Source of the DNA: Quadrisphaera setariae
GTDB taxonomy: Bacteria > Actinomycetota > Actinomycetes > Actinomycetales > Quadrisphaeraceae
Direction: 5' to 3'
NCBI RefSeq assembly: GCF_008041935.1
Contig: NZ_VKAC01000016.1
Span: 1-64,000, forward strand
DNA: 64,000 bases
Position 1 is the stretch's first letter; the number at the start of each line of letters is the position of its first letter. Both the position numbers and the translations under genes were made by a program. Shown one piece after another: positions 1-64,000 of the stretch. The notes beneath the pieces are model-generated. The model was given only the letters and a program-made list of their open reading frames with translations. It searched no databases and had not been told where the DNA came from.

Positions 1-116
1 ACGGCGGTCATAGCGGTGGGGAAACGCCCGGTCCCATTCCGAACCCGGAAGCTAAGCTCACCTGCGCCGATGGTACTGCCCGGGAAGCTGGGTGGGAGAG
101 TAGGTCACCGCCGGAC
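1..116 (+). rRNA. rrf: 5S ribosomal RNA (5' end at or just off the window edge)
   Basis: The sequence carries the conserved 5S core (GGGGAAACGCCCGGTCCCAT, then CCGAACCCGGAAGCTAAG) and the late GGGAGAGTAGGTC segment. Bases 2-7 pair with 108-113 to form the terminal helix, so at most one or two 5' bases are missing. It should be the last gene of an rRNA operon whose 16S and 23S lie to the left. A strong hairpin follows at once. Confidence 0.97.
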
Positions 117-125
117 ATCCTTTGG

Positions 126-164
126 AAAGGGGCTGGGTTGCAGCGATGCAACCCAGCCCCTTTT
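126..164 (+). terminator. rRNA operon terminator
   Basis: A perfect 16-bp stem (126-141 with 148-163) closes a 6-base loop and runs into TTTT. It lies 10 bases after the 5S RNA, as expected for an intrinsic terminator of an rRNA operon. It is the most canonical terminator in the window; most others lack a T tract. Confidence 0.93.
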
Positions 165-166
165 CC

Positions 167-493
167 GCATCCCCCCAACATCCCCGCATCATCCGACAGC
201 ATCCCTGCCTCATCTCGACAGCATCCCCGCGTCCCCGCCGTGTCGTGAACAAGCCGGGGACGCACCGCGATGGACCCCAACCCCCCCCACCCACAGAACG
301 GGCAGCCTGCTCCAGGCTCAGACCCGACGGGACGTCGTCGGGAGTCTTTGACGAGGGTGTGGCTGAGGGGAACGGACACGTCACGGTCTGCGCATGAAGG
401 CGCACCACGGCTACTCCTCCGGTGCCCGGGGCTCGTCGCCCGGGTGAGCGCAGGAGGCCGCTGGGGCGAGGCGTCCGCCGTGTGGCGAGGTGC
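167..493. other. Intergenic region, no gene seen
   Basis: Roughly 330 bases separate the rRNA terminator from the stop codon of the convergent SulP gene. Open frames here have no family resemblance, ribosome binding site or neighbour logic. A weak CCCGGG/CCCGGG hairpin (425-444) could end SulP transcription from the other strand. No tRNA was recognised. Confidence 0.6.
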
Positions 494-1969
494 TCAGGCG
501 TCAGCGCCCAGGCGCCCTGCGAGGCGGTCGTGCATGGCGGCGCTGGCCTCGTTGAGGCCCTCGATGAGCACCGTCTTGCCACGCGCGGCGTACTTGGTCG
601 TCACGGCGTCCAGGGCGGCCACCGTGGAGGCGTCCCAGACGTGGGAGCTGGAGAGGTCCACGACGACGCTGGAGGGGTCCTCCCCGTAGGAGAACTGGCT
701 CACGAGGTCGTTGCTCGAGGCGAAGAAGAGCTCACCCACCACCGTGTAGCGCACCCGTGTCCCGTCCTCTTCGAGGTCACGGCGGACGGTGACGAGGTGG
801 GCGACGCGCCGGGCGAAGAGGAGGGCCGCCACGACGACGCCGGCCACGACGCCGATGGCGAGGTTGTGCGTCGCGACGACCACGACCACGGTCACGACCA
901 TCACCGCGGTCTCCGAGCGGGGCATCCGCCGCAGCGTCGACGGCCGGATCGAGTGCCAGTCGAAGGTGGCCACGCTGACCATCACCATCACTGACGCCAG
1001 CACGGCCATGGGGATGGTCGCGACCAGGTCACCCAGGCCCACCACGAGGACGAGCAGGAAGGAGCCCGCCAGGAAGGTGGAGAGCCGGGTGCGCGCCCCG
1101 CTGCGCACATTGATCATCGTCTGGCCGATCATCGCGCAGCCGCCCATGCCCCCGAAGAGTCCGGTGACGATGTTCGCGACACCTTGTCCCCACGCCTCGC
1201 GGTCCTTGCGCGACGGGGTGTCGGTCACCTCGTCGACCAGCTTGGCGGTCAGGAGCGACTCCAGGAGCCCGACGACGGCGATGCCGCAGGCGTACGGAGC
1301 CACGGTGACGAGGGTCTGCCAGGTCCACGGGACGTCGGGCCAGAAGAGCGACGGCAGGCTCTCGGGGAGGGCGCCCTGGTCCCCGACGTCAGGAAGAGCC
1401 AGGTGCGCGAGCGTGGTCACGGCGGTCAGGACCACCACCGCGACCAGCGGTGCCGGTACTGCTGTGGTGAGGCGAGGCAGCAGCACCATGACGGCGATGG
1501 CCAGCGCCGCCACGGGGTAGACCATCCACGGCACCCCCACGAAGTGGGGCACCTGCGCGGCGACGATGAGGATGGCGAGGGCGTTGACGAAGCCCGTCAT
1601 GACGCTGCGCGGGATGAAGCGCATGAGCCGCGCGACGCCGAGCACCCCCAGCACCACCTGCAGGGCCCCACCGAGCAGGACGGCCAGCACGAGGTGGTCG
1701 AGCCCGTGCTCTCTCACGAGGGGGGCGACGACGAGGGCCACCGCACCCGTCGCTGCGGAGATCATCGCGGGCCGACCGCCGACGAACGCGATCGTCACGG
1801 CCATGGTGAAGGAGGCGAACAGGCCGACGCGGGGGTCGACGCCGGCGATGATGGAGAACGAGATGGCCTCGGGGATCAGCGCCAGGGCCACCACGAGCCC
1901 CGCGAGCACTTCTGTGCGCAGCACGCGCGGCTGGGTCCAGGTCGGTCGCCGCAGCGCTGAGGTGCTCAC
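494..1969 (-). CDS. SulP family inorganic anion transporter with STAS domain
   Basis: The 491-residue protein has the layout of SulP transporters: a short cytoplasmic N-terminus, a membrane domain with many hydrophobic helices (about residues 20-395; the first holds LVVALALIPEAISFSI and the next DPRVGLFASF), and a C-terminal STAS domain (about 400-490, with VVDLSSSHVWDASTVAAL). Family members move sulfate, bicarbonate or other anions with H+ or Na+. The substrate cannot be read from sequence; several sulfur genes elsewhere in the window make sulfate reasonable. The GTG start at 1969 sits 9 bases after a TAGGCT -10 box, so the mRNA is probably leaderless or nearly so. The gene is monocistronic. 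Confidence 0.9.
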   Translation of the reverse strand: MSTSALRRPTWTQPRVLRTEVLAGLVVALALIPEAISFSIIAGVDPRVGLFASFTMAVTIAFVGGRPAMISAATGAVALVVAPLVREHGLDHLVLAVLLGGALQVVLGVLGVARLMRFIPRSVMTGFVNALAILIVAAQVPHFVGVPWMVYPVAALAIAVMVLLPRLTTAVPAPLVAVVVLTAVTTLAHLALPDVGDQGALPESLPSLFWPDVPWTWQTLVTVAPYACGIAVVGLLESLLTAKLVDEVTDTPSRKDREAWGQGVANIVTGLFGGMGGCAMIGQTMINVRSGARTRLSTFLAGSFLLVLVVGLGDLVATIPMAVLASVMVMVSVATFDWHSIRPSTLRRMPRSETAVMVVTVVVVVATHNLAIGVVAGVVVAALLFARRVAHLVTVRRDLEEDGTRVRYTVVGELFFASSNDLVSQFSYGEDPSSVVVDLSSSHVWDASTVAALDAVTTKYAARGKTVLIEGLNEASAAMHDRLAGRLGADA

Positions 1970-1978
1970 GAGTGGACG

Positions 1979-2003
1979 AGCCTACCTTGACGGAGCGTCA
2001 AGG
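1979..2003 (-). promoter_or_regulatory. SulP promoter -10 box and adjoining 19-bp palindrome
   Basis: Reading the minus strand, TAGGCT (1984-1979) is a good -10 element for a near-leaderless SulP transcript. Immediately upstream is a perfect inverted repeat, CCTTGAC-5-GTCAAGG (1985-2003). Its position against the -10 box is where a repressor or activator would bind. The protein that uses it is unknown. Confidence 0.5.
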
Positions 2004-2016
2004 TTGACCTGGTACG

Positions 2017-2724
2017 TCAGCTGGCGAGCGCCGCGTCGAGCAGCCCGCGGAAGTCGACCTCGTCGGCCGGTCGCACGAGGACGCCGTCGAGGAAGTGCGT
2101 GGGGGTGCCCGTGACGCCCAGGGCGACCCCGTCCTCGAAGTCCTGCCGGATGCGCGCCGCCGTGGCGGGGTCGGCGACCGCGGCGTCGTACGCGGCCATG
2201 TCCAGGCCCAGGTCGGCGGCGAAGCTGCGGAACAGCGACGACTGGGGCTCGCTGGAGCGGCCCCAGTGCCCGTGGGTGGCCCACATGACGTCGGCCATCT
2301 CGGCGAAGGCTCCCTGCTGCGCCGCCGCCTCCACCGCCATCGCGGCGTTCGTGGAGTTGGCGTGGCCGGGCAGTGGGAAGTACCGGACGACGAAGTCGAC
2401 CCGCCCTGCGTAGTCCGCGCGCAGCTCGTCCATGAACGGCTGCGTCGCCCGGCAGCGGCGGCACTCGAAGTCGATGAACTCGACGAGCTGCACGGGCGCC
2501 CTCGAGGCCGAGGGGGTCTCCGTCAGCCGGTGGCTGTCCCAGCGCACCAGCGACGGTGGGACCGCACCTGCGGCCCCACCGGGCGCTCTCCCGGCCAGGG
2601 CGACGGCGAGGACGCTCGCGGCGGTGGTGAGGACGACGATGGCGGCGAGCAGCCGGGTGCGCTTCGTCAGGGAGCCGCGCAGGCCCCGCCCTCCGCTCGC
2701 CGACGGGTCGTTCGTCGTCCTCAT
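2017..2724 (-). CDS. DsbA-like membrane-anchored thiol oxidoreductase
   Basis: The 235-residue protein has a basic N-terminus, one transmembrane anchor (about residues 24-45) and a thioredoxin-fold domain typical of the DsbA/Thioredoxin_4 family. The active site is CRRC in EFIDFECRRCRATQPFMDEL; the cis-Pro segment GVTGTPTHFLDG lies near the C-terminus. It should act outside the membrane on protein thiols. The ATG start overlaps the TGA of the cation efflux gene (ATGA), so it is the last gene of a repressor-efflux-thiol operon. That context suggests protection or repair of exported proteins under metal stress, which is inference. Confidence 0.88.
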   Translation of the reverse strand: MRTTNDPSASGGRGLRGSLTKRTRLLAAIVVLTTAASVLAVALAGRAPGGAAGAVPPSLVRWDSHRLTETPSASRAPVQLVEFIDFECRRCRATQPFMDELRADYAGRVDFVVRYFPLPGHANSTNAAMAVEAAAQQGAFAEMADVMWATHGHWGRSSEPQSSLFRSFAADLGLDMAAYDAAVADPATAARIRQDFEDGVALGVTGTPTHFLDGVLVRPADEVDFRGLLDAALAS

Positions 2725-3698
2725 GCGTGCACCCCGTGCTCGTGGTCGGCGTGGCTGGCTGGTTCGACCTGGAAGGTCGAGTGCGTGATGCGGACGGGGA
2801 AGTGGCCGGCCACGCAGGCCTGGAGCTGGTCGAGCACCGCCGGCGCGTGCCCGTCGACGAAGCAGGAGTCGTCCAGGACCACGTGGGCGCTCAGCACCGG
2901 CAGCCCGGAGCTGATCTGGCTGGCATGCAGGTCGTGGACGGCCAGGACGTGGGGCTGCTCCAGCAGGTGCGCGCGCACCGCGGACAGGTCGAGCCCCCGG
3001 GGCACCGCCTCCAGCAGCACGTCGGTGGCCTCGCGGAGCAGCACCACCGTCCTCGGGACGATGAGGACGCCGATCAGCAGCGACACCAGGGCGTCGGCGC
3101 GCGTCCAGCCGGTGAGGGCGATGACGCCGGCGGCCAGGAGCACCGCCAGCGAGCCGAGGCCGTCGCTGATGACCTCGAGGACCGCTGCCCTGCGGTTGAG
3201 GCCCATGGGCTGGTCGTGGCCGTCGTGGCCGTCGTGGCCGTCGTGGCCGTCGCGGTGGGCGTGGCCACCGCTGCGCCGCGTCAGGATCCACAGGGACGCG
3301 AGGTTGCCCAGCAGGCCCACCGCACCGAAGACGAGCATTCCCGAGGAGGCGACCTCAGGCGGGTCCAGCAGTCGGCGGACCCCCTCCACGGTGATGAGCA
3401 CCCCCACCGCCAGCAGCATCGCCGCCTGCAGCACCGCGGCCAGGACCTCGGCGCGCTGCAGCCCCCAGGTGCGGGCGTCGGTCGCCGGTCGCAGCGCCAG
3501 GCTGGAGGCCAGCAGCGCCACGCCGAGGCCGGCGGCGTCGGTGAGCATGTGGCCCGCGTCGGCGAGCAGTGCCAGTGAGCCGGTGAGGATCCCCCCGACG
3601 ACGCCGCTGGCCAGCACCACCAGGGTGACGAGCAGGGCGAGCGCGAGCCGCCGGCGGTCTCCGCCGGCCGCGCTCGCGTGGGAGTGGCCGTGGCTCAC
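2721..3698 (-). CDS. Cation diffusion facilitator (CzcD/ZitB-like metal efflux)
   Basis: This 325-residue CDF exporter starts with the His-rich MSHGHSHAS and has six hydrophobic segments. The metal-site motif LLADAGHMLTDAAGL (HxxxD) is in TM2, and the second acidic pair VISDGLGSLAVL is in TM5. The loop between TM4 and TM5 carries four HDG units (GHDGHDGHDGHD), a typical metal-sensing loop. The cytoplasmic C-terminal domain ends in HADHEHGVHA. It probably exports Zn2+, Cd2+ or Co2+ by proton antiport. The GTG start overlaps the repressor stop (GTGA), so translation is coupled to the CmtR-like gene. Confidence 0.93.
   Translation of the reverse strand: MSHGHSHASAAGGDRRRLALALLVTLVVLASGVVGGILTGSLALLADAGHMLTDAAGLGVALLASSLALRPATDARTWGLQRAEVLAAVLQAAMLLAVGVLITVEGVRRLLDPPEVASSGMLVFGAVGLLGNLASLWILTRRSGGHAHRDGHDGHDGHDGHDQPMGLNRRAAVLEVISDGLGSLAVLLAAGVIALTGWTRADALVSLLIGVLIVPRTVVLLREATDVLLEAVPRGLDLSAVRAHLLEQPHVLAVHDLHASQISSGLPVLSAHVVLDDSCFVDGHAPAVLDQLQACVAGHFPVRITHSTFQVEPASHADHEHGVHA
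3213..3248. repeat. Four 9-bp tandem repeats inside the CDF gene
   Basis: Four exact copies of GTCGTGGCC lie head to tail; on the minus strand they encode the repeated tripeptide His-Asp-Gly in the metal-binding loop. Copy number could change by replication slippage without breaking the frame, which would alter the loop length. Confidence 0.9.
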
Positions 3699-4057
3699 CG
3701 GTGGTCCTCCTGGGCGAGGGGGTCGATCGCGGCGACGGCCGAGAGCAGGTCCGACAGGGCGTGCCCCAGCGCGGGGTCGGCCAGGGCGTAGCGGACGCGG
3801 CGGCCCTCCTGGGACGAGACCACCAGGCCGCAGTCGCGCAGGCACGACAGGTGGTTGGAGAGGTTCTGCCGGGAGACGCCCAGCTCGTCGGCCAGGTCCG
3901 CCGGGTAGCCCGGCGCCTGCCGCAGGGCGAGCAGGAGGCGGGCGCGCGTGGGGTCGGACAGGGCGTGCCCGAAGCGCGCCAGCACCCTCGCCGCCGCGGC
4001 GGGCTGGGTCCTGGTCGCGGCGAAGGCGCTCGTCACGGCGACCACGTCCCCGACCAT
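3695..4057 (-). CDS. ArsR/SmtB family metal repressor, CmtR-like
   Basis: A 120-residue winged-helix protein with the ArsR core: HALSDPTRARLLLAL, a recognition helix in VSRQNLSNHLSCLRDCGLV, and the wing GRRVRYALAD. The two cysteines in LSCLRDCG fall where the Cd/Pb sensor CmtR has its helix-located ligands. The third CmtR ligand, a C-terminal Cys, is absent: the tail AVAAIDPLAQEDHR has none. The sensor may therefore use two Cys plus another residue, or respond to a different metal. The ATG at 4057 lies 79 bases from the divergent glpX start; the shared intergenic DNA should hold its operator. It leads the repressor-efflux-thiol operon. Confidence 0.9.
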   Translation of the reverse strand: MVGDVVAVTSAFAATRTQPAAAARVLARFGHALSDPTRARLLLALRQAPGYPADLADELGVSRQNLSNHLSCLRDCGLVVSSQEGRRVRYALADPALGHALSDLLSAVAAIDPLAQEDHR

Positions 4058-4136
4058 ACAGCAACCGATGAACTGTGGGAGGATCCGAGCAGCCCCGCCG
4101 ACACCCGGCCCCACACCGCCGACGGAGGAACTCGCG

Positions 4137-5153
4137 ATGACGCACAGCACCCCGACCGCCAGCAGCCCCAGCGCCCCTGAGGACGGCGCCCGCACCGGAC
4201 GCCCTGACCGCAACCTCGCGCTGGAGCTGGTCCGCGCGACCGAGGCCGCGGCCATCCGCGCCGTCCCCTTCATCGGCAAGGGTGACAAGATCGCTGTGGA
4301 CGGCGCCGCCGTCGACGCCATGCGGGCGTTCCTGTCCACCGTGTCCTTCGACGGCGTCGTCGTCATCGGCGAGGGGGAGAAGGACGAGGCGCCGATGCTC
4401 TTCAACGGCGAGCGGGTGGGCAACGGGCAGGGGCCGGCGTGCGACGTCGCCGTGGACCCCGTGGACGGGACCTCCATGGCCGCCGCCGGGCGCCAGAACG
4501 CCCTGTCGGTCATCGCCGTGGCCGACCGCGGCGCCATGCTCGACGCGTCGAGCGTCTTCTACATGGACAAGCTCGTCACCGGCCCCGAGGGCCGCGGCGT
4601 CGTCGACATCCGCAAGCCGGTGGGCGAGAACATCCGCGCCCTCGCCGCGGCGCTGGGCAAGCGGCCCGAGGAGGTCGTCGTCGCGATCCTCGACCGGCCC
4701 CGCCACGAGGGGATCGTCCGCGAGATCCGCGAGGCCGGCGCCGGGACCCGCCTGCTGCTCGACGGCGACGTCGCGGGCGGCATCAACGCCGCGCGCAGCG
4801 GCACCCGCATCGACATGTGCGTGGGCATCGGCGGGAGCCCGGAGGGCGTCACGACGGCGTGCGCCGTCAAGGCCCTCGGCGGCTTCATGCAGGGCGTGCT
4901 GGCGCCCAAGGACGACGCCGAGCGGGACCGCGGCCTGGCCGCCGGGCTGCTCATGGACCACGTCTACGACGCCGACGACCTCGTCAAGGGCGAGGACGCG
5001 TTCTTCGTGGCCACCGGCGTCACCGACGGCGGCCTGCTGGACGGCGTGCGCTACGGCGACGGCGTCATCCGCACCGAGTCGATCGTGCTGCGCACGCAGT
5101 CGGGCACGGTGCGCCGCGTCGTGGCCGAGCACCTCGCCTCGAAGTGGCTCTGA
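4137..5153 (+). CDS. glpX: Class II fructose-1,6-bisphosphatase GlpX
   Basis: A 338-residue enzyme that removes the C1 phosphate of fructose-1,6-bisphosphate in gluconeogenesis. The diagnostic segments are present: VVIGEGEKDEAPML and CDVAVDPVDGTSM (metal and substrate site) and LLLDGDVAGGINAA near residue 205. Length and ending match actinobacterial GlpX, which is the sole FBPase in many of these bacteria. The ATG at 4137 follows GGAGG at about 10 bases. The roughly 25-residue N-terminal extension is low-complexity. It ends in a 17-bp hairpin shared with the convergent ROK gene. Confidence 0.96.
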   Translation: MTHSTPTASSPSAPEDGARTGRPDRNLALELVRATEAAAIRAVPFIGKGDKIAVDGAAVDAMRAFLSTVSFDGVVVIGEGEKDEAPMLFNGERVGNGQGPACDVAVDPVDGTSMAAAGRQNALSVIAVADRGAMLDASSVFYMDKLVTGPEGRGVVDIRKPVGENIRALAAALGKRPEEVVVAILDRPRHEGIVREIREAGAGTRLLLDGDVAGGINAARSGTRIDMCVGIGGSPEGVTTACAVKALGGFMQGVLAPKDDAERDRGLAAGLLMDHVYDADDLVKGEDAFFVATGVTDGGLLDGVRYGDGVIRTESIVLRTQSGTVRRVVAEHLASKWL

Positions 5154-5170
5154 CCTCTCGGTGAACGACC

Positions 5171-5209
5171 GCTGACCCCGGCCGCCCTCCAGGGGCGGCC
5201 GGGGTCAGC
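5171..5209. terminator. Bidirectional hairpin between glpX and the ROK gene
   Basis: A perfect 17-bp stem (5171-5187 with 5193-5209) closes a 5-base loop. It has no T tract on either side, as is common for GC-rich actinobacterial terminators. The right arm contains the stop codon of the minus-strand ROK gene (5205-5207), so the hairpin serves both converging transcripts. Confidence 0.75.
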
Positions 5210-6488
5210 GATCGGCGAGGGCTGCGGCGGCTCCGGGGAGGCGCACGTGGAGCGCGTCCGCCCGGACGTCGTCGAGGGCCTGCTGGGCGGCGCCGACGGC
5301 GATGACGCCCCCGCCCAGCGGCGAGGTCACCAGGCGGGGCACGGGCTCGTCGAGCAGCTCCGGCAGCACGTGCGACGCCACGTCCACGACCGGCTGGAGG
5401 TCTTCGGCCAGCTGGCCGGCCAGCACCACCACCTCGGGGTCGAACAGGCCCGCGGCCGTCGCCACGACGCGTGCGAGGTGGTGTCCGGCGCGCTCGGCGA
5501 CGGCGAGCGCACGGCTGTCGCCGTCGGCGGCCTCGCGCAGCACCCGGTGCGCCCGCTCCAGGTCGGCCTCGAGGTCGCCGGTGCCCGGCTCGACCTCCAG
5601 CGGCCCGTGGGTGTCGGGGAAGGCGTCCGGGCCCTCCGCGTCCCACAGGGCCAGCAGGGGGCCCAGGCCGATCGGGGCGCCGACGTCGGTCACGAGGTCG
5701 AGCCAGCGCATCTCCCCGCCCCGGCCCCAGCGCCCCCTCACGAGCGAGCCCGCCGCGACCAGACCCGCCCCGAAGCCCCCGTCGGCCAGCACGGTGATGT
5801 GGTCGAGCACGCCGGCGGCGCCGCCTCGCCGGCCCTCGGCGAGCGCGGCGAGGTCGGCGTCGTTGGCCAGGCGGACCGGGCACGACAGCCGGCGCTGCAG
5901 GTGCTCGCTCAACCCGGCGTCCATGAGCACCCAGTACGGGTTGCTGCGGACCTCCACCCGACCCGAGGCAGCGACGGGCGCTGGCACCGCGACCGTGCAG
6001 GCCAGCACCTCCTCGACGGCGGCCCCGGCTTCGGCGAGGGCAGCCCCCGCAGCCTCTCCGGCCGCCGTCCTGCGTTCGCCGGCATCGCGCCGGCAGGTGC
6101 TCTCGGCGGTCCCCAGGGGCACCCCGAGCAGGTCGGTGACCAGGGCCGTGCAGCGCGCGCTCGAGGCCTCCAGCCCCAGCACCACCCCGGCGCGCGCCCG
6201 CAGGCCGTAGCGCCGCGCCGGGCGGCCGCGCGCGTAGCTGCCGTGCGCGCGCTGGTCGGCGAGCTCCTCCACCCAGCCCGCGGCGATGAGGTCGGCGCAG
6301 ACGTCGTGGACGGTGGCGCGCGTCAGGCCGGTGGTGGCGATGAGGTCGCTGCCGGTCACGGCCTCGCCGTGCCAGAGCGCGTCGAGGACGGCGGCCGTGG
6401 AGGCGAGGCGCAGGGCACGGGTGGAGGTGGTCCTCTCCCGCTGCCTCGTGCGGGGCGCAGACACGGGGCTTGACTCTGCGGCGGTCAC
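5205..6488 (-). CDS. ROK family transcriptional regulator
   Basis: The 427-residue protein has an N-terminal winged helix (about residues 30-95, including LTRATVHDVCADLIAAGW) and a C-terminal ROK sugar-kinase-like domain (FGAGLVAAGSLVRG, then GEMRWLDL). The usual ROK zinc motif CxCGxxGC after the GE-M helix is missing; the segment reads DVGAPIGLGPLLAL. It is therefore likely a pure regulator with a remodelled sugar site. The GTG at 6488 was chosen because GGAGGG lies about 8 bases upstream; earlier starts would overlap the divergent gene. It is divergent from the sugar transporter and alpha-glucosidase operon and is its likely regulator. Confidence 0.9.
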   Translation of the reverse strand: MTAAESSPVSAPRTRQRERTTSTRALRLASTAAVLDALWHGEAVTGSDLIATTGLTRATVHDVCADLIAAGWVEELADQRAHGSYARGRPARRYGLRARAGVVLGLEASSARCTALVTDLLGVPLGTAESTCRRDAGERRTAAGEAAGAALAEAGAAVEEVLACTVAVPAPVAASGRVEVRSNPYWVLMDAGLSEHLQRRLSCPVRLANDADLAALAEGRRGGAAGVLDHITVLADGGFGAGLVAAGSLVRGRWGRGGEMRWLDLVTDVGAPIGLGPLLALWDAEGPDAFPDTHGPLEVEPGTGDLEADLERAHRVLREAADGDSRALAVAERAGHHLARVVATAAGLFDPEVVVLAGQLAEDLQPVVDVASHVLPELLDEPVPRLVTSPLGGGVIAVGAAQQALDDVRADALHVRLPGAAAALADR

Positions 6489-6565
6489 GGTGCCACCCTC
6501 CCTGAGTTGCTTCACGACGTCAATCAAATACCCCGGGCTCCGGGGTCGAGCACGAAGGGGTGCCC

Positions 6566-7852
6566 GTGAACGGTCCTCCACGCGGCGGCATGAGCCGCCG
6601 CTCCCTGCTCAAGCTCGTCGGCCTCGGCGCCGCGGCGGGCGCCGTCCCGCTGTCCCTGGCCGGGTGCGCCGGTGGCGCCGGCGGTGGCCGCGAGACCCTG
6701 CGCTGGGTGGCCAACAAGCCCGAGGTGCTCGCCTACTTCGACGACCTGGCCGCGCAGTACAACGCCAGCCAGGACGCGGTGACCATCAACCACGACGGCA
6801 CCCAGACGTCGATCGTCCCGCAGTTCGTGCGTGGAGCTCCGCCGGACGTCGCCTGCTACAACTACAACCTCGAGACCTCGAACTACGTGCGCGGCGGCGT
6901 GCTCACCGACCTGGCCGACCTGCCCGAGGCGGGGACGATCAACCCGTCCTACCAGTCCCTCGTGGACCAGTACGCCAACTACGAGGGCCAGACGAGCGTC
7001 CTGCCGTGGTCGGTGACCGCCGCGGGCGTCATCTACAACGTCAAGCTCTTCGCCGACAACGGCATCGAGGTGCCCACGACCTTCAGCGAGCTGGTGGAGG
7101 CCTGCAAGGCGTTCCAGGCCGCGGGCGTCACGCCGATCTACACCACGGCGCGCGACCCCTGGACCACCCGCCAGGGCATGTGGGACTACGCGACCGGCTC
7201 CGGCGCCGACGTCCCCGCCTTCTACAAGGCCAAGCTGGCCGAGGGCGACGGCCCCAAGCCGACGTTCCTGGAGACCTTCAGCCCGGTGATGAAGAACATC
7301 CTCGTGCTGCGGGACTACTTCAACCCCGACTTCCCCTCCAAGACCTACGCCGACGGCAACCTCGCCATGGGTCAGGGGAAGGTCGCCATGTACTGCCAGG
7401 GACCGTGGGCCCTCGGCGAGATCGCCAAGACCGACCCCGACCTCGAGCTGGGGACGTTCTCGCTGCCCATGACCGAGGACGCCGACGACCGGGCTGCGCG
7501 CGTCAACCTCGACCTGGCGCTGTGGGTCCCCACCGCCAGCGCCGACGTCGCCGGAGCCACGAAGTTCGTCCAGTGGATGATGCGGCCGGAGGTCTGCACC
7601 ACCTACAACGAGGAGAACCTCGCGTTCTCCCCCCTCCAGGGCGCCCAGGGGACCACCGACCCGCGCACCGCCGGGCTCGCTCCCTACCTCGACGCCGGCC
7701 GCATCTACCAAGGATCGAGCACCTTCGTGCCCAACACGATTCCTCTGGAGAACTACTTCCAAGGCGCCCTGCTGGACGGCGACGGCGACGGGATGCTCCG
7801 CACGCTCGACGCCGACTGGGACCGCCTCGCCGCTCGGTCGGCCCTCGCATGA
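6566..7852 (+). CDS. Sugar ABC transporter substrate-binding lipoprotein (CUT1 type)
   Basis: A 428-residue family 1 extracellular solute-binding protein. The N-terminus has a twin-arginine motif (SRRSLLKL), a hydrophobic stretch and a lipobox LAGC, so it is probably Tat-exported and lipid-anchored. Mature sequence shows the expected two-lobe pattern (RWVANKPEVLAYFDDLAAQY near the start; KVAMYCQGPWAL in the second lobe). The GTG at 6566 follows AAGGGG by five bases. It is the first gene of a four-gene operon with two permeases and a GH13 enzyme, so the ligand is likely an alpha-glucoside such as maltose, trehalose or an isomalto-oligosaccharide. Confidence 0.93.
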   Translation: MNGPPRGGMSRRSLLKLVGLGAAAGAVPLSLAGCAGGAGGGRETLRWVANKPEVLAYFDDLAAQYNASQDAVTINHDGTQTSIVPQFVRGAPPDVACYNYNLETSNYVRGGVLTDLADLPEAGTINPSYQSLVDQYANYEGQTSVLPWSVTAAGVIYNVKLFADNGIEVPTTFSELVEACKAFQAAGVTPIYTTARDPWTTRQGMWDYATGSGADVPAFYKAKLAEGDGPKPTFLETFSPVMKNILVLRDYFNPDFPSKTYADGNLAMGQGKVAMYCQGPWALGEIAKTDPDLELGTFSLPMTEDADDRAARVNLDLALWVPTASADVAGATKFVQWMMRPEVCTTYNEENLAFSPLQGAQGTTDPRTAGLAPYLDAGRIYQGSSTFVPNTIPLENYFQGALLDGDGDGMLRTLDADWDRLAARSALA

Positions 7853-8718
7853 GCGCCGCCGCTCCCGCGCGCCGGGCGCGCAAGAAGGTCGACGCGGCCT
7901 TCTACGTGATGCTGCTGCCCGCGCTGCTGCTCTTCACGCTGCTCATCATCGGCCCGGCCCTGGCCGGCATGTTCTTCTCCGTCACCAACTACGTCGGCTA
8001 CGGCGAGTACAGCTTCGTGGGGCTGGCCAACTACCTGGTGCTCTTCACCGACCCGCGCATCCTGTCCGCCTACGGCTTCACCATCGGCTTCTCGGTGGTG
8101 ACGGTATTGCTGGTCAACGCCATCGCGCTGTTCCTCGCGGTGCTGCTCAACTCGAAGATCAAGTTCAAGACGGCGCTGCGCGGGGTCTTCTTCATCCCCA
8201 TGGTGGTCTCGGGCATCGTCATCGCCTACGTCTTCAACTACATCTTCTCGACGTCGATCCCCGCGGTGTTCGGCGGCAGCAGCATCCTGGCGAACGCCGA
8301 CTGGGCGTGGGTCGCCGTCGTCGTCGTCACGGCGTGGCAGGCGATCCCCTCGGCCCTGATCATCTACCTCGCAGGTCTGCTGGCCATCCCCGAGGAGGTC
8401 TACGAGGCCTCGTCGCTGGACGGCGCCACCCCGTGGCGCCAGTTCACCGCCATCACGCTGCCGCTCGTGGCGGGCTACGTCGTGATCAACACCGTGCTCG
8501 GCTTCAAGAACTTCCTCAACGCCTACGACATCATCGTCGGCCTCACCAACGGCGGTCCGGGCACTGCGACGTCGTCCGTCGCCATGACCATCTTCACGGG
8601 CTTCACCAGCGGTGACTACGCCTACCAGATGGCCAACGCGGTGGTCTTCTTCGTGATCACCGTGCTGATCTCCATCGCCCAGCTCCGCATCATCAACCGC
8701 CGAGGGGTGAGTCTCTGA
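7849..8718 (+). CDS. Sugar ABC transporter permease 1 (MalF-like)
   Basis: A 289-residue inner-membrane permease with six hydrophobic helices. The cytoplasmic EAA loop (EEVYEASSLDGATPWRQF, about residue 185) is where the ATPase docks. It overlaps the binding-protein stop (ATGA). No gene for an ATPase exists in the operon, so a shared MsiK-type ATPase encoded elsewhere should drive the transporter, as is known for CUT1 systems in actinobacteria. Confidence 0.93.
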   Translation: MSAAAPARRARKKVDAAFYVMLLPALLLFTLLIIGPALAGMFFSVTNYVGYGEYSFVGLANYLVLFTDPRILSAYGFTIGFSVVTVLLVNAIALFLAVLLNSKIKFKTALRGVFFIPMVVSGIVIAYVFNYIFSTSIPAVFGGSSILANADWAWVAVVVVTAWQAIPSALIIYLAGLLAIPEEVYEASSLDGATPWRQFTAITLPLVAGYVVINTVLGFKNFLNAYDIIVGLTNGGPGTATSSVAMTIFTGFTSGDYAYQMANAVVFFVITVLISIAQLRIINRRGVSL

Positions 8719-9632
8719 TGGCCATCGCAGCTGACCCGGCCACCGTCGAGGCCGCCGCCAAGAACGCCCGGGGCAACCGGGCCCGGCAGACCGGCGGGGC
8801 CGTCAGCGGCCGCGCCAGCCGCAGCGCCTGGCTGCTCACCGGCGTGCTCGCCGTGTGCGGCCTCACGGTGCTCCTGCCGCTGTACCTGACGGTGACGATG
8901 GCGTTCAAGACGCCGGAGCAGTCCGTGGACGGCAACGGCTTCTCCCTGCCGGCACCGCTCAACCCCTCCAGCTTCGCCGACGCCTGGAACCTCGTCGGGT
9001 TCCCCACGGCGTTCGTCATCTCGGTGCTGGTCGCCGCGGCCAGCGTGGCGGGCGTCATCGTCCTGGCCTCGCTCGCGGCGTACGCGATCGTGCGCCAGTG
9101 GGACAACAAGCTGTTCAAGTACAGCTACTTCTACCTGCTCGCCGCGATGTTCATCCCGTTCCCGGTGATCGCCCTGCCGCAGGTGAAGCTCACCGCCTAC
9201 CTCAGCCTGGACAACCCCGTGGGCGTGGCCGTGCTGCACATCCTCTTCCAGCTGTCGTTCTCGGTGCTGCTCTACTCCGCCTTCCTGCGCTCGATCCCCG
9301 GTGAGCTGGAGGAGAGCGCCCGCATCGACGGCGCCACCACGTGGCAGGTGTTCTGGAAGCTGATCTTCCCGCTGCTGGCGCCCATGAACGCCACCGTCGG
9401 CATCTTCGCCTTCCTCGCGGCCTGGAACGACTTCATGATGCCGTCCCTCATCACCGCCAACCCCGACCTGCAGACGATCCCCGTGATCCAGCAGATCTTC
9501 CAGAGCTCGTTCTCCACGGACTACAACGTGGCGTTCGCCAGCTACCTCATGGCGATGGCGCCGACGATCATCGTCTACGTCTTCGCCCAGCGGTGGGTCA
9601 TGTCCGGCGTGACGCGGGGTGCCATCAAGTGA
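8718..9632 (+). CDS. Sugar ABC transporter permease 2 (MalG-like)
   Basis: A 304-residue permease with an Ala-rich cytoplasmic N-terminus (about 35 residues), six membrane helices and the EAA loop GELEESARIDGATTWQVF. It shares one base with the upstream stop (TGATG), so the two permeases are translationally coupled. It pairs with the preceding MalF-like subunit. Confidence 0.93.
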   Translation: MAIAADPATVEAAAKNARGNRARQTGGAVSGRASRSAWLLTGVLAVCGLTVLLPLYLTVTMAFKTPEQSVDGNGFSLPAPLNPSSFADAWNLVGFPTAFVISVLVAAASVAGVIVLASLAAYAIVRQWDNKLFKYSYFYLLAAMFIPFPVIALPQVKLTAYLSLDNPVGVAVLHILFQLSFSVLLYSAFLRSIPGELEESARIDGATTWQVFWKLIFPLLAPMNATVGIFAFLAAWNDFMMPSLITANPDLQTIPVIQQIFQSSFSTDYNVAFASYLMAMAPTIIVYVFAQRWVMSGVTRGAIK

Positions 9633-11359
9633 GCGCCACACCCCAGCGGGACGACCAGCGGGCAGCTCCGTGGTGGCGCCAGGCCGTCGTCTACCAGGTC
9701 TACCCCCGCTCCTTCGCCGACGCCGACGGGGACGGCCTGGGCGACCTGCGAGGGGTCACCTCGCGCGTGCCGTACCTCGCCGAGCTGGGGGTCGACGCCG
9801 TCTGGCTGTCGCCGTTCTACCCGTCGGCGCTGTCCGACGGCGGGTACGACGTCGACGACCACCGCGACGTCGACCCCAGGCTCGGCACCCTGGCCGACTT
9901 CGACGAGATGGCGGAGGCGCTGCACGCCGCCGGGATCCGCGTCGTCGTCGACATCGTGCCCAACCACACCTCCGACCGGCACCCGTGGTTCCGCGAGGCG
10001 CTGGCCGCCCCGCGCGGCTCAGCCGCGCGCGGGCGCTACGTCTTCCGGGACGGGCGCGACGGACCGGCCGGTCCGATGAGCGAGCCGCCGTCGAGCTGGA
10101 AGTCGCTGTTCGGCGGCTCGGCGTGGGAGCCCGCGGGTGACGGGCAGTGGTACCTGCACGCCTTCGCCAGGGAGCAGCCCGACCTGGAGTGGTCGAACCG
10201 GGAGGTCCGCGACGACTTCCTGGCCACCCTGAGGTTCTGGGCCGACCGCGGCGTGGACGGGTTCCGCGTCGACGTCGCCCACGGGCTGGTCCGCGACGTC
10301 GACAACAACCTCCACGTGGAGCTGCCCAGCACCCACACGGCGCTCTTCGACGACGGCAGCCACCCGCTGTGGGACCGGGACGAGCTCATGGACGTCTACC
10401 GCGAGTGGCGCCAGCTCTTCGACACCTACGACCCGCCGCGTGCGGCGGTCGCCGAGGCGTCGGTGCACCCCTCGAGGCGGTGGCGCTACTCCGACCCCTC
10501 CTCGCTGGGCCAGGCGTTCACCTTCGACCTCTTCGAGGCCGGGTGGGACGCGGCGCAGCTGCGCCGCGGGGTGGAGCTGGGCCTGGAGCAGCTGGACGTC
10601 GGCGCCTCGTGCACGTGGACGCTCGCCAACCACGACTGCGTGCGCGCCGCCAGCCGCTACGGGCTGCCGCCAGACCCGGAGCTGTCCTCGCACGTGGCGG
10701 CCAAGGCCTGGGTGACGCGGGACGGCGCCACCCCCGCGCTCGACAAGGCCCTCGGGCTGCGGCGCGCTCGCGCCGGACTGCTGCTGGAGCTGGCGCTGCC
10801 TGGCTCCACGTACCTCTACCAGGGCGAGGAGCTGGGGCTCCACGAGGTGGCCGACCTGCCCGCCGACGTGCTGCAGGACCCGATCGCCTTCCGCTCCGAG
10901 GGGGCGGAGAAGGGACGCGACGGCTGCCGCGTGCCGATCCCGTGGACCCCCGACGGCTCCTCCTTCGGGTTCGGCCCCGACGGCGGGCTGGACCCGCACC
11001 TGCCGCAGCCGGCGTGGTTCGCCGGAGCCGCGGCGTCGGTGCAGGAGGCCGATCCCGGGTCGACGCTGCACCTGCACCGGGTGGCGCTGGAGCTGCGCCG
11101 CGAGCTGCTCGGCCCCGAGCAGCTGCGGTGGGAGCGTTCGACCGGCGACGTCCTGCACTGGTCGCGGCCGGTGGGTGACGAGCGCGCCGGTGGCGCACGG
11201 GGCGGCGAGCGGTGGCACTGCGTCGTGAACGTCGGGGCCACCGACGGCAGCGGCCCGTCCGTGCCGCTGCCGACCGGGGAGCTGGTGCTGACCAGCGGCC
11301 CCCTCGACGACGCCGGGCACCTGCCGCCGTCGACGACGGCGTGGGTGGTCAGCGGCTGA
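9629..11359 (+). CDS. GH13 alpha-glucosidase (oligo-1,6-glucosidase/trehalase-like)
   Basis: The 576-residue protein is a glycoside hydrolase family 13 enzyme. The conserved regions appear in order: YQVYPRSFADADGDGLGDL at the start, DIVPNHTSDRHPWF (region I), GFRVDVAHGL (region II, nucleophile Asp), AVAEASV (region III, acid/base Glu) and LANHDC (region IV). A small C-terminal beta domain follows from about residue 490. It has no signal peptide, so it would hydrolyse an imported alpha-glucoside in the cytoplasm. The GTG overlaps the permease stop (GTGA). The last 11 bases overlap the convergent flavin hydroxylase gene. The exact linkage hydrolysed cannot be told. Confidence 0.92.
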   Translation: MSATPQRDDQRAAPWWRQAVVYQVYPRSFADADGDGLGDLRGVTSRVPYLAELGVDAVWLSPFYPSALSDGGYDVDDHRDVDPRLGTLADFDEMAEALHAAGIRVVVDIVPNHTSDRHPWFREALAAPRGSAARGRYVFRDGRDGPAGPMSEPPSSWKSLFGGSAWEPAGDGQWYLHAFAREQPDLEWSNREVRDDFLATLRFWADRGVDGFRVDVAHGLVRDVDNNLHVELPSTHTALFDDGSHPLWDRDELMDVYREWRQLFDTYDPPRAAVAEASVHPSRRWRYSDPSSLGQAFTFDLFEAGWDAAQLRRGVELGLEQLDVGASCTWTLANHDCVRAASRYGLPPDPELSSHVAAKAWVTRDGATPALDKALGLRRARAGLLLELALPGSTYLYQGEELGLHEVADLPADVLQDPIAFRSEGAEKGRDGCRVPIPWTPDGSSFGFGPDGGLDPHLPQPAWFAGAAASVQEADPGSTLHLHRVALELRRELLGPEQLRWERSTGDVLHWSRPVGDERAGGARGGERWHCVVNVGATDGSGPSVPLPTGELVLTSGPLDDAGHLPPSTTAWVVSG

Positions 11360-12683
11360 CGGCGTCGGACGGGGACGGCGGAGCCGACGGCGACGGGGGG
11401 CGGCGCGCCCAGCCCGGGGCGCGCTCCGGGCGCACGCCGATCCCCACCACGGCGGCCGGCACCACGGCCAGCTGGGGCACCCGCTGCAGCGCGGCGGTCA
11501 CGACCCGGGGCGGCCCTCCCTGCGCCCCGGCCAGCACCGGTGCGAGCACCCTCCGGTGGGCCTGCTGCTGCAGCGCCTGCGTGAGCACCGTGGGGGGCGT
11601 CCGTCGCCGCTGCACCGCCGCCAGGTCGGTGCGGCGCACCCGCCGCTCGCGCAGGGGCGCCGCGAGCAGGCGGGCCGCCGCGACGGCGTCCTGGACGGCG
11701 AGGTTGATCCCCACCCCGCCCACGGGCGACATCGCGTGCGCGGCGTCGCCGAGGCAGAGCAGCCCCTCCCGGTGCCAGACGGGCAGCCGGGACAGGCGGA
11801 CGTCGAGCACGCTCACGTCGTCCATGGACCGGATCGCGTCCGGCGACAGCGCGGTCGCCGCGCGGTCGGGGAGCAGCTCGGCGACGTCGCGGCGGAACGC
11901 CTCCACACCGCGCGCCCGCAGCGCCGCGTCACCGCCCTTGGGTCCCAGGTAGGCGATCTGCAGGTACCGCTCGGCGGCGGTGCGGCGGGGGATGACGATC
12001 ATCGCCCGACCGGGAGCCATCACCGGCAGCAGCCGCGCGTCGGGCTCGTCGTCGTCCACCGGCAGCCGGAACCACCAGACGTCGAAGGGCACGTCGAGCT
12101 CGCGGGGCTCCAGCTCCGCCGCCCGCCGCGCCGTCGACCGGCGCCCGTCGCAGGCGACCACGAGGTCGGCCTCGAGCTCTCCCTCGACGACACCGCCGCC
12201 GTCGGCGCTGCGCCACCGCACACCGGTCACGCGGACGCCGGTGCCGGTCTCGCGGGCGGGCCCGGTGAGCAGGCCCGTCACCTCCGTGCCGGTCCGCAGG
12301 GTGAACGACGGCTCCTCGCGGGCCGCGTCGGCCAGCAGCGTCAGGAGGTCCCACTGGGGCACCATCGCGATGAAGGGGTGGCGCAGGCCCGGCAGCAGGC
12401 GGCCGAGGCGCTCGAAGTCGGCCACGACCGCGCCGCTGCCCGCGACGAGCTCCACCCGGCGCACCTCGCTGTGCGGGAGCGCGGCGAAGCGCCCGTACAG
12501 GCCCAGGTCGTCGAGGAGCTGCAGCGTGCTGGGGTGCACGGTGTCGCCGCGGAAGTCCCGGTGGAAGTCGGCGTGCTTCTCCAGCACGGTCACCTCCACA
12601 CCCGCGCGGGCGAGCAGGAGCCCCAGGACGACGCCCGCCGGGCCCCCGCCGACGACGACGCACGTGGTCTTCGCAGCGCTCAC
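11349..12683 (-). CDS. FAD-dependent class A monooxygenase (UbiH/PHBH fold)
   Basis: A 444-residue flavoprotein hydroxylase. The Rossmann motif VVVGGGPAGVVLG is at residues 9-21. The DG motif (ACDGRRS) and the FAD ribityl-binding segment CLGDAAHAMSPVGGVGINLA are typical of the aromatic hydroxylase/UbiH group. The tail after about residue 360 is irregular and ends Pro/Ser-rich. The substrate is unknown. The GTG at 12683 fits the start of the Rossmann fold. It stands alone; the PPOX gene upstream on the same strand ends 41 bases before it and could be cotranscribed. Confidence 0.88.
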   Translation of the reverse strand: MSAAKTTCVVVGGGPAGVVLGLLLARAGVEVTVLEKHADFHRDFRGDTVHPSTLQLLDDLGLYGRFAALPHSEVRRVELVAGSGAVVADFERLGRLLPGLRHPFIAMVPQWDLLTLLADAAREEPSFTLRTGTEVTGLLTGPARETGTGVRVTGVRWRSADGGGVVEGELEADLVVACDGRRSTARRAAELEPRELDVPFDVWWFRLPVDDDEPDARLLPVMAPGRAMIVIPRRTAAERYLQIAYLGPKGGDAALRARGVEAFRRDVAELLPDRAATALSPDAIRSMDDVSVLDVRLSRLPVWHREGLLCLGDAAHAMSPVGGVGINLAVQDAVAAARLLAAPLRERRVRRTDLAAVQRRRTPPTVLTQALQQQAHRRVLAPVLAGAQGGPPRVVTAALQRVPQLAVVPAAVVGIGVRPERAPGWARRPPSPSAPPSPSDAVSR

Positions 12684-12723
12684 CGCGCCATGGTCGCGCC
12701 GAGGGGGCGGCGCTGGCGAGGGG

Positions 12724-13122
12724 TCAGCTCCGGGGAGAGGTCACCGAGTCGGCGGCGATGGTCAGCACCAGCCGCGCGCCCCCGCCGTCGAACTGCGGGT
12801 AGGGCCGGCCCAGGTACTTCATCGACAGCTCGTCGATGCCCTCCCTCCCGCCCTCGGTGGTGGCCTTCACCACCCGGCCGCGCACCTGGAAGAAGCGGAA
12901 CGGGTCGTCAGGGTCCACCACGTTGACGGCCACCCGCGGGTCGCGCGCCACGTTGCGCGCCTTCTGCATCCCGTCCACCACGTTGATGACCACGTTCTCG
13001 CCGTCGGTGGTCACCCACGTCTCCGTCAGCTGCGGAGAGCCGTCCGGCATGAGCGTGGCCACGAAGCAGGGGGAGGGCTTGCGGAGGAGGTCCAGGAGGG
13101 GCGCGGGGAGGGGCGTGCTCAC
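12724..13122 (-). CDS. PPOX class F420/FMN-dependent oxidoreductase
   Basis: A 132-residue single-domain split-barrel protein. It begins LLRKPSPCFVATLMPDGSPQLTETWV, the usual entry strand of pyridoxamine-oxidase-like F420- or FMN-binding proteins, and has a typical RFFQVRGRV strand. Such proteins reduce diverse small molecules with F420H2 or bind flavin/haem. The substrate is not predictable. The GTG at 13122 gives the normal length for this group. Confidence 0.87.
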   Translation of the reverse strand: MSTPLPAPLLDLLRKPSPCFVATLMPDGSPQLTETWVTTDGENVVINVVDGMQKARNVARDPRVAVNVVDPDDPFRFFQVRGRVVKATTEGGREGIDELSMKYLGRPYPQFDGGGARLVLTIAADSVTSPRS

Positions 13123-13260
13123 CCCGCCATCCTGCGCCGACGCCCGGGCCGGCGCGACGCGCGCGGCGCGCGGAGGGTGCGCCCCGTGCCCGGGCTCGTC
13201 CTGGAGGAGGTCGAGTGACGGCCCGGCCCTGGGAGCGGCCCGTGGAGGCGCTGGCGGCCC

Positions 13261-13291
13261 TTGACGACCAGTCGTGCGCGACAAGTAGTGT
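13261..13291 (+). promoter_or_regulatory. osmC-like gene promoter, leaderless
   Basis: TTGACG (13261-13266) and TAGTGT (13286-13291) are 19 bases apart. The ATG of the OsmC gene begins 7 bases after the -10 box, so transcription should begin at or next to the start codon. No ribosome binding site is needed or seen. Confidence 0.6.
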
Positions 13292-13298
13292 CCGGACC

Positions 13299-13766
13299 AT
13301 GCCCATCAAGCAGACCGTCCCCTTCGTCGTCGACGCCGAGGGCAGCGGGGTGGCCCAGCGCCTCGTGGTCGCCGGCGACCACGAACACGTCTTCACCGCC
13401 GACACCTACCCCTCCTTCGGGGGCGACGACGCGGCGCCGAGCCCCCTGAGCTACCTCCTCGGGGCGCTGACCAGCTGCAACCAGGTGACCGGGAGCCTGG
13501 TCGCCTCCAGCCTGGGCATCGCCCTGGGCAAGTGGTCGTTCCACATCCAGGGCGACCTGGACCCCTCCGTCATCGCCGGCGGAGCCGAGGGCAACGCCAA
13601 CTTCGACAGGGTCGCCGTGAAGGTGACCGTCGAGACCGACGCAGCCGACGACGTCTTCGAGACCTTCCACGCCGAGACCGAGCGCCGCTGCCCCGTCACC
13701 CAGATGTTCAAGCGCAGCGGGCTCGCCTACACCAGCGAGTGGAGCAAGGCGCCGCTGCCCGCCTGA
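13299..13766 (+). CDS. OsmC family peroxide-reducing protein
   Basis: A 155-residue OsmC/Ohr-fold protein that reduces organic hydroperoxides with thiols. Both redox cysteines are visible: the peroxidatic one in GALTSCNQVTGSL and the resolving one in ERRCPVTQMF. OsmC/YhfA-type rather than Ohr is suggested by the spacing. It is monocistronic with a leaderless promoter. A sulfur-regulated transcript begins right after it. Confidence 0.9.
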   Translation: MPIKQTVPFVVDAEGSGVAQRLVVAGDHEHVFTADTYPSFGGDDAAPSPLSYLLGALTSCNQVTGSLVASSLGIALGKWSFHIQGDLDPSVIAGGAEGNANFDRVAVKVTVETDAADDVFETFHAETERRCPVTQMFKRSGLAYTSEWSKAPLPA

Positions 13767-13781
13767 GGCAGGGGTGGACGG

Positions 13782-13811
13782 TTGACGGTGGGGGTGGAGC
13801 GCCCCTACCGT
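13782..13811 (+). promoter_or_regulatory. Promoter of the SAM riboswitch/metY transcript
   Basis: TTGACG (13782-13787) and TACCGT (13806-13811) are separated by 18 bases, a near-consensus housekeeping promoter. Transcription would start near 13818, directly ahead of the riboswitch aptamer, leaving no wasted leader. Confidence 0.7.
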
Positions 13812-13820
13812 CGATCTCGA

Positions 13821-13909
13821 CCATCCAGAGCGGCCGAGAGACGTGGCTCGTCGACGCCGCAGCAACCAGCGCAGCCCGCTGCGCCAGGTGCTCCCGCCAC
13901 GGCCGATGG
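13821..13909 (+). promoter_or_regulatory. SAM riboswitch (S-box, SAM-I type)
   Basis: The stretch contains the S-box signature: CAGAGCGGCCGAGAGACG, then GACGCCGCAGCAACC, a P3 hairpin (GCGCAGCCCGCTGCGC) and GGTGCTCCCGCC. Helix P1 is formed by CCATC (13821-13825) and GATGG (13905-13909). The 3' arm of P1 overlaps the Shine-Dalgarno GGAGG (13908-13912) of the 30-codon ORF that follows. SAM binding would stabilise P1 and block ribosome entry: translational repression when methionine/SAM is plentiful. Two further copies are in this window. Confidence 0.88.
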
Positions 13910-13918
13910 AGGACCTCC

Positions 13919-14011
13919 GTGCTCGACCGACCTGTGCCCGTCCGTCCTGTCCTCGTGCGACGCCTGCACATCGACCTCGCCCTCACCACGGGTGGTGGCT
14001 GTCAGCGCTGA
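13919..14011 (+). CDS. 30-residue sulfur-metabolism leader peptide
   Basis: The GTG at 13919 follows GGAGGA by five bases. The peptide ends RRLHIDLALTTGGGCQR. The HID-L core preceded by arginines and a cysteine near the C-terminus matches the short leader peptides known upstream of sulfur assimilation operons in actinobacteria, which report on cysteine supply through ribosome stalling. Its start is under direct control of the SAM riboswitch, and a hairpin-rich 105-base gap follows before metY. It probably acts as a cis attenuator rather than a trans-acting peptide. Too short to be found by usual gene callers. Confidence 0.72.
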   Translation: MLDRPVPVRPVLVRRLHIDLALTTGGGCQR

Positions 14012-14047
14012 CCCAGCGCTGACCCCCCGACCGCCCCCCCGCAGCTG

Positions 14048-14071
14048 CCGCGCGTCGTCGTCGACGCGCGG
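14048..14071 (+). promoter_or_regulatory. Hairpin between leader peptide and metY (possible attenuator)
   Basis: A 9-bp stem (14048-14056 with 14063-14071) lies 36 bases after the leader stop, and a second GC-rich palindrome (GCGGCGCCGC) is just downstream. They could form alternative structures depending on ribosome position on the leader. No T tract is present, so a Rho-dependent or translational mechanism would be needed. Confidence 0.4.
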
Positions 14072-14116
14072 TCACTGCGGCGCCGCACGCCGCGGCGCTC
14101 CCGAGAGGCACCTCCG

Positions 14117-15577
14117 ATGACCGTGCAGACCGCCCCGACCCCTCACCCCGTCCAGACCGTCCGCCACCCGGCCCCGCGCTCCGCGCGCACCCAGCCGGCG
14201 CTCCCCGCACCCCAGGCCCGCACCGCGGGCTACGGCTTCACCACCCAGCAGGTCCACGCCGGCGCGGACGCCGGGGCCGCCGGTCACGGCGACCGCGTGG
14301 CGCCGATCCACGTCTCCGCCGGCTTCCGCTTCGAGGACTCCGCGACCGCGGCCGCCCGCTTCTCCGGCGAGGACGACGGCTTCGTCTACTCCCGCATCGC
14401 CAACCCCACCACCGCCGCCCTCGAGCGGCGCCTCGCGGCGCTGGAGGGCGGCGCCGAGGCGCTGGTCGTGGGCACCGGGCAGGCGGCCATCACCACCGCG
14501 CTGCTGGGCCTGCTGCAGCACGGGGACCACGTGCTCGCCTCGGACCACCTCTACGAGGGCTCGCGCGGCCTGCTCGCGGAGAACTTCGCCAGGTTCGGCA
14601 TCTCGGTGGACTTCGTCACCGACCACGCCGACCCGCAGGCCTGGCGCCGCCTCCTGCGCCCCACCACCCGCGTGCTCTTCGCCGAGTCGCTGTCCAACCC
14701 CCGCAACGAGGTGCTCGACACCGCGGCCGTCGCGGCCGTCGCGCACGACCACGGGGTGCCCCTCGTGGTGGACAACACCCTGGCCACCCCCTACCTGCTG
14801 CGGCCGCTGGAGCACGGCGCGGACGTGGTGGTGCACTCGGCCAGCAAGTTCCTCTCCGGGCACGGGACCGCGCTCGGCGGCGTCGTCGTCGTCGGGAGGG
14901 GGTTCGACTGGGGCGCTCACGACGACGACGGCTCGCCGCTGTTCGCCCAGCTCGCCGAGCCGAGCGCCGTGCTCGGCGGGCGCAGCTGGCTCGACCTGCA
15001 CGGGGAGCGCGCCTACGCCGAGCACGCCCGCCACCACGTCGCCGCGCGCTTCGGCCCGGTGCTGTCGCCCTTCAACGCCTTCCTCGTGCAGCAGGGCGTG
15101 GAGACGCTGTCGCTGCGGATGGCGCAGCACTGCCGCAGCGCGGCGCTGCTCGCGGCCTGGCTGGAGCGCCAGCCAGCGGTGCTGCGCGTGGACCACGCGA
15201 GCCTCGCCTCCAGCCCGTCCCACCTGCGCGCCCGCCGCTACCTGCCCCGCGGCTCCGGCGCGGTGGTCGCGGTGACGCTGCGCGGCGGCGCGCCAGCAGC
15301 GCGCCGCTTCATCGAGGCGCTGCAGCTGTTCAGCCACATGACGCACCTCGGCGACGTCCGCTCCCTCGTGGTGCACCCGGCCTCCACCACGCACGCCCAC
15401 CGCACCGACGCCGAGCGCGAGCGCGCCGGCGTCCACCCCGGGACGGTCCGCCTCTCGGTGGGCATCGAGGACGTCGAGGACCTCCAGGCCGACCTGCGCC
15501 GCGCCCTGGTGGCCGCGGAGCTCGTGACCGCCCACGCGGACAGCCTCGAGGGCCAGCTGCAGGGAGGTGCCGCGTGA
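14117..15577 (+). CDS. O-acetylhomoserine/O-acetylserine sulfhydrylase (MetY type)
   Basis: A 486-residue PLP enzyme of the Cys/Met metabolism family, making homocysteine (or cysteine) from the O-acetylated amino acid and sulfide. The first ~38 residues are a low-complexity extension; the catalytic core starts at YGFTTQQVHAGAD. Clear marks are FVYSRIANPTTAALERRLAALEGG, the cofactor region VDNTLATPYLLRPLEHGAD and the PLP lysine in VVHSASKFLSGHGT. The size and the insertion after the lysine fit MetY rather than MetB. It sits downstream of a SAM riboswitch and a leader peptide and overlaps a monooxygenase gene (GTGA), so sulfide or sulfite released from organosulfur would be fixed here. Confidence 0.93.
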   Translation: MTVQTAPTPHPVQTVRHPAPRSARTQPALPAPQARTAGYGFTTQQVHAGADAGAAGHGDRVAPIHVSAGFRFEDSATAAARFSGEDDGFVYSRIANPTTAALERRLAALEGGAEALVVGTGQAAITTALLGLLQHGDHVLASDHLYEGSRGLLAENFARFGISVDFVTDHADPQAWRRLLRPTTRVLFAESLSNPRNEVLDTAAVAAVAHDHGVPLVVDNTLATPYLLRPLEHGADVVVHSASKFLSGHGTALGGVVVVGRGFDWGAHDDDGSPLFAQLAEPSAVLGGRSWLDLHGERAYAEHARHHVAARFGPVLSPFNAFLVQQGVETLSLRMAQHCRSAALLAAWLERQPAVLRVDHASLASSPSHLRARRYLPRGSGAVVAVTLRGGAPAARRFIEALQLFSHMTHLGDVRSLVVHPASTTHAHRTDAERERAGVHPGTVRLSVGIEDVEDLQADLRRALVAAELVTAHADSLEGQLQGGAA

Positions 15578-16896
15578 GCCGCCTGCAGCACGTCGGCTAC
15601 TTCTTCTCCCGCGGCTTCGGGCCCCAGGGCTGGGGGCGCCCCGACTGGGCGTGGGGCTGGGACTGGCGCCGCCCCGACGTGTACCAGCAGGCCGTCCGCG
15701 AGCTGGAGCGGGCCGGCGTCGACCTCGTGGTCATGGAGGACGCCGTCTCCCTGGGGAACCCCGAGACCCTCGAGCTGCGGGTGCGCGGCGCCTACGGCGG
15801 CCCCAAGCACGACCCGCTGCTCCTCGCCCCGTACCTGTTCGCCGCGACGTCGCGCATCGGCCTGGTGCCCACCGTCAACGCCGGGATCACCCCGCCCTAC
15901 CTCGCCGCGCGGCAGGCGGCCACGCTGCAGCACCTCTCCGGCGGGCGGTTCGGCCTCAACGTGGTGACCGACACCGGCAGCGCCCGGCACGTCAGCGGGA
16001 CCCCACCGCTCGACCACGACGCCGCCTACGACCGCGCTGACGAGTGGACCGGCCTGGTCAAGGACCTCTGGCGCTCCTGGGAGGACGGCGCGCTCGCGGA
16101 CGACGGGCGGTACGCCGACGGCAGCCGCATCCGCGCCCGCCACCACGAGGGCCGCTACTTCGACGTCACCGGGCCGCTGAACGCCGCTCCCTTCGACGAC
16201 GGCCGGGCGGGGGAGCCCCTGGTGGTCTCCCCGGGAGGGTCTCCGCGAGGCCTGGCCTTCTCCGGAGCCCACTCCGACGTGCAGCTGGCCTACGCCCCGC
16301 TCGACGCCGCCAGCATCCGCGCCTACCGCGCCCGCGTGCACGAGGCGGCGCGGGCCGCCGGTCGCCGTCCCGACGACGTGCGCGTGCTCTTCTGGGTCAA
16401 GGCCGAGGTGGTGGCCTCCCAGGAGGAGGCCGAGCGGGTGGTCGCGGCCTCCCTCGACCCCACCGACGCCGACCTCCTCGCCGTGGCGGGCCACTGGTCC
16501 AGCGACCTGGAGACCGACCTCACCGCCCACGACCTCGACGCCCCGCTGCCGCCGGACGCGTTCGGGCAGCACGTCTCGCGCGGGACCCTCAAGGGCTTCT
16601 TCGCCGGCGTCGACGACCCCGGCGCCGCGCCCCTGCGCGAGGTGCTGGTGCGCCGCTCCCGCAAGGGCCTCGTCAGGAAGGGCGAGGGGCTGGTGGGGAC
16701 CGCCGAGGAGGTCGCCGACCTCGTCGAGGAGCTGGGCGAGGAGGCCGACAACGACGGCGTCCTCCTCTCCGGGGACCTCCACCCCGTGACCCTGCACCGC
16801 CTCTTCGACGAGCTGGTGCCCGCGCTGCGGCGCCGGGGAGTGCTGCGCCGCGAGCTCGGCGACGGTGGGACGAGGGCCAACCTCTTCGACTTCTAG
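15574..16896 (+). CDS. NtaA/SnaA/DszA family FMN-dependent monooxygenase
   Basis: A 440-residue luciferase-like monooxygenase. Typical segments include LERAGVDLVVMEDAVSLGNP, LAPYLFAATSRIGLVPTVNAG, LSGGRFGLNVVTD and PLVVSPGGSPRG. The group oxidises organosulfur compounds or chelators with FMNH2 from a separate reductase. GTG at 15574 overlaps the metY stop and has GGGAGG about seven bases upstream. Coupling to a sulfhydrylase under a SAM riboswitch argues that it liberates sulfur from an alkyl-sulfur compound. A flavin reductase with the same type of riboswitch lies at 57.3 kb. Confidence 0.9.
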   Translation: MSRLQHVGYFFSRGFGPQGWGRPDWAWGWDWRRPDVYQQAVRELERAGVDLVVMEDAVSLGNPETLELRVRGAYGGPKHDPLLLAPYLFAATSRIGLVPTVNAGITPPYLAARQAATLQHLSGGRFGLNVVTDTGSARHVSGTPPLDHDAAYDRADEWTGLVKDLWRSWEDGALADDGRYADGSRIRARHHEGRYFDVTGPLNAAPFDDGRAGEPLVVSPGGSPRGLAFSGAHSDVQLAYAPLDAASIRAYRARVHEAARAAGRRPDDVRVLFWVKAEVVASQEEAERVVAASLDPTDADLLAVAGHWSSDLETDLTAHDLDAPLPPDAFGQHVSRGTLKGFFAGVDDPGAAPLREVLVRRSRKGLVRKGEGLVGTAEEVADLVEELGEEADNDGVLLSGDLHPVTLHRLFDELVPALRRRGVLRRELGDGGTRANLFDF

Positions 16897-16966
16897 GCGA
16901 GTCCGGCACGGTGCTCGCCGGCGGTGCTCAACCTCGGGCGCCGTTGCGCCGATGGAGTGAGGGAGA

Positions 16967-16992
16967 GTCCCACCGCTGGACAGCGGCGGGAC
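16967..16992 (+). promoter_or_regulatory. Strong hairpin upstream of the receiver-Hpt gene
   Basis: GTCCC/GGGAC and CCGCT/AGCGG stack with one A-C mismatch and a 4-base loop, all within the 120-base gap between two same-strand genes. It may end the monooxygenase transcript or structure the 5' leader of the next gene. No T tract follows. Confidence 0.45.
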
Positions 16993-17016
16993 CGGTCTGC
17001 CGAGCCGGAGGTGCCC

Positions 17017-17811
17017 GTGGTCAGCGTTCTCGTGGTGGAGGACGACGACGTCACCCGCGAGCTCATCTCCTCGCGACTGGAGCTCGCGGGGCACGAGGTG
17101 CTCGCCGTGGCCTCCGCGCCCGACGCGCGCGAGCGGCTCGACGAGGAGCTGCCCGACGTGGTGGTCAGCGACATGTTCATGCCGGGCGGCAGCGCCCTGG
17201 GGCTGGTGGCCGACCTGCGCGCTGCTGCCGAGACCGCCGCCCTGCCCGTGGTGCTGCTCTCCGGGCGCGCACTGCCCGCCGACGCGCAGGCCGGGCGCGC
17301 CCTCGGCTGCAGCTACCTCAGCAAGCCCTTCGCGCCCCGGGCGCTGCTCAAGGCCGTGGACGACGCCGCAGGCGCCCTCAGCGCCGCGGTGGCGGAGACG
17401 CTGCGGGAGCGGCTCGCCGAGATGGGCGACCTCGACGACCCCGCCGAGCGCATCCTGTTCAGCCGCCTGCTGCGCTCCTTCGCGACCCAGGCGCCCGTCA
17501 CCGCCGACGAGCTGACCGCCGCCGTGGGCTGCGGGGACGCCGAGGCGGCGCAGGCCCTGGCGCACCGCCTGGCCGGCAGCGCCGCCAACCTCGGGGCCGT
17601 GCACCTCGCGGAGCTGCTGCGCGAGGTGGAGGCGGTCGCCGAGCGCGGTGACCTGCACCGGATCGACCTGCGGTGGGCGCGCCACGCGACCGCCGTCGCC
17701 CGGAGGGCCGCGACCGCCGTCGCCCAGGAGCTCGACGAGCGGCCGGGGGCCGGCGAGCCCGCTGCCCAGGCGGAGCCCCTCGCGGTGGTCCTGGACGTCA
17801 GCGCGCACTGA
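17017..17811 (+). CDS. Response regulator with C-terminal Hpt domain
   Basis: The 264-residue protein has a receiver domain (about 1-120) with the acidic pair EDDD, the phosphoacceptor Asp in DVVVSDMFMPGGS and the conserved Lys in LSKPF. A helical Hpt domain (about 150-235) follows, with the phospho-His in LAHRLAGSAANLGAVHL. There is no DNA-binding domain, so it would be an intermediate in a phosphorelay. GTG at 17017 was preferred because GGAGG lies five bases upstream; an in-frame GTG at 17011 is an alternative. A histidine kinase is encoded at 21.7 kb but not adjacent. Confidence 0.9.
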   Translation: MVSVLVVEDDDVTRELISSRLELAGHEVLAVASAPDARERLDEELPDVVVSDMFMPGGSALGLVADLRAAAETAALPVVLLSGRALPADAQAGRALGCSYLSKPFAPRALLKAVDDAAGALSAAVAETLRERLAEMGDLDDPAERILFSRLLRSFATQAPVTADELTAAVGCGDAEAAQALAHRLAGSAANLGAVHLAELLREVEAVAERGDLHRIDLRWARHATAVARRAATAVAQELDERPGAGEPAAQAEPLAVVLDVSAH

Positions 17812-17854
17812 CCCGTCCGGGCGCGCCGGCGTGCGCCGAGCGCCCGGGAACGCC

Positions 17855-18649
17855 ATGATCCCCGCCGTGCGCCGCTGGTCGTGGGTCCTCGTGCTGGTCG
17901 TCGGGCTCGTCCTCTTCGAGGCGGTGCGCCGGGCGCTCGTCGCCACCGGAGACCCGAACTTCGTGCCGTCCCTGCTGCTGCTCGGGGCGGCCGTGGCGCC
18001 CGCCACCTTCATCGCCTTCATCGCGGGCCGCCGCCTCGCCTACGACGTGCCCGCGCTCGTCGTCGTCCTCGTCGCCTTCGTCGGCGGCGTGGTGGGCGTG
18101 GTCACCGCCGGGATCCTCGAGTACGACGAGCTGCGCCGCCTCGGCGGCGCTGCCGTCCTGGGGGTGGGGCTCATCGAGGAGGGCTCCAAGCTCGTGGCGC
18201 CGGCAGCGGTGCTGCTGCTGACCCGCTACCGCGCCCGCGTCGACGGCGTGCTGCTGGGCGTGGCCAGCGGCGCCGGGTTCGCGGCGCTGGAGACCATGGG
18301 CTACGGCTTCGTGGCGCTGGTGGAGTCGCGCGGGGACGTCGCCGCGGTCGACCAGGTGCTGCTGCTGCGCGGCCTGCTCAGCCCCGCCGCGCACATGGCC
18401 TGGACCGGCCTGACCGCCGCCGCGCTGTGGTCGGCCGCCTCCGCGCGGTTCCGGCCCGCCGCCCTCCTGCGCCTGCTCGGCGCCTTCGTGCTCGCCGTCC
18501 TCCTCCACGCCGCCTGGGACGGCATCGGCGGCGTGGTGGCCTACGCGGTGCTCTCGGTCATCTCCCTGACCCTGCTCACCGTGGTGGTCCGCCGCCTCGG
18601 CTCCCACGGCCACCGGCGCGGCCGGCGCGGCAGCACCGTCCCCGTGTGA
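17855..18649 (+). CDS. PrsW family intramembrane protease-like protein
   Basis: A 264-residue protein with about eight hydrophobic helices. It shows the PrsW signatures: the double-Glu motif GLIEEGSK (about residue 108), a second motif around LETMGYGF, and a late His in LLHAAWDGIGG. PrsW proteins are glutamic intramembrane peptidases that can cleave anti-sigma factors. The ending is a short Arg-rich cytoplasmic tail. No anti-sigma gene lies next to it. Confidence 0.85.
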   Translation: MIPAVRRWSWVLVLVVGLVLFEAVRRALVATGDPNFVPSLLLLGAAVAPATFIAFIAGRRLAYDVPALVVVLVAFVGGVVGVVTAGILEYDELRRLGGAAVLGVGLIEEGSKLVAPAAVLLLTRYRARVDGVLLGVASGAGFAALETMGYGFVALVESRGDVAAVDQVLLLRGLLSPAAHMAWTGLTAAALWSAASARFRPAALLRLLGAFVLAVLLHAAWDGIGGVVAYAVLSVISLTLLTVVVRRLGSHGHRRGRRGSTVPV

Positions 18650-18680
18650 CCCGGTCCTCGCGGTGCGCGACGATCGTGCT

Positions 18681-19400
18681 GTGACCACCGACCGCCCCCG
18701 CGAGGCAGGCGACGGCGTGACCGCCGTCGCCGAGGACTACCTCAAGACCATCTGGTCGGCGCAGGAGTGGGACGACGCGCCGGTCACCACCAGCGCCCTC
18801 GCGGCCCGGCTGGGACTGGCGGCCTCCACGGTCTCCGAGCAGGTCAAGCGGCTCGTGGACGCCGGTCTGGTGGTGCCCGCGCCGTACCGGCCGGTGGAGC
18901 TGACCGACGCCGGCCGGGCCCGGGCCCTGCGCGTGGTGCGCCGTCACCGCCTGCTCGAGACCTACCTCGTGGAGCACCTCGGGTACGGCTGGGACCAGGT
19001 GCACGAGGAGGCCGAGGTGCTCGAGCACGTGGTGTCCGAGCTGTTCCTCCAGCGCATCGACGACCTCCTCGGACGCCCTCGGCGCGACCCCCACGGCGAC
19101 CCCATCCCCACCGCCGACGGCGACTACGAGCGGCCCGAGGCCGTGCTCCTCACCGAGTGCCCCGCCGGGGCGCGCGTCCGCGTGGCGCGCATCTCCGACA
19201 CCGACCCGCAGGTGCTGCGGTGGCTCGCGGACCGCGGCGTCGTCCTCGACGCCGAGCTGGTGGTCGAGGGCGCCGGCAGCTCCGACGCCGGCGGGGACGT
19301 GGCGGTCGGGCGGGCCGGTGGCGAGCACCTGCGCGTGCCCGCGGCCGCGGCCGCGGCGCTGCGCGTGGTGGGCGCCGGCGCGGCGGGCCCCGCCGCGTGA
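18681..19400 (+). CDS. DtxR/MntR family metal-dependent repressor
   Basis: The 239-residue protein has an N-terminal winged helix (AEDYLKTIWSAQEW, then LAASTVSEQVKRLVDAGLV) and the dimerisation/metal domain (HRLLETYLVEHLGYGWDQ, HEEAEVLEHVVSE). The His and Glu residues in the latter are the usual metal ligands. A C-terminal SH3-like FeoA domain is present (about 155-230). It should repress iron or manganese uptake genes when Fe2+ or Mn2+ binds. GTG at 18681 gives the standard N-terminus; no Shine-Dalgarno is seen. It overlaps the HAD gene by GTGA. Confidence 0.92.
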   Translation: MTTDRPREAGDGVTAVAEDYLKTIWSAQEWDDAPVTTSALAARLGLAASTVSEQVKRLVDAGLVVPAPYRPVELTDAGRARALRVVRRHRLLETYLVEHLGYGWDQVHEEAEVLEHVVSELFLQRIDDLLGRPRRDPHGDPIPTADGDYERPEAVLLTECPAGARVRVARISDTDPQVLRWLADRGVVLDAELVVEGAGSSDAGGDVAVGRAGGEHLRVPAAAAAALRVVGAGAAGPAA

Positions 19401-20320
19401 GCGCGCTGCCGCCGGCGCCACCGGAGGGGCTGGCGCCGGGAGGCCGCTTCCACGCCTGGCGACCCTCGCCGGGCGGGACCGCCGCGGTGTTCCTCGACGT
19501 GGACGGCACCACCCTGGACACCGAGCCGTACGCCTCCGGAGCCGTGGTGGAGGCCGCTCAGCGGGCCAGCCGCGCCGGCGTGGCGGTCGGCTTCGCCACC
19601 GGTCGGCTGCCGCGCGGGCTCGACGTGGTGCGCGGGCAGCTGGCGAGCGCAGCTCACGGCCGCGCGGCCGGTGGTCCCGGGCCTGTGGACGTCGTCCACA
19701 ACGGTGCGGCCGTGGTGCGCGACGGGCGGGTGCTGCAGCGCTGGCCCCTGCCCCGCGGGGCCGCGCACGACCTCGTGCGCTGGTGCGTGCGCGAGGGCGT
19801 CTACGCCGAGCTCTACAGCGGGCCGCGGATGTTCGTCACCGACCGGCGCCCGGAGGCGCAGGTCGGGTGGGCGGAGGTCAGCGGCGAGCCCGACGGCGAC
19901 GCCACCGAGCTGCTGGTCGGAGCCAGCGCGCGGCTGGAGGTCGACAAGGCCACCCTCGACGTCTTCGAGGTGCACCGCACCGCCGAGGTCACCGCCGCGC
20001 TCGTGGGCCTGGGACTGCACGTGGAGGACTCCACGGCGCCGTTCCTCCCCGGTGTTCCGGTGCTCAACGCCACCGCCCCCGGCGTCACGAAGGGCTCGGC
20101 GCTGCGCTGGTGGGCGCGTTCCAGCGGCACACCGCTGGAGCGCGTCGTCGCGGTGGGGGACGGCCAGAACGACCTGTCCATGCTCACGGCCGTGGGCACC
20201 GGTGTGGCCATGGGCCAGGCGGCGGCCCCGGTGCGGGAGGCCGCGCACCTGGTCAGCGGCCCTGTCGACGCCGACGGCGCCGCCACCGTGCTCACCCTGC
20301 TCGCCGACGGGCGGCTCTGA
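19397..20320 (+). CDS. HAD superfamily hydrolase (Cof-type)
   Basis: A 307-residue phosphatase. Motif I is FLDVDGTTLDTEP, motif II is GFATGRLPRG, the Lys of motif III is in APGVTKGSAL, and motif IV is VAVGDGQNDLSML. A cap domain lies between motifs II and III, as in Cof/sugar-phosphate phosphatases. The substrate is unknown. Translation is coupled to the DtxR-type regulator upstream, an odd pairing that does not reveal the role. Confidence 0.9.
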   Translation: MSALPPAPPEGLAPGGRFHAWRPSPGGTAAVFLDVDGTTLDTEPYASGAVVEAAQRASRAGVAVGFATGRLPRGLDVVRGQLASAAHGRAAGGPGPVDVVHNGAAVVRDGRVLQRWPLPRGAAHDLVRWCVREGVYAELYSGPRMFVTDRRPEAQVGWAEVSGEPDGDATELLVGASARLEVDKATLDVFEVHRTAEVTAALVGLGLHVEDSTAPFLPGVPVLNATAPGVTKGSALRWWARSSGTPLERVVAVGDGQNDLSMLTAVGTGVAMGQAAAPVREAAHLVSGPVDADGAATVLTLLADGRL

Positions 20321-20390
20321 CGTGGTGGGCGCCCGGCCGTCGGGGGCCACCGGCGCGTCGGAGTCGGGGACGCGGGGGGCCGCCATCGCC

Positions 20391-20396
20391 TACCGT
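20391..20396 (+). promoter_or_regulatory. -10 box before the RsbW-like gene
   Basis: TACCGT ends 45 bases before the ATG at 20442. The same hexamer is used for other genes here (13806, 62889). A -35 box was not obvious. Confidence 0.4.
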
Positions 20397-20441
20397 GGGC
20401 CCCTCAGCCGACAGGACCCCCCGAGGCAGGCAGAGCAGCAG

Positions 20442-21548
20442 ATGGGCGACGACCGCGGCGCCGTGAGGGCGTGGGAGCAGGACGCACACGTCGTCTCCCC
20501 GTCGTACCCCGCGCAGCTGGAGTCCGTCAGGCTGGCCCGGAGGTTCGTCATCGCCGTGCTCGAGGACGTCGACCTGGGGGGCTGCGCCGACGACGCCGGC
20601 CTGCTGGTGTCCGAGCTGGCCGCCAACGCCGTGCTCCACGCGCGCAGCGGCTTCTCGGTGCACCTGCGCCCCACCCTCGAGGGCGGGGTCCGGGTGGAGG
20701 TGGAGGACGCCTCACCGCTGCCGCCGGTGCACACGCCCCACTCGGCCAGCGCCATGAGCGGGCGCGGGCTGGACCTGGTGGCGTGCACGGCGGTGCGCTG
20801 GGGGAGCCACCCCCACGGCGACGGCAAGGCGGTGTGGTTCGAGGTGGAGGCCACCGCACCCGCGGCAGCGCCCGACCTCGACACCGCGCAGCTGCTGGCC
20901 CTGTGGAGCGACGACGACAGCGGTCCCGTCATGCCCGTCGGCCACCCCTCGGCGCCCGTGCGCGGCGTCACCGCGAAGCCGCCCGCGGGCTTCAGCGGTC
21001 CGGCCTCGCCGTCCGGGTCCCACCCGCCGACGGCGGGGATCATCACCTCCTCGATGCTGGCGGTGGAGGTGACGCAGGCCGTGGACCTGCGCGACCTCCC
21101 CGTCGACGCCGTCCTGGCGGCGGAGGAGTCCATGGACGACCTCCTGCGCGAGCTGCAGCTGGTGCTGCTGGCCACCCCCGCAGCGGGCATCGGCGCGGCC
21201 CGGCCCGGGCGACCGCCCGCGCTGGAGCACCACCGCCCCCAGCACGAGCGAGAGCTCCAGGTGGCCGCACGCCTCGACGCCGCGGCGCGCGGGTTCGAGG
21301 CCGGGAGGCGCCAGCTGCGCGAGCAGGTGGCCGCGGCGTCGCTGCGCGGCGAGCGCCGGGTCACGGTCCACCTGGCCCTGCCGGCCGCCGCCGGCCGCGC
21401 CGCCGCCGACTACCGCGACGCGGTGGAGGAGGCCTCGCAGCTGGGGGGCACCGGACAGCTGCTGGCCGCCGTCGACAGCCGCGGCCGCCACGCGGACCTG
21501 CGGCGCGCCTACCTCGACGAGGTCGTCCGTCAGCTGCAGGGCGCCTGA
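20442..21548 (+). CDS. ATP-binding regulator with RsbW-like HATPase domain
   Basis: The 368-residue protein has an N-terminal HATPase_c_2 domain (about 20-130): the N box reads VSELAANAVLHA and the G box MSGRGLDLVA. This resembles anti-sigma factor kinases used with PP2C phosphatases. A Pro/Gly-rich linker (about 145-200) is followed by a helical region (about 200-368) with no recognised domain, containing VTQAVDLRDLPVDAV. ATG at 20442 has only a weak ribosome binding site. The helical part looks like a private output or sensor domain. Confidence 0.82.
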   Translation: MGDDRGAVRAWEQDAHVVSPSYPAQLESVRLARRFVIAVLEDVDLGGCADDAGLLVSELAANAVLHARSGFSVHLRPTLEGGVRVEVEDASPLPPVHTPHSASAMSGRGLDLVACTAVRWGSHPHGDGKAVWFEVEATAPAAAPDLDTAQLLALWSDDDSGPVMPVGHPSAPVRGVTAKPPAGFSGPASPSGSHPPTAGIITSSMLAVEVTQAVDLRDLPVDAVLAAEESMDDLLRELQLVLLATPAAGIGAARPGRPPALEHHRPQHERELQVAARLDAAARGFEAGRRQLREQVAAASLRGERRVTVHLALPAAAGRAAADYRDAVEEASQLGGTGQLLAAVDSRGRHADLRRAYLDEVVRQLQGA

Positions 21549-21571
21549 CCGACGCCTGGGCGCCGGCTGTC

Positions 21572-21606
21572 GCGCGCGGGGGACTCCAGACTCCGCCCCC
21601 GCGCGC
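21572..21606 (+). terminator. Hairpin after the RsbW-like gene
   Basis: An 11-bp perfect stem (21572-21582 with 21596-21606) with a 13-base loop lies 24 bases after the stop. There is no T tract. Confidence 0.6.
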
Positions 21607-21666
21607 CGATCACCTCTGAGCCGGCGGACGTCGCCGGTCACCGTGCCGGCGGGCTGGGAGGACTGC

Positions 21667-23382
21667 GTGGGGGTCACCGCAGCGGGAGCGGCGCTCGAGG
21701 ACGAGGCCGCCGGTCAGGGCCGCGCCGAGCTCGAGCGCCTCGAGGCCCTCGCCGTGCTCGGCCTCCTCGACGCGGCCGCCGACGACGAGCTCGAGGCCGT
21801 CGTCCGCGTGGCGGCGGCCGTGGCCGGCGTTCCCCACGCGACCCTCAACCTCATCGACGCCGACCGGCAGTGCCAGCTCACCGCCGTCGGCTTCGAGGGC
21901 GGTGACTCGCCGCGCACGGAGTCGATGTGCGCCCTGCACTTCCGCGACGGCGCCGTCGTCCACGTGCCGGACGCCCGGCTCGACCCCCGCTTCGCCCGAT
22001 CGGCCTGGGTGGACGGGCGCCTGGGGCGGGTGCGCCTGTACGCCTCGGTGCCGCTGGTCACCGCCGACGGCCACGCGCTGGGGAGCCTCTGCGTCTTCGA
22101 CACCACCCCCGGTGGCCTCTCCGCCGACCAGCTGGCGCGGCTGGCCGACCTCGGTGGCGTGCTCATGGCCCTGTTCGAGCGTCGACGGCGCGAGCGGGTG
22201 GCCGCAGAGGTCGCCGCCCAGCTGGAGGAGAGGACGGAGCTGGCCGAGGCGGTGCTCGGCACCATCGACGTCGCCGTGGTCGCCGCGGGACCCGACGGCC
22301 GGCTGACCCTGTTCAACCGCGCCGCGCAGGAGTGGCACGGCGCGGACGCCGACCCCTCGGCGGCTCCCGCCGAGCACGCCGGCCGCTACGCGCTGTTCGA
22401 GGCCGACGGCACCACGCCCCTGGTCCTGGAGCGCGTACCGCTGCACCGGGCCCTGGTGGACGGCGTGGTCACGGGGGCCGAGATGGTCATCTGCGCCGAC
22501 GGGACGGCGCCTCGCAGCGTCGTCGCCAGCGGCCGGGCCATGGCCCGCGCCGACGGGTCACCTCTCGGCGCGGTGGTGGCGATGGCCGACGTCACCGAGG
22601 CCCGTGCTCGCACCCGCACCCTCCAGGAGCTCCACGGCGAGCTCGCCGAGCGCGGCCGCGAGCTCGAGAGGTCCAACGAGGAGCTGGCCCGCTTCGCGGC
22701 CGTCGCCAGCCACGACCTGCGCGCGCCCATGACGGTCGTCGACGGCTACCTGGAGCTGCTGGAGGACGAGCTCGTCGGCGGTGAGGCGCGCGCGCCGCAG
22801 CGCGCGTGGGTTGCGGCCGCACGGCGCAGCGTCCGCCGGATGCTGGGGCTGACGAGCTCGCTGCTGGACGACGCCGCCGCGGGCGCCGCGGCCCGCGAGC
22901 CGGAGGCGGTCGACGTGGGTGAGCTGGCCCGTGAGGCGGTCAGCGACCTGGCCACCGACGTCGTCGTCGAGGTGGGGGTGCTGCCGCACCTGGTCTGCGA
23001 CCCCGTGGCGGTGCGCCAGCTGCTGCAGAACCTCGTGGGCAACGCCCTCCACCACGGGGGTCGTGCCGCCGAGGGCGCCCACCCGCGGGTGCGGGTGGGC
23101 GCCGAGCTGGTGGAGGGCGGCTGGGTGCTCTCGGTGGCCGACGACGGCCCGGGCGTGCCTCCGCAGGACCGCGACCGCGTCTTCGAGGCCTTCACCCGGC
23201 TGCCGCAGCCGTCCGACCCCGCCACCGGGGAGCGCAGGTCGGGGCACGGCCTCGGGCTGGCCACCTGCCGGCGCATCGTGGACCGGCACGGCGGGCGGAT
23301 CTGGATGGACGAGAACCCGGGCGGCGGCGCCACCGTGCGCTTCACCCTCGCCCCGCCTGGCGCCCGCCCCGCGCCTGCCTGA
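21667..23382 (+). CDS. GAF-PAS sensor histidine kinase
   Basis: A 571-residue soluble kinase. An N-terminal GAF domain (about 15-175; VRLYASVPLVTADGHALGSLCVFD) is followed by a PAS domain (about 190-315), a short coiled coil, a HisKA helix with the phospho-His in FAAVASHDLRAPM, and an HATPase domain with N box LVGNALHHGG and G boxes VADDGPGVP and GHGLGLATCRRIV. No membrane helices are present, so it senses a cytoplasmic signal. GTG at 21667 follows GGGAGGA by four bases. No partner regulator is adjacent; the receiver-Hpt protein at 17.0 kb is a candidate. Confidence 0.92.
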   Translation: MGVTAAGAALEDEAAGQGRAELERLEALAVLGLLDAAADDELEAVVRVAAAVAGVPHATLNLIDADRQCQLTAVGFEGGDSPRTESMCALHFRDGAVVHVPDARLDPRFARSAWVDGRLGRVRLYASVPLVTADGHALGSLCVFDTTPGGLSADQLARLADLGGVLMALFERRRRERVAAEVAAQLEERTELAEAVLGTIDVAVVAAGPDGRLTLFNRAAQEWHGADADPSAAPAEHAGRYALFEADGTTPLVLERVPLHRALVDGVVTGAEMVICADGTAPRSVVASGRAMARADGSPLGAVVAMADVTEARARTRTLQELHGELAERGRELERSNEELARFAAVASHDLRAPMTVVDGYLELLEDELVGGEARAPQRAWVAAARRSVRRMLGLTSSLLDDAAAGAAAREPEAVDVGELAREAVSDLATDVVVEVGVLPHLVCDPVAVRQLLQNLVGNALHHGGRAAEGAHPRVRVGAELVEGGWVLSVADDGPGVPPQDRDRVFEAFTRLPQPSDPATGERRSGHGLGLATCRRIVDRHGGRIWMDENPGGGATVRFTLAPPGARPAPA

Positions 23383-23389
23383 GGCCCGG

Positions 23390-23848
23390 TCAGCCGAGCC
23401 AGGTGCTGGGCTCGGTGCAGGGGGCCTCGCGCTCGGGGGTGTCCGGCGCTGCAGGCGCCGCGACAGCCTCGTCGACGACGTCGACGACGTCGACGAGGGC
23501 GGGGGGAGCTTCGGCGGCAGCCGCGCGCAGGTCGAGGACCTCTCCGCGCAGGTCGACCTCGGGGACCAGGTGGAGCCCGCGGCGGTCGACGGGTCTGCGG
23601 GGAGACGGCACGTCACCCGCCAGCACGACGGTGCCGCCCGGCAGCATGCGCGGGTCTCCCGCGTGCCAGTGGTCCTCGGGGAGCTCGGCCTGGATCGCGA
23701 CGAGCGGGGCGGCCGGGAGCACCGCGAGGTCGGGGAGGGGGCCGGGAGAGGTCTCCAGCACCGGCGGCAGCGTCGCCTCGAGCAGCGTGACCTGCTCCGG
23801 GCGGCGCGAGCGGGAGCGGAGCCTGTCGATGAAGGACGGCGTGGACAC
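23390..23848 (-). CDS. Hypothetical 152-residue protein
   Basis: No family was recognised. The protein starts VSTPSFIDRLRSR, has a Pro-rich middle with LPEDHWHAGDPRMLPGGTVVLAGDV, a basic patch (PSPRRPVDRRG) and an acidic end (VDVVDVVDEAV). There is no signal peptide or membrane helix. Support comes from codon pattern, a plausible promoter on the same strand (TTGAGC 23916-23911, 17-base spacer, CACCGT 23893-23888), and an absence of any better frame. Confidence 0.55.
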   Translation of the reverse strand: MSTPSFIDRLRSRSRRPEQVTLLEATLPPVLETSPGPLPDLAVLPAAPLVAIQAELPEDHWHAGDPRMLPGGTVVLAGDVPSPRRPVDRRGLHLVPEVDLRGEVLDLRAAAAEAPPALVDVVDVVDEAVAAPAAPDTPEREAPCTEPSTWLG

Positions 23849-23980
23849 GGCGCACCTGGCTCTCTGCGACGAGGGACGGGAACGGGGACGGTGCTGGTGG
23901 GAACTGTGCGGCTCAAGGTACTGATGTGACTGCTGTGAACATTGGTGACACGCCGCAGCGCCGGGCGCTCTCGTGCGAGC

Positions 23981-23986
23981 TAGCGT
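23981..23986 (+). promoter_or_regulatory. -10 box of the serine hydrolase gene (leaderless)
   Basis: TAGCGT ends seven bases before the GTG at 23994, the spacing expected when transcription starts on the start codon. Confidence 0.55.
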
Positions 23987-23993
23987 CGACGGG

Positions 23994-25592
23994 GTGACCA
24001 CGTCGACCCAGACCACCGGAGCCCTGCCGTCGGCGTCGCCGTCCTCGCAGGGCGTCGACGCGCGCGGCGTCCTCGCCCTGCTCGACGCGCTCGAGGCCCA
24101 CCCCCACGTCGACCCGCACAGCCTCGTGCTCGTGCGCCACGGGCACGTCGTGGCCCGCGGCTGGTGGGCGCCCTACGCCCCCGACCAGCCGCACCTGCTC
24201 TACTCGCTCAGCAAGAGCTTCACGTCCACCGCGCTGGGGATGGCGGTGGCCGACGGCCTCCTGTCGCTGGACGACCGGCTCGTCGAGGTGCTGCCCGACC
24301 TCGCCGACGCCGCGACCGGCGAGCGCGCGCGGTCGCTGACGCTGCGGCACCTGGTGGGGATGGGCAGCGGCCACCTCGCCGAGACGTGGGACCGCGCGCA
24401 GGCCGCCGACCCCGACGAGCCGCTGCGCGGGTTCCTCGGCATCGAGCCCGAGCGCGAGCCCGGCACCGTCTTCGCCTACAACCAGCCGTGCACGTACGCC
24501 GTCGGCGCCGCGGTCCAGCACGCCCGCGGCCAGACGCTGCTCGACCACCTGCGCCCGCGCCTGTTCGAGCCGCTCGGCGTCACGGGCACCGAGGGCTTCG
24601 GCTGGCAGCAGCACCCCGCGGGTCGCGACCTCGGCTTCACCGGCCTGCACGCCACCACCGACGCGGTCGCGGCCCTGGGGGTGCTGCTCCTGCAGCGCGG
24701 TCGCTGGGGCACCGAGCAGCTGCTGCCGGCCGAGTGGGTCGACGAGGCCTCGCGGGCCCACCTGCCCACGCCGCACGAGCCCGAGGTCGACTGGCGCCAG
24801 GGCTACGGGTTCCAGCTGTGGCGCCAGCGCCACGGGTTCCGGGGGGACGGGGCCTTCGGCCAGTTCATGCTCGTGCTGCCCGAGCAGGACGCCGTCGTGG
24901 CGATCACCAGCGACACCCCTGACATGCAGGCGGTGCTCGACGCCGTGTGGACCCACCTGCTGCCCGGTCTTGACGATGACGACGACGAGCGCACCGGGTC
25001 GGCCCACGACGGCGCCCTGCGCCGCGCTGACGAGGAGCTCGCGCGGCGGCTCGCCGCACTGGCGCTGCCGCCGGCTGGCGGCGCGGCCGAGCCGACCGAC
25101 GAGCTCGCCTGGGACGGGCTGCTGCTCACGCCGTCCACCGTGCTGCGCCCCGGCGACGCGGCGCTGCGCGACGTGCGCGTGGAGCGCCGCGACGGCGGCT
25201 GGTGGCTCGTGGTGCAGGAGTCCGCCGCACCCGAGGACGGCCGGGCGGTGGCCACGGGTCAGCAGGTGGGGGCCGGCTGGCGGTTCGAGGTCCCCGTGGT
25301 GGCGGGCGAGTGGCGCTCGCTGGACGCTCCCGTGCCGGACGACCTCGGCCGGACGGGCGGCGGCGCGGTGCCGCTCGCGGTCAGCGGCGGCTGGGTGCGC
25401 ACCGACGACGCAGCGGACGGGGCGGAGTCGCTGCAGGTGGAGGTCCGCTTCCTGCAGACGCCCCACCGGCTGGTCATCAGCGGGGAGCCGGCGTCGGCCA
25501 GCCTGCGCGCCCGCTGGGTCACCCCGCCCCTGCGGGCCGGGTCCCTCGCCGAGCTGCGCAGCCCCGCGCTCGCCCGCCCGTCGACGCCCTGA
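23994..25592 (+). CDS. Serine hydrolase, beta-lactamase/class C PBP family
   Basis: The 532-residue protein has a beta-lactamase-like domain (about 15-330). The SxxK catalytic motif is SLSK in LLYSLSKSFTSTALG, the Tyr of the second motif is in VFAYNQPCTYA, and a third motif region is around GFRGDGAFGQFML. A C-terminal beta-rich domain (about 350-530) resembles those of esterase-type family members. There is no signal peptide, so a cytoplasmic esterase or peptidase is more likely than an antibiotic-resistance enzyme. Confidence 0.88.
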   Translation: MTTSTQTTGALPSASPSSQGVDARGVLALLDALEAHPHVDPHSLVLVRHGHVVARGWWAPYAPDQPHLLYSLSKSFTSTALGMAVADGLLSLDDRLVEVLPDLADAATGERARSLTLRHLVGMGSGHLAETWDRAQAADPDEPLRGFLGIEPEREPGTVFAYNQPCTYAVGAAVQHARGQTLLDHLRPRLFEPLGVTGTEGFGWQQHPAGRDLGFTGLHATTDAVAALGVLLLQRGRWGTEQLLPAEWVDEASRAHLPTPHEPEVDWRQGYGFQLWRQRHGFRGDGAFGQFMLVLPEQDAVVAITSDTPDMQAVLDAVWTHLLPGLDDDDDERTGSAHDGALRRADEELARRLAALALPPAGGAAEPTDELAWDGLLLTPSTVLRPGDAALRDVRVERRDGGWWLVVQESAAPEDGRAVATGQQVGAGWRFEVPVVAGEWRSLDAPVPDDLGRTGGGAVPLAVSGGWVRTDDAADGAESLQVEVRFLQTPHRLVISGEPASASLRARWVTPPLRAGSLAELRSPALARPSTP

Positions 25593-25625
25593 CGCCGAGG
25601 TGCCCCCAGCCCGCCACCCGGTGGC

Positions 25626-26807
25626 TCAGGTGTAGAGCGTGAACTGCGGGTGGGTGCCGTTGAGGAAGTGGTCCCCCACCTCGCGCGCCTTGTACTGCAC
25701 CGGGTCGTGCAGGGTGTGCGTGCGCACGTTGCGCCAGAACCGGTCCAGCCCCACGCGGTTGCTCGTGGCGCGGGCGCCCGTCACCTCGAACACCGCCGAC
25801 GTCGCCTCCACGGCCAGGTCGGAGGAGACCACCTTCAGCGCGGCGACCAGCTCCGCCAGCTCGCCGCGCTCGTGCCAGGTCAGCGCCTCGCCGGCGGCGT
25901 CAGCGGCGGTGAGCGCCTGTCCGACCTGGTCGGCCAGAGCCTCGGCGGCGCGCAGCCGCGCGACCAGGCGGCCGTAGGTGGCCAGCACGTACGGGTCCTG
26001 AGCGGCGCTGGGGGAGTCCGACAGCAGCCACGCCCGCGACGTCGTCCTCGTGTACTCCGCCGCGGTCTCGAGCGCACCGCGGACCACACCGGCGTAGAAG
26101 TTCCCGAAGACCGCCTGGATGGCGGGGGTCACCAGCGAGGCGCGCGGGGTGGCGGCGTCGCCGTCGAGGAACCCGAGCACGTTCTCGGCCGGCACCTCGA
26201 CGTCGGTGAAGGTGACGCTGCCCGAGGCCGACAGGCGCTGGCCGAGGTTGTCCCAGTCACCGCCGGGCTGCACACCGGCCGCGGTGCGCTCCACCACGAC
26301 GAGCACGTGGCGCCCGGACCCGCTGTCCTGCCCGGACACGACCGACACGTCGCCGCTGCTCACGCCCGTGGCGAAGCTCTTGCGGCCGGACAGGCGGTAG
26401 GCGCCGCCACCCGTGGGGGTGAGCGTGAGGTCGGGGTCGACCGGGTTCACCGCGTCGCCCCACAGCCACTGCCCTGCACCGGCGCGCCGCTGCCAGCGCT
26501 CGCGGGTCGCAGGGTCGGCCACCCACTCGAGGTTGGCCTGGTTGACGTAGTGGTAGCCCAGCAGCTGGGCGATGGAGCCGTCGGCCACGGCCACCTCGCG
26601 CACCGCGCGCAGCGCGTCGGCCCAGGTGCCGCCGCCCCCGCCCACCTCGACGGGCAGGAGCAGGCCGGGCAGCCGGTGCTCGCGCAGCAGCTGCGCCTCG
26701 GCGAGCGGCTCGGCGTTCGAGCGGTCGCGCTCGAGGGCGTCGACCGCGAGCTCGGCGGCGGCGTCGCGGGCGGCGAGGGTCCAGTCGGTGGTCTGCTCGG
26801 TGCTCAT
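25626..26807 (-). CDS. DszC/SfnB-like acyl-CoA dehydrogenase-fold monooxygenase
   Basis: A 393-residue flavin monooxygenase of the acyl-CoA dehydrogenase fold, group DszC/SfnB. Recognisable segments are LPGLLLPVEVGGGGGTW, LGYHYVNQANLEWVADP, WLWGDAVNPVDPDL, GRKSFATGVSSGDV and, near the end, RFWRNVRTHTLHDPVQYK. Members oxygenate sulfur heterocycles or sulfones with FMNH2. The ATG overlaps the stop of the DszA-like gene (ATGA). It is the last gene of the riboswitch-controlled transporter/monooxygenase operon, so it should act on the imported organosulfur compound. Confidence 0.9.
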   Translation of the reverse strand: MSTEQTTDWTLAARDAAAELAVDALERDRSNAEPLAEAQLLREHRLPGLLLPVEVGGGGGTWADALRAVREVAVADGSIAQLLGYHYVNQANLEWVADPATRERWQRRAGAGQWLWGDAVNPVDPDLTLTPTGGGAYRLSGRKSFATGVSSGDVSVVSGQDSGSGRHVLVVVERTAAGVQPGGDWDNLGQRLSASGSVTFTDVEVPAENVLGFLDGDAATPRASLVTPAIQAVFGNFYAGVVRGALETAAEYTRTTSRAWLLSDSPSAAQDPYVLATYGRLVARLRAAEALADQVGQALTAADAAGEALTWHERGELAELVAALKVVSSDLAVEATSAVFEVTGARATSNRVGLDRFWRNVRTHTLHDPVQYKAREVGDHFLNGTHPQFTLYT

Positions 26808-28276
26808 CGGGTGACCTCCTCGGTCGTGGGGGCGGGGGTCTCGGCGGCCGCGCGTGCCGCCGCCCTGGCGTGCAGCGCGCGGCGGTGGACGGCCGCCGGG
26901 TGGTCCTCGGCGATGCGGCGCCTGCCGACGCCGTAGACCGCCTCGCGCAGCGTGGTGCCCTCGGGCAGGGCGTCGCGCTCGTCCTGGGTGGGGACGAGCC
27001 CGCGGCGGCGCAGCTCCGGCACCACGTGCTCGACGACGTCCTCGAAGGTGCCCGGCGTGGTGGCGTAGGCGAGGTTGAAGCCGTCGACGTCGGCCTCGCG
27101 CACCCAGCGCTCCAGCTCGTCCGCGACGGTCTGCGGCCCCCCGACCACGACCACGCCCATGCCGCCGATGCCCACCCACGCGGCGATGTCGCGCGGGGTC
27201 CACCGCCGGTCGGGGTCGGCGGTGGAGAAGGCCGCCACCGCGGAGCGCACCGCCTGCGTCTCGGCGTACTCCAGCGGCTCGTCCGGCGGGTACGTCGACA
27301 GGTCGAGCCCGCTCCAGCCGGCGTACAGGGTGAGCGCGCCGTCGTAGGAGACGTAGCTCTTGAGCTCCTCGTACTTCGCCCACGCCTCCTCGTCGGTGGC
27401 GCCCGTGACGACGGTGAGCAGGGAGAACACCTTGATGCTGCGCGGGTCGCGACCCGCCTTCGCCGCCTCGGCGCGCAGCGCGTCGACCTGGGGCCGCATG
27501 ACCTCGGGCCGGCTGGCGGTGTTGAAGACGGCCTCGGCGTGACGGGCGGCGAACCGCACGCCCCGCGGAGAGGCACCGGCCTGGAAGACGAACGGCGTGC
27601 GCTGGGGGCTCGGCTCCGTCAGAGCGATGCCGGGCACGTCGTAGTGGCGGCCGTGGTGCTCGACCGGGTGCACGCGCGCCGGGTCGGTGTAGACGCCGCG
27701 GGCGGCGTCGCGCACCACCGCGTCGTCCTCCCAGGAGCCCTCCCACAGCTGGTAGGTGACGTCGAGGAACTCCTCGGCCAGCTCGTAGCGCTGGTCGTGC
27801 TCGACCTGCGTGTCCAGGCCGAGGTTCTTCGCCGCGCTCTCCAGGTAGGAGGTCACGACGTTCCAACCGACGCGGCCCTTCGTGTAGTGGTCGAGCGTGG
27901 CGAAGTCGCGGGCGAGCGCGTAGGGCTTCTCGTACGTCAGCGACACCGTGAGGGCGAAGCCGAGGCGCTCGGTGACCGCGCCCATCGCCGAGACCGCGAG
28001 CAGCGGGTCACCCACCGGCACCTGGGTGCCCTCCGTGAGCGCCGTCTCCGGGCCGCCCCGGTAGACGTCGTAGACGCCCAGCACGTCGGCGATGAAGAGC
28101 ACGTCGAAGCCGCCGCGGTCGAGCAGCTTCGCGAGGTCGGTCCAGTACGACAGGTCGTTGTAGCGGTGGCTCTGGTCACCGGGCACCCGCCACAGGCCCG
28201 GTGACTGGTGCGCCACGCACGTCATGTCGAAGGCGTTGAGGAAGATGCGGTCCTTGGGCACGTCAGGCGAGCTCAC
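26804..28276 (-). CDS. NtaA/SnaA/DszA family FMN-dependent monooxygenase
   Basis: The 490-residue enzyme shows the classical DszA/NtaA pattern: ILFNAFDMT-like start (IFLNAFDMTCVAHQSPGLW), YWTDLAKLLDRGGFDVLFIAD, a long GRVGWNVVTSYLESAAKNLG motif, PFVFQAGASPRGVRFAARHAE and a final AVYGVGRRRIAEDHPAA. It needs FMNH2 from a partner reductase, which is not in this operon but could be the riboswitch-controlled gene at 57.3 kb. GTG overlaps the permease stop (GTGA). Role: oxidative C-S bond cleavage for sulfur supply, by context. Confidence 0.92.
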   Translation of the reverse strand: MSSPDVPKDRIFLNAFDMTCVAHQSPGLWRVPGDQSHRYNDLSYWTDLAKLLDRGGFDVLFIADVLGVYDVYRGGPETALTEGTQVPVGDPLLAVSAMGAVTERLGFALTVSLTYEKPYALARDFATLDHYTKGRVGWNVVTSYLESAAKNLGLDTQVEHDQRYELAEEFLDVTYQLWEGSWEDDAVVRDAARGVYTDPARVHPVEHHGRHYDVPGIALTEPSPQRTPFVFQAGASPRGVRFAARHAEAVFNTASRPEVMRPQVDALRAEAAKAGRDPRSIKVFSLLTVVTGATDEEAWAKYEELKSYVSYDGALTLYAGWSGLDLSTYPPDEPLEYAETQAVRSAVAAFSTADPDRRWTPRDIAAWVGIGGMGVVVVGGPQTVADELERWVREADVDGFNLAYATTPGTFEDVVEHVVPELRRRGLVPTQDERDALPEGTTLREAVYGVGRRRIAEDHPAAVHRRALHARAAARAAAETPAPTTEEVTR

Positions 28277-29241
28277 TTGAGGGCTCCTTGCGACAGGCCG
28301 CCGACCAGCCAGCGCTGGGCGACGACGGCGAGCACGTACACGGGGACGACGCCCACCAGCGCAGCGGCGGCCTGCTGGCCGAACTGCACGGTGCGGTCGC
28401 CCTGGAAGAGCGACAGGCCCACGGTCAGCGGCTGGCTGGCGGTGGTCTGCGCGAAGGAGACGGCGAAGAGGAACTCCCCGTACGCCAGGAAGGTGCACAC
28501 CAGCAGCGCCGCCACGAGCCCGGGCGCGATGAGCGGGAGCACGATGCGGCGCAGCCCGCCGGCCACGGACAGGCCGTCGAGCCAGGCGGCCTCCTCCAGC
28601 TCCACCGGGACGCGGCGGACGAAGGAGTCGAGCAGCCACACGGCCACCGGTGCGTTGGCCAGGCCGTTGACCAGCGCCAGACCCACCACGCTGTTGGTGA
28701 GGCCGACCTCCTTGAGGAGGAAGAACAGCGGCAGGACGGCGACGACGGGCGGCGCGCAGTACCCCGCGAGCAGCGCCGCGCCCAGGCGGGCGCCGCGCTT
28801 GCCGGCGCGGGCGGTGACGTAGGCCCCCGGCACCGCGACGACGGCCGTGACCAGCGCCGACCCGAGCGCCACCAGCCAGGAGTTGGCGAGCATGTGCGCC
28901 AGCGGGATGGTCCGGAAGGCCGCGCTCCAGTTGCCCCAGGCGAGCTCGCCGAACCCCCCGGGCAGCCAGGAGCCGGTGAGGACGTCGTCGGTGGACCGCA
29001 CGGACAGCGACACGAGGAACGCGACGGGTGCGAGGGCGACGACCGCGACGAGCACCAGCGCCAGGCGCACGCCGACCTGCGCCAGCGGCGAGCGGCGGTG
29101 CGGCCCGCGCGGCCGCGCGCGGGGCAGCTGCTCGAGCTCAGCAGCGCTCGTCGTCGTGCTCTCCGGCAGCCGGGCGCCCGGCTGCGGCTCAGAGGGGGTG
29201 CTGCAGCGCAACGGGGCGCTCGGCTGCGAGACGGGGGTCAC
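28273..29241 (-). CDS. ABC transporter permease 2 of the sulfur-linked operon (MalG-like)
   Basis: A 322-residue permease with a ~50-residue Pro/Ser/Arg-rich cytoplasmic head, six helices and the EAA loop VELEEAAWLDGLSVAGGLRR. It belongs to the CUT1 (sugar-type) permeases, unlike the NitT/TauT permeases usual for sulfonate uptake. It overlaps the first permease by GTGA. Confidence 0.9.
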   Translation of the reverse strand: MTPVSQPSAPLRCSTPSEPQPGARLPESTTTSAAELEQLPRARPRGPHRRSPLAQVGVRLALVLVAVVALAPVAFLVSLSVRSTDDVLTGSWLPGGFGELAWGNWSAAFRTIPLAHMLANSWLVALGSALVTAVVAVPGAYVTARAGKRGARLGAALLAGYCAPPVVAVLPLFFLLKEVGLTNSVVGLALVNGLANAPVAVWLLDSFVRRVPVELEEAAWLDGLSVAGGLRRIVLPLIAPGLVAALLVCTFLAYGEFLFAVSFAQTTASQPLTVGLSLFQGDRTVQFGQQAAAALVGVVPVYVLAVVAQRWLVGGLSQGALK

Positions 29242-30131
29242 GACTCGGCCCTCGCGGCGCGGGTGCGCAGCGCCGAGACGCCGGCGGTGACGACGCCCAC
29301 CAGGAGGCCCAGCACGAGGGTCATGGCGGCAGCCGTGCCGACGTCGTAGTCGCCGCGCAGGCCGGTGCGGAACACCTCGAAGCTCGCCACGACCGTCGAC
29401 AGGCCCGGACCGCCCGAGGTGACCACCGCGACCAGGTCGAACACCTTGAAGCCCACCACCAGCTCCAGGAACAGCACCGACAGGACCGTCGGCGCCACCA
29501 CCGGCCAGGTCACCGCGGTGAAGGTGCGCAGCGCGCCCGCGCCGTCCAGCGCGGCGGCCTCGAGCAGCTCGTCGGGCACGCCCAGCAGCGCCGCGAAGAC
29601 CAGCAGCACCACCAGGGGCGTCCACTGCCACACGTGGATGAGCACGAGGGTGCCGAGCGCCGTGCCGGACGAGCCCAGCGGGTTCACCGGGGACCCGACG
29701 AGGGAGCTGATGGTGCTGGTCAGCGCCCCACCGGCCGGGGCGAGGAGCAGCTTCCACGCCACGCCCACCATGACCGGTGGCGTGACGAGCGGCAGGAGCA
29801 GCAGCGTGCCGAGGACCCCGAACCCGCCGCCGCGGGCGCGCAGCAGCAGGGCCACCGCCGTGCCGATGGCCGTCGCGAGCACGGCAGCGCCCACCGCGAA
29901 CACGACGGTGCGCACGAGCGAGCCCGCGAACGCCTCGGTCTGCAGCGCCGAGGTGAGGTTGGCGAAGCCGGTCCACTCCTGCAGCGGCCGCGCGAGCGTC
30001 GTCCTGGTGAAGCTCGCCGCGACCACGAAGACCGTGGGGTAGACCAGCAGGACGGCGATGGCCACGAGCGGTGGCAGCGACAGCCACCGCGGCACGTGGC
30101 GCACGGCCGGCGTCGTCGTGGTGCTGCTCAT
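29238..30131 (-). CDS. ABC transporter permease 1 of the sulfur-linked operon (MalF-like)
   Basis: A 297-residue permease with six hydrophobic helices and the EAA loop DELLEAAALDGAGALRTF. CUT1 type. The ATG overlaps the binding-protein stop (ATGA). As in the other transporter of this window, no ATPase gene is linked, so a shared ATPase is likely. Confidence 0.9.
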   Translation of the reverse strand: MSSTTTTPAVRHVPRWLSLPPLVAIAVLLVYPTVFVVAASFTRTTLARPLQEWTGFANLTSALQTEAFAGSLVRTVVFAVGAAVLATAIGTAVALLLRARGGGFGVLGTLLLLPLVTPPVMVGVAWKLLLAPAGGALTSTISSLVGSPVNPLGSSGTALGTLVLIHVWQWTPLVVLLVFAALLGVPDELLEAAALDGAGALRTFTAVTWPVVAPTVLSVLFLELVVGFKVFDLVAVVTSGGPGLSTVVASFEVFRTGLRGDYDVGTAAAMTLVLGLLVGVVTAGVSALRTRAARAES

Positions 30132-31519
30132 GCGCCCTGCTCCCAGGCCTCCTGCGCCTTGGACAGCGAGGTCTCGACGTCCTGCGAGCCGGACAGCGCC
30201 AGGGCCAGCTGGTCGACGAGGTCCTGCATGCGCTTGGGCGACTGGGCGTCGGTGGGCCAGGGCAGCGGGTTGCCGCGCAGGCCGGTCGCGATGACCTCGG
30301 TGGCCGGCGCGCTGGCCTTCGCGTAATCGGGGGAGTCGAGCACGCTGGTGCGGTTGGGGTCGATGCCCGAGCCGCCGTAGCTGGCCAGGAGCAGGTTGCG
30401 GGTGCTGTCGGTGGCCCACGCCACGAACGCCGCCGCGGCCTCCCGCTCCTTGCTCGCGGTGGACACGCCCAGGCCGAAGCCGGCGTTCAGCGCCGTCCGC
30501 GGGGTGGTGTTCGACCCGCCGACGGGCAGGGGCACCACGCCCCACCCGTCGACGATCTTGGAGTTGGCGGGGTCGTTGGCGCGCAGGCCCAGGTCGGTCC
30601 AGGTGTCGATCATCGCCGCGGTGCCCTGGAGGAAGGCGCTGTTCGACTCGTCGAACCCGACCTGCAGCGGCGTCGGCAGCGCGTAGGGCTGCACGTCGAG
30701 GAGGTGCTGCAGCGAGGCCCTGGCGGCGTCGGAGGTCAGCGTCGGCTTCCCGTCGGCGTCGACCAGGGTGCCGCCGTAGCCCGCGAGGCGGTTGATGAAG
30801 GAGCAGCCCAGGATCATCGGCACCTGCTGGCCGAGCACCGCGGCGCCGTAGACCTTCCCGCCGCCGGCCTCGGTGATGGCCTTGGCCACGGCGTCGTACT
30901 CGTCCCAGGTCTTCGGGGGCTGCTGGCCGTACTGCTCCAGCAGCGCCACGTTGTAGTAGAGGACGTGGGTGTCGCCGTCGAACGGCAGGCCGTAGCGCTT
31001 GCCGTCGAGCTGGGTGTAGACGTCGTAGATCGACGGCAGGAAGTCGTCGGTCTTGATGCTCGAGTCCCCGCCGATGTAGTCGGTGAGGTCGACGAGGGCG
31101 CCGGCGTCGACGAGGGCGCCGAGGCCGAAGTAGAAGTAGTCGAAGACGTCGAACTCTCCCGCACCGCCCTGCACGTCGAGGATCTGCTTGCTCGTCAGCT
31201 GGTCGTACGGGATGGCGGTGACCTCGAGCTTCCCGCCGAACTGCTTGGCGAACTCCGGCGCCAGCAGGTCGCGGAACGCCACGACGTGCGGCTGGTTGAC
31301 CATGAGCTTGAGCGTCTTGCCCTGCAGCGCGCTCGTCGGGTCGCCGCTGGGGGCGGCGAGCGCCTCCCCGCCGCCGCCGGAGCCGCAGGCGGCCAGCGAC
31401 CCGGCGGTGGCGGCGGCCCCGCCGATCAGCACGCCGGCGCGCAGCAGCTGGCGGCGCGACAGGGCCGCGGCCTGGGCGAGGGGGGACGAGGGCGAGGCGG
31501 AGCGGCGGAGCAGGGGCAC
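30128..31519 (-). CDS. Substrate-binding lipoprotein of the sulfur-linked ABC transporter
   Basis: A 463-residue family 1 solute-binding protein. The Tat-type signal is SRRQLLRAGVLIGG and the lipobox LAAC is followed by GSGGGGE. Body motifs such as GEFDVFDYFYFGLGALVDAG, GKRYGLPFDGDTHVLYYN and AAMIDTWTDLGL are those of sugar-type binding proteins. GTG at 31519 has GGAGG six bases upstream. It is preceded by a SAM riboswitch and a mini-ORF, and followed by two permeases and two sulfur-type monooxygenases. The ligand may be a sulfur-bearing sugar-like molecule; this is inference. Confidence 0.9.
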   Translation of the reverse strand: MPLLRRSASPSSPLAQAAALSRRQLLRAGVLIGGAAATAGSLAACGSGGGGEALAAPSGDPTSALQGKTLKLMVNQPHVVAFRDLLAPEFAKQFGGKLEVTAIPYDQLTSKQILDVQGGAGEFDVFDYFYFGLGALVDAGALVDLTDYIGGDSSIKTDDFLPSIYDVYTQLDGKRYGLPFDGDTHVLYYNVALLEQYGQQPPKTWDEYDAVAKAITEAGGGKVYGAAVLGQQVPMILGCSFINRLAGYGGTLVDADGKPTLTSDAARASLQHLLDVQPYALPTPLQVGFDESNSAFLQGTAAMIDTWTDLGLRANDPANSKIVDGWGVVPLPVGGSNTTPRTALNAGFGLGVSTASKEREAAAAFVAWATDSTRNLLLASYGGSGIDPNRTSVLDSPDYAKASAPATEVIATGLRGNPLPWPTDAQSPKRMQDLVDQLALALSGSQDVETSLSKAQEAWEQGA

Positions 31520-31670
31520 GGGAGTCCTCCGGGCATGGCTGACAGCGGCGCGGGGGTGCGCCGTCGGTCGTGCGGGCAGGGGGCACCGGCCTGTCGGCCA
31601 GACCACCCCCGATCAGGTGCGGGGCAGGTCCGGCCTCAGGCGGCGGTGGGGAGCGCGGGGTGCGCTGGCG

Positions 31671-31694
31671 TCGGCGCTGCACGGGCAGCGCCGA
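31671..31694 (-). promoter_or_regulatory. Hairpin just after the mini-ORF (possible attenuator)
   Basis: A perfect 9-bp stem with a 6-base loop begins only four bases after the mini-ORF stop codon. A ribosome finishing the mini-ORF would cover its 5' arm, so the hairpin could couple leader translation to downstream expression. It has no T tract. Confidence 0.45.
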
Positions 31695-31698
31695 GGGC

Positions 31699-31725
31699 TC
31701 AGCGCTCGAGCATGCAGGGCGACAC
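31699..31725 (-). CDS. 8-residue leader mini-ORF behind the SAM riboswitch
   Basis: The GTG at 31725 lies five bases after GGAGG, which is itself part of the riboswitch P1 helix. The product would be VSPCMLER, with adjacent Cys and Met codons. The arrangement (riboswitch, SD in P1, five-base spacer, tiny ORF) repeats the one at 13.9 kb, although the peptide lacks the HIDL motif seen there. Function as a regulatory leader is inferred from position alone. Confidence 0.45.
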   Translation of the reverse strand: MSPCMLER

Positions 31726-31733
31726 GGAGACCT

Positions 31734-31828
31734 CCATCGGTCCCGGCGGTAGCACCTGCCTGCTCGACGAGGTCGGGCGGTGGTTGCTGTGGCGTCAGCG
31801 AGCCGGGTCTCTCAGCCACTCTGGATGG
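31734..31828 (-). promoter_or_regulatory. SAM riboswitch (S-box, SAM-I type)
   Basis: On the minus strand the S-box core reads CCATCCAGAGTGGCTGAGAG, then GACGCCACAGCAACC, a P3 arm, GGTGCTACCGCC and GATGG. P1 is CCATC (31828-31824... read downward) with GATGG (31738-31734). The last two G of P1 belong to the Shine-Dalgarno GGAGG of the mini-ORF. SAM would therefore block initiation. It heads the transporter/monooxygenase operon ending at 25.6 kb. Confidence 0.88.
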
Positions 31829-31836
31829 TTGGCGGG

Positions 31837-31842
31837 AGGATA
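31837..31842 (-). promoter_or_regulatory. -10 box of the riboswitch-controlled operon
   Basis: TATCCT on the minus strand lies nine bases before the aptamer, giving a start point close to 31830. A convincing -35 box was not found, so an activator or a different sigma factor may be involved. Confidence 0.5.
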
Positions 31843-31849
31843 GCGCACC

Positions 31850-32275
31850 TCAGAGGCGGGAGATCGTCCCCGCGTCCGGACGGCCGCCGTACCAGCGCTC
31901 GAGGACGGAGGTGAAGACCGGCTCGTCGGCAGCCGCGGCGGCGAAGAGCGTGGCGCAGGAGCGGAGCTTCACGGCGTCGACGCTGCCCAGCACCCGGACC
32001 GGGTCGGGCTCCTCCAGGTCGGCGAGCACCTCGAAGCACTGGCGCAGCCGCGGGCCGAGCACGGGGTGGGCCACGTAGGCGCGCGCCTCGCCCAGCCCGC
32101 TGATCCCGTAGTGCTGGCTGGTGGGGCTCAGGCCCAGCCCCCGCAGCTGCGGCAGCACGAACCAGATCCAGTGCCCGCGCTTGCGACCGGCGCGCAGCTC
32201 GGCCAGCGCGGACTCGTAGGTGCCGCCCGCCTGGGCGTCGACGAAGCGCTGGAGGTCGTGCTGGTCGTGCGCCAC
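31850..32275 (-). CDS. DUF1810 family protein
   Basis: A 141-residue protein of the DUF1810 family: it starts HDLQRFVDAQAGGTYESALAELRAGRKRGHWIWFVLPQL and contains SQHYGISGLGEARAYVAHPVLGPRLRQC. These segments are near-invariant in the family. The biochemical role is unknown. GTG start at 32275. It is not obviously linked to its neighbours. Confidence 0.9.
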   Translation of the reverse strand: MAHDQHDLQRFVDAQAGGTYESALAELRAGRKRGHWIWFVLPQLRGLGLSPTSQHYGISGLGEARAYVAHPVLGPRLRQCFEVLADLEEPDPVRVLGSVDAVKLRSCATLFAAAAADEPVFTSVLERWYGGRPDAGTISRL

Positions 32276-32313
32276 GCCCCCTGGTTCCCCACGGGCGCCG
32301 GAACCATGCGGCC

Positions 32314-32333
32314 CCGGCCCCCGCGGGGGCCGG
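32314..32333 (-). terminator. Hairpin after the 44-residue gene
   Basis: A GC-only palindrome (9-bp arms; 8 bp if a 4-base loop is kept) lies eight bases beyond the stop codon of the small basic gene. No T tract. Confidence 0.5.
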
Positions 32334-32341
32334 CGAGGTGG

Positions 32342-32476
32342 TCAGCGCTTGGTGGCCGCGGCGACCTGGTCGACGGCCGTGGTCCGCTCGGAGACGGCCT
32401 TCTTGTCGGCGCGCTTCTGCTTGATGCTCTTCCCCGAGCCCTTGGAGCTGCTGCTGTGGGACGACTTGTCGGTCAC
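32342..32476 (-). CDS. Small basic Ser/Lys-rich protein (44 residues)
   Basis: GTG at 32476 is preceded by GGGAGA at about seven bases. The product begins VTDKSSHSSSSKGSGKSIKQ and goes on with KRADKKA; it has about ten Lys/Arg and a run of serines. Small proteins with the GKSIKQKRA-type core recur in actinobacterial genomes to my recollection; none has a clear function. It has no membrane segment and is probably a disordered, nucleic-acid-binding or unknown-function peptide. Too short for standard ORF cut-offs. Confidence 0.65.
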   Translation of the reverse strand: MTDKSSHSSSSKGSGKSIKQKRADKKAVSERTTAVDQVAAATKR

Positions 32477-32533
32477 GGTGTCTCCCGGCGCAGGAAGCGG
32501 TGCCGCTCAGGCGCCGCGCCGCGCACCACCACG

Positions 32534-33508
32534 CTACGCGCTCCGCTCAGCAGCGCCCGCCCGCGCTCGTCCGCGCGCCGGTGCGACGTCCGGCCCGCCG
32601 AAGGCGTCGAGCAGCGCCGTGAGCACCAGCTGCACCGCCTCGCGCTGCGCCGCGGCGTCCCGCACCAGCGCCACCACCCGCCGCTGCGCGCCGCCGGAGG
32701 GGTCCGGCAGTGCAGCGGTGTCGCAGCGCGTGGGGCGCAGCGCGAGCATCAGCGGGGTCGCCAGGGTCAGCCCGGCGCCGGACTCGGCCAGCGCCAGCGA
32801 GACCGCGGTGTCGGTCACCACGTGCCGCACCGCCGGTGACACCCCCGCCCGCGCGCAGGCGGTCCGCGCCGCCCGCCCGAAGGCGGTGTCCAGCGGCGGC
32901 AGCACCCAGTCGGCCTCGTCCATCACCGCCCGCAGGGCCCCGGGCTCGCGCGGCAGGGAGCCGGAGGCGCCCACCACCGCGTACTGCTCCGTGAGCAGCG
33001 GCACGGCGGTGACGCCGGCCACCGGCGGCGAGGGCGAGTCCGGGTGGTCCAGCCCGAGGGCCAGGTCGAGCGGGGAGCGCCCCGGACCCGCGGTCACCGC
33101 GTCCAGCGCCCGCTCGACGTCGACCTCGACCGCGCGCACGTCCACCCACGGCGCCCGCCGGCGCAGCAGGGCGGTGGCGGGGCCGAAGCCCGCGCTCGCC
33201 GCCGACCCGAAGACGCCCAGCGTCACGGCGGCACGGCGGTCCGCGCGGGGGGCGGCCAGGGCGGAGCGGGCCCGCTCGTCGGCCGCGAGCACCTCGCGGG
33301 CGCCTGCGAGCAGCAGCCGGCCGTCGTCGGTGAGCTCCACGCGCCGCCCCGCGCGCACGAGCAGGGGGCGTCCGGCGGCGGCTGACAGCGCGGCCATCTG
33401 CTGCGAGACCGCGCCCGGCGTGTAGCCGAGCTCGACCGCGGCGGCGGCCATCGTGCCGCTGTCGGCGAGGGCCGCGAGCGTGCGCAGCTGCTCGAGGGTC
33501 CAACCCAT
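32534..33508 (-). CDS. LysR family transcriptional regulator
   Basis: The 324-residue protein has the LysR helix-turn-helix (LEQLRTLAALADSGTMAAAAVELGYTPGAVSQQMAAL) and an effector domain (about 90-300). ATG at 33508 follows AGGAG by about six bases. It is divergent from the FAD oxidase-HglS-dehydrogenase operon with 44 bases between starts, so it very likely controls it. The inducer would then be lysine, pipecolate or 2-oxoadipate. Confidence 0.9.
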   Translation of the reverse strand: MGWTLEQLRTLAALADSGTMAAAAVELGYTPGAVSQQMAALSAAAGRPLLVRAGRRVELTDDGRLLLAGAREVLAADERARSALAAPRADRRAAVTLGVFGSAASAGFGPATALLRRRAPWVDVRAVEVDVERALDAVTAGPGRSPLDLALGLDHPDSPSPPVAGVTAVPLLTEQYAVVGASGSLPREPGALRAVMDEADWVLPPLDTAFGRAARTACARAGVSPAVRHVVTDTAVSLALAESGAGLTLATPLMLALRPTRCDTAALPDPSGGAQRRVVALVRDAAAQREAVQLVLTALLDAFGGPDVAPARGRARAGAAERSA

Positions 33509-33535
33509 CAGCACTCCTGACGACGATGTGCAGCA

Positions 33536-33547
33536 ACCATCGATGGT
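33536..33547. promoter_or_regulatory. 12-bp palindrome between LysR gene and its target operon
   Basis: ACCATCGATGGT is a perfect palindrome in the 44-base divergent gap, flanked by GCA and GCC. It is a candidate LysR operator, though the usual T-N11-A form is not obvious. Confidence 0.4.
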
Positions 33548-33552
33548 GCCTG

Positions 33553-34785
33553 ATGACTCTCCTCCTCCACAGTGGCCCTGTGGACAGGGACACCCTCCCC
33601 GCGCAGGCCCAGGTGGTCGTCGTGGGTGGCGGCGCGATCGGGCTGGCGGCCGCTGACGAGCTGGTCCGCGCGGGCGCCGACGTCGTCGTCCTCGAGCGGG
33701 ACCACCTCGGGTCGGGCTCCTCGGCCAAGCCCTTCGGCGGCGTGCGCGCCACCTTCTCCGACCCCGGCAACATCGCCCTCGGGCTGCGCGGGCTGGAGAA
33801 GTACGCCGCCCTGCACGAGCGGACCGCCGGCGGCATCGGGCTGCGGCGCGTCGGCTACCTCTTCTGCGCCCGCACCGCGGGCGAGGCCGCGGCCCTGGAG
33901 GCCAGCACCGCCCTGCAGCGGTCGATGGGGGCCGTCGCCGACGTCGTCGCCCCTGCGCGCGCCGCCGAGCTCAACCCCTTCCTCGACGCCTCCGCACTGG
34001 TCAGCGCCTCGTTCTCGCCCCTGGACGGGTACGCCCAGCCCTCGCTGGCCGTCGCCGCGTGGGCGGCGAGCGCCCGCGAGCGCGGCGCCCGCGTGCTGGA
34101 GGGCGTCGAGGTGCTCGACGTCGAGACCACCGGTGACGGCGCCCGAGGCGCGCGCCGCCGGGTCAGCGCGGTGGTGACCTCCGCCGGCACGGTCCGCTGC
34201 GAGCACCTCGTCATCGCCGCCGGGGCGTGGTCGGCGGGCCTCGGGCGGATGGCCGGGACGGACCTGCCGGTGGAGCCGGTGCGCCGCCAGATCGCCTTCG
34301 CCGACGCGCCGGCCGGGTCGCGCCGCCCGGCGACCCCCAGCGGCGAGCTGCCGTTCACGCTCGACCTGTCCACCACTTTCTACGTGCACGGCTCCCCGGA
34401 CGGGCTGCTGCTCGGCATCTCCGACCCCGCCCAGGCGCCCGGGTTCGGCAGGGCCTACGACGACTCCTGGCTGCCGGCCTTCGAGGCCGCGGCCGCCGTC
34501 GTCGCGCCCTCGCTGGTGGGGCTGCCGCTGCGCGGTGGCTGGGCGGGCCTGTACGAGAACACCCCCGACCACAACGCCCTCATCGGCCGCGTGCGCGAGG
34601 TGGACGGCCTGGTGGTGGCCACGGGCTTCTCGGGCCACGGGTTCCTGCAGGCGCCGGCGGTCGGGGAGGTGGTGCGCGACCTCGTGACCGGGCGCGAGCC
34701 GGCGCTCGACGTGTCGGGGTTCGCGCCGGAGCGGTTCGCCCCGGCGTCGGCGGCACCCCTGCTGCAGGAGGTGCACATCATCTGA
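33553..34785 (+). CDS. FAD-dependent amino acid oxidase (DAO family; likely pipecolate oxidase role)
   Basis: A 410-residue flavoprotein of the D-amino acid oxidase/sarcosine oxidase family. The dinucleotide motif is VVVVGGGAIGLAAADELVRAG; other marks are GVRATFSDPGNIALGLRGLEKY and the C-terminal VVATGFSGHGFLQAPAVGEV. In the operon with HglS and an AmaB-like dehydrogenase, the parallel with Pseudomonas AmaA suggests oxidation of L-pipecolate to piperideine-6-carboxylate. Start is uncertain: ATG 33553 or GTG 33580, neither with a strong ribosome binding site. Confidence 0.82.
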   Translation: MTLLLHSGPVDRDTLPAQAQVVVVGGGAIGLAAADELVRAGADVVVLERDHLGSGSSAKPFGGVRATFSDPGNIALGLRGLEKYAALHERTAGGIGLRRVGYLFCARTAGEAAALEASTALQRSMGAVADVVAPARAAELNPFLDASALVSASFSPLDGYAQPSLAVAAWAASARERGARVLEGVEVLDVETTGDGARGARRRVSAVVTSAGTVRCEHLVIAAGAWSAGLGRMAGTDLPVEPVRRQIAFADAPAGSRRPATPSGELPFTLDLSTTFYVHGSPDGLLLGISDPAQAPGFGRAYDDSWLPAFEAAAAVVAPSLVGLPLRGGWAGLYENTPDHNALIGRVREVDGLVVATGFSGHGFLQAPAVGEVVRDLVTGREPALDVSGFAPERFAPASAAPLLQEVHII

Positions 34786-34802
34786 TGGGCTGGAGGACGA
34801 TG

Positions 34803-36218
34803 ATGACGACGACGCTCGTGGTGCATGCGGAGCTGCGCGCGCGATTCGCGGTGGCGCTGGCGGAGATGTACGGCGCGGAGGTGCCGGCGTACACGACGCT
34901 GGTCGAGGTCAGCCGCGCGGTGAACGCCGACGTCGCCGCCGCCCTGCGCGAGCGAGGCGCCGAGGTCGACCGCTACGGCTCGCTGGAGCGGGTCACGGCG
35001 GAGCGGCACGGCGCCATCCGCGTGGGCTCGGCGCGCGAGCCGGAGCAGGTGGGCCGGGTCTTCGCCGCCTTCGGCATGCACCCGGTGGGCTTCTACGACC
35101 TGCGCGACGCCTCGGCCTCGTCGGTGCCGGTGGTCTCGACCGCGTTCCGGCCGGTGGACCCGGCCGAGCTGGCCGCCAACCCGTTCCGGGTGTTCACCTC
35201 GGTGCTCGCCGTGGACGACGCGCGCTTCTTCGACGCCCCCACCCGTGAGCGCCTGGAGCGCTTCGTCGAGGAGCGGCACCTCTTCTCCGAGGAGCTGCTG
35301 GACCTCGCCGACCGCGCGGCCGCCGAGGGCGGCCTGCCCGCGGCTGAGGCCGACGAGCTGCTGCGCCTGGCCACCGACGCCTTCCGCCTGTCCACCGAGC
35401 CCGTCGACCGCGCCTGGTACTCCCACCTGGAGCGGATCTCCGCGGTGGCGGCCGACGTCGGCGGCGTGCCCGCCACGCACATCAACCACCTCACGCCGCG
35501 CGTGCTCGACATCGACGAGCTCTACCGGCGCATGTCCGAGCGCGGCATCACGATGATCGACGAGGTGCAGGGCCCGCCCGCGTGGGAGGGCCCGGACGTC
35601 CTGCTGCGCCAGACCTCCTTCCGCGCCCTGGCCGAGGAGCGGACGTTCCGCGAGGCCGACGGCTCCATCAGTACGGGTGCGCTGCGGGTGCGGTTCGGCG
35701 AGGTGGAGCAGCGGGGCATCGCGCTGACCGCCGCCGGGCGCGACCTGTACGACCGGCTGGTCGCCGAGGTCGACGCCCGCCGCGCCGCGGGGGACGCCCG
35801 CGCCCGCGTCGACGTGGCCCGCGACGTCTGGCGCGAGCACCTGCCGCGCACCGAGGCCGACCTCGTGCTCGCCGGGCTGGCCTGCGGCGAGGTGCGGCTC
35901 GTGGGAGGCGCCGCGCTGCCCGGTCGCGAGGCCGACGGCTCGCTCTCGCTGCGTGCGCTCGTGGACGCCGGCGCCGTCGTCGTCGACCCGGTGGTCTACG
36001 AGGACTTCCTGCCGCGCAGCGCGGCGGGCATCTTCCAGTCCAACCTCACCGACTCCGGCACCAAGGACGAGGGCGCCGGCGGCGCCGAGTACGACGCCGA
36101 GCGCCTCTCGGCGATCCTCGGGCGGCCCGTGCTCGACCCGATCGCGCTGGCCACCGACCAGATGCAGCGCTCGCTGGACGCCCTGTCCGCCCAGCTGCAG
36201 ACCCCCGTCACCCTCTGA
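34803..36218 (+). CDS. hglS: 2-oxoadipate dioxygenase/decarboxylase (HglS, DUF1338)
   Basis: The 471-residue protein is a DUF1338/YdcJ-type enzyme, known from Pseudomonas putida HglS to convert 2-oxoadipate to D-2-hydroxyglutarate in lysine catabolism. The hallmark segment THINHLTPRVLDIDELYRRM supplies metal-site His residues; others are FRVFTSVLAVDDARFF and DPVVYEDFLPRSAAGIFQSN near the C-terminus. ATG at 34803 was chosen because GGAGG ends six bases upstream; ATGs at 34785 and 34800 are alternatives. It lies between the oxidase and the semialdehyde dehydrogenase, supporting a full pipecolate-to-2-hydroxyglutarate route (the transaminase step is not here). Confidence 0.9.
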   Translation: MTTTLVVHAELRARFAVALAEMYGAEVPAYTTLVEVSRAVNADVAAALRERGAEVDRYGSLERVTAERHGAIRVGSAREPEQVGRVFAAFGMHPVGFYDLRDASASSVPVVSTAFRPVDPAELAANPFRVFTSVLAVDDARFFDAPTRERLERFVEERHLFSEELLDLADRAAAEGGLPAAEADELLRLATDAFRLSTEPVDRAWYSHLERISAVAADVGGVPATHINHLTPRVLDIDELYRRMSERGITMIDEVQGPPAWEGPDVLLRQTSFRALAEERTFREADGSISTGALRVRFGEVEQRGIALTAAGRDLYDRLVAEVDARRAAGDARARVDVARDVWREHLPRTEADLVLAGLACGEVRLVGGAALPGREADGSLSLRALVDAGAVVVDPVVYEDFLPRSAAGIFQSNLTDSGTKDEGAGGAEYDAERLSAILGRPVLDPIALATDQMQRSLDALSAQLQTPVTL

Positions 36219-36249
36219 CCACCCCGCTGGACCGAAGGACGCACCTGAC

Positions 36250-37788
36250 ATGACCGCACTGACCGGAACGATCCCCGCCGCCGGCGCGCTGGCCGCCGAC
36301 GTCGCCGCCGCCCTCGACGCGCTCGGCGTCGACCGCGCCCTGCTGGAGGGCGCCCACGAGTGCCGCTCGCCGATCACCGGCGAGGTCCTCGCTCGCACCC
36401 CGGAGCACACCGCCGCTGACGTCGAGAGCGCTGTCGCCGCCGCCCACGGCGCGTTCCCCGCGTGGCGCGACGTGCCCGCCCCCGTGCGCGGCCAGCTGGT
36501 CAAGCGCTGGGGCGAGCTGCTCACCGAGCACAAGGAGCACCTGGCCACCCTCGTGCAGGCCGAGGTCGGCAAGATCCGCTCCGAGGCCCTCGGCGAGGTC
36601 CAGGAGATGATCGACATCTGCGACCTGGCCGTCGGTCAGAGCCGGCAGCTGTTCGGCAGGACCCTCCCCTCCGAGCGCCCGGGCCACCGCCTCGCCGAGA
36701 CCTGGCACCCGCTCGGGGTGGTCGGCGTCATCAGCGCCTTCAACTTCCCCGTGGCGGTCTACGCCTGGAACACCGCGCTCGCGCTGGTCTGCGGAGACAC
36801 CGTGGTGTGGAAGCCCGCCGAGACCGCCCACCTGTGCGCGCTCGGCACGGACGCGCTGCTGGCCCGCGCGGTGCGCGAGGTCGGCGCCCCCGAGGGGCTG
36901 CACGGCGTGGTGCTGGCCGACCGCGTGGCCGGCCAGGCCCTCGTCGACGACGAGCGCGTGGCCCTCGTCTCGGCCACCGGCTCGGTGCGCATGGGCCGCG
37001 AGGTGGCCCCGCGCGTGGCCGCCCGCTTCGGCCGCGTGCTCCTCGAGCTGGGCGGCAACAACGCCGCCGTCGTCGCACCGTCGGCCGACCTCGACCTGGC
37101 GCTGCGCGGCATCGTCTTCGCCGCCGCCGGCACCGCCGGTCAGCGCTGCACCACCCTGCGCCGGCTCGTCGTGCACACCTCGATCGCCGACGAGCTGGTC
37201 GAGCGCATCGCCTCCACCTACGCCGGCCTGCCCGTCGGCAGCCCGACCGCCGCCGGCGTCCTCGTGGGCCCGCTCGTCTCCCAGGCCGCGTACGAGGCGC
37301 AGCAGGCCGCGCTCGAGCAGGCCGTCGCCGAGGGCGGCGAGGTCGTGGCCGGCGGGGGCCGGGTGCTGGCCGAGGAGGCCCCCGACGCCTACTACGTCGA
37401 GCCCGCCGTGGTCCGCATGCCCGCGCAGTCCGCCGTGGTGCAGGAGGAGACCTTCGCCCCGATCGTCTACGTGCTCACCTACGACACCTTCGACGAGGCG
37501 GTCGCGCTCAACAACGGCGTGCGACAGGGCCTGAGCAGCGCCGTCTTCACCCGCGACCTGGAGGAGGCCGAGCGCTTCCTGGGCGCCGCGGGCTCGGACT
37601 GCGGCATCGCCAACGTCAACATCGGCACCTCCGGCGCCGAGATCGGCGGCGCGTTCGGCGGGGAGAAGGAGACCGGCGGCGGGCGCGAGTCCGGGACCGA
37701 CTCCTGGCAGGCGTACATGCGCCGCGCCACCAACACCGTCAACGCCTCCGGACAGCTGCCGCTCGCGCAGGGCGTGGAGTTCGTCTGA
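36250..37788 (+). CDS. Aldehyde dehydrogenase, ALDH7/AmaB type (aminoadipate semialdehyde)
   Basis: A 512-residue NAD-dependent dehydrogenase. It has [23 protein letters not shown], the Glu base in [12 protein letters not shown], the catalytic Cys in [14 protein letters not shown] and the ALDH7-specific end [24 protein letters not shown]7 (antiquitin/AmaB) oxidises alpha-aminoadipate semialdehyde to 2-aminoadipate. It follows HglS with a 31-base gap and an AAGGA site. Together the three genes outline lysine degradation. Confidence 0.92.
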
Positions 37789-37903
37789 TCCCGAGCCCGC
37801 CAGGTGGTGTGCAGCAGCCGCTTTTGCTGTCACACTGGTTGGTGGTGCACCAGGTCACGACCTGCGCACCGGATACGTACACGAAGATGACGGAGACTGT
37901 GGG

Positions 37904-38767
37904 ATGCCCCAGGGCGTAGTGAAGTGGTTCAACGCGGAGAAGGGTTTCGGCTTCATCGAGCCGAACGACGGCGGGCCTGACCTGTTCGTCCACTTCTCGG
38001 CCATCGCGAGCAGCGGGTACCGCTCGCTCGACGAGGGGCAGCCGGTCGAGTACACCGAGGGTCGTGGCCAGCGCGGGCCGCAGGCCGAGGACGTGAACCC
38101 GGTCGGCCAGGCTCCTGCGGCTGCTCCCCGTGGTGGCGGCCGTGACAGCGGCGGCTTCGGCGGTGGCCGTGGCGGCCGTGACAGCGGCGGCTACGGGGGC
38201 GGCGGTGGCTACGGCCGCCAGGCCGCTCCGGAGCCCCAGCGCGGCGGCGGTGCTGCCGGCGAGGGCACCGTGAAGTGGTTCAACTCCGAGAAGGGGTTCG
38301 GCTTCATCGAGCCCTCCGACGGCGGCCCGGACGTGTTCGTCCACTTCTCCGCCATCGCTGACAACGGCGGCTACCGCGAGCTGGCCGAGGGCCAGCCCGT
38401 GGAGTTCGAGGCCAGCCCGGGCCAGCGCGGCCCGCAGGCCGACTGGGTCCAGGCCCTCGGCCCGGCCCCGGCGGCTCCGGCGCGCGCTCCCCGTGAGCCC
38501 CGCGCCGGTGGCGGTCGCGCCGCCGAGCGTCCCCGTGGTGGTGGCGGCCCCGTCATCGCCGAGGGCCAGGCGACCGTGAAGTGGTTCAACGCCGAGAAGG
38601 GCTTCGGCTTCCTCGAGCCCGACGACGGCGGCCCGGACGTGTTCGTCCACTACTCGGCCATCGCCGAGCAGGGCGGCTACCGCGAGCTGACCGAGGGCCA
38701 GCGCGTGGAGTTCCAGGCCAGCCAGGGCCAGCGCGGCCCGCAGGCCGACACGGTGCAGCCCATCTGA
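37904..38767 (+). CDS. Protein with three cold-shock domains and Gly/Arg-rich linkers
   Basis: A 287-residue RNA/ssDNA-binding protein with three complete cold-shock domains at about 3-67, 120-185 and 222-287. Each starts with VKWFN and has RNP1 (KGFGFI at 13-18 and 130-135; KGFGFL at 232-237) and RNP2 (LFVHF, VFVHF, VFVHY). Linker 1 (68-118) is RGG-like with [20 protein letters not shown] and Tyr/Phe spaced in glycine; linker 2 (186-218) is Ala/Pro/Arg-rich. Bacterial cold-shock proteins are usually single 65-70 residue domains. A 115-base upstream gap gives room for a structured leader. It is monocistronic and ends in a strong hairpin. Multivalent RNA binding or condensate formation is inference. 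Confidence 0.93.
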
Positions 38768-38786
38768 GCTGACTGAGCTCGAACGC

Positions 38787-38824
38787 CAGGAGCCCCCGAC
38801 CGCACCAGCGGTCGGGGGCTCCTG
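38787..38824. terminator. Terminator after the triple cold-shock gene
   Basis: A perfect 17-bp stem (38787-38803 with 38808-38824) with a 4-base loop lies between converging genes and can serve both. No T tract. Confidence 0.8.
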
Positions 38825-38842
38825 CACGTGCGGCCCTCCCCG

Positions 38843-40459
38843 TCAGGAGCGCTCCACGGACTCCTCCAGCACCGTGCGCCCCAGCGCCGCGTAGGTCTCA
38901 GGACGTGAGCGCCGCAGCCACAGCGCTCCCAGCGCCGGGAGCACGAAGCACGCCCCGACGATGTACGGGATGGCCGTGAAGAACGGTGACACCGAGGCCG
39001 GGCCGCCGGCGAAGCTGATGTTGGAGAACAGCAGGTAGATCACGTACAGCATCCCCAGGCCGCCCAGGGCCGGGATGATGCCGGTGGTCCACAGACCGCC
39101 GCGGTGCACCTTCTTCACGTGGAAGTAGGAGATGACCGCCAGGGAGCAGATGGCCTGCACCAGCAGGATCGCCATCGTGCCCATGAGCGCGAGCAGGCTG
39201 TACATGTAGAAGTACGCGCCCTGCCCGACGTCGCTGCCGTTCGTGGTGAGCAGGTAGAAGCCGATGACGAAGGCCGCGGTGATGCCGGTCTGCACCAGGG
39301 ACGCGACGTGCGGCGAGCCGTGCTTGCCGTGGACGGCGCCGAGCGACCCCCGCAGCGCCGGCAGGTCGCGGCCCATGGCGAACAGGTAGCGCGACGCGGC
39401 GTTGTGGAACGCCTGGGCGCAGGCGAAGGAGCCGGCCACGATGAGGAAGAGGTAGACGTCGGCCACCCACTCCCCGCCGAGGTTGGCGGCGGCGAGCCCG
39501 GTGAACATCGAGGTCGGGTCGGTCGCGGAGAGGGTGATGGCCTGCTGGGCGCCGTTGCCGGCGATGACCAGCCAGGAGACGAGCACGTAGAAGACGCCGA
39601 GCCCGACCACCGCCATCAGCGTGGCCCGCGGCACGATGCGGCGCGGGTTCTTGGACTCCTCGCCGTACACGGCGGTGGTCTCGAAGCCCACCCACGACCA
39701 GAAGGCGAAGAACAGGCCGATCGCGCCGCTGCCGGCCGCCAGCAGGGCGGGCGGGTCGCCGGCGCTGATGTCGAAGCCGCCGCCCTCCGGCAGCCCGGTG
39801 AAGGCCCCGATCGGGTTGAGCGAGCCCAGCTGCCAGCCGTCGGCCGGGCCGCGGACGACCACGGAGGCGGCCAGCGCCACGAGCAGCACCACCTCGCAGA
39901 CGAGGAAGAAGCCCATGACCACCGCGGCCAGGCTGATGTCGAAGTAGCCCAGCACGCCGACGACGAGCACGCAGGCGGCCGCGAGCACCAGCCAGTTGAC
40001 GCTCAGCCCGAACCACTGGTCGAGGGCGTCGGAGGCGAAGAAGCTGAAGATGCCCACCAGCGACGCCTCGAACACGACGTAGGCCATGGTGGCCAGCGCG
40101 CCCGACGCCGTGCCCCACACGGTGCCGAGGCCGTGGGTGATGAAGCCGTAGAAGGCTCCGGCGGTGGTGATGTGGCGCGCCATGGACACGAAGCCCACGG
40201 CGAACAGCGTGAGGATGACGGTGGCGATCGCGAAGCCGGCCGGCGCCTGCAGCCCGTTGCCGTAGGCGATGGCGATCGGCACGTTGGCGGTGATGGCCGT
40301 GATCGGCGCGGCGTTCGCCACGGCCATGAACAGGACGGCGACCAGCCCGAGGGAGCCGGCCTTGAGGGCCGCGGGCGGGGCGCTGCTCGTGGGCGCCGTG
40401 GTCGCGGCGCCCTTCTGGGTGGGGATCGGTGGGGTGGTGCCGGTGGTCTCGGTGGCCAC
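38843..40459 (-). CDS. APC superfamily amino acid permease
   Basis: A 538-residue transporter with about 12-13 membrane helices. The first helix GLVAVLFMAVANAAPITAI and the FWSWVGFETTAVYGEESKNPRR segment (helix 6 and following loop) are typical of APC amino acid/polyamine permeases. GTG at 40459 has AGGAGGG about seven bases upstream. The substrate is unknown; a lysine-degradation operon is close by but separated by the cold-shock gene, so linkage is only suggestive. Confidence 0.9.
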   Translation of the reverse strand: MATETTGTTPPIPTQKGAATTAPTSSAPPAALKAGSLGLVAVLFMAVANAAPITAITANVPIAIAYGNGLQAPAGFAIATVILTLFAVGFVSMARHITTAGAFYGFITHGLGTVWGTASGALATMAYVVFEASLVGIFSFFASDALDQWFGLSVNWLVLAAACVLVVGVLGYFDISLAAVVMGFFLVCEVVLLVALAASVVVRGPADGWQLGSLNPIGAFTGLPEGGGFDISAGDPPALLAAGSGAIGLFFAFWSWVGFETTAVYGEESKNPRRIVPRATLMAVVGLGVFYVLVSWLVIAGNGAQQAITLSATDPTSMFTGLAAANLGGEWVADVYLFLIVAGSFACAQAFHNAASRYLFAMGRDLPALRGSLGAVHGKHGSPHVASLVQTGITAAFVIGFYLLTTNGSDVGQGAYFYMYSLLALMGTMAILLVQAICSLAVISYFHVKKVHRGGLWTTGIIPALGGLGMLYVIYLLFSNISFAGGPASVSPFFTAIPYIVGACFVLPALGALWLRRSRPETYAALGRTVLEESVERS

Positions 40460-40617
40460 GACTGGCCCTCCTGGAAGCGTGGTGGCGCGGTGCCGGCCCG
40501 TGCTGGGCCGGTCGGTGGCCGGGAGGTTCCTCTCGGCGCGCGGCAGATGTGTCACCGTCGTGTGACCAGCGTGTTTCGGCCTCCCCGGGTGCGGGCCGGA
40601 TGCGGTGGGGTGGGCCC

Positions 40618-41385
40618 ATGACGAGCTCGACCCCCTCCTTCGCCGGCGTGCGCGTCGCCGTCACCGGCGCGAGCCGCGGCATCGGCCTGGGCATCGCGCG
40701 GGGCTTCGCGCGGGACGGTGCCCGCGTGCTGCTCACCGCCCGCGGTGAGGACGACCTGGCCGCCGCAGCCGCGGCCCTGAGGGACGAGGGCGGTGACGTG
40801 CAGCACGCCGCCCTGGACGTCGCCACTGGTGCGGGGTGCGCGGCGCTGGCGCAGGCCGCCACCGAGCGGCTGGGCGGGCTGGACGTGCTGTGCGCCAACG
40901 CGGGGATCTTCCCCAAGGCGGAGCTGGCCACCATGACCGAGGCCGACCTCGACGAGGTGCTCGCCGTCAACGTCAAGGGCACGGTGCTGGCCGTCGCCGC
41001 CTGCGCACCGCTGCTGGCCGCCTCCGGCCGCGGCCGCGTGGTGATCACCTCCTCCATCACCGGGCCGGTCACCGGAGACGCCGGCTGGTCGCACTACGGC
41101 GCGTCCAAGGCCGCCCAGCTCGGCTTCATGAGGACCGCTGCCCTCGAGCTGGCCCCGCAGGGGGTCACCGTCAACGCCGTGCTGCCCGGCAACGTCCTCA
41201 CCGAGGGCCTGCGCGACCTCGGCGCCGACTACCTCGACACCATGGCCGCCGCCGTGCCGCTGGGACGCCTCGGCACGGTGGACGACATCGCGGCCGCCGC
41301 GCTCTTCCTGGCCGGCGAGCAGGCCGGGTACATCACCGGGCAGAGCCTCGTGGTGGACGGCGGGCAGGTGCTGCCCGAGGGGTGA
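40618..41385 (+). CDS. Short-chain dehydrogenase/reductase
   Basis: A 255-residue SDR of the FabG-like class. It has the cofactor motif VTGASRGIGLGIARG, the structural NAG in CANAGIFPK, and catalytic Ser-Tyr-Lys in VITSSITGPVTGD and HYGASKAAQLG. C-terminal LVVDGGQVLPEG is typical. Arg after the first beta strand's partner (LLTARGED) suggests NADP(H). The substrate is unknown. Confidence 0.92.
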   Translation: MTSSTPSFAGVRVAVTGASRGIGLGIARGFARDGARVLLTARGEDDLAAAAAALRDEGGDVQHAALDVATGAGCAALAQAATERLGGLDVLCANAGIFPKAELATMTEADLDEVLAVNVKGTVLAVAACAPLLAASGRGRVVITSSITGPVTGDAGWSHYGASKAAQLGFMRTAALELAPQGVTVNAVLPGNVLTEGLRDLGADYLDTMAAAVPLGRLGTVDDIAAAALFLAGEQAGYITGQSLVVDGGQVLPEG

Positions 41386-41388
41386 GGC

Positions 41389-42843
41389 TCAGGCGGGGGC
41401 GCCCCCGGGCAGGTCGCACGTGGTGCGCCGTGCAGGGCTCCCGGGGCCCTGGCCGGCCGCGTCGAGCGTCCCCAGCGCCACCGGCAGGCCGAGCAGGCGC
41501 TGGAGGCTGGCGCGGGCGGCGGCCGCGTCGCCGTCGCCGTCGCGGGTCCGCAGCACCACCGCACCGGCGGCGTCCTGGTGGAGGTGCCATCCGCGCAGCC
41601 CGTGCGCCTGCAGCAGCTGCGTGGTGGTCACCGACTCCACCCGCTCACCGGACCCGCTGAGCAGCGCCACGGCCGGGCGGCCCTGCAGCCCCGCCAGCGC
41701 CGGCCGTCCCCCCACGCGCACGAGGCGGGCCGTGTCACCGGTGCGGTAGCGCAGCAGCGGGAGGTGGGGGTTCTCGTCCACCGTCACCACCACCTCCCCG
41801 CGCACCCCCGGGGCGACCTGCGCGCCGGAGGGGTCGAGCACCTCCACGTGCACGCGGCGCGGGACGACGACGTGCACGCCCGCACCGTCGGCGCAGACCG
41901 CCACCGGTCCGGTCTCGCGCAGCCCGTACAGGTCGAGCACGGGCACCCCGAAGGCCTCGGTCGCCCGGCGCCGCAGCCCTGCGGGCAGCTGCGCCGCGCC
42001 GCTCACCAGCGCGAGGGGGTGCAGGTCGGCGCCGGCGTCGGCGAGGTCGCACAGCTGCGCCAGGGGCCACGGCGTGGTGCTCACCACCTGCGGGTCGAGC
42101 GCCTCCAGCAGAGCCCGGGCGTCCTGCGGCCGCCGCCAGGCCGACGGGTGCAGCGTCAGGCGCGCCATGGCGGCCTGCCCGAACGCGCTCATCACCGAGG
42201 CGTACGTGAACGCCGTCGGCTGCGCGAGCAGGCTGACCAGCCCGGCGCGCTCGCTCGAGGGCTCCCACCGCACGCCGCAGCCCTCGAGCAGGTGCCGCAG
42301 CAGCACCACCTCCGCGGCCAGGGCGCGCGGGTGCAGCGGCACCACGAGCGCCGCGCCGGTGCTGCCGGAGCTCGTGCCCTCGAGCACCCGCGCCAGCGGC
42401 ACGTCCACCGGCACGAACCCGGCCAGGTCGGCCACGAGGTCCGCCCGGGCGACGGGCGCCACGTCGGCGAGGCGGTCGGGCGCACGTCCGCCCGGCCCAC
42501 CGGCGCGGCCCTCGCGCACCAGACGGCGGTAGCGCGGCGCCGTCGCGTGCACCCGCGCCACCAGCTCGCCCACCCACGCCGGCTCCGCGCCGCCGGGGGG
42601 AGCGTCGCGACCGGACCCCGCCGCGAGCGCGGCGGCGAGCGCGTCGAGCGCGTCGAGGTCGCCGGAGTCCAGCCGGTCACCGCACGCGTGCGTCCAGCGG
42701 GGCGCCGCCGGGTGCTCCCGCAGCGCCCGCAGGCGCTCCGCCCCCGCCGCGACGAGGAGCGGCCAGCGCTCCTCGTCGGGCAGCACGGCCGCGCCCATCG
42801 GCTCGTACTCGGCCAGGACCGGGTCGAGGCCGGCGTCAGACAT
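41389..42843 (-). CDS. AMP-forming ligase, PaaK/coenzyme F390 synthetase-like
   Basis: A 484-residue adenylate-forming enzyme. The phosphate loop is EGTSSGSTGAALVV, the A5 motif LYGLRETGPVAV and the A7/A8 region RYRTGDTARLVRV; a short C-terminal domain follows. The first ~100 residues are a private helical extension. It overlaps the upstream unknown gene by eight bases and ends the pnuC-nadR-MoxR operon. Adenylation (possibly AMPylation or acyl activation) inside a MoxR/VWA system would be noteworthy. The substrate is unknown. Confidence 0.82.
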   Translation of the reverse strand: MSDAGLDPVLAEYEPMGAAVLPDEERWPLLVAAGAERLRALREHPAAPRWTHACGDRLDSGDLDALDALAAALAAGSGRDAPPGGAEPAWVGELVARVHATAPRYRRLVREGRAGGPGGRAPDRLADVAPVARADLVADLAGFVPVDVPLARVLEGTSSGSTGAALVVPLHPRALAAEVVLLRHLLEGCGVRWEPSSERAGLVSLLAQPTAFTYASVMSAFGQAAMARLTLHPSAWRRPQDARALLEALDPQVVSTTPWPLAQLCDLADAGADLHPLALVSGAAQLPAGLRRRATEAFGVPVLDLYGLRETGPVAVCADGAGVHVVVPRRVHVEVLDPSGAQVAPGVRGEVVVTVDENPHLPLLRYRTGDTARLVRVGGRPALAGLQGRPAVALLSGSGERVESVTTTQLLQAHGLRGWHLHQDAAGAVVLRTRDGDGDAAAARASLQRLLGLPVALGTLDAAGQGPGSPARRTTCDLPGGAPA

Positions 42844-43399
42844 GCGTGTACTGGGCCGCGGCCTCCCGGGCCCTGCGCTCCGCCAGCGCCCGCGCCAGCT
42901 CCTGGGCGCGGCGCACCTCCTGCGCCACCTCGGCCATCGCCGAGGCCCGCAGCGCGCTGCTCACCGCGGTCCACCGGTCCTCGGCCACCGCGTCGTCCTC
43001 CCCTGCGGGACGCATCCCCGCCGCGCGCAGCGCGGCGCGCGCGGCCTCCTCGCGTCCCGCGGGGTCACCCACCCACTGCGCCGGCGGCAGCACCGGCGCC
43101 AGGGACCCCGCCAGGGCCTCGACGACGGCGAGCGCGGCCCGCGGGTCCGGCTGCGCCGCGCGCCAGGCGGGGGACAGCACCAGCCAGCTCGCCAGCACCG
43201 CCCCCGTGCGCCCCTCGGCGCTGCCCAGCGGCCCGGAGGCCAGCCTGCGGCGCAGCGCGCCGTCCAGCGGGGGACCCCCGAGCGCCGTCAGCGCGTCGTC
43301 GACCACGGCCAGCGCCACCACCCCCGGGTCCAGGGCGTCCCGGGGCGCCGCCGCCAGCCGCGCCGTCAGCGCCGCCAGCGCCGGTCCCTCACGGCTCAC
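42836..43399 (-). CDS. Unknown protein in the MoxR/VWA operon
   Basis: A 187-residue Ala/Arg-rich protein with no recognised family. Predicted all-helical from composition; it ends in a charged helix (AQEVRRAQELARALAERRAR). No signal or membrane segment. The GTG overlaps the stop of the VWA gene (GTGA) and the 3' end overlaps the ligase start, so it is a true member of the operon. It may be an adaptor between the VWA protein and the ligase. Confidence 0.75.
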   Translation of the reverse strand: MSREGPALAALTARLAAAPRDALDPGVVALAVVDDALTALGGPPLDGALRRRLASGPLGSAEGRTGAVLASWLVLSPAWRAAQPDPRAALAVVEALAGSLAPVLPPAQWVGDPAGREEAARAALRAAGMRPAGEDDAVAEDRWTAVSSALRASAMAEVAQEVRRAQELARALAERRAREAAAQYTHV

Positions 43400-45249
43400 C
43401 GCCGGCTCCTCGAGCCCTCGCGCGGTCCCCAGGTCGAGGTGGCCAGCTCCCGGCACAGCGCCACCAGCTCCTCCTGCGTGCTCACGGCCCGGACGGCGTA
43501 GCCGCCCGCCACCTCGCGGACCCGCTCCACCCACACCGGCGGGACGGCCAGCAGCAGCGTGCCACCACCACCGGCCACCTCCAGCGCGCGCGCCGCGACC
43601 CCTGCACCGGGACGGCCCTCCGCGGGGAACGCCGTGGAGACGCCGTCGTCGGAGACCACCGCCACGTGGCACTGCCGCCGGTGCTGCTCGGGTCGGTGGT
43701 GCCGCTGGTCGTCGAGGTGGGTGCGCTCCAGCAGGTCCAGCGGGAACGCCGTGCTGCCGCCGAAGTGCGCCACCACCGCGGCGAGCACCGCGCCGGCGTC
43801 GCGCACGAAGCCGTCCGTGCCCGCCACCTGCCCCGGGCCGCTCCACGTGGTCGCCTGCACCCGCCCTCCGGCCCGCAGGCACGACAGCGCCAGCACCGCC
43901 CCTGCCAGCGCCACCGGGGAGACCGCACGCGCGGGGTCGGGCATCGAGCCCGACGAGTCGAGGTAGAGGTCGAGGTCGAGGGGGAGTCGCGCCCGCTCGG
44001 GGCCGTCCGAGACCTCCCAGCCCCGCTGCACGGTGGTCAGGCCCGGCACGAGGCGGGGGGAGCGCCGCAGGGAGGCCACCACGTCGAGCGCGGAGACGTC
44101 GTCGCCGACGTCCCACGGCTCGTCCGCGGCCAGCAGCGGCTCCACCGCCCGGGGCGAGGGCGCGCTGGGGAAGGGCACCAGCAGCGGCGCCGCGCGCTCG
44201 CGGTACCAGCGGGCCGCCGCCTCCTGCGCCGAGCCGGTGACCCCCAGCAGCGACAGCACCGCCGCGGTGTCCGCCGGGCCGAGCGCCTGCCCCGCTGAGC
44301 CGGAGGCTCCTCCGCCGCGCGCCGCGCCGTCCTGGCGCTCGTCGTCGGCCTCGTCCCCCCGGGGCTGGGGCATCACGCGGGGGTCCAGGGCCGGGTGCAG
44401 CGCCGGCCCGCCGAGCGAGGGGTCGCTGGCCAGCCCGTGCACCGCGGCGCCGGACTCACCGCGCTGGGAGCAGACCGCGGCGCGACCGGTGCCCAGGGCG
44501 TCACCGTCCCGGCCGGCGACGAGCTGGCGGACCAGCGCCGCGAAGCCGCCCGCGCCGGCCACCGGGTCGTCGGCGAAGACGCGCACCATGCGAGCGAGCA
44601 GCTGCGCCTCCAGCTCGGGCACCGCTCGCTCGGACGGCGCTCGCGGCGCCTGCTGGCGCTGCCACCACCGCTGCCGCGACGACGGCCGCGGTGCGACTCC
44701 CGGGCCCGCGGCGCCGGTGAGCGTGCCGGACGGCAGCGACCAGAGCAGCTCGTCGGCGCGCATCGCCAGGAGCATGAGCACGTCGTCAGCCGGCGGCGGG
44801 CCCAGCGCCCGCCACACGGCGTCGAGGCGCAGGCCGGCGCGCCGCTGCAGCCGGTCGTTGATGAGCAGGTCGCTCCAGAGGTTGGCGACCAGCGGCGCGG
44901 CGGCGTCGCGGTCCACCAGGCCCTGGCGGACCCGTGCCAGCACGCGCGCCGCGGTGGAGAGGTCGCCGGGGGCGAGCACGTGGTGGCCCACCTCGTGCGC
45001 CAGCACCGCCTCGGGGTGGTCGGCCAGGCCGCGGCGCACCACGTCGGCGAGGTCGACGTGCACCTCGACCTCGCTGCAGGAGAACCAGGCGAAGGAGCCC
45101 ACCGGCGGCTCCGGCGGGGGCGGGCCGCCCGGCCCGTGCAGCACCGGCGCGTGCAGGCGGGCCGTGGTCCCCCACGCCCGCAGCGCACGCGGCCACGCCT
45201 CCGACCACCGCGCGCGCAGCGCGTCCCAGCCCCCGTCCGGCTCCCTCAC
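43396..45249 (-). CDS. VWA-domain protein with N-terminal HEXXH metallopeptidase-like domain
   Basis: A 617-residue protein. Residues about 60-180 hold HEVGHH (85-90) followed by LWSDLLINDRLQRR, the arrangement of zinc-peptidase-like domains fused to VWA domains. The middle (about 185-375) is low-complexity and helical. The VWA domain (about 423-610) has the MIDAS motif DSSGS (431-435), a later Thr/Ser-containing loop and VVSDDG. MoxR ATPases typically act on or through VWA partners. GTG overlaps the upstream gene by GTGA. It could be a protease effector switched by the MoxR ATPase. Confidence 0.85.
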   Translation of the reverse strand: MREPDGGWDALRARWSEAWPRALRAWGTTARLHAPVLHGPGGPPPPEPPVGSFAWFSCSEVEVHVDLADVVRRGLADHPEAVLAHEVGHHVLAPGDLSTAARVLARVRQGLVDRDAAAPLVANLWSDLLINDRLQRRAGLRLDAVWRALGPPPADDVLMLLAMRADELLWSLPSGTLTGAAGPGVAPRPSSRQRWWQRQQAPRAPSERAVPELEAQLLARMVRVFADDPVAGAGGFAALVRQLVAGRDGDALGTGRAAVCSQRGESGAAVHGLASDPSLGGPALHPALDPRVMPQPRGDEADDERQDGAARGGGASGSAGQALGPADTAAVLSLLGVTGSAQEAAARWYRERAAPLLVPFPSAPSPRAVEPLLAADEPWDVGDDVSALDVVASLRRSPRLVPGLTTVQRGWEVSDGPERARLPLDLDLYLDSSGSMPDPARAVSPVALAGAVLALSCLRAGGRVQATTWSGPGQVAGTDGFVRDAGAVLAAVVAHFGGSTAFPLDLLERTHLDDQRHHRPEQHRRQCHVAVVSDDGVSTAFPAEGRPGAGVAARALEVAGGGGTLLLAVPPVWVERVREVAGGYAVRAVSTQEELVALCRELATSTWGPREGSRSRR

Positions 45250-46328
45250 AGCAGGCCTCGTGCGTCCAGCAGCACGACGTCGAGCAGGTGGGAGTGGGCC
45301 CGGCTCAGCACCGCGGTGCGCCCGGCGCTCGCGCGGCCCGTCACCTCGTCGTCCCAGGGCGGTGCTTCCGGCGGCGCGGTCCCGGCGCCGGTCCCGCCCG
45401 AGCGGACCGGCAGGTCGGGGCCCGGTGACCAGCGGTGCACCGCGACGCCGTGCACGTCCGCCAGCACCCGCCAGCGCTCCTCGGCACCGGGGTGGTCCGG
45501 GTGGGCGGTGGCGACGTCCCAGGCGGCGCCGTCCCGGTCCAGCGGGCCCAGCACGCGGGGCGGTCGCGCCCAGGGGCCGCCGAAGCCGCGGAAGCCGCCG
45601 AGCCGCGCCACCACGGGGCGCCCCGGCCCGTCGCCGGCGCCCCGCCCCCTGCCGCCGTCCGGCCACCACCACGGGTCCGCCGCGTGCTCCTCCAGCACCA
45701 GCGCCAGGCGCTCGGCACCCAGCTCCGGGAGGGACAGCGCCGCGCACGCCGCGTCGGCCGGCACGCGCCTGGCGCTGGCCAGCGCCGCTCGGCGCAGGCG
45801 CACCGCGCCGCTGCGCCAGGCGGCCACCACTCCCAGCTGCCGCAGCAGGTCAGGGGCGCTGTCCGCGGCGGCCGCGGCGCCGGCCGTCATGGCCGCCGCG
45901 ACCAGCCGCTCGAGCCAGGCGGGGACGTCGCCCCAGCGCTGGAGGCGCCCGGTCGCGGAGAGCAGGTCGGACAGCACCCCCGGCGACCTCCCGCCGTCGG
46001 CGCCGCAGTGAGCCAGCAGGGCGGGGGCGGCGAGCAGCGCCCTCCGCTGGGCCGAGCTCCCGCCAGGCCCCGACCAGCGCCGCTGCGCGACGAGGTCGAG
46101 CGCGGCCGGCACCAGAGCGTCCGCCAGCCCGACGAGGGCGGGTGAGCCGTGCGCCGGCCCCGCGTCCGCGAGCGCGGCGCCGACCTCGCGCAGCGCCGCC
46201 GCCAGCGCCGTCCGGTCAGCGCCGCGCGCCCGCGCGGCCGCCGCGGCGGCGTTCCACGGCTCGCGCCGGGCCACCAGCAGCTCCCGCCACCACGCGGGGG
46301 GCGGCGCCGGGGCTGGGGCGGTGGTCAG
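45246..46328 (-). CDS. bpX6-like component of a MoxR/VWA ternary system
   Basis: About 360 residues with no common domain visible. The N-terminal two thirds are helical and Ala/Leu-rich with several Trp (WWRELLVARREPWN near the start, PWWWPDGG in the middle); the last ~130 residues look beta-rich. A protein of this size between MoxR and VWA genes fits the bpX-type third component described for MoxR-VWA-beta-propeller ternary systems; I recall bpX6 for such actinobacterial loci, but cannot confirm it. Start: CTG at 46328 would give the CTGA overlap matching every other junction of the operon; GTG at 46274 is the conservative alternative. Confidence 0.6.
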   Translation of the reverse strand: MTTAPAPAPPPAWWRELLVARREPWNAAAAAARARGADRTALAAALREVGAALADAGPAHGSPALVGLADALVPAALDLVAQRRWSGPGGSSAQRRALLAAPALLAHCGADGGRSPGVLSDLLSATGRLQRWGDVPAWLERLVAAAMTAGAAAAADSAPDLLRQLGVVAAWRSGAVRLRRAALASARRVPADAACAALSLPELGAERLALVLEEHAADPWWWPDGGRGRGAGDGPGRPVVARLGGFRGFGGPWARPPRVLGPLDRDGAAWDVATAHPDHPGAEERWRVLADVHGVAVHRWSPGPDLPVRSGGTGAGTAPPEAPPWDDEVTGRASAGRTAVLSRAHSHLLDVVLLDARGLL

Positions 46329-47956
46329 CGGTCGCTCCAGCGCAGCCAGGCGAGGTAGTTCGTGTAGCGCTGGTGGGCGTGCTTGAGGGCGAGGGCGTCG
46401 TCGTAGAGGTGCCCGTGGAGCTTGCGGCCGTCCTGCCAGGCGGCCAGCAGCTGCTCGATGCGGGCCTGCCGCGTGAGCACCTCCGCCTCGGTGACGCCGT
46501 CGAGCCCGGCCTCGAGCTCGGCGAGGACGTCGCCGACCGGGTCGTCGTCGTCCAGCCCCGCCGCCTCGTACTGGGCGCACGCGGTGTCGAAGAGGTCCCG
46601 CAGCCACGACGTCCGGTCGGTCCGCAGCTCCTCGCGGCCGCCCTCGAAGGCGGGCGAGGACAGGTCGGGCGCCACCTTGTCGTGCAGCACGAACGGAAGC
46701 ACGGCGCGCAGGTCGTCCACGCCCACCTGGTCGCGGCCCCGGAACAGCGCCATCGCCTTGGCGTAGAGCACGAGCGCCTGCAGGGAGCGCACCGACAGGC
46801 CGTTGAGGGTCTGCGCGCCGACGTCGCCGAGGCGGTCGCGGCCGGTGTCGGCCGCCGCCAGCAGGTGCGGGTCCACCCCGGCCAGGCGGGCGGTGTCCTT
46901 GGTGCGGTACTCGAACTGCCGGCCCGCCCGCTCCAGCAGCTCCAGCTGGCCGGCGAAGTGCTCCAGCCGCCGGCGCACGGGCTGCGGCAGCGGCACCGCG
47001 CGCACGGCGGCGGCCAGCGCGGCGTGCTCGGCCTCGTCGAAGACGATCGAGGGCGGCACCGCCTCCTCGGGACGGATCCGCCGCTCTCCGCGCTCCACCA
47101 GCGCCCCGAGGAACCGGTGGTTGAACGGCAGCGCCGCCACCACCACGTCGATCCTGTCGCGCAGCGCCTCCACCACCTCGTAGGTGCCGCCGCCGAGGTC
47201 GTCGTTGGCGGTGAGGTACCAGGCGGCGTCACCGGTCTCGAAGACCTGGTCGTAGACCTCGACGTAGCCGTCGGCCAGCACCGTGAGCAGCGCGGACTGG
47301 GTGCGCGTGGGGATGCGGTTGTACTCGTCGACCACCTTGACGCGCATGCCGAGCCAGGAGCGCCAGGCCACCTCGACGTCGGCGAGGCGCTCGGCCTCCA
47401 CCAGACCCCGCGGCAGCGGCGTGCCGAACAGGTCCGCCACGGACACCTGGGGGTGCCCGTGCTGGACCGCCCGGCGCACCTGCGCCGGGGTGTACCCGGC
47501 GATGACGCCCATGAGCAGCGCGCTCGCCGTCTTGCCGCGGCCCGGGCCGCCCACCAGCAGGCAGCGCCCCCGCACCGCGAACGTCAGCAGCGGCAGCAGC
47601 ACGAAGGAGCTGTACGACTGGTCGGTCGGCAGCACCAGCTCCGCGCGCGAGTCGCCGAGGCGGAACGTCGGGGGGCGGACCGCGTCGTCGGCGAGCAGCT
47701 CCACGTCGCAGTGGGGGCTGATGATCGCGTGGTTGACCATCCAGAAGTACGCCTGCCGCAGCTTCTCGGCCAGCTGCGCGGGGGAGGGGGCTCCACCGCC
47801 GTCGACCCCCGGGAGCGCGCCCTCGGGGGCGTAGAGGTCGGCGACGTCGAGCGCGCCGTCGTCCCGCTCCGTGCGCGCCGGCGCCGGCGGGCGGGTCGGC
47901 GCGCTGGAGACGCGGCCCAGCTCGAGGTGGTGCGGAGGCGGCGGGCTGCTGCTCAC
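46325..47956 (-). CDS. MoxR-type AAA+ ATPase
   Basis: A 543-residue AAA+ ATPase. A disordered Pro-rich head (1-60) precedes the ATPase core: Walker A GGPGRGKT (136-143), Walker B VKVVDE (206-211) and sensor 1 YLTAND (about 247-252). The insert and the segment ADGYVEVYDQVFE are MoxR-like. A long C-terminal helical region (about 390-543) ends in WLRWSDR. MoxR proteins act as chaperone-like motors for VWA partners. GTG overlaps the nadR stop (GTGA). Confidence 0.92.
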   Translation of the reverse strand: MSSSPPPPHHLELGRVSSAPTRPPAPARTERDDGALDVADLYAPEGALPGVDGGGAPSPAQLAEKLRQAYFWMVNHAIISPHCDVELLADDAVRPPTFRLGDSRAELVLPTDQSYSSFVLLPLLTFAVRGRCLLVGGPGRGKTASALLMGVIAGYTPAQVRRAVQHGHPQVSVADLFGTPLPRGLVEAERLADVEVAWRSWLGMRVKVVDEYNRIPTRTQSALLTVLADGYVEVYDQVFETGDAAWYLTANDDLGGGTYEVVEALRDRIDVVVAALPFNHRFLGALVERGERRIRPEEAVPPSIVFDEAEHAALAAAVRAVPLPQPVRRRLEHFAGQLELLERAGRQFEYRTKDTARLAGVDPHLLAAADTGRDRLGDVGAQTLNGLSVRSLQALVLYAKAMALFRGRDQVGVDDLRAVLPFVLHDKVAPDLSSPAFEGGREELRTDRTSWLRDLFDTACAQYEAAGLDDDDPVGDVLAELEAGLDGVTEAEVLTRQARIEQLLAAWQDGRKLHGHLYDDALALKHAHQRYTNYLAWLRWSDR

Positions 47957-49038
47957 GGCGCCAGCATGCTCCCCGTCACTCCAGCACCGGCCTCGACACC
48001 GGCCTCGGGCAGCGGGTCGCTCATCGGCCGGCCCCGCAGCGGCAGCCGCTCGACGGCCTCGACGGCCGCGGCCAGGCGCTGCTCCGGGGTGCCGGAGACC
48101 TCCAGCCACGGCGCCGGCTGCGCCGCGAGCACCTCGCGGAACCTCTCGTGCATCGCCAGGCGCACGTGCTCGCCGTCGCGCCAGCCGTCCTGCACGAAGG
48201 GGATCTCCGCACCGGTGAGCAGGTACAGGTCCGGCACCCGGGAGGCCGCCAGCGCCTCGACGGTGGGGGAGCGGTGGCCGACGTAGCGCTCGTGCCAGAC
48301 CGCCGTGGCCAGCGCGTCGGTGTCGCAGACCACGAGCGGCCGCCGGGCGGTGCGGGCGGCGTCGTCCTCGAGGCGGCTCTGCTCGCGGGCGATGAGGTCG
48401 AACTCGGCCGTGTGCCAGGGGGCCTCCAGCCCGCCCGGGCGCACCTCGCACCACTCCCGGCCGTGCTCGGGCACCCACGGGGCGCCGAAGTGCTCGGCCA
48501 GGTCTCGCGACAGCGTGGTCGTCCCGGTCGACTCGGCCCCCACGACGACGACGCGCAGCGCGTGCCAGGCCCGCACCGCCGCCGGGAGCGCCCACCAGTG
48601 CCCCGCCGGGTCCGCGCGCACGGCGCGGCCCGACACCGGCACGGCCGTGCGGCCGGGGTCGACCTGCACCCACTGCGCCCCGAGCCGCTGGGCCAGCTCG
48701 GCGCCGTACGCGTCGGAGGTGAGCACCGCGTCGACGCCGTCCACCCCGCGGGCGTCCAGCAGCGACCGCATGACGCCGACGTGCGCCTCCCACGCGGCGG
48801 GGTCGGCGTAGTCGACCCGGTGGTCGTCCAGGGCCGTGACGACGTCGGCGCCGGGCAGCTCCTCGCGCAGCCACGCCGCGCGCAGCTCGCCGGGCACCGA
48901 CTCCGCGCTGGAGGCGAGCACCTGCACCTGCACCCGCTCGCAGCGGCGCAGCGCGGTGGCCACGAGGTGCAGGTGGCCGGCGTGCGGAGGGTAGAACTTG
49001 CCCACCACCAGGCCCTGGGCGAAGCGCTGCTCGCTCAC
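47953..49038 (-). CDS. nadR: NadR-type NMN adenylyltransferase / nicotinamide riboside kinase
   Basis: A 361-residue two-domain enzyme. The N-terminal nucleotidyltransferase has GKFYPPHAGHLHLV; the C-terminal kinase has the P-loop VVVGAESTGTTTLSRDLA and a lid region around EHGREWCEV. It would phosphorylate nicotinamide riboside and adenylate NMN to NAD+. No DNA-binding domain is present. It overlaps pnuC (GTGA), the usual partner, and MoxR, which is unusual. Confidence 0.93.
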   Translation of the reverse strand: MSEQRFAQGLVVGKFYPPHAGHLHLVATALRRCERVQVQVLASSAESVPGELRAAWLREELPGADVVTALDDHRVDYADPAAWEAHVGVMRSLLDARGVDGVDAVLTSDAYGAELAQRLGAQWVQVDPGRTAVPVSGRAVRADPAGHWWALPAAVRAWHALRVVVVGAESTGTTTLSRDLAEHFGAPWVPEHGREWCEVRPGGLEAPWHTAEFDLIAREQSRLEDDAARTARRPLVVCDTDALATAVWHERYVGHRSPTVEALAASRVPDLYLLTGAEIPFVQDGWRDGEHVRLAMHERFREVLAAQPAPWLEVSGTPEQRLAAAVEAVERLPLRGRPMSDPLPEAGVEAGAGVTGSMLAP

Positions 49039-49598
49039 CGGGCGGCCGCCGGGAGCTCCCGGCGCCAGGAGCGCCACCCGAACGCGCAGAGCATCACGAA
49101 GCCGGCGTAGAGCAGTGCCGTGGCGTGCAGGCCCTGCGAGGCGTACAGGCCCACGAGCCACACGTCGGTGACGATCCACACCAGCCACGTGCCGAGCAGC
49201 TTCCGGTCGAGCATGAGCTGGGCCACCAGGCTGAGGGCCGTGGTGCCGGCGTCGGCGACCGGGGCGGGGTCGTCGCTGCGCACGAGCACCGCCCACAGCA
49301 GGGCGCCGAGGACGACGGCGGACGCGACCGCCACCGGCCACGCCCAGGGCGGGGTGGCGCGCACCCGCAGGCGGGTGCGCCCCGGCCCGCCGCGCACCCA
49401 CCAGAACCACCCGAGCGCGCTGAGGGCCACGTAGACCACCTGCAGCCCCGCCTGCGCGTACAGGCCGCCGGTGGTGAAGAGCCACCCGAAGGCCAGGCAC
49501 CCGAGGATGCCCACCGGGTAGGTCGAGGGTCGCTGGAGGACCGCCAGGAGCACGCTGGCCGCGCTCGCGACCACGCCGACGCCTTCGAGCCACCCCAC
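49035..49598 (-). CDS. pnuC: PnuC nicotinamide riboside transporter
   Basis: A 187-residue membrane protein with about seven hydrophobic segments. PnuC marks are YPVGILGCLAFGWLF, QVVYVALSALGWFWWVRGG and the C-terminal TWLVWIVTDVWLVGLYASQGL. It imports nicotinamide riboside by facilitated diffusion, trapped by the kinase encoded next. The GTG at 49598 starts eight bases after a TACGGT -10 box, so the seven-gene operon probably begins with a leaderless message. Confidence 0.93.
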   Translation of the reverse strand: MGWLEGVGVVASAASVLLAVLQRPSTYPVGILGCLAFGWLFTTGGLYAQAGLQVVYVALSALGWFWWVRGGPGRTRLRVRATPPWAWPVAVASAVVLGALLWAVLVRSDDPAPVADAGTTALSLVAQLMLDRKLLGTWLVWIVTDVWLVGLYASQGLHATALLYAGFVMLCAFGWRSWRRELPAAAR

Positions 49599-49606
49599 GA
49601 CCGGCG

Positions 49607-49612
49607 ACCGTA
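49607..49612 (-). promoter_or_regulatory. -10 box of the pnuC-nadR-MoxR operon
   Basis: TACGGT on the minus strand ends eight bases before the pnuC GTG. No -35 element was clear. This is the only promoter candidate seen for the whole seven-gene unit. Confidence 0.5.
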
Positions 49613-49658
49613 GCCGCTGCCCGTGACGCCGTCGGCGGGGACTGGCAGGCTCGGGTCC

Positions 49659-50555
49659 GTGCCCAGCAGCGCCGCTCAGCAGCAGCCGTCGTCGTCCGCC
49701 CCGTCGTCGCCGGCGGTGGGGGTGGTCGTCCGCCCGCAGCAGCCGCCGGAGGCGCTGCGGGAGCACGCCACCACCGCCGAGCAGGCCGGCGCCCACGAGC
49801 TGTGGCTCTGGGAGGACTGCTTCTGGGCGGGGGGCCTGACCTCCTCGGCGCTGGCGCTGGCGTGGACCTCCTCGATCCGCGTCGGCCTGGGGCTCATGCC
49901 CGTGCCGCTGCGCAACCCGGCGCTGACGTCCATGGAGGTCGCGGCGCTGGCGCGGGCGTTCCCGGGGCGCTTCCTGCCGGGCGTGGGTCACGGGGTGCTC
50001 GACTGGATGGGGCAGGTCGGTGCGCGCGAGGCGTCACCGATGACGCTGCTGCGCGAGCACCTCGACGTGCTCGCACCCCTGCTGCGGGGGGAGCGGGTCA
50101 GCGCCGACGGCCGCTACGTCCACCTCGACGGCGTGCAGCTCGACCACCCGCCGCAGGTGGTGCCGCCGCTGCTCGTGGGCGCGCGCGGCCCGAAGACGCT
50201 GGCGCTGGCGGGGGAGCGCTCCGACGGCGTCATCCTCGACGCCGGTCCGTCCCCGGAGGAGGTGGCCGCCTCCGTCGGGCACACCGGCCGGGCCGGTGAC
50301 GACGCCTTCCACGTGGTGGTGTTCGTGCCGTCCGCGGTGGGGGACGGCGCGCGCGAGCGCATCGACGCCGAGGCCGACGGGTGGGGCAACCACCGCCCGG
50401 CCGCGCCGCTGGTGGGGTCCGCCGACGAGGTGGCCGCGCTCGTGCGGGCCTACGGCGAGGCCGGCGCGACGTCCGTGGTGCTGCAGCCCGTGGGGGACGG
50501 GACGGACGCGCTCGACGTCGTGCGCCTCGCGGGGGCGGCCGCAGCGCTCGTCTGA
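49659..50555 (+). CDS. LLM class F420-dependent oxidoreductase
   Basis: A 298-residue luciferase-like protein of the F420-dependent type: AGAHELWLWEDCFWAGGL, IRVGLGLMPVPLRNPALTSMEVA, RFLPGVGHGVLDWMGQVG and PPLLVGARGPKTLALAGERSDGV. The substrate is unknown. GTG at 49659 is chosen as the first start near the conserved region; GTG at 49623 is possible. It is divergent from the pnuC operon, 60 bases away. Confidence 0.88.
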   Translation: MPSSAAQQQPSSSAPSSPAVGVVVRPQQPPEALREHATTAEQAGAHELWLWEDCFWAGGLTSSALALAWTSSIRVGLGLMPVPLRNPALTSMEVAALARAFPGRFLPGVGHGVLDWMGQVGAREASPMTLLREHLDVLAPLLRGERVSADGRYVHLDGVQLDHPPQVVPPLLVGARGPKTLALAGERSDGVILDAGPSPEEVAASVGHTGRAGDDAFHVVVFVPSAVGDGARERIDAEADGWGNHRPAAPLVGSADEVAALVRAYGEAGATSVVLQPVGDGTDALDVVRLAGAAAALV

Positions 50556-50598
50556 CGTCTGAGGTGTGGACCGCGCGCGACGGGGTACTGCACCCACC

Positions 50599-51468
50599 GT
50601 GAGTGACACGACGCAGAAGACCGGAGCCGTCCCGACGATCACGCTCAACGACGGCCGCACCATCCCGCAGCTGGGCTTCGGGGTGTTCCAGGTGCCCCCG
50701 GAGGACACCGCCGAGGTGACCGGGCGGGCGATCGAGATCGGCTACCGCCACATCGACACCGCTGAGATGTACGGGAACGAGAAGGGCGTCGGCGAGGCCG
50801 TGCGCGCCTCCGGACTCGACCGCGACGAGTTCTTCATCACCAGCAAGCTCAACAACGGCTTCCACCGACCCGACGACGCGCGGGCCGCGTTCTCGACGAC
50901 GCTGTCCGAGCTGGGGGTGGAGCAGGTCGACCTGTTCCTCATCCACTGGCCGCTGCCCACGCTGTACGACGGCGACTTCCCCGCCACCTGGCGGGTCCTG
51001 GAGGAGTTCTACCGCGACGGCCGCGCCCGCTCGATCGGCGTCTCCAACTTCACGCCCCACCAGCTCCGCCGCCTGGCCCGCGAGACGGAGATCACCCCGG
51101 CGGTGAACCAGATCGAGGTCCACCCCTACTTCACCAACGACGAGACCCGGGCCTACGGCGTCGACCACCAGATCGCCACCGAGGCCTGGTCGCCCATCGC
51201 CCAGGGCCGCGTCCTCGACGACCCCACCATCTCGGAGATCGCCGAGCGCGTCGGGAAGTCGACGGCGCAGGTGACGCTGCGCTGGCACGTCGAGCGCGGC
51301 GACATCGTCTTCCCCAAGTCGGTGACCACCGAGCGCATGCAGGCCAACTTCGAGATCTTCGACTTCGAGCTGGCCGACTCCGACGTCGCCGCCATCAGCG
51401 CCCTCGACAAGGGCGAGGCCGGCCGCACCGGCCCGAACCCCGAGACGTTCGACTACGTCCCCAGCTGA
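50599..51468 (+). CDS. Aldo/keto reductase (2,5-diketo-D-gluconate reductase-like)
   Basis: A 289-residue AKR. It has the fold's markers: LGFGVFQVPPEDT, GYRHIDTAEMYGNEKGVGEA with catalytic Asp and Tyr, ITSKLNNG with the Lys, IHWPLP with the His, SIGVSNFTPHQL and the NADPH region FPKSVTTERMQANF. It reduces aldehydes or ketones with NADPH. GTG at 50599 without a clear ribosome binding site; probably leaderless. Confidence 0.94.
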   Translation: MSDTTQKTGAVPTITLNDGRTIPQLGFGVFQVPPEDTAEVTGRAIEIGYRHIDTAEMYGNEKGVGEAVRASGLDRDEFFITSKLNNGFHRPDDARAAFSTTLSELGVEQVDLFLIHWPLPTLYDGDFPATWRVLEEFYRDGRARSIGVSNFTPHQLRRLARETEITPAVNQIEVHPYFTNDETRAYGVDHQIATEAWSPIAQGRVLDDPTISEIAERVGKSTAQVTLRWHVERGDIVFPKSVTTERMQANFEIFDFELADSDVAAISALDKGEAGRTGPNPETFDYVPS

Positions 51469-51499
51469 CGCGGCCGACGCGGGTCCGACACCGTGCAGC

Positions 51500-52459
51500 T
51501 CACGAGGTCGGGCCCGCGTCCAGCAGCTCCCAGGTGCGGGCGTGCTGCGCCACCGCGGCGCCGCACGTGAGGCGCTGAGGGCTCTCCACGTGGCGCTGGC
51601 GCACCCGCACCGCCAGGGGTGAGCCGTCCGCGAGGTCGAAGACCACCCGCCACGGCGCGTCGGCGTCCGCACCCTCGCGCGTCGCGGAGACCGGCACAAG
51701 GTCGCGCACCTCGGCGCGGCCCAGCGCCTGGCGCGCCAGCACGTCGGCGGCCTGCACCACCATCGCGTCGCAGCAGCGTCCGCGCAGCAGCGCCGGCACC
51801 ACACGACCCACCGCCGTCGCCTCCACCACCGCGGCAGCGTCCGCGGTGTCCACGCGCCCGTAGGTCCAGCCGGTCGGCAGGGACAGCAGGTTGGCGGCGA
51901 ACCTGTCCCCGCCCAGGTGGGAGCACTCCCACACCCGCGACGGCGCCAGCTCGGCCAGCGCCGCGGCCAGCGGGCGGCCCCGCCGCGCGCAGCACCAGTC
52001 CTTGCGCCCGTGCGTGCACACGAGCAGCGGCCCGCCGTCGGAGGTGTCGAGGTCCGTCCAGCCCTCCGGCGAGCGCGCCGCCTGGACGACCTCGGCCACC
52101 GAGCACGACCGGGTGATGACGCGCTCGCGGTCTCGGCGCACCGAGACCCGCATGAGCACGCGCTCGCCGTCGTCACCGGCAGCGGCGCGCAGGACGCTCG
52201 CGCCGGGCCGGCGCACCAGCAGCAGCTTGGCGCCGATCGAGGCGGCCACCTCCTTGAGCGCCGCGGTGGCCGCGTCGCCCAGCCGGGAGGACGGCACACC
52301 CCCAGGCCCCCACGGGCCGGGCTCCTCCACCAGCAGGAAGCCGCGCGTGGTGCTCGCCGAGCCCAGCACGGGCTCGCCGCGCTGCTGCGACTCGGCGGCG
52401 CAGGAGTAGCGCCGGTCGGCCGGGGTGAGGCCCTCGGGGGCTGAGGACGCGGTGAGCAC
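51500..52459 (-). CDS. Sucrase/ferredoxin-like (thioredoxin-fold Fe-S) protein
   Basis: A 319-residue protein of the sucrase/ferredoxin-like family. The cluster-type motif VCTHGRKDWCCARRGRPLA, the WECSHLGGDRFAANLL segment and cysteine pair GRCCDAMV are characteristic. An early RRYSCAAES motif supplies another Cys. Members have a thioredoxin-like fold and probably bind a [2Fe-2S] cluster. It lies 20 bases after the JmjC gene (or overlaps it if a CTG at 52483 is the start), so it may feed electrons to that oxygenase; this is inference. Confidence 0.87.
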   Translation of the reverse strand: MLTASSAPEGLTPADRRYSCAAESQQRGEPVLGSASTTRGFLLVEEPGPWGPGGVPSSRLGDAATAALKEVAASIGAKLLLVRRPGASVLRAAAGDDGERVLMRVSVRRDRERVITRSCSVAEVVQAARSPEGWTDLDTSDGGPLLVCTHGRKDWCCARRGRPLAAALAELAPSRVWECSHLGGDRFAANLLSLPTGWTYGRVDTADAAAVVEATAVGRVVPALLRGRCCDAMVVQAADVLARQALGRAEVRDLVPVSATREGADADAPWRVVFDLADGSPLAVRVRQRHVESPQRLTCGAAVAQHARTWELLDAGPTS

Positions 52460-52479
52460 CCCGACCGGCTGGTCGGACG

Positions 52480-53799
52480 TCAGCTCGTGCCCTCCGGCAC
52501 CTGCCCGGCGGGCACGAGGACCCGCTCGCGCAGCAGCCGCCGCAGGAGCACCTGCGCGTCGTCGGCGTCGATCGCCACCCCGGAGCCGGCCAGGGACGAC
52601 GGCGACGACGGCCCCGCCAGCGCCGCGCGCAGCGCCGGCTCGACCCACCCGGGGAAGCTGACCGTGCGCTGGTCGACGCGCAGCTCCACGCGGTCGCCGG
52701 CCACCTCGACCCGCGCGTGCAGCCCGATCCGCGGACGCACCGCGCCGTCGGCGCCGAGCGTGCGGGCCGCGCGGTCCTGGGACAGCGGGCCCACGGGCTC
52801 CAGGGGCACCGCCTGGCGGCGCCGGGCTGCCACGACGCGCTCGACGGCGTCGTCGTCGAGCTGCTCCAGCCACGCCAGGGCGGCGCGGCGGAACACGGCG
52901 ACGTCGCTCTCGAGGCCGGTGGGCCCCTCGGCCTCCACCGGCAGCGGCAGGGCCCGGCGCAGGGCGAGGGAGTCCTCGCCACCCCCCTTCCCTGCCGACG
53001 CGAGGAGGTCGGTGAGCACGTCCTGCCAGGTGGTGGCCAGCAGGCCCACCGTGAGGTGGATGGAGCGGTCGTCCGTCGTCTGCGCCGAGTGCAGGTAGCC
53101 GCGGGGCAGGTACAGCGCGTCGCCGGGCTCCAGCACGGTGTCGACGAGGGGCTCCCGGCCGCCCACGGGGTCGGGCCCGAGGTCCTTGCTCGGCTGCGTG
53201 CGCAGCGGCAGCTCCACCGCCGGCGGGTGGATCGTCCAGTGCTTGCGCCCGTCGACCTGCAGCACGAGCACGTCGTGGGTGTCGTGGTGGGGCTTGAAGC
53301 CCTGCGCGCCGGGCGGGGTCACGTAGACGTTCGTCTGGGTCTGGCAGCCGAGCTCGGCGGCGAGGTCGCGGCAGAACACCCCGAGCGCCGGCCACACGCG
53401 GTGCAGCGCGTTGAGCACGATGGTGGCGCCCTCGGCGTGGTTCCTCGCGATGCCGTCCGGGTCGGGCAGGTCGCCCAGGCGCTGGTTGCCGGCGTTCGCG
53501 GCGCGCGTGTAGCTGGACCGCGGCAGGGTCACGCCGTCCCTGACCATGGCGAAGAACGGCGTGCGCAGGCCGCGCGGGCCCAGCAGCGCGTCGACGTCGG
53601 CGGGGGAGAGCAGGTCGTCGAAGCCGCGCGCCAGGGCGTGCCCGCGGTCGGCGGCGCGCACCAGCAGCGGAGCGCGGTTCCAGTGCTCGGCCGCGAAGCG
53701 CTCGGGCGTGGTGCCGAAGCAGCGGGCCAGCGGAGACGGACCGGCCCCGGTCCCCGCGGGGACCGGGGCCGCCAGCTCGCGCTCGAGCTCAGCCGTCAC
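52480..53799 (-). CDS. JmjC/cupin_4 Fe(II)- and 2-oxoglutarate-dependent oxygenase
   Basis: A 439-residue JmjC hydroxylase of the ROX/YcfD-MINA53 class. Iron ligands are His171 and Asp173 in FKPHHDTHDVLVLQ and His237 in ALYLPRGYLHSAQ. A winged-helix-like C-terminal region follows (about 270-439). Known relatives hydroxylate Arg or His in ribosomal proteins. Here the gene starts one base after the stop of an Asp-rich repeat peptide, which makes that peptide the obvious candidate substrate. The GTG at 53799 is fixed by that junction and by the N-terminal fold. Confidence 0.9.
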   Translation of the reverse strand: MTAELERELAAPVPAGTGAGPSPLARCFGTTPERFAAEHWNRAPLLVRAADRGHALARGFDDLLSPADVDALLGPRGLRTPFFAMVRDGVTLPRSSYTRAANAGNQRLGDLPDPDGIARNHAEGATIVLNALHRVWPALGVFCRDLAAELGCQTQTNVYVTPPGAQGFKPHHDTHDVLVLQVDGRKHWTIHPPAVELPLRTQPSKDLGPDPVGGREPLVDTVLEPGDALYLPRGYLHSAQTTDDRSIHLTVGLLATTWQDVLTDLLASAGKGGGEDSLALRRALPLPVEAEGPTGLESDVAVFRRAALAWLEQLDDDAVERVVAARRRQAVPLEPVGPLSQDRAARTLGADGAVRPRIGLHARVEVAGDRVELRVDQRTVSFPGWVEPALRAALAGPSSPSSLAGSGVAIDADDAQVLLRRLLRERVLVPAGQVPEGTS

Positions 53800-53800
53800 G

Positions 53801-54031
53801 TCAGCTGTTCGCAGGGTCGACGCCCGCGGGGTCGGAGCCGGCCGGGTCGACCTGGGTGCTGTCGGAGTCGCCGGAGTCGGCGTCGCCACCGGAGCCGCCG
53901 GCGGGGTCCACGCCGGCCGGGTCGGAGCCGGCCGGGTCGACCTGGGTGGCGTCGGAGTCGCCGGAGTCGGCGTCTCCGCCCGCCCCGCCCGCTCCGGTGG
54001 TCGTGGTGATGTCGTCGTCGTTGAGGGACAT
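53801..54031 (-). CDS. Asp-rich two-repeat peptide (candidate precursor or oxygenase substrate)
   Basis: A 76-residue peptide with 17 Asp and no Lys, Arg, Cys, His or aromatic residues. After a short N-terminus (MSLNDDDITTTTG) come two near-identical 26-residue repeats at 19-44 and 49-74, differing only at Ala28/Ser58. Each holds DADSGDSD, then three DPA units spaced five residues apart. ATG at 54031 has a perfect AGGAGG six bases upstream, so the gene is meant to be translated well. It is followed after one base by the JmjC gene. No known family was recognised. It could be a RiPP-like precursor, a hydroxylation substrate or a Ca2+-binding repeat peptide. Confidence 0.8.
   Translation of the reverse strand: MSLNDDDITTTTGAGGAGGDADSGDSDATQVDPAGSDPAGVDPAGGSGGDADSGDSDSTQVDPAGSDPAGVDPANS
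53810..53977. repeat. Two ~78-bp direct repeats at a 90-bp period
   Basis: The two DNA copies (53810-53887 and 53900-53977) encode the peptide repeats and are almost identical even at wobble positions, which indicates recent duplication or gene conversion. Confidence 0.88.
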
Positions 54032-54109
54032 GCGGCCTCCTGCTCGTGCACCGACCCGGTCGGGCGGTGCTCGACCATCGTGCCCGCCGGGGTCCGGACC
54101 CGCACCCGC

Positions 54110-55729
54110 TCAGGGGGTGCGCACGGCCATGACGACGACGTCGTCGGCGGGGCGCCCCGGCAGCGCCGCGGCGAGCAGCGCGTCCAGCAGCTCCTCCAGC
54201 GAGGCGCCGGCGTGCTCGGCCACGAGCGGCCCCAGCAGCGCCGCGAGCTCGGCGGTGCCCTCGTCGAGGTCGCGGTCGCGCCGCTCCACCAGCCCGTCGC
54301 TGTGCAGGAGCAGCACCGAGCCCGACGGCACCGTCACCACGTGGTCGGTGCGGTGGGTGCTCGGGTCGACGCCGAGCAGCAGCTCCGGGGGGCGCGAGAG
54401 CACCCGCGTGCGCCCGTCCGGCGGCACCAGCAGCGGGGGCGGGTGCCCGGCGTTGGCCCACCGCCAGCTCCGCGCGCCCGCGCGGCCCGGCGGGGTGAGC
54501 ACCCCGGCCACCACGGTGGCCGGCGCGGGCACGTCCAGGCGCCAGAACGCGTCGTCAGCGGCCGTCAGCGCCCGCGACGGGAGCCCGTCGACGGCCAGCA
54601 GGAAGGAGCGCAGGGCCCCGCTGGCGCGCCCCATCACCGCCGCGGCCTCGACGTCGTGGCCGGCCACGTCGCCCACCACGAGGGCCAGCCGGCCGCCGTC
54701 GAGGGGGACGGCGTCGTGCCAGTCGCCCCCCACGTGGTCGCGGCGCCCCGCCGGCAGGTAGCGCGCCGCCAGCTCCACGTCCAGCCCGCGGGGCAGCGGC
54801 GCCAGCAGCGCGCGCTGCAGCACCTCGGCGGCGCTGGCGCGGTCGGCCAGCAGCAGCGCGCGCCGCACCGCCTGCCCGGTGGCGCCGGCGGAGGCGCGCA
54901 CCACGTCGAGCACGCCGCCGCTGACGCGCCCGTCCTCGCGCCAGCCCACGGTCAGGGCCCCGACCACGGAGTCCTCCGCGACCAGCGGCACCACAAGCCC
55001 CGAGCGCAGGCCGGAGCGCCGGACGCGGTCGGCGACCTCGGGGAAGAGCGCCCCGACGTCCTCGAGGCGCTCGAAGACCAGCTCCTCACCGGTGCGGCAC
55101 ACGTGGGGGGCCGGCCCGGCGTGCTCCAGCGGCAGGTCGGCCCAGGCCTCCTCGACCGCGGGGTCGATCTGCGCGCGGGACGCGGTGCGCACGCGCCGGG
55201 TGGACCAGTCCACCACCGACAGCCCGCCGTAGTCCGCTCCGAGCTTCTCCGTGGCCACGGTCACGACGGCCGAGGCGACCTCGTCGAGCGTGCGGGCCGC
55301 GCCCAGCGCCGTGGACACCTCCAGCACCAGGCGGGTGCGCTCCAGGGAGTCCGCCAGCTGCTCGGCCGCCCGCCGCCGCTCGTCGGCGCTGCGGGCCACC
55401 ACCAGCAGCAGCCCGTCGAGCGGGACCGCCTGCAGCTCGTACCAGCGCGGCCCGCCGATCCGCGCCTCCCACGTGGTGGTGGCGCCGGTGCGCGCCGCGC
55501 GGCGCAGCGGCTCCTCGCTCGTGGAGGTGCCGGGCACCGCGTCCCACAGCACCCGGCCCACCACGGCGGCGGGGTCGAGCCCGCTGGCCGAGGCGGCCGC
55601 GGGGCTCACCCACAGCACCTCCCAGCCCGGTCCGAGGACGGCGACGGGGTCGGGGATGCTGGCCAGCGCCCGCAGCCACCAGCCCGCGGGCACGGTGGCG
55701 GTGGTCCCGCCGTCGTCGCCCAGGTGCAC
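54110..55729 (-). CDS. PAS-GAF PP2C (SpoIIE-type) phosphatase
   Basis: The 539-residue protein has a PAS domain (about 15-125), a GAF domain (about 135-285) and a SpoIIE/PP2C phosphatase domain (about 305-539). Phosphatase metal motifs are VGGDWHDAVPL, LVVGDVAGHDVEAAAVM, LLHSDGLVERRD and PADDVVVMAV. It would dephosphorylate an anti-anti-sigma factor in a partner-switching pathway; the RsbW-like protein at 20.4 kb is a possible partner, though distant. GTG start at 55729. Confidence 0.92.
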   Translation of the reverse strand: MHLGDDGGTTATVPAGWWLRALASIPDPVAVLGPGWEVLWVSPAAASASGLDPAAVVGRVLWDAVPGTSTSEEPLRRAARTGATTTWEARIGGPRWYELQAVPLDGLLLVVARSADERRRAAEQLADSLERTRLVLEVSTALGAARTLDEVASAVVTVATEKLGADYGGLSVVDWSTRRVRTASRAQIDPAVEEAWADLPLEHAGPAPHVCRTGEELVFERLEDVGALFPEVADRVRRSGLRSGLVVPLVAEDSVVGALTVGWREDGRVSGGVLDVVRASAGATGQAVRRALLLADRASAAEVLQRALLAPLPRGLDVELAARYLPAGRRDHVGGDWHDAVPLDGGRLALVVGDVAGHDVEAAAVMGRASGALRSFLLAVDGLPSRALTAADDAFWRLDVPAPATVVAGVLTPPGRAGARSWRWANAGHPPPLLVPPDGRTRVLSRPPELLLGVDPSTHRTDHVVTVPSGSVLLLHSDGLVERRDRDLDEGTAELAALLGPLVAEHAGASLEELLDALLAAALPGRPADDVVVMAVRTP

Positions 55730-55786
55730 CGCCAGATCGAACCACGCCCCGCCGACGGCCGGGAGGCCCCTGGGCGTCCGCTGTGC

Positions 55787-56803
55787 TCACAGGCCGAGCA
55801 GGCGCACCCCCGCGTAGGCCACGCCGGCCACGAGGACCCACGACACGATGCCGAGGACCAGCGAGCGCCCGCCGGTGCGCACGAGCACGCGCAGCCGGAT
55901 CCCCGTGCCGAGGGCGTACAGGGCCGCCACGAGCAGCACCGTCTGCACCAGCTGGGCCGCGTCGAGCAGCCCGGTGGGCAGCAGCCTCGTGCTCCGGACC
56001 GCCACGGCGAGCAGGAAGCCCACGACGAACAGCGGCAGCAGCGGCACCCGGGCGCGCGAGGTGCCGTCGTCGTCGGCGGCGGCCCGGGAGCGAGCGGCGC
56101 GCCGCGCCGCCAGCCCGACCCCCGCCACCAGCGGCGCCAGCAGCGCCACCCGCGCGAGCTTGACGACGACGGCGGTCTGCAGGGCCCCGTCCACGCGGCT
56201 CGCGGTGGCCACGACCTGCCCGACGTCGTGGACGCTCGCCCCCACCCACGCCCCGAAGGCCACCGGGTCGAGCCCCAGCGGCCCCGCCAGCGGCGGCAGC
56301 ACGAGGATCGCGAGCGAGCCGCAGAGGGTCACGAGCGCCACGGCGGTGGTGACGTCGTCCTTGCGGGCCTTCGCCAGCGGCTCCACCGCGGCGATGGCGG
56401 AGGCCCCGCAGATGGAGAAGCCGGTGGACACGAGCAGGCTCCGGCCCGGCGGCAGGCCGAGGGCGCGCCCCAGGAGCAGCGTGCCGGCGAACGTCACCGC
56501 CACGGTGACGACGACGACGACCAGGCCCTGCCAGCCCAGCGCGAGCACGGCGCCGAGCGGCAGCTGCAGGCCCAGGAGCACCACCGCGGTGCGCAGCAGC
56601 CTGCGGCTGGCGAAGGCGGTGCCGGGGGCCAGGGCGGCGCGCTGCAGGCCGGTGTTGGCCACCAGCAGGCCGAGCACGACGGCCACCGTGGTCGGCCCGA
56701 GGCCCGGCACCAGGGAGGACACCCCGAACGCGAGCGCCGCGGCCGCCGCCGCGGCGAGCAGGCCGGGCAGGAGCGGGCGCACCGACGCCTCAGGGGCGCG
56801 CAC
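55787..56803 (-). CDS. YeiH-type putative sulfate exporter
   Basis: A 338-residue membrane protein with about ten helices, of the YeiH/UPF0324 family: VLGLLVANTGL, RTAVVLLGLQLPLG, LLVSTGFSICGASAIAAVEPL, FGAWVGASVHDVGQVVATAS and ALYALGTGIRLRVL. Family members are annotated as sulfate exporters, with weak evidence. It overlaps a small membrane gene by 14 bases and sits beside a SAM riboswitch gene, which fits sulfur traffic. Confidence 0.88.
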   Translation of the reverse strand: MRAPEASVRPLLPGLLAAAAAAALAFGVSSLVPGLGPTTVAVVLGLLVANTGLQRAALAPGTAFASRRLLRTAVVLLGLQLPLGAVLALGWQGLVVVVVTVAVTFAGTLLLGRALGLPPGRSLLVSTGFSICGASAIAAVEPLAKARKDDVTTAVALVTLCGSLAILVLPPLAGPLGLDPVAFGAWVGASVHDVGQVVATASRVDGALQTAVVVKLARVALLAPLVAGVGLAARRAARSRAAADDDGTSRARVPLLPLFVVGFLLAVAVRSTRLLPTGLLDAAQLVQTVLLVAALYALGTGIRLRVLVRTGGRSLVLGIVSWVLVAGVAYAGVRLLGL

Positions 56804-57089
56804 GGCGCGACCGGCGGCCCAGCAGGGGGAGCACCAGCAGGAGCACCAGGGCCAGTGCGGCCCCGGCGGCAGCGCCCGCCCACGCCGGCCCGGTCAGGAA
56901 GGCGCCCGCGCCGCCCTTCGGGCCCAGGGCGTACCCGGCGAACCCCCCGGCGAACGCGAGGACCACCCCGAGCAGCACGGCGGTCGAAGGCGCGGGCCGG
57001 CGCCTGCGGGGGGACAGGAGGAGCCCGGCGACGCCGGCGACGGCCCCCAGGACGACGAGGGTCGCGACCCCGACCACCACGCGCTGCAC
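56790..57089 (-). CDS. Small membrane protein upstream of the YeiH gene
   Basis: A 99-residue protein with three hydrophobic segments (about 5-26, 37-58 and 66-90) split by Arg-rich loops (LLSPRRRRPAPS and LLGRRSRRARP). No family recognised. GTG at 57089 begins six bases after a TAGCGT -10 box, so it is probably leaderless, and its end overlaps the YeiH start, which suggests an accessory subunit. Confidence 0.7.
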   Translation of the reverse strand: MQRVVVGVATLVVLGAVAGVAGLLLSPRRRRPAPSTAVLLGVVLAFAGGFAGYALGPKGGAGAFLTGPAWAGAAAGAALALVLLLVLPLLGRRSRRARP

Positions 57090-57095
57090 GCCGCC

Positions 57096-57101
57096 ACGCT
57101 A
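57096..57101 (-). promoter_or_regulatory. -10 box of the small membrane/YeiH operon (leaderless)
   Basis: TAGCGT on the minus strand, six bases before the GTG at 57089. Confidence 0.55.
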
Positions 57102-57132
57102 GCCACCGCCTCGGCCGCTTGGTGACCCCGCG

Positions 57133-57162
57133 TTGACACGACGCGGACCGCCGGGGGACGAT
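57133..57162 (+). promoter_or_regulatory. Promoter of the flavin reductase riboswitch transcript
   Basis: TTGACA (57133-57138) is a consensus -35; GACGAT (57157-57162) after 18 bases is a fair -10. The start would fall near 57169, directly before the aptamer. Confidence 0.6.
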
Positions 57163-57171
57163 CGGCGCCGC

Positions 57172-57268
57172 CCATCCAGAGCGGCCGAGAGACCTGGCTC
57201 GTCGACGCCGCAGCAACCAGCCCGCCCCTCCCGGGGGACGAGGCAGGTGCTCCCGCCAGGACCGATGG
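57172..57268 (+). promoter_or_regulatory. SAM riboswitch (S-box, SAM-I type)
   Basis: The core is nearly identical to the copy at 13.8 kb: CCATCCAGAGCGGCCGAGAG, GACGCCGCAGCAACC, a longer P3 arm, GGTGCTCCCGCC and GATGG. P1 pairs 57172-57176 with 57264-57268. The P1 3' arm shares two G with the Shine-Dalgarno GGAGGAG (57267-57273) of the flavin reductase, so SAM should block translation directly. No leader peptide intervenes here. Confidence 0.88.
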
Positions 57269-57280
57269 AGGAGATCCCTC

Positions 57281-57778
57281 GTGACCTGCACCGCTACCAC
57301 CGACGCGCCCGTGGTCGACCTCGCCGGCGCCTTCCGCACCGTCGCCTCCAGCGCCTGGGTGGTCACCACCCGCGCGCCGGAGCGCCCCGTCGGCTTCACC
57401 GCCATCTCGGTGGCCTCGGTGTCCCTGGCGCCGCCGCTGCTGTCCTTCAACGTCTCGCGGACCTCCTCCAGCCTGGAGGCGCTGCTGGCCGAGCGGCGCG
57501 TGGCGGTGCACCTGCTCGCCGACGACCAGGAGGCGCTGGCGCGGCGCTTCGCGGCTCCCGCCGACGGCCGCTTCCCCGACGACGGCTCCTGGACCTGGGA
57601 CCCGACCGGCCTGCCGGCGCTGCACGGCGTGGTGGCGCGCCTGGCCGGACCGGTGCACGACGTCGTCGAGGCCGGCGACAGCGTGGTCCTGCTGGTGCGC
57701 CCCGAGGTCACCGAGGTGCGCGGCGGTACGCCCCTCGTCCACCACGCGCGGTCCTACCCCCGCCTCAGCCCCATCTGA
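57281..57778 (+). CDS. Flavin reductase family protein (FMN reductase partner)
   Basis: A 165-residue split-barrel flavin reductase: FRTVASSAWVVTTRAPERPVGFTAISVASVSLAPPLLSF is the conserved flavin-binding entry, followed by AVHLLADDQEALARRFA. It supplies FMNH2 to two-component monooxygenases. GTG at 57281 lies seven bases after GGAGGAG. The SAM riboswitch links it to the monooxygenases at 15.6, 25.6 and 26.8 kb, none of which has a reductase of its own. Its 3' end overlaps the convergent DivIVA gene by 25 bases. Confidence 0.9.
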   Translation: MTCTATTDAPVVDLAGAFRTVASSAWVVTTRAPERPVGFTAISVASVSLAPPLLSFNVSRTSSSLEALLAERRVAVHLLADDQEALARRFAAPADGRFPDDGSWTWDPTGLPALHGVVARLAGPVHDVVEAGDSVVLLVRPEVTEVRGGTPLVHHARSYPRLSPI

Positions 57779-58779
57779 TCGCGCAGGTCGAGGACGGCGG
57801 TCTGGTCCGCGTCGAAGGGCTCGTCTGCGGCGTCCGGACCCTGGCCGTCGGTCCGGGCGTCCTCCAGGCCGGTCAGCGGCACCGCGCCGGCGGCGGCCGC
57901 GGTGCCTCCGGACAGCGTCGCCAGCATCTGCCGGACGTTGGCCAGCTGCGCGTTGATGCTGTCGCGGCGAGCCGTGGCCGCGGCCAGCTCCCGCTGCGAC
58001 TCGGCGCGGACCTGGTCCGCGCGCTGGCGGGCCTCCTCCACCAGCGCCGCGGCCTGCTCCCGGGCCGAGGCGAGCAGCTCCTCGGTGCGGGCGGCGACCT
58101 CGGCGTCGACCTGCTCGGCGCGGTGCCGGGCCTGCGCCACCACCCGCTCGGCCCGCTCCAGCTCCTCGGCGTCGGCGCGAGCGCGCTCGGCGGCCTCCAC
58201 CTCGGTGCGGTGGCGGCGGGTGGCCAGCGCCAGCTCGAAGTCCGCGGCGGCCTGCGCGGCGCGGGAGCGTGCGTCCTCCCAGACGGCCTCGGCCTCCTCG
58301 CGGCGCGCCGCCGCGTGCCTCTCAGCGGTGTCGAGGACGTCGTCGGCGCGCCGCTGGGCGTCAGCGAGGACCCGCTGGGCCTCCAGGTCGGCGTCGGCGC
58401 GGACCGCGGCGTCGTACCTGTCCGCCTCGGTGCGCACCAGCCGCGCACGGGCCTCCGCCTCGCTGCGCAGCGCCTCCGCGTCGGCCTCGGCGCGGGCCAG
58501 GAGGTCTGAGGCCTCCTCCTCCGACAGCGCCAGGATCTGCGCCACCCGCGCACCGAGGTCGGCGTAGCGGGGCTGCAGGGCCTCGGGGCGCACCAGCTCG
58601 GCCGCCTCCTCGGCAGCCCGCTCCGCGAGCCGGCGCTCCAGCGCCTGCACCTGCTCCGACAGCTCGGCGGCGACCTCGCGGGCCTCGCCGAGCGCCTCCT
58701 GGACGTGGTGCACGTGCTGGTCCACCTGGGCGGGGTCGTACCCGCGCAGGACGGTGCGGAACGCGCCGGTGTCGGGCAT
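57754..58779 (-). CDS. DivIVA-domain coiled-coil protein
   Basis: A 341-residue protein. The N-terminal DivIVA-type motif is FRTVLRGYDPAQVDQHVHHV, followed by about 250 residues of coiled coil rich in Ala, Glu and Arg, and an acidic tail. DivIVA-like proteins mark curved membrane at poles and septa and organise polar growth in actinobacteria. It is one of two neighbouring coiled-coil genes on this strand, 33 bases downstream of the larger one. Confidence 0.88.
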   Translation of the reverse strand: MPDTGAFRTVLRGYDPAQVDQHVHHVQEALGEAREVAAELSEQVQALERRLAERAAEEAAELVRPEALQPRYADLGARVAQILALSEEEASDLLARAEADAEALRSEAEARARLVRTEADRYDAAVRADADLEAQRVLADAQRRADDVLDTAERHAAARREEAEAVWEDARSRAAQAAADFELALATRRHRTEVEAAERARADAEELERAERVVAQARHRAEQVDAEVAARTEELLASAREQAAALVEEARQRADQVRAESQRELAAATARRDSINAQLANVRQMLATLSGGTAAAAGAVPLTGLEDARTDGQGPDAADEPFDADQTAVLDLRDQMGLRRG

Positions 58780-58812
58780 GGTTCCTCCGGGAGTCGCCGG
58801 GGACGGGAGCCC

Positions 58813-60927
58813 CTACCGTGGCAGGGACGCCCAGGAGCTGCTCGTCGGCGTGGCCTCGGGCGCTCCGGCGCGGGCCGGGGCGCCGCTGCGGCCTCGCGCG
58901 GCGAGCACCTCGATGATGCCCGACAGCTGGCCGAGCTCCGCAGCCGCGGACTCGCGCAGACGGGTGAGCTCCGCCACCTCAGCGGTCAGCCGGTCACGCT
59001 GGGCGACGGCGTCGACGCGCTCCCTGTCGGCCTCGGCGCGGGCCTCCACCACCAGGCGGACGGCCTCGGCGCGGGCCTCGCGGCGCGCGTCCTGGGACTC
59101 GCGCTGTGCACGGGCGACCTCCTCGGCCACCCGGGCCCGCAGCGAGCGGGCGCCGTGCTCGGCCTCCTCGGCGCGCCGCGCGGAGCGCTCGCGCGCCGTC
59201 GCCTCCGCGGCGCCCGCGGCCGCCAGCACGCGGTCGGCGTCCTGGCGGGCGGCGCGCACGAGGCGCACCGCCTCGGCGCGCGCGGACTCCAGCTCGTCCA
59301 CGGCGGTGCGCCGCAGCTGCTCGGCCTCGGCCTCCAGCCCGCCCAGGCGGGTGCGCACGCGCTGGCTGGCGGTGCCCATCACGGCCTGCAGGCGCACCCG
59401 GGCGCGGCGCACGGCGGCAGCGGCCTCGGCGTGACCGCGGTGGCGGACGGTGCGGGCCTCCTCCTCGGCGGCGGTCAGCAGCGCCTGCACCGTGCCCGTG
59501 GTCCACGCGGTCTGCTCAGCGGCGGCCGCGAGCTCCTTCTCCGCCTGCGCGCGCGCCTCGGCGCGCACCCGGCGGCCCTCCTCGACGGCCTGCTCGCGAG
59601 CGGCGGAGGCCTCCTGGCGCGCCTGGACGAGCTCGGTCTCCGCGGTGCGCCGCACCGCGGAGGCGTCGGTGGTGGCCGCGGCGAGCACGCGCTCGGCCTG
59701 GGAGTACGCCTCGGCGGTGGCGCGCTGCGCCTCGATGTGACCGGTCTCGCGGATGGTGTCGGCCTCGGCCATCGCCTCGGCGCGCTCCTGCGCGGCGGCC
59801 TCGCGGGCGGCGGCGAGCAGCTGGTCGGCCTCGGCGCGCGCACCGGCCAGCAGGCGGTCGCCCTCCTCGGCCGCCCGGTGGTGCGCGGTGCGGGCGAGCT
59901 CCTCGGCGGCGGCGCTGTCCGCCATCGCCTGGGTGAGCATCGCGTCGGCGGTGCTGGAGGCCGCCTCGACCACCATGGCCGCCTGCTCGGCGGCGTCCTC
60001 CACCAGCTGCTGGGCCTCAGCGCGCGCCTCGGTCATCGCAGCCGTCGACCGCTCGCGCAGCGAGGCCACCTCGGCGGCGGCCTCCTGGTGCTGCGAGCGC
60101 AGGGCCGTGATCGCCGCGGACAGGTCGGAGGCCTCGCGGCGCAGGTGCGCCGACTCCTCGCGCAGCTCCACGGCGCGGCGCTCGGCCTCCTCGACGGTGA
60201 GGCGCGACTCGGCGGCCGCGTCGCGGCGCACCCGCGCGGCGTGGGCCTCGGCGGCGGCGCGCACCGCCTCGGCGTCGCGCCGGGCGGCGCCGGTGAGCTC
60301 CTCGGCCTCGGAGCGGGCGCGCGCCGCCTCGGCGGCGGTGGCCCGCTGCAGGGCGGCGGCGTCGGCCTCAGCGGCGGCGCGCACGCGCTCGGCGTGGTCC
60401 TGGGCCAGGCCGAGCAGGTGGATGGCGCGCTCGGGAGCCTCCGGCCGCGGCGCCGGGCGGTGCGGCGGCACGGGGGCCGCGGCCTCGGTGGCCAGGGCCT
60501 GCGACGGCGCCGACGGGGCTGCCACCGGCGGGCGCACCTGTCGGTGCTGCGCCGACGGCGCCGACGGCGCAGCGGCGGGTCCCGACGGCGGCAGCACGAC
60601 CGGCGAGGGCAGCGAGCGACCGCCGGAGCGCGCGCGCACCGGGAGGTCGTCCAGGTCGGGCACCGGGGCGCGCCGGCTGACCATCTGGGGCTGCGGCGCC
60701 TCCGAGGCGACCGCCTCCTCGGGGGAGCGTCCCCAGCGGCGCCGCTCGGAGCGGGGCCGCTGCGGAGCGTCGGGCAGCCCCGAGGTGTCGACGGGCCCGC
60801 TCAGGGCGGCGTGCGGGATGCCCGCGGGGGAGGTGGAGCTCAGGAGGCTGCCCTCGGGGACCTCGGGCACCACGGCCGTCGCACCCCCGGCAGCACCGGT
60901 GGTCCGCTGCGGCCGGTCCGTCCTCAT
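58813..60927 (-). CDS. Giant coiled-coil protein (Scy/FilP-like)
   Basis: A 704-residue protein. Residues 1-165 are disordered and Pro/Ala/Ser-rich; about 165-660 form one nearly unbroken coiled coil with Ala, Glu and Arg at regular spacing (e.g. HAERVRAAAEADAAALQRA), like the Scy-type scaffolds that work with DivIVA in Streptomyces. The segment EVARAQRESQDARREARAEA continues the heptads. The gene precedes the DivIVA gene on the same strand, supporting a shared role in cell-shape or polarity. Orthology to Scy is not proven, since composition alone can mislead. Confidence 0.82.
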   Translation of the reverse strand: MRTDRPQRTTGAAGGATAVVPEVPEGSLLSSTSPAGIPHAALSGPVDTSGLPDAPQRPRSERRRWGRSPEEAVASEAPQPQMVSRRAPVPDLDDLPVRARSGGRSLPSPVVLPPSGPAAAPSAPSAQHRQVRPPVAAPSAPSQALATEAAAPVPPHRPAPRPEAPERAIHLLGLAQDHAERVRAAAEADAAALQRATAAEAARARSEAEELTGAARRDAEAVRAAAEAHAARVRRDAAAESRLTVEEAERRAVELREESAHLRREASDLSAAITALRSQHQEAAAEVASLRERSTAAMTEARAEAQQLVEDAAEQAAMVVEAASSTADAMLTQAMADSAAAEELARTAHHRAAEEGDRLLAGARAEADQLLAAAREAAAQERAEAMAEADTIRETGHIEAQRATAEAYSQAERVLAAATTDASAVRRTAETELVQARQEASAAREQAVEEGRRVRAEARAQAEKELAAAAEQTAWTTGTVQALLTAAEEEARTVRHRGHAEAAAAVRRARVRLQAVMGTASQRVRTRLGGLEAEAEQLRRTAVDELESARAEAVRLVRAARQDADRVLAAAGAAEATARERSARRAEEAEHGARSLRARVAEEVARAQRESQDARREARAEAVRLVVEARAEADRERVDAVAQRDRLTAEVAELTRLRESAAAELGQLSGIIEVLAARGRSGAPARAGAPEATPTSSSWASLPR

Positions 60928-61001
60928 GCAGCCGATGGTGGCACGCAGCCGCCGTCCGGGACGGGCTTTCGCGCTTCGTCGGAGCGTCGTGTCGCGGCCG
61001 G

Positions 61002-61832
61002 TCAGCGCGCCAGGGGCAGGGGCTCGGGCCGCTTCGGGGCCACGCCGTCGCCGCTCGAGCGCCCCTCGAGGCGCCGCCGCACCCACGGGGCCAGGTGGGC
61101 GCGCGCCCAGGCGGCGTCCTGGCCGGCGCGCGCCAGGCGTCCGGGGGAGGGCTGCGGCGGCAGCGGTGAGGCCCACTCCTGCTCGGCCGCCCCCAGATCG
61201 CCGCCGTGCAGCCCCCGCACGGTGGCGGCGGCCAGCAGGGCCACCCGCTCGTGGCCCTCCGGCGCCAGGTGGATCCGGTCCGGGGCCCACATCCGCAGGT
61301 CGTAGAGGGCGCGCATCGACCACAGGTCCATGACCAGCGCGTCCCAGCGCTGGGCGATGCGCCACAGGTGGAGGTTGAAGGTGGCCACGCGGCCGCGGGT
61401 CATGCGCACCACCGGAAGCCCGGCGGGGTCGAAGCCGGCCGCCAGCAGCACCTGGGCTCCGGCGGAGCGGGCGGCGCCCACCGCCTCGTCCAGCGCGGCG
61501 GCCAGGGCGTCGACGTCGACGCTGGGTCGCAGGATGTCGTTGCCGCCCGCGCTGATGCTGAGCAGGTCAGGGCCGAGCTCGAGGGCGCGGGGCAGCTGCT
61601 CGTCCAGGACCTCCCGCATCCGCTTGCCGCGGACGGCGAGGTTGGCGTACTCCAGGCGCGAGCCCGCGCCGCGCGCGTCGTCGTCGAGCAGCTCGGCGAG
61701 CCGGTCGGCCCAGCCGCGGTGGCGTCCGGGGGAGGCCGGGTCGGGGTCGTCGATGCCCTCGGTGAAGGAGTCCCCGACGGCGACGTACCGCCGGTACGTC
61801 GGCGCGGGTCCGCGCGCGGGGTCAGCAGCCAC
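61002..61832 (-). CDS. SGNH/GDSL hydrolase
   Basis: A 276-residue esterase-type protein. Block I is VAVGDSFTEGID with the catalytic Ser, the Gly block is ANLAVRGKRM, the Asn block is SAGGNDIL, and block V DRIHLAPEGHERVA contains the Asp-His pair. No signal peptide, so it acts inside the cell. The substrate is unknown. GTG at 61832 follows a TAGCGT -10 box by six bases (leaderless). Confidence 0.93.
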   Translation of the reverse strand: MAADPARGPAPTYRRYVAVGDSFTEGIDDPDPASPGRHRGWADRLAELLDDDARGAGSRLEYANLAVRGKRMREVLDEQLPRALELGPDLLSISAGGNDILRPSVDVDALAAALDEAVGAARSAGAQVLLAAGFDPAGLPVVRMTRGRVATFNLHLWRIAQRWDALVMDLWSMRALYDLRMWAPDRIHLAPEGHERVALLAAATVRGLHGGDLGAAEQEWASPLPPQPSPGRLARAGQDAAWARAHLAPWVRRRLEGRSSGDGVAPKRPEPLPLAR

Positions 61833-61838
61833 CCGCGC

Positions 61839-61844
61839 ACGCTA
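61839..61844 (-). promoter_or_regulatory. -10 box of the SGNH hydrolase gene (leaderless)
   Basis: TAGCGT on the minus strand, six bases before the GTG at 61832. Confidence 0.55.
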
Positions 61845-61855
61845 GCGCTCGTTGC

Positions 61856-62542
61856 TCAGGGCAGCGACCAGTCGACAGCAGGTGCGCCCTGCGCGCGCAG
61901 CGCCTCGTCGACAGCGGTGAACGGGCGCGACCCGTGGAACCCGCGCGAGGCCGACAGCGGGCTCGGGTGCACCCCCGTGATGACGGCGGTCCCGGCCAGC
62001 AGGCCGGCGGCGGTCTGCGCGTCCCGCCCCCACAGCACCGACACCAGCGGCCCGCCCCGGGCGGCGAGCGCCCGCACGGCGGCGTCGGTGACGCGCTCCC
62101 ACCCGAGCCTGCGGTGCGAGCCGGAGTCGCCGGCGCGCACCGTGAGCACCCGGTTGAGCAGCAGCACGCCGCGCTCCGCCCAGGGCGACAGGTCCCCGGT
62201 CGAGGGGGCCGGGAGCCCGGTGTCCGCCACGAGCTCCTTGAGCAGGTTGCGCAGCGTCGGCGGCAGCGGCCTCACGTGCGGTGCCACGGAGAAGGCCAGC
62301 CCCACCGCGTGGCCGGGCCGGGGGTAGGGGTCCTGGCCGAGCAGCAGCACCCGCACCGCATCGAGCGGCTGCTCGAAGGCGCGCAGCACGTGCTCGGGCG
62401 CCGGCAGCACCTCCTCGCCGGCGCCGCGGCGCGCCGCGAGCTCGGCCTCCAGCCGGAGCAGGTCCTCCTCGACCGGGGCGAGGGCGACCCTCCAGCTGGG
62501 GTGGACGGCGGCGAGCGGGGACGGCGCGGCGGGGGTCGGCAC
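61856..62542 (-). CDS. ung: Uracil-DNA glycosylase
   Basis: A 228-residue family 1 uracil-DNA glycosylase that removes uracil from DNA in base excision repair. Motifs are LLLGQDPYPRPGHAVGLAFS (the water-activating Asp is in GQDPY), LLLNRVLTVRAG for uracil binding, and the DNA-intercalation loop HPSPLSASRGF. The Pro after GQDPY replaces the His of the E. coli enzyme, a known actinobacterial variation. GTG start at 62542. Confidence 0.93.
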   Translation of the reverse strand: MPTPAAPSPLAAVHPSWRVALAPVEEDLLRLEAELAARRGAGEEVLPAPEHVLRAFEQPLDAVRVLLLGQDPYPRPGHAVGLAFSVAPHVRPLPPTLRNLLKELVADTGLPAPSTGDLSPWAERGVLLLNRVLTVRAGDSGSHRRLGWERVTDAAVRALAARGGPLVSVLWGRDAQTAAGLLAGTAVITGVHPSPLSASRGFHGSRPFTAVDEALRAQGAPAVDWSLP

Positions 62543-62587
62543 GGGCCCACGCTGCCCTGCCGCGGCGCGCTCTGCCAGGGTGGGCCG

Positions 62588-62842
62588 GTGGCGCTGTCGC
62601 AGCGGGACCTGGCGGTGCTCGCCCTCGAGCGGCGCACCTTCCGGCGCCGGGGCGAGAAGGAGCAGGCCGTCCGCGACGAGCTGGACATGTCGGCCACCCG
62701 CTACTACCAGCGGCTCAACGCCCTCCTCGACGACCCGGAGGCCCTGGCCGCCGACCCGGTGCTGGTCGGCAGGCTCCGTCGCCTGCGCGAGGAGCGCACC
62801 GCCGGGCGGGACCTGGACGTCGGCCCCGCCCCCGGGAGCTGA
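62588..62842 (+). CDS. DUF3263 family protein
   Basis: An 84-residue helical protein of the DUF3263 family: LSQRDLAVLALERRTFRRRG, then EKEQAVRDELDMSATRYYQRLNALLDDP. The helix-turn-helix-like segment suggests nucleic-acid binding, unproven. It precedes an LytR_C gene, an order that recurs in actinobacteria. Confidence 0.9.
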   Translation: MALSQRDLAVLALERRTFRRRGEKEQAVRDELDMSATRYYQRLNALLDDPEALAADPVLVGRLRRLREERTAGRDLDVGPAPGS

Positions 62843-62888
62843 CGCGCCGCGTCACCGCGAACCGCCCTCGCGGCGACCTCCGAGCCCG

Positions 62889-62894
62889 TACCGT
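62889..62894 (+). promoter_or_regulatory. -10 box of the LytR_C gene (leaderless)
   Basis: TACCGT ends six bases before the GTG at 62901. Confidence 0.5.
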
Positions 62895-62900
62895 CGAGGC

Positions 62901-63512
62901 GTGAGCTCGCCGTACCCGCGTGACGACTTCGACGCCGTCACCCCGCCGCGCGACGGCCGCCGCGGTGCTCACCGCGCCGCGCCCAAGCGCCCCGGCGGTG
63001 TCCTCGCCCCGGTGGTCATCGCCCTGGTCGTCGTGGCCGCCGGAGGCGCCGGCTACGTGGCGCTCACCACGGTGGGGAACCCCGGCTCCAGCGCCAGCGC
63101 CGCCCCCGCCGCGGGCGGTGACCAGGCCGCCGCGCAGGACCCGGCCGCCTCCGCCGACCCGGCCGCCGGCGGTGCGCCTCCTGCCGCCTCGCCCGCCTCC
63201 TCCCCGGAGGCGCCGCCCAGCGCCAGCCCCACGGCCTCCTCCGAGCGCAGCGCACCGGTCGTCGTCCTCAACGGCACCGGGACCTCCGGACTGGCGGCGA
63301 AGAAGGCCGCGCAGGTCGAGGCCGACGGCTGGGAGGTCGCCAGCACCGGCAACGCCACCGCCGCGCAGCGCTCGGCCCACAAGACCACGACCGTGCTGTA
63401 CCCCACCGCCGCGCTCGAGGGCGCCGCCGAGGCCCTCGCGGCGCAGGTGGGTGCGAAGACCGCGCTCGACGCCCAGGCGCAGGCCGGCTCGCTGACCGTC
63501 GTCCTGCGCTGA
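62901..63512 (+). CDS. Membrane-anchored LytR C-terminal domain protein
   Basis: A 203-residue protein with a short cytoplasmic head (1-34), one transmembrane helix (about 35-57), a disordered Ala/Pro/Ser linker (58-118) and a LytR_C domain (about 119-203: VVVLNGTGTSGLAAKKAAQVEADGW and TTVLYPTAALEGAAEALA). The family is linked to cell-envelope attachment. The DUF3263-LytR_C-cold-shock order is typical for actinobacteria. Confidence 0.88.
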   Translation: MSSPYPRDDFDAVTPPRDGRRGAHRAAPKRPGGVLAPVVIALVVVAAGGAGYVALTTVGNPGSSASAAPAAGGDQAAAQDPAASADPAAGGAPPAASPASSPEAPPSASPTASSERSAPVVVLNGTGTSGLAAKKAAQVEADGWEVASTGNATAAQRSAHKTTTVLYPTAALEGAAEALAAQVGAKTALDAQAQAGSLTVVLR

Positions 63513-63516
63513 GGCG

Positions 63517-63558
63517 CCCTCCGCACGTCCTCCCCCGGTGGGACAGGGGGACGGAGGG
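63517..63558 (+). terminator. Nested hairpin after the LytR_C gene
   Basis: CCCTCCG/CGGAGGG encloses TCCCCC/GGGGGA with a 7-base bulge on one side. It starts five bases after the stop codon. No T tract. Confidence 0.4.
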
Positions 63559-63886
63559 GCTCCGGACGGGTGCGGCGGCCTCGGCGGCGGCCTCCGCGAC
63601 GGCTGTTCGCAGGTCGCACGCCGGAAGCGGTGCCCGGAGCGGGCCGCTGGGCGCCGCGCCCCGGCGCCGTCCCGCTGCCGGGGCGCCCTGACCTGGCCTC
63701 GGACCTCGCTCGGGCGGCTCGCCGACCGCTACCCTGCGGACCGGTCGATCAGTTCAGTGGCGACAGGACTCCTCCAGCACGAACGCCAGGGGGGCCGCAC
63801 GGGGGCCGCGAGGCCCACGGACTCCAGACCCGGGGTCGGGCGCACTGCCCCTCCCCGACCACCGCACCGCTGCAGGAGCACGCACC
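63559..63886 (+). promoter_or_regulatory. Promoter and long leader of the cold-shock gene
   Basis: No gene is seen in these 328 bases. TACCCT at 63730-63735 is a possible -10 box without a clear -35. That would give a leader of roughly 145 bases, a length typical for cold-shock mRNAs whose leaders fold differently with temperature. GGAG lies about nine bases before the ATG. Confidence 0.45.
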
Positions 63887-64000
63887 ATGGCACTCGGAAC
63901 TGTGAAGTGGTTCAACGCTGAGAAGGGGTTCGGGTTCATCACCGTCGAGGGTGGCCCTGACGTCTTCGTCCACTGGTCCGCCATCCAGATGGACGGCTAC
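63887..64000 (+). CDS. Cold-shock protein, single domain (partial, cut by window end)
   Basis: The first 38 codons of a CspA-like protein are present, starting [20 protein letters not shown] with RNP1 KGFGFI and RNP2 VFVHW. A full protein would have about 67 residues. It binds single-stranded RNA/DNA and acts as an RNA chaperone. It contrasts with the three-domain protein at 37.9 kb. Confidence 0.95.

Follow-up and report, generated by a model that had tools for sequence, protein, structure and literature searches.

Does the JmjC oxygenase of Quadrisphaera setariae act on the small Asp-rich repeat peptide whose gene directly precedes its own? The question was addressed in a 64-kb stretch of DNA, here called the window, and by comparison with related loci. 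All three genes of the cassette lie tightly packed on the minus strand in the order peptide, JmjC enzyme and Suc_Fer-like protein. The initial annotation had suspected a modified-peptide system; as a prediction from sequence comparison this is now a well supported hypothesis, in which the linkage of the genes is established and chemistry and function are predicted. The following features were located:

53801..54031, minus strand: gene of the Asp-rich repeat peptide, proposed substrate or precursor (ATG start, 76 aa)
54036..54041, minus strand: Shine-Dalgarno sequence AGGAGG of the peptide gene
53996..54028, minus strand: leader-like segment SLNDDDITTTT, peptide residues 2-12, a motif common to several repeat types
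53900..53977, minus strand: peptide repeat unit 1, residues 19-44, GDADSGDSDATQVDPAGSDPAGVDPA (from the sequence)
53810..53887, minus strand: peptide repeat unit 2, residues 49-74, GDADSGDSDSTQVDPAGSDPAGVDPA (from the sequence)
52480..53799, minus strand: JmjC (PF08007) Fe(II)/2OG oxygenase, 439 aa, NO66-like architecture (Pfam, structure comparison)
53281..53289, minus strand: HxD iron-binding motif of the JmjC enzyme, H171 and D173
53089..53091, minus strand: distal iron ligand H237 of the JmjC enzyme
52510..52740, minus strand: C-terminal JmjC domain of strands followed by three helices (winged-helix/RRE-like), residues 354-430 (AlphaFold2 secondary structure)
51500..52483, minus strand: Suc_Fer-like (PF06999) probable [2Fe-2S] redox protein (Pfam; likely CTG start at 52483, else GTG at 52459)

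The gene descriptions of the initial annotation held. The 76-residue peptide contains 17 Asp, no Lys, Arg or His, and two near-identical repeats; the units of 26 residues differ in one residue and eight nucleotides, six of the latter in third codon positions. The strong ribosome binding site AGGAGG stands four bases from the ATG. The JmjC gene starts with a GTG at 53799, a single base separating it from the end of the peptide gene at 53801. The third gene, proposed as sucrase/ferredoxin-like, matched PF06999 with 70 bits (cut-off 34.9). It probably starts with a CTG that overlaps the JmjC stop codon (CTGA): four of six close loci (the window, L009, L010, L011, L013, L014) have no ATG, GTG or TTG near this point, and L006, L008 and L015 show GTGA at the corresponding position.

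Conserved adjacency of peptide and oxygenase genes

Two hundred eight loci (L009-L216, including the window's own) were fetched, of which 184 were distinct and 179 had upstream DNA (five had none). All 64 places of a first genome sample were taken, 90 places of a second (30 automatic, 60 chosen, mostly higher-scoring) and 50 places of a third (30 automatic, 20 chosen). JmjC matches were patchy, present in 62 of 396, 113 of 394 and 58 of 396 genomes; weaker JmjC groups are counted in the second and third figures. Bit scores were obtained with profile A1 for L009-L082 and with profile A3 afterwards. A strict peptide criterion demanded 14 % Asp and capped W, F, Y and C at 4 %, which in part sets how much Asp the counted peptides contain. 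The loci are related by descent and all counts represent non-independent events.

A strict Asp-rich ORF was located directly upstream in 143 of 159 loci with a JmjC score above 230 bits, a split set post hoc with the data in view. The same criterion was passed at 3 of 3580 and 8 of 3580 random positions, at none of 915 starts of other ORFs (≥200 aa) and at none of 175 positions at the JmjC stop. The random positions and the other ORF starts show that the adjacency is not due to chance. The initial annotation had proposed a neighbourhood search for short Asp-rich repeat ORFs near JmjC genes of actinobacteria; as predicted, such ORFs stand immediately before JmjC genes throughout the phylum. When a relaxed rule or inspection was used as well, the number of loci with an Asp-rich peptide rose to 155 of 159, the controls applying to the strict rule only; none was found at L073, L170 and L204, and L171 has a different peptide. 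Weaker JmjC loci passed the strict criterion in only 6 of 20 cases. In 60 of the 143 loci, the JmjC frame has its nearest ATG or GTG at position -4, -1, 0, 1, 2 or 3 relative to the peptide stop, and 21 had none near the stop. A ribosome binding site was scored for 107 of the 143 peptide genes, a rough value based on the longest start.

Co-occurrence was surveyed in 149 genomes of one family, which contributed no loci to the fetched set. The 20 genomes with a high-scoring JmjC match (490 bits, likewise a post hoc split) were the same 20 in which the corresponding peptide was strongly matched, next to the JmjC gene in every case; 59 further genomes had lower-scoring JmjC matches, the peptide comparison covering the high-scoring 20. 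Absence or a frameshift of the peptide gene in close relatives that keep the JmjC gene had been named as evidence against the system, and this genomic test was passed. All seven genomes of the window's family in which JmjC was matched had a repeat peptide alongside. Five of the six genomes without a JmjC match also lacked a strong peptide match; G012 carries the peptide at a contig end, so that a JmjC gene would fall off the contig. A cassette of two or three genes is widespread among many actinobacteria, in at least 38 GTDB-coded families.

Constraint on the peptides and their gene partners

The 143 peptides ranged from 33 to 213 aa. Three main repeat types were observed, DGGAD, DxxD and TQVDPAGSDPAG, and repeats were maintained across 38 GTDB-coded families. 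The repeat type tracks the JmjC tree with a minimum of seven changes for 142 tips and four types, a raw count without shuffled-label control. A leader-like motif such as DDDIxT was present in 76 of 143 peptides, spanning the three main repeat types, versus 0.65 expected by shuffling; as written it is missing from the other 67. In 36 peptide pairs the differences in the three codon positions were 308/261/970 and pN/pS was 0.27; a 50 % identity filter in the script removed none of the pairs. Judged by these values, the Asp-rich peptides are coding and under purifying selection, and the codon-position bias rules out a frame artefact of GC-rich repeats. One pair, L069/L070 of the non-repeat "other" type, was exceptional with a pN/pS of 0.93. 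Six peptides, that of the window among them, were scanned against NCBIfam without a match.

The JmjC enzyme of the window matched PF08007 with 101.7 bits (cut-off 22) and belongs to the JmjC ribosomal-oxygenase superfamily by this match and an intact HxD...H site. The H-D-H iron site recognized in the initial annotation was conserved in every aligned homologue (H171 164/164, D173 164/164, H237 162/162). R79 (162/164), R134 (161/164) and H175 (163/164) are absent from NO66, which also lacks the H175-D176 pair of the cassette enzymes; R79, R134 and H175 are candidates for Asp binding. The C-terminal winged-helix/RRE-like domain of the structure model is a possible leader-binding domain. Beyond its Pfam match, the enzyme had hits (best E 1.1e-22) to four PHROG families only, all functionally uncharacterized, and the cassette has no specific model of its own in NCBIfam or PADLOC. 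A defence system was rejected with no PADLOC match, and a viral origin with no relative among viral contigs (profile A3). Mobility was rejected as well: plasmid matches comprised 30 records, all below 60 % identity, and the 20 matches listed were at 30-36 %.

The Suc_Fer gene followed the JmjC gene in 119 of 141 loci. It was missing from 22, thus it is not essential in all cassettes. The protein has the CX8C...HXGG motif in common with the thioredoxin-like ferredoxins Apd1/Aim32, with both Cys and the His in 130 of 130 sequences and the GG in 129-130. The full CX8C...HXGGH motif was not found: the fourth ligand is His in Apd1/Aim32, but Asp (126/130) or Cys (4/130) in the cassette proteins, which differ further in the extra invariant cysteines C28, C164 and C307. 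The predicted model (pLDDT 79.6) had no PDB match at E <= 0.001.

Only JmjC and Suc_Fer recurred widely when neighbours were clustered in the fetched flanks of about 1.5-5 kb. Remaining clusters covered at most eight loci each, and a 158-locus minus-strand cluster was taken as shadow frames of the same cassette genes. A larger biosynthetic cluster was rejected, as there was no third widely recurrent neighbour within these flanks; this also leaves no recurrent ATP-grasp ligase beside the acidic precursor, as a graspetide would have.

Predicted modification and alternative readings

We consider it fairly probable that the cassette is RiPP-like, the JmjC enzyme hydroxylating Asp residues of the peptide with the Suc_Fer-like protein as redox partner. 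A short encoded precursor beside a putative modifying enzyme is the arrangement in 143 of 159 loci. The cassette is called RiPP-like only, since genes for leader removal and export, usual but not universal for RiPPs, were not found within the flanks of about 1.5-5 kb; without a widely conserved protease or exporter alongside, maturation and export are unaccounted for. The peptide would be the dedicated substrate of the adjoining Fe(II)/2-oxoglutarate oxygenase. Its N-terminal leader-like segment (DDDIxTT) would be gripped by the enzyme, plausibly via the winged-helix domain, while the Asp residues distributed over the low-complexity repeats would pass the active site and be oxidised at several positions, the most likely product being beta-hydroxyaspartate. 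The Suc_Fer-like partner would probably hold the JmjC iron as Fe(II) or perform a second redox step. The product may be a strongly anionic, poly-hydroxylated and perhaps metal-binding peptide. A more specific version, unlikely in our view, assumes a widespread class of disordered polyanions in which many regularly spaced Asp of a low-complexity peptide of (DGGAD)n type become beta-hydroxyaspartate, and the whole peptide, a genetically encoded poly-hydroxyaspartate, serves as buffer or store of Fe, Ca or Mn, without leader removal or export.

JmjC enzymes can also hydroxylate His, Asn, Arg and Lys. The cores contained His in 87, Asn in 60, Arg in 57 and Lys in 17 of 143 peptides, Ala in 142, Gly in all 143 and Asp in all, as the criterion itself requires. 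The ubiquitous Gly would allow other chemistry on the peptide as JmjC substrate, such as backbone (Gly) oxidation, an oxidative cross-link or macrocycle, or oxidative cleavage, and the Suc_Fer-like protein could feed electrons to a second step. Such a course is unlikely: the canonical HxD...H site and the NO66-like fold favour hydroxylation, and the usual cross-linking residues W, F, Y and C are scarce, with about 0.1 % each under a criterion that caps them at 4 %.

Fold and domain order of the enzyme are those of NO66/MINA53/YcfD over nearly the full length. These PF08007 proteins, the nearest solved structures by sequence and fold, have the HxD...H site in common with it; they differ in that their targets are His or Arg residues in ribosomal proteins, and the cassette enzyme is gene-linked to a peptide. 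The cassette enzyme could be an oxygenase of ribosomal or other proteins too, with the acidic peptide as a non-substrate partner that regulates it, stabilises it or competes with the basic substrate; as a polyanion it could imitate nucleic acid or cover a basic groove. This is distinctly unlikely, because a core ribosome modifier would hardly be expected to occur so patchily, the repeat type changes along the enzyme tree, and H175, D176 and R134 are missing from NO66. A role of the peptide gene as an upstream regulatory ORF that governs JmjC translation by coupling, and whose sequence matters little, is highly improbable: the close spacing seen at 60 of 143 loci would fit, but the strong amino-acid constraint, the lengths, the maintained repeats and an Rfam scan of 50500-55800 without RNA element at gathering thresholds speak against it.

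If hydroxylation of the peptide by the JmjC enzyme holds true, Actinomycetota would possess a minimal oxygenase-peptide system in at least 38 GTDB-coded families, one large branch of JmjC enzymes in bacteria would gain natural substrates, and Suc_Fer-like proteins would become accessible to genetic study. With two or three genes and a small, highly polar peptide the chemistry should be directly and easily testable.

Relation to known systems

The initial annotation knew of no matching class. Among the open-access papers listed in the literature searches, none described a cassette of Asp-repeat peptide, JmjC enzyme and Suc_Fer-like protein, and its modified peptides seem to form a family without earlier description; RiPPs tailored by JmjC enzymes, however, are already known. 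BipG and BpmG are JmjC enzymes that hydroxylate a RiPP precursor; like PbsQ they come from biphenomycin clusters, whose JmjC or cupin-type enzymes act on a nearby-encoded ribosomal precursor, as proposed here (PMC12707348, PMC12257519). The biphenomycin enzymes hydroxylate a single Orn that an arginase produces, and their cluster also encodes MNIO, B12-rSAM and protease. In the window, the peptide lacks Arg and Lys and has an Asp core built of repeats, and its only partners are JmjC and Suc_Fer. JmjC (PF08007) proteins with RRE-like domains have been reported, with bacterial homologues in RiPP-like neighbourhoods; the passage concerned names neither an Asp-repeat precursor nor a Suc_Fer partner (PMC12710340). 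Asp beta-hydroxylation in a precursor peptide is described for the MNIO enzymes PesHI and PflD (PMC13060819). They have the reaction in common with our proposal, but belong to an enzyme family unrelated to JmjC, and PesHI modifies one Asp, whereas many along the repeats would be modified in the cassette.

Organization of the cassette

Three genes on the minus strand form the cassette:

53801-54031, minus strand: Asp-rich repeat peptide MSLNDDDITTTTGAGGAGGDADSGDSDATQVDPAGSDPAGVDPAGGSGGDADSGDSDSTQVDPAGSDPAGVDPANS, 76 aa, ATG start, 17 Asp, free of Lys, Arg and His
52480-53799, minus strand: JmjC oxygenase gene, GTG start, PF08007 (JmjC_2) with 101.7 bits in Pfam
51500-52483, minus strand: Suc_Fer-like gene, PF06999 with 70 bits in Pfam

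The initial annotation had described a 76-residue peptide with two near-identical repeats, no basic residues and a good ribosome binding site, followed after one base by a JmjC gene and then by a sucrase/ferredoxin-like gene. This description held: the two 26-aa units differ at one residue, AGGAGG precedes the ATG with a spacing of four bases, and a single base separates the peptide stop from the JmjC gene. The peptide had no match in Pfam or NCBIfam. The Suc_Fer gene most likely starts with a CTG within the JmjC stop overlap (CTGA, 52480-52483); the apparent CTG start was also seen in Quadrisphaera and Kineococcus relatives, and the homologous loci L006, L008 and L015 carry GTGA at the equivalent position. 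Other features of the window were:

54110-55729, minus strand: PAS-GAF-SpoIIE phosphatase, next to the cassette on its upstream side
57754-58779, minus strand: DivIVA-like protein (PF05103)
58813-61365, minus strand: very long charged ORF of coiled-coil appearance adjoining the DivIVA-like gene, no Pfam match at E 1e-5
47953-49991, minus strand: NMN transporter (PF04973) and adjoining AAA_28 protein, presumably a PnuC-NadR pair

A PAS-GAF-SpoIIE-like ORF occupied the same place in loci L009 and L010 and was absent from the widely recurrent neighbours. Neighbour clustering revealed no protease, exporter or regulator recurring in more than eight loci close to the cassette.

Linkage of peptide and JmjC gene

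A scan of reference genomes yielded ten JmjC relatives, from Quadrisphaera (two), Kineococcus (three), Phycicoccus (two), one MAG each of Mycobacterium and Egibacteraceae, and a record with the title Streptomyces sp. NP160 (92% identical). An acidic repeat ORF lay directly upstream in nine; the sequence of the tenth (L011) starts inside the gene. Profile searches detected the enzyme in 62 of 396 genomes sampled from the order and 113 of 394 from the class (both E <= 1e-40), 58 of 396 from the phylum (E <= 1e-30) and 79 of 149 of one family (E <= 1e-20), with weaker JmjC groups included for class and phylum and some genomes common to several samples.

The neighbourhood search proposed initially had the predicted outcome. 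An ORF of 30-260 aa with Asp >=14%, K+R <=6% and W+F+Y+C <=4%, whose end falls from -150 to +90 relative to the JmjC start, was present at 143 of 159 loci with a JmjC score >=230 bits, versus 3/3,580 (same strand) and 8/3,580 (opposite strand) random positions of the same DNA, 0/915 starts of other ORFs >=200 aa and 0/175 positions immediately past the JmjC stop. Eleven of the 16 remaining loci hold a peptide of this kind once the rule is relaxed; L134 has an Asp-rich peptide containing K/R and L171 a different peptide, and at L073, L170 and L204 no such peptide was found. Below 230 bits, 6 of 20 loci were positive.

In the family of 149 genomes, JmjC matches >490 bits and peptide matches with E <= 1.8e-17 occurred in the identical 20 genomes, side by side in each. 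Three weak peptide matches (E 9.1e-7 to 7.5e-5) were located elsewhere, one being a second match in one of these 20 genomes. The initial annotation had named relatives that keep JmjC and lose the peptide as evidence against the link; no such case appeared in the window's family. The peptide query P0001 matched (E <= 1e-7) in five of the 13 genomes of that family, four with JmjC, plus G012, where the match lies at a contig end; two further genomes of the same genus, G008 and G010, had neither JmjC nor peptide match. G004, G006 and G007 encode JmjC with a diverged repeat peptide.

A second JmjC group (<230 bits; L182, L185, L187-L189, L191-L193) encodes short peptides (roughly 35-38 aa, such as MDPIEVEVEDLAEVTSRDITAGGDSDGTDSSSDFI), preceded by a homologous ORF, identified as Peptidase_S9 (121 bits) in L189, the only one tested; no Suc_Fer was found at these eight loci. 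The group is a candidate further JmjC peptide family with a protease. On a Streptomyces clavuligerus plasmid (L217, 2266-3661), a 48-aa DNDPSDP/DPDPFDP-rich peptide precedes a gene annotated as a cupin (JmjC), and the opposite strand encodes an S9 family peptidase downstream. A Dolichospermum plasmid (L218, 1646-4131) carries a distant JmjC/cupin gene and, in the same stretch, a small peptide with a double-glycine-like leader and an NRSSAQL repeat.

Peptide sequences and constraint

The 143 peptides have a median of 85 aa (33-213) and a median net charge of -19; their composition includes 27% G, 16.5% A and 20% D, the Asp content being set in part by the selection criterion. Past residue 15, all 143 contain both D and G, 142 contain A and 134 contain S. 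Across 36 pairs of orthologues without overlap between pairs, codon differences concentrate on the third position (308/261/970 at positions 1/2/3; pN/pS 0.27), thus the peptides are coding and constrained. The front-part motif [DEN][DES][DE][IM]x[TS] was present in 76 peptides versus 0.65 expected from shuffling (TQxDP, the window's type, 11/11; DxxD 30/39; DGGA 35/89; other 0/4) and missing from 67. Where present, this common front end on diverging repeats resembles a leader and core. The 142 peptides in the JmjC tree (FastTree) comprised 88 with DGGA repeats, 39 DxxD (e.g., DGDATDTTDGD), 11 TQxDP and four others; by observed labels, this tree requires at least seven switches of peptide type and at least 13 of Suc_Fer presence.

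The Egibacteraceae MAG peptide (L016/L120) has about six GTYGPRDASSADGTDQGV-like units with Tyr and Arg, unlike other types, and nevertheless a DDDISSS front motif. Loci L067, L069 and L070 (GTDB codes f17, g28) encode non-repeat acidic peptides ending GPT[IV]EPGA 5' of JmjC, with no Suc_Fer found; amino-acid constraint was weak in the pair L069/L070.

The enzymes and the proposed modification

The AlphaFold2 model of the JmjC protein had a mean pLDDT of 91.9, and the top PDB matches were NO66, MINA53, YcfD and YxbC. The H-D-H iron site, reported as intact, is indeed invariant among aligned homologues (H171, D173, H237), as is K186. R79 (162/164), R134 (161/164), H175 (163/164) and D176 (164/164) are conserved, are not shared with NO66 in the aligned sequences, and may help in Asp binding. 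The C-terminal winged-helix domain is only suggestive of a leader binder, since ribosomal oxygenases possess similar winged helices.

In 119 of the 141 peptide-bearing loci, Suc_Fer came after JmjC in the same orientation; two further loci, with DNA too short, stand outside this count. C28, C156, C164, C165, H189 and C307 are invariant in 130 aligned domains. The best PDB sequence matches, [2Fe-2S] ferredoxin entries, scored weakly (E 0.016); a [2Fe-2S] cluster is likely. The motif CX8C...HXGGD resembles CX8C...HXGGH, given for Apd1/Aim32 (PMC11138216), where the last position is His instead of Asp (126) or Cys (4).

We favour the view that the Asp-rich peptide would be the dedicated substrate of the neighbouring JmjC enzyme, which would oxidize Asp, most likely at C-beta. 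This view rests on peptide composition, in that other residues hydroxylated by JmjC enzymes are missing from many peptides, on enzyme class, and on precedents in RiPPs both for JmjC enzymes and for beta-hydroxy-Asp. As beta-hydroxyaspartate chelates, one may guess that the product binds metal. In RiPPs, beta-hydroxy-Asp can be made by other, non-JmjC enzymes (PMC13060819). Among the matches listed from the open-access literature, neither Asp/Gly/Ala repeat substrates nor a JmjC-Suc_Fer pair were described. JmjC tailoring of RiPPs is already known: JmjC enzymes act in RiPP pathways (PMC12707348, PMC12257519), and RRE-like JmjC proteins have been noted in RiPP-like settings (PMC12710340).
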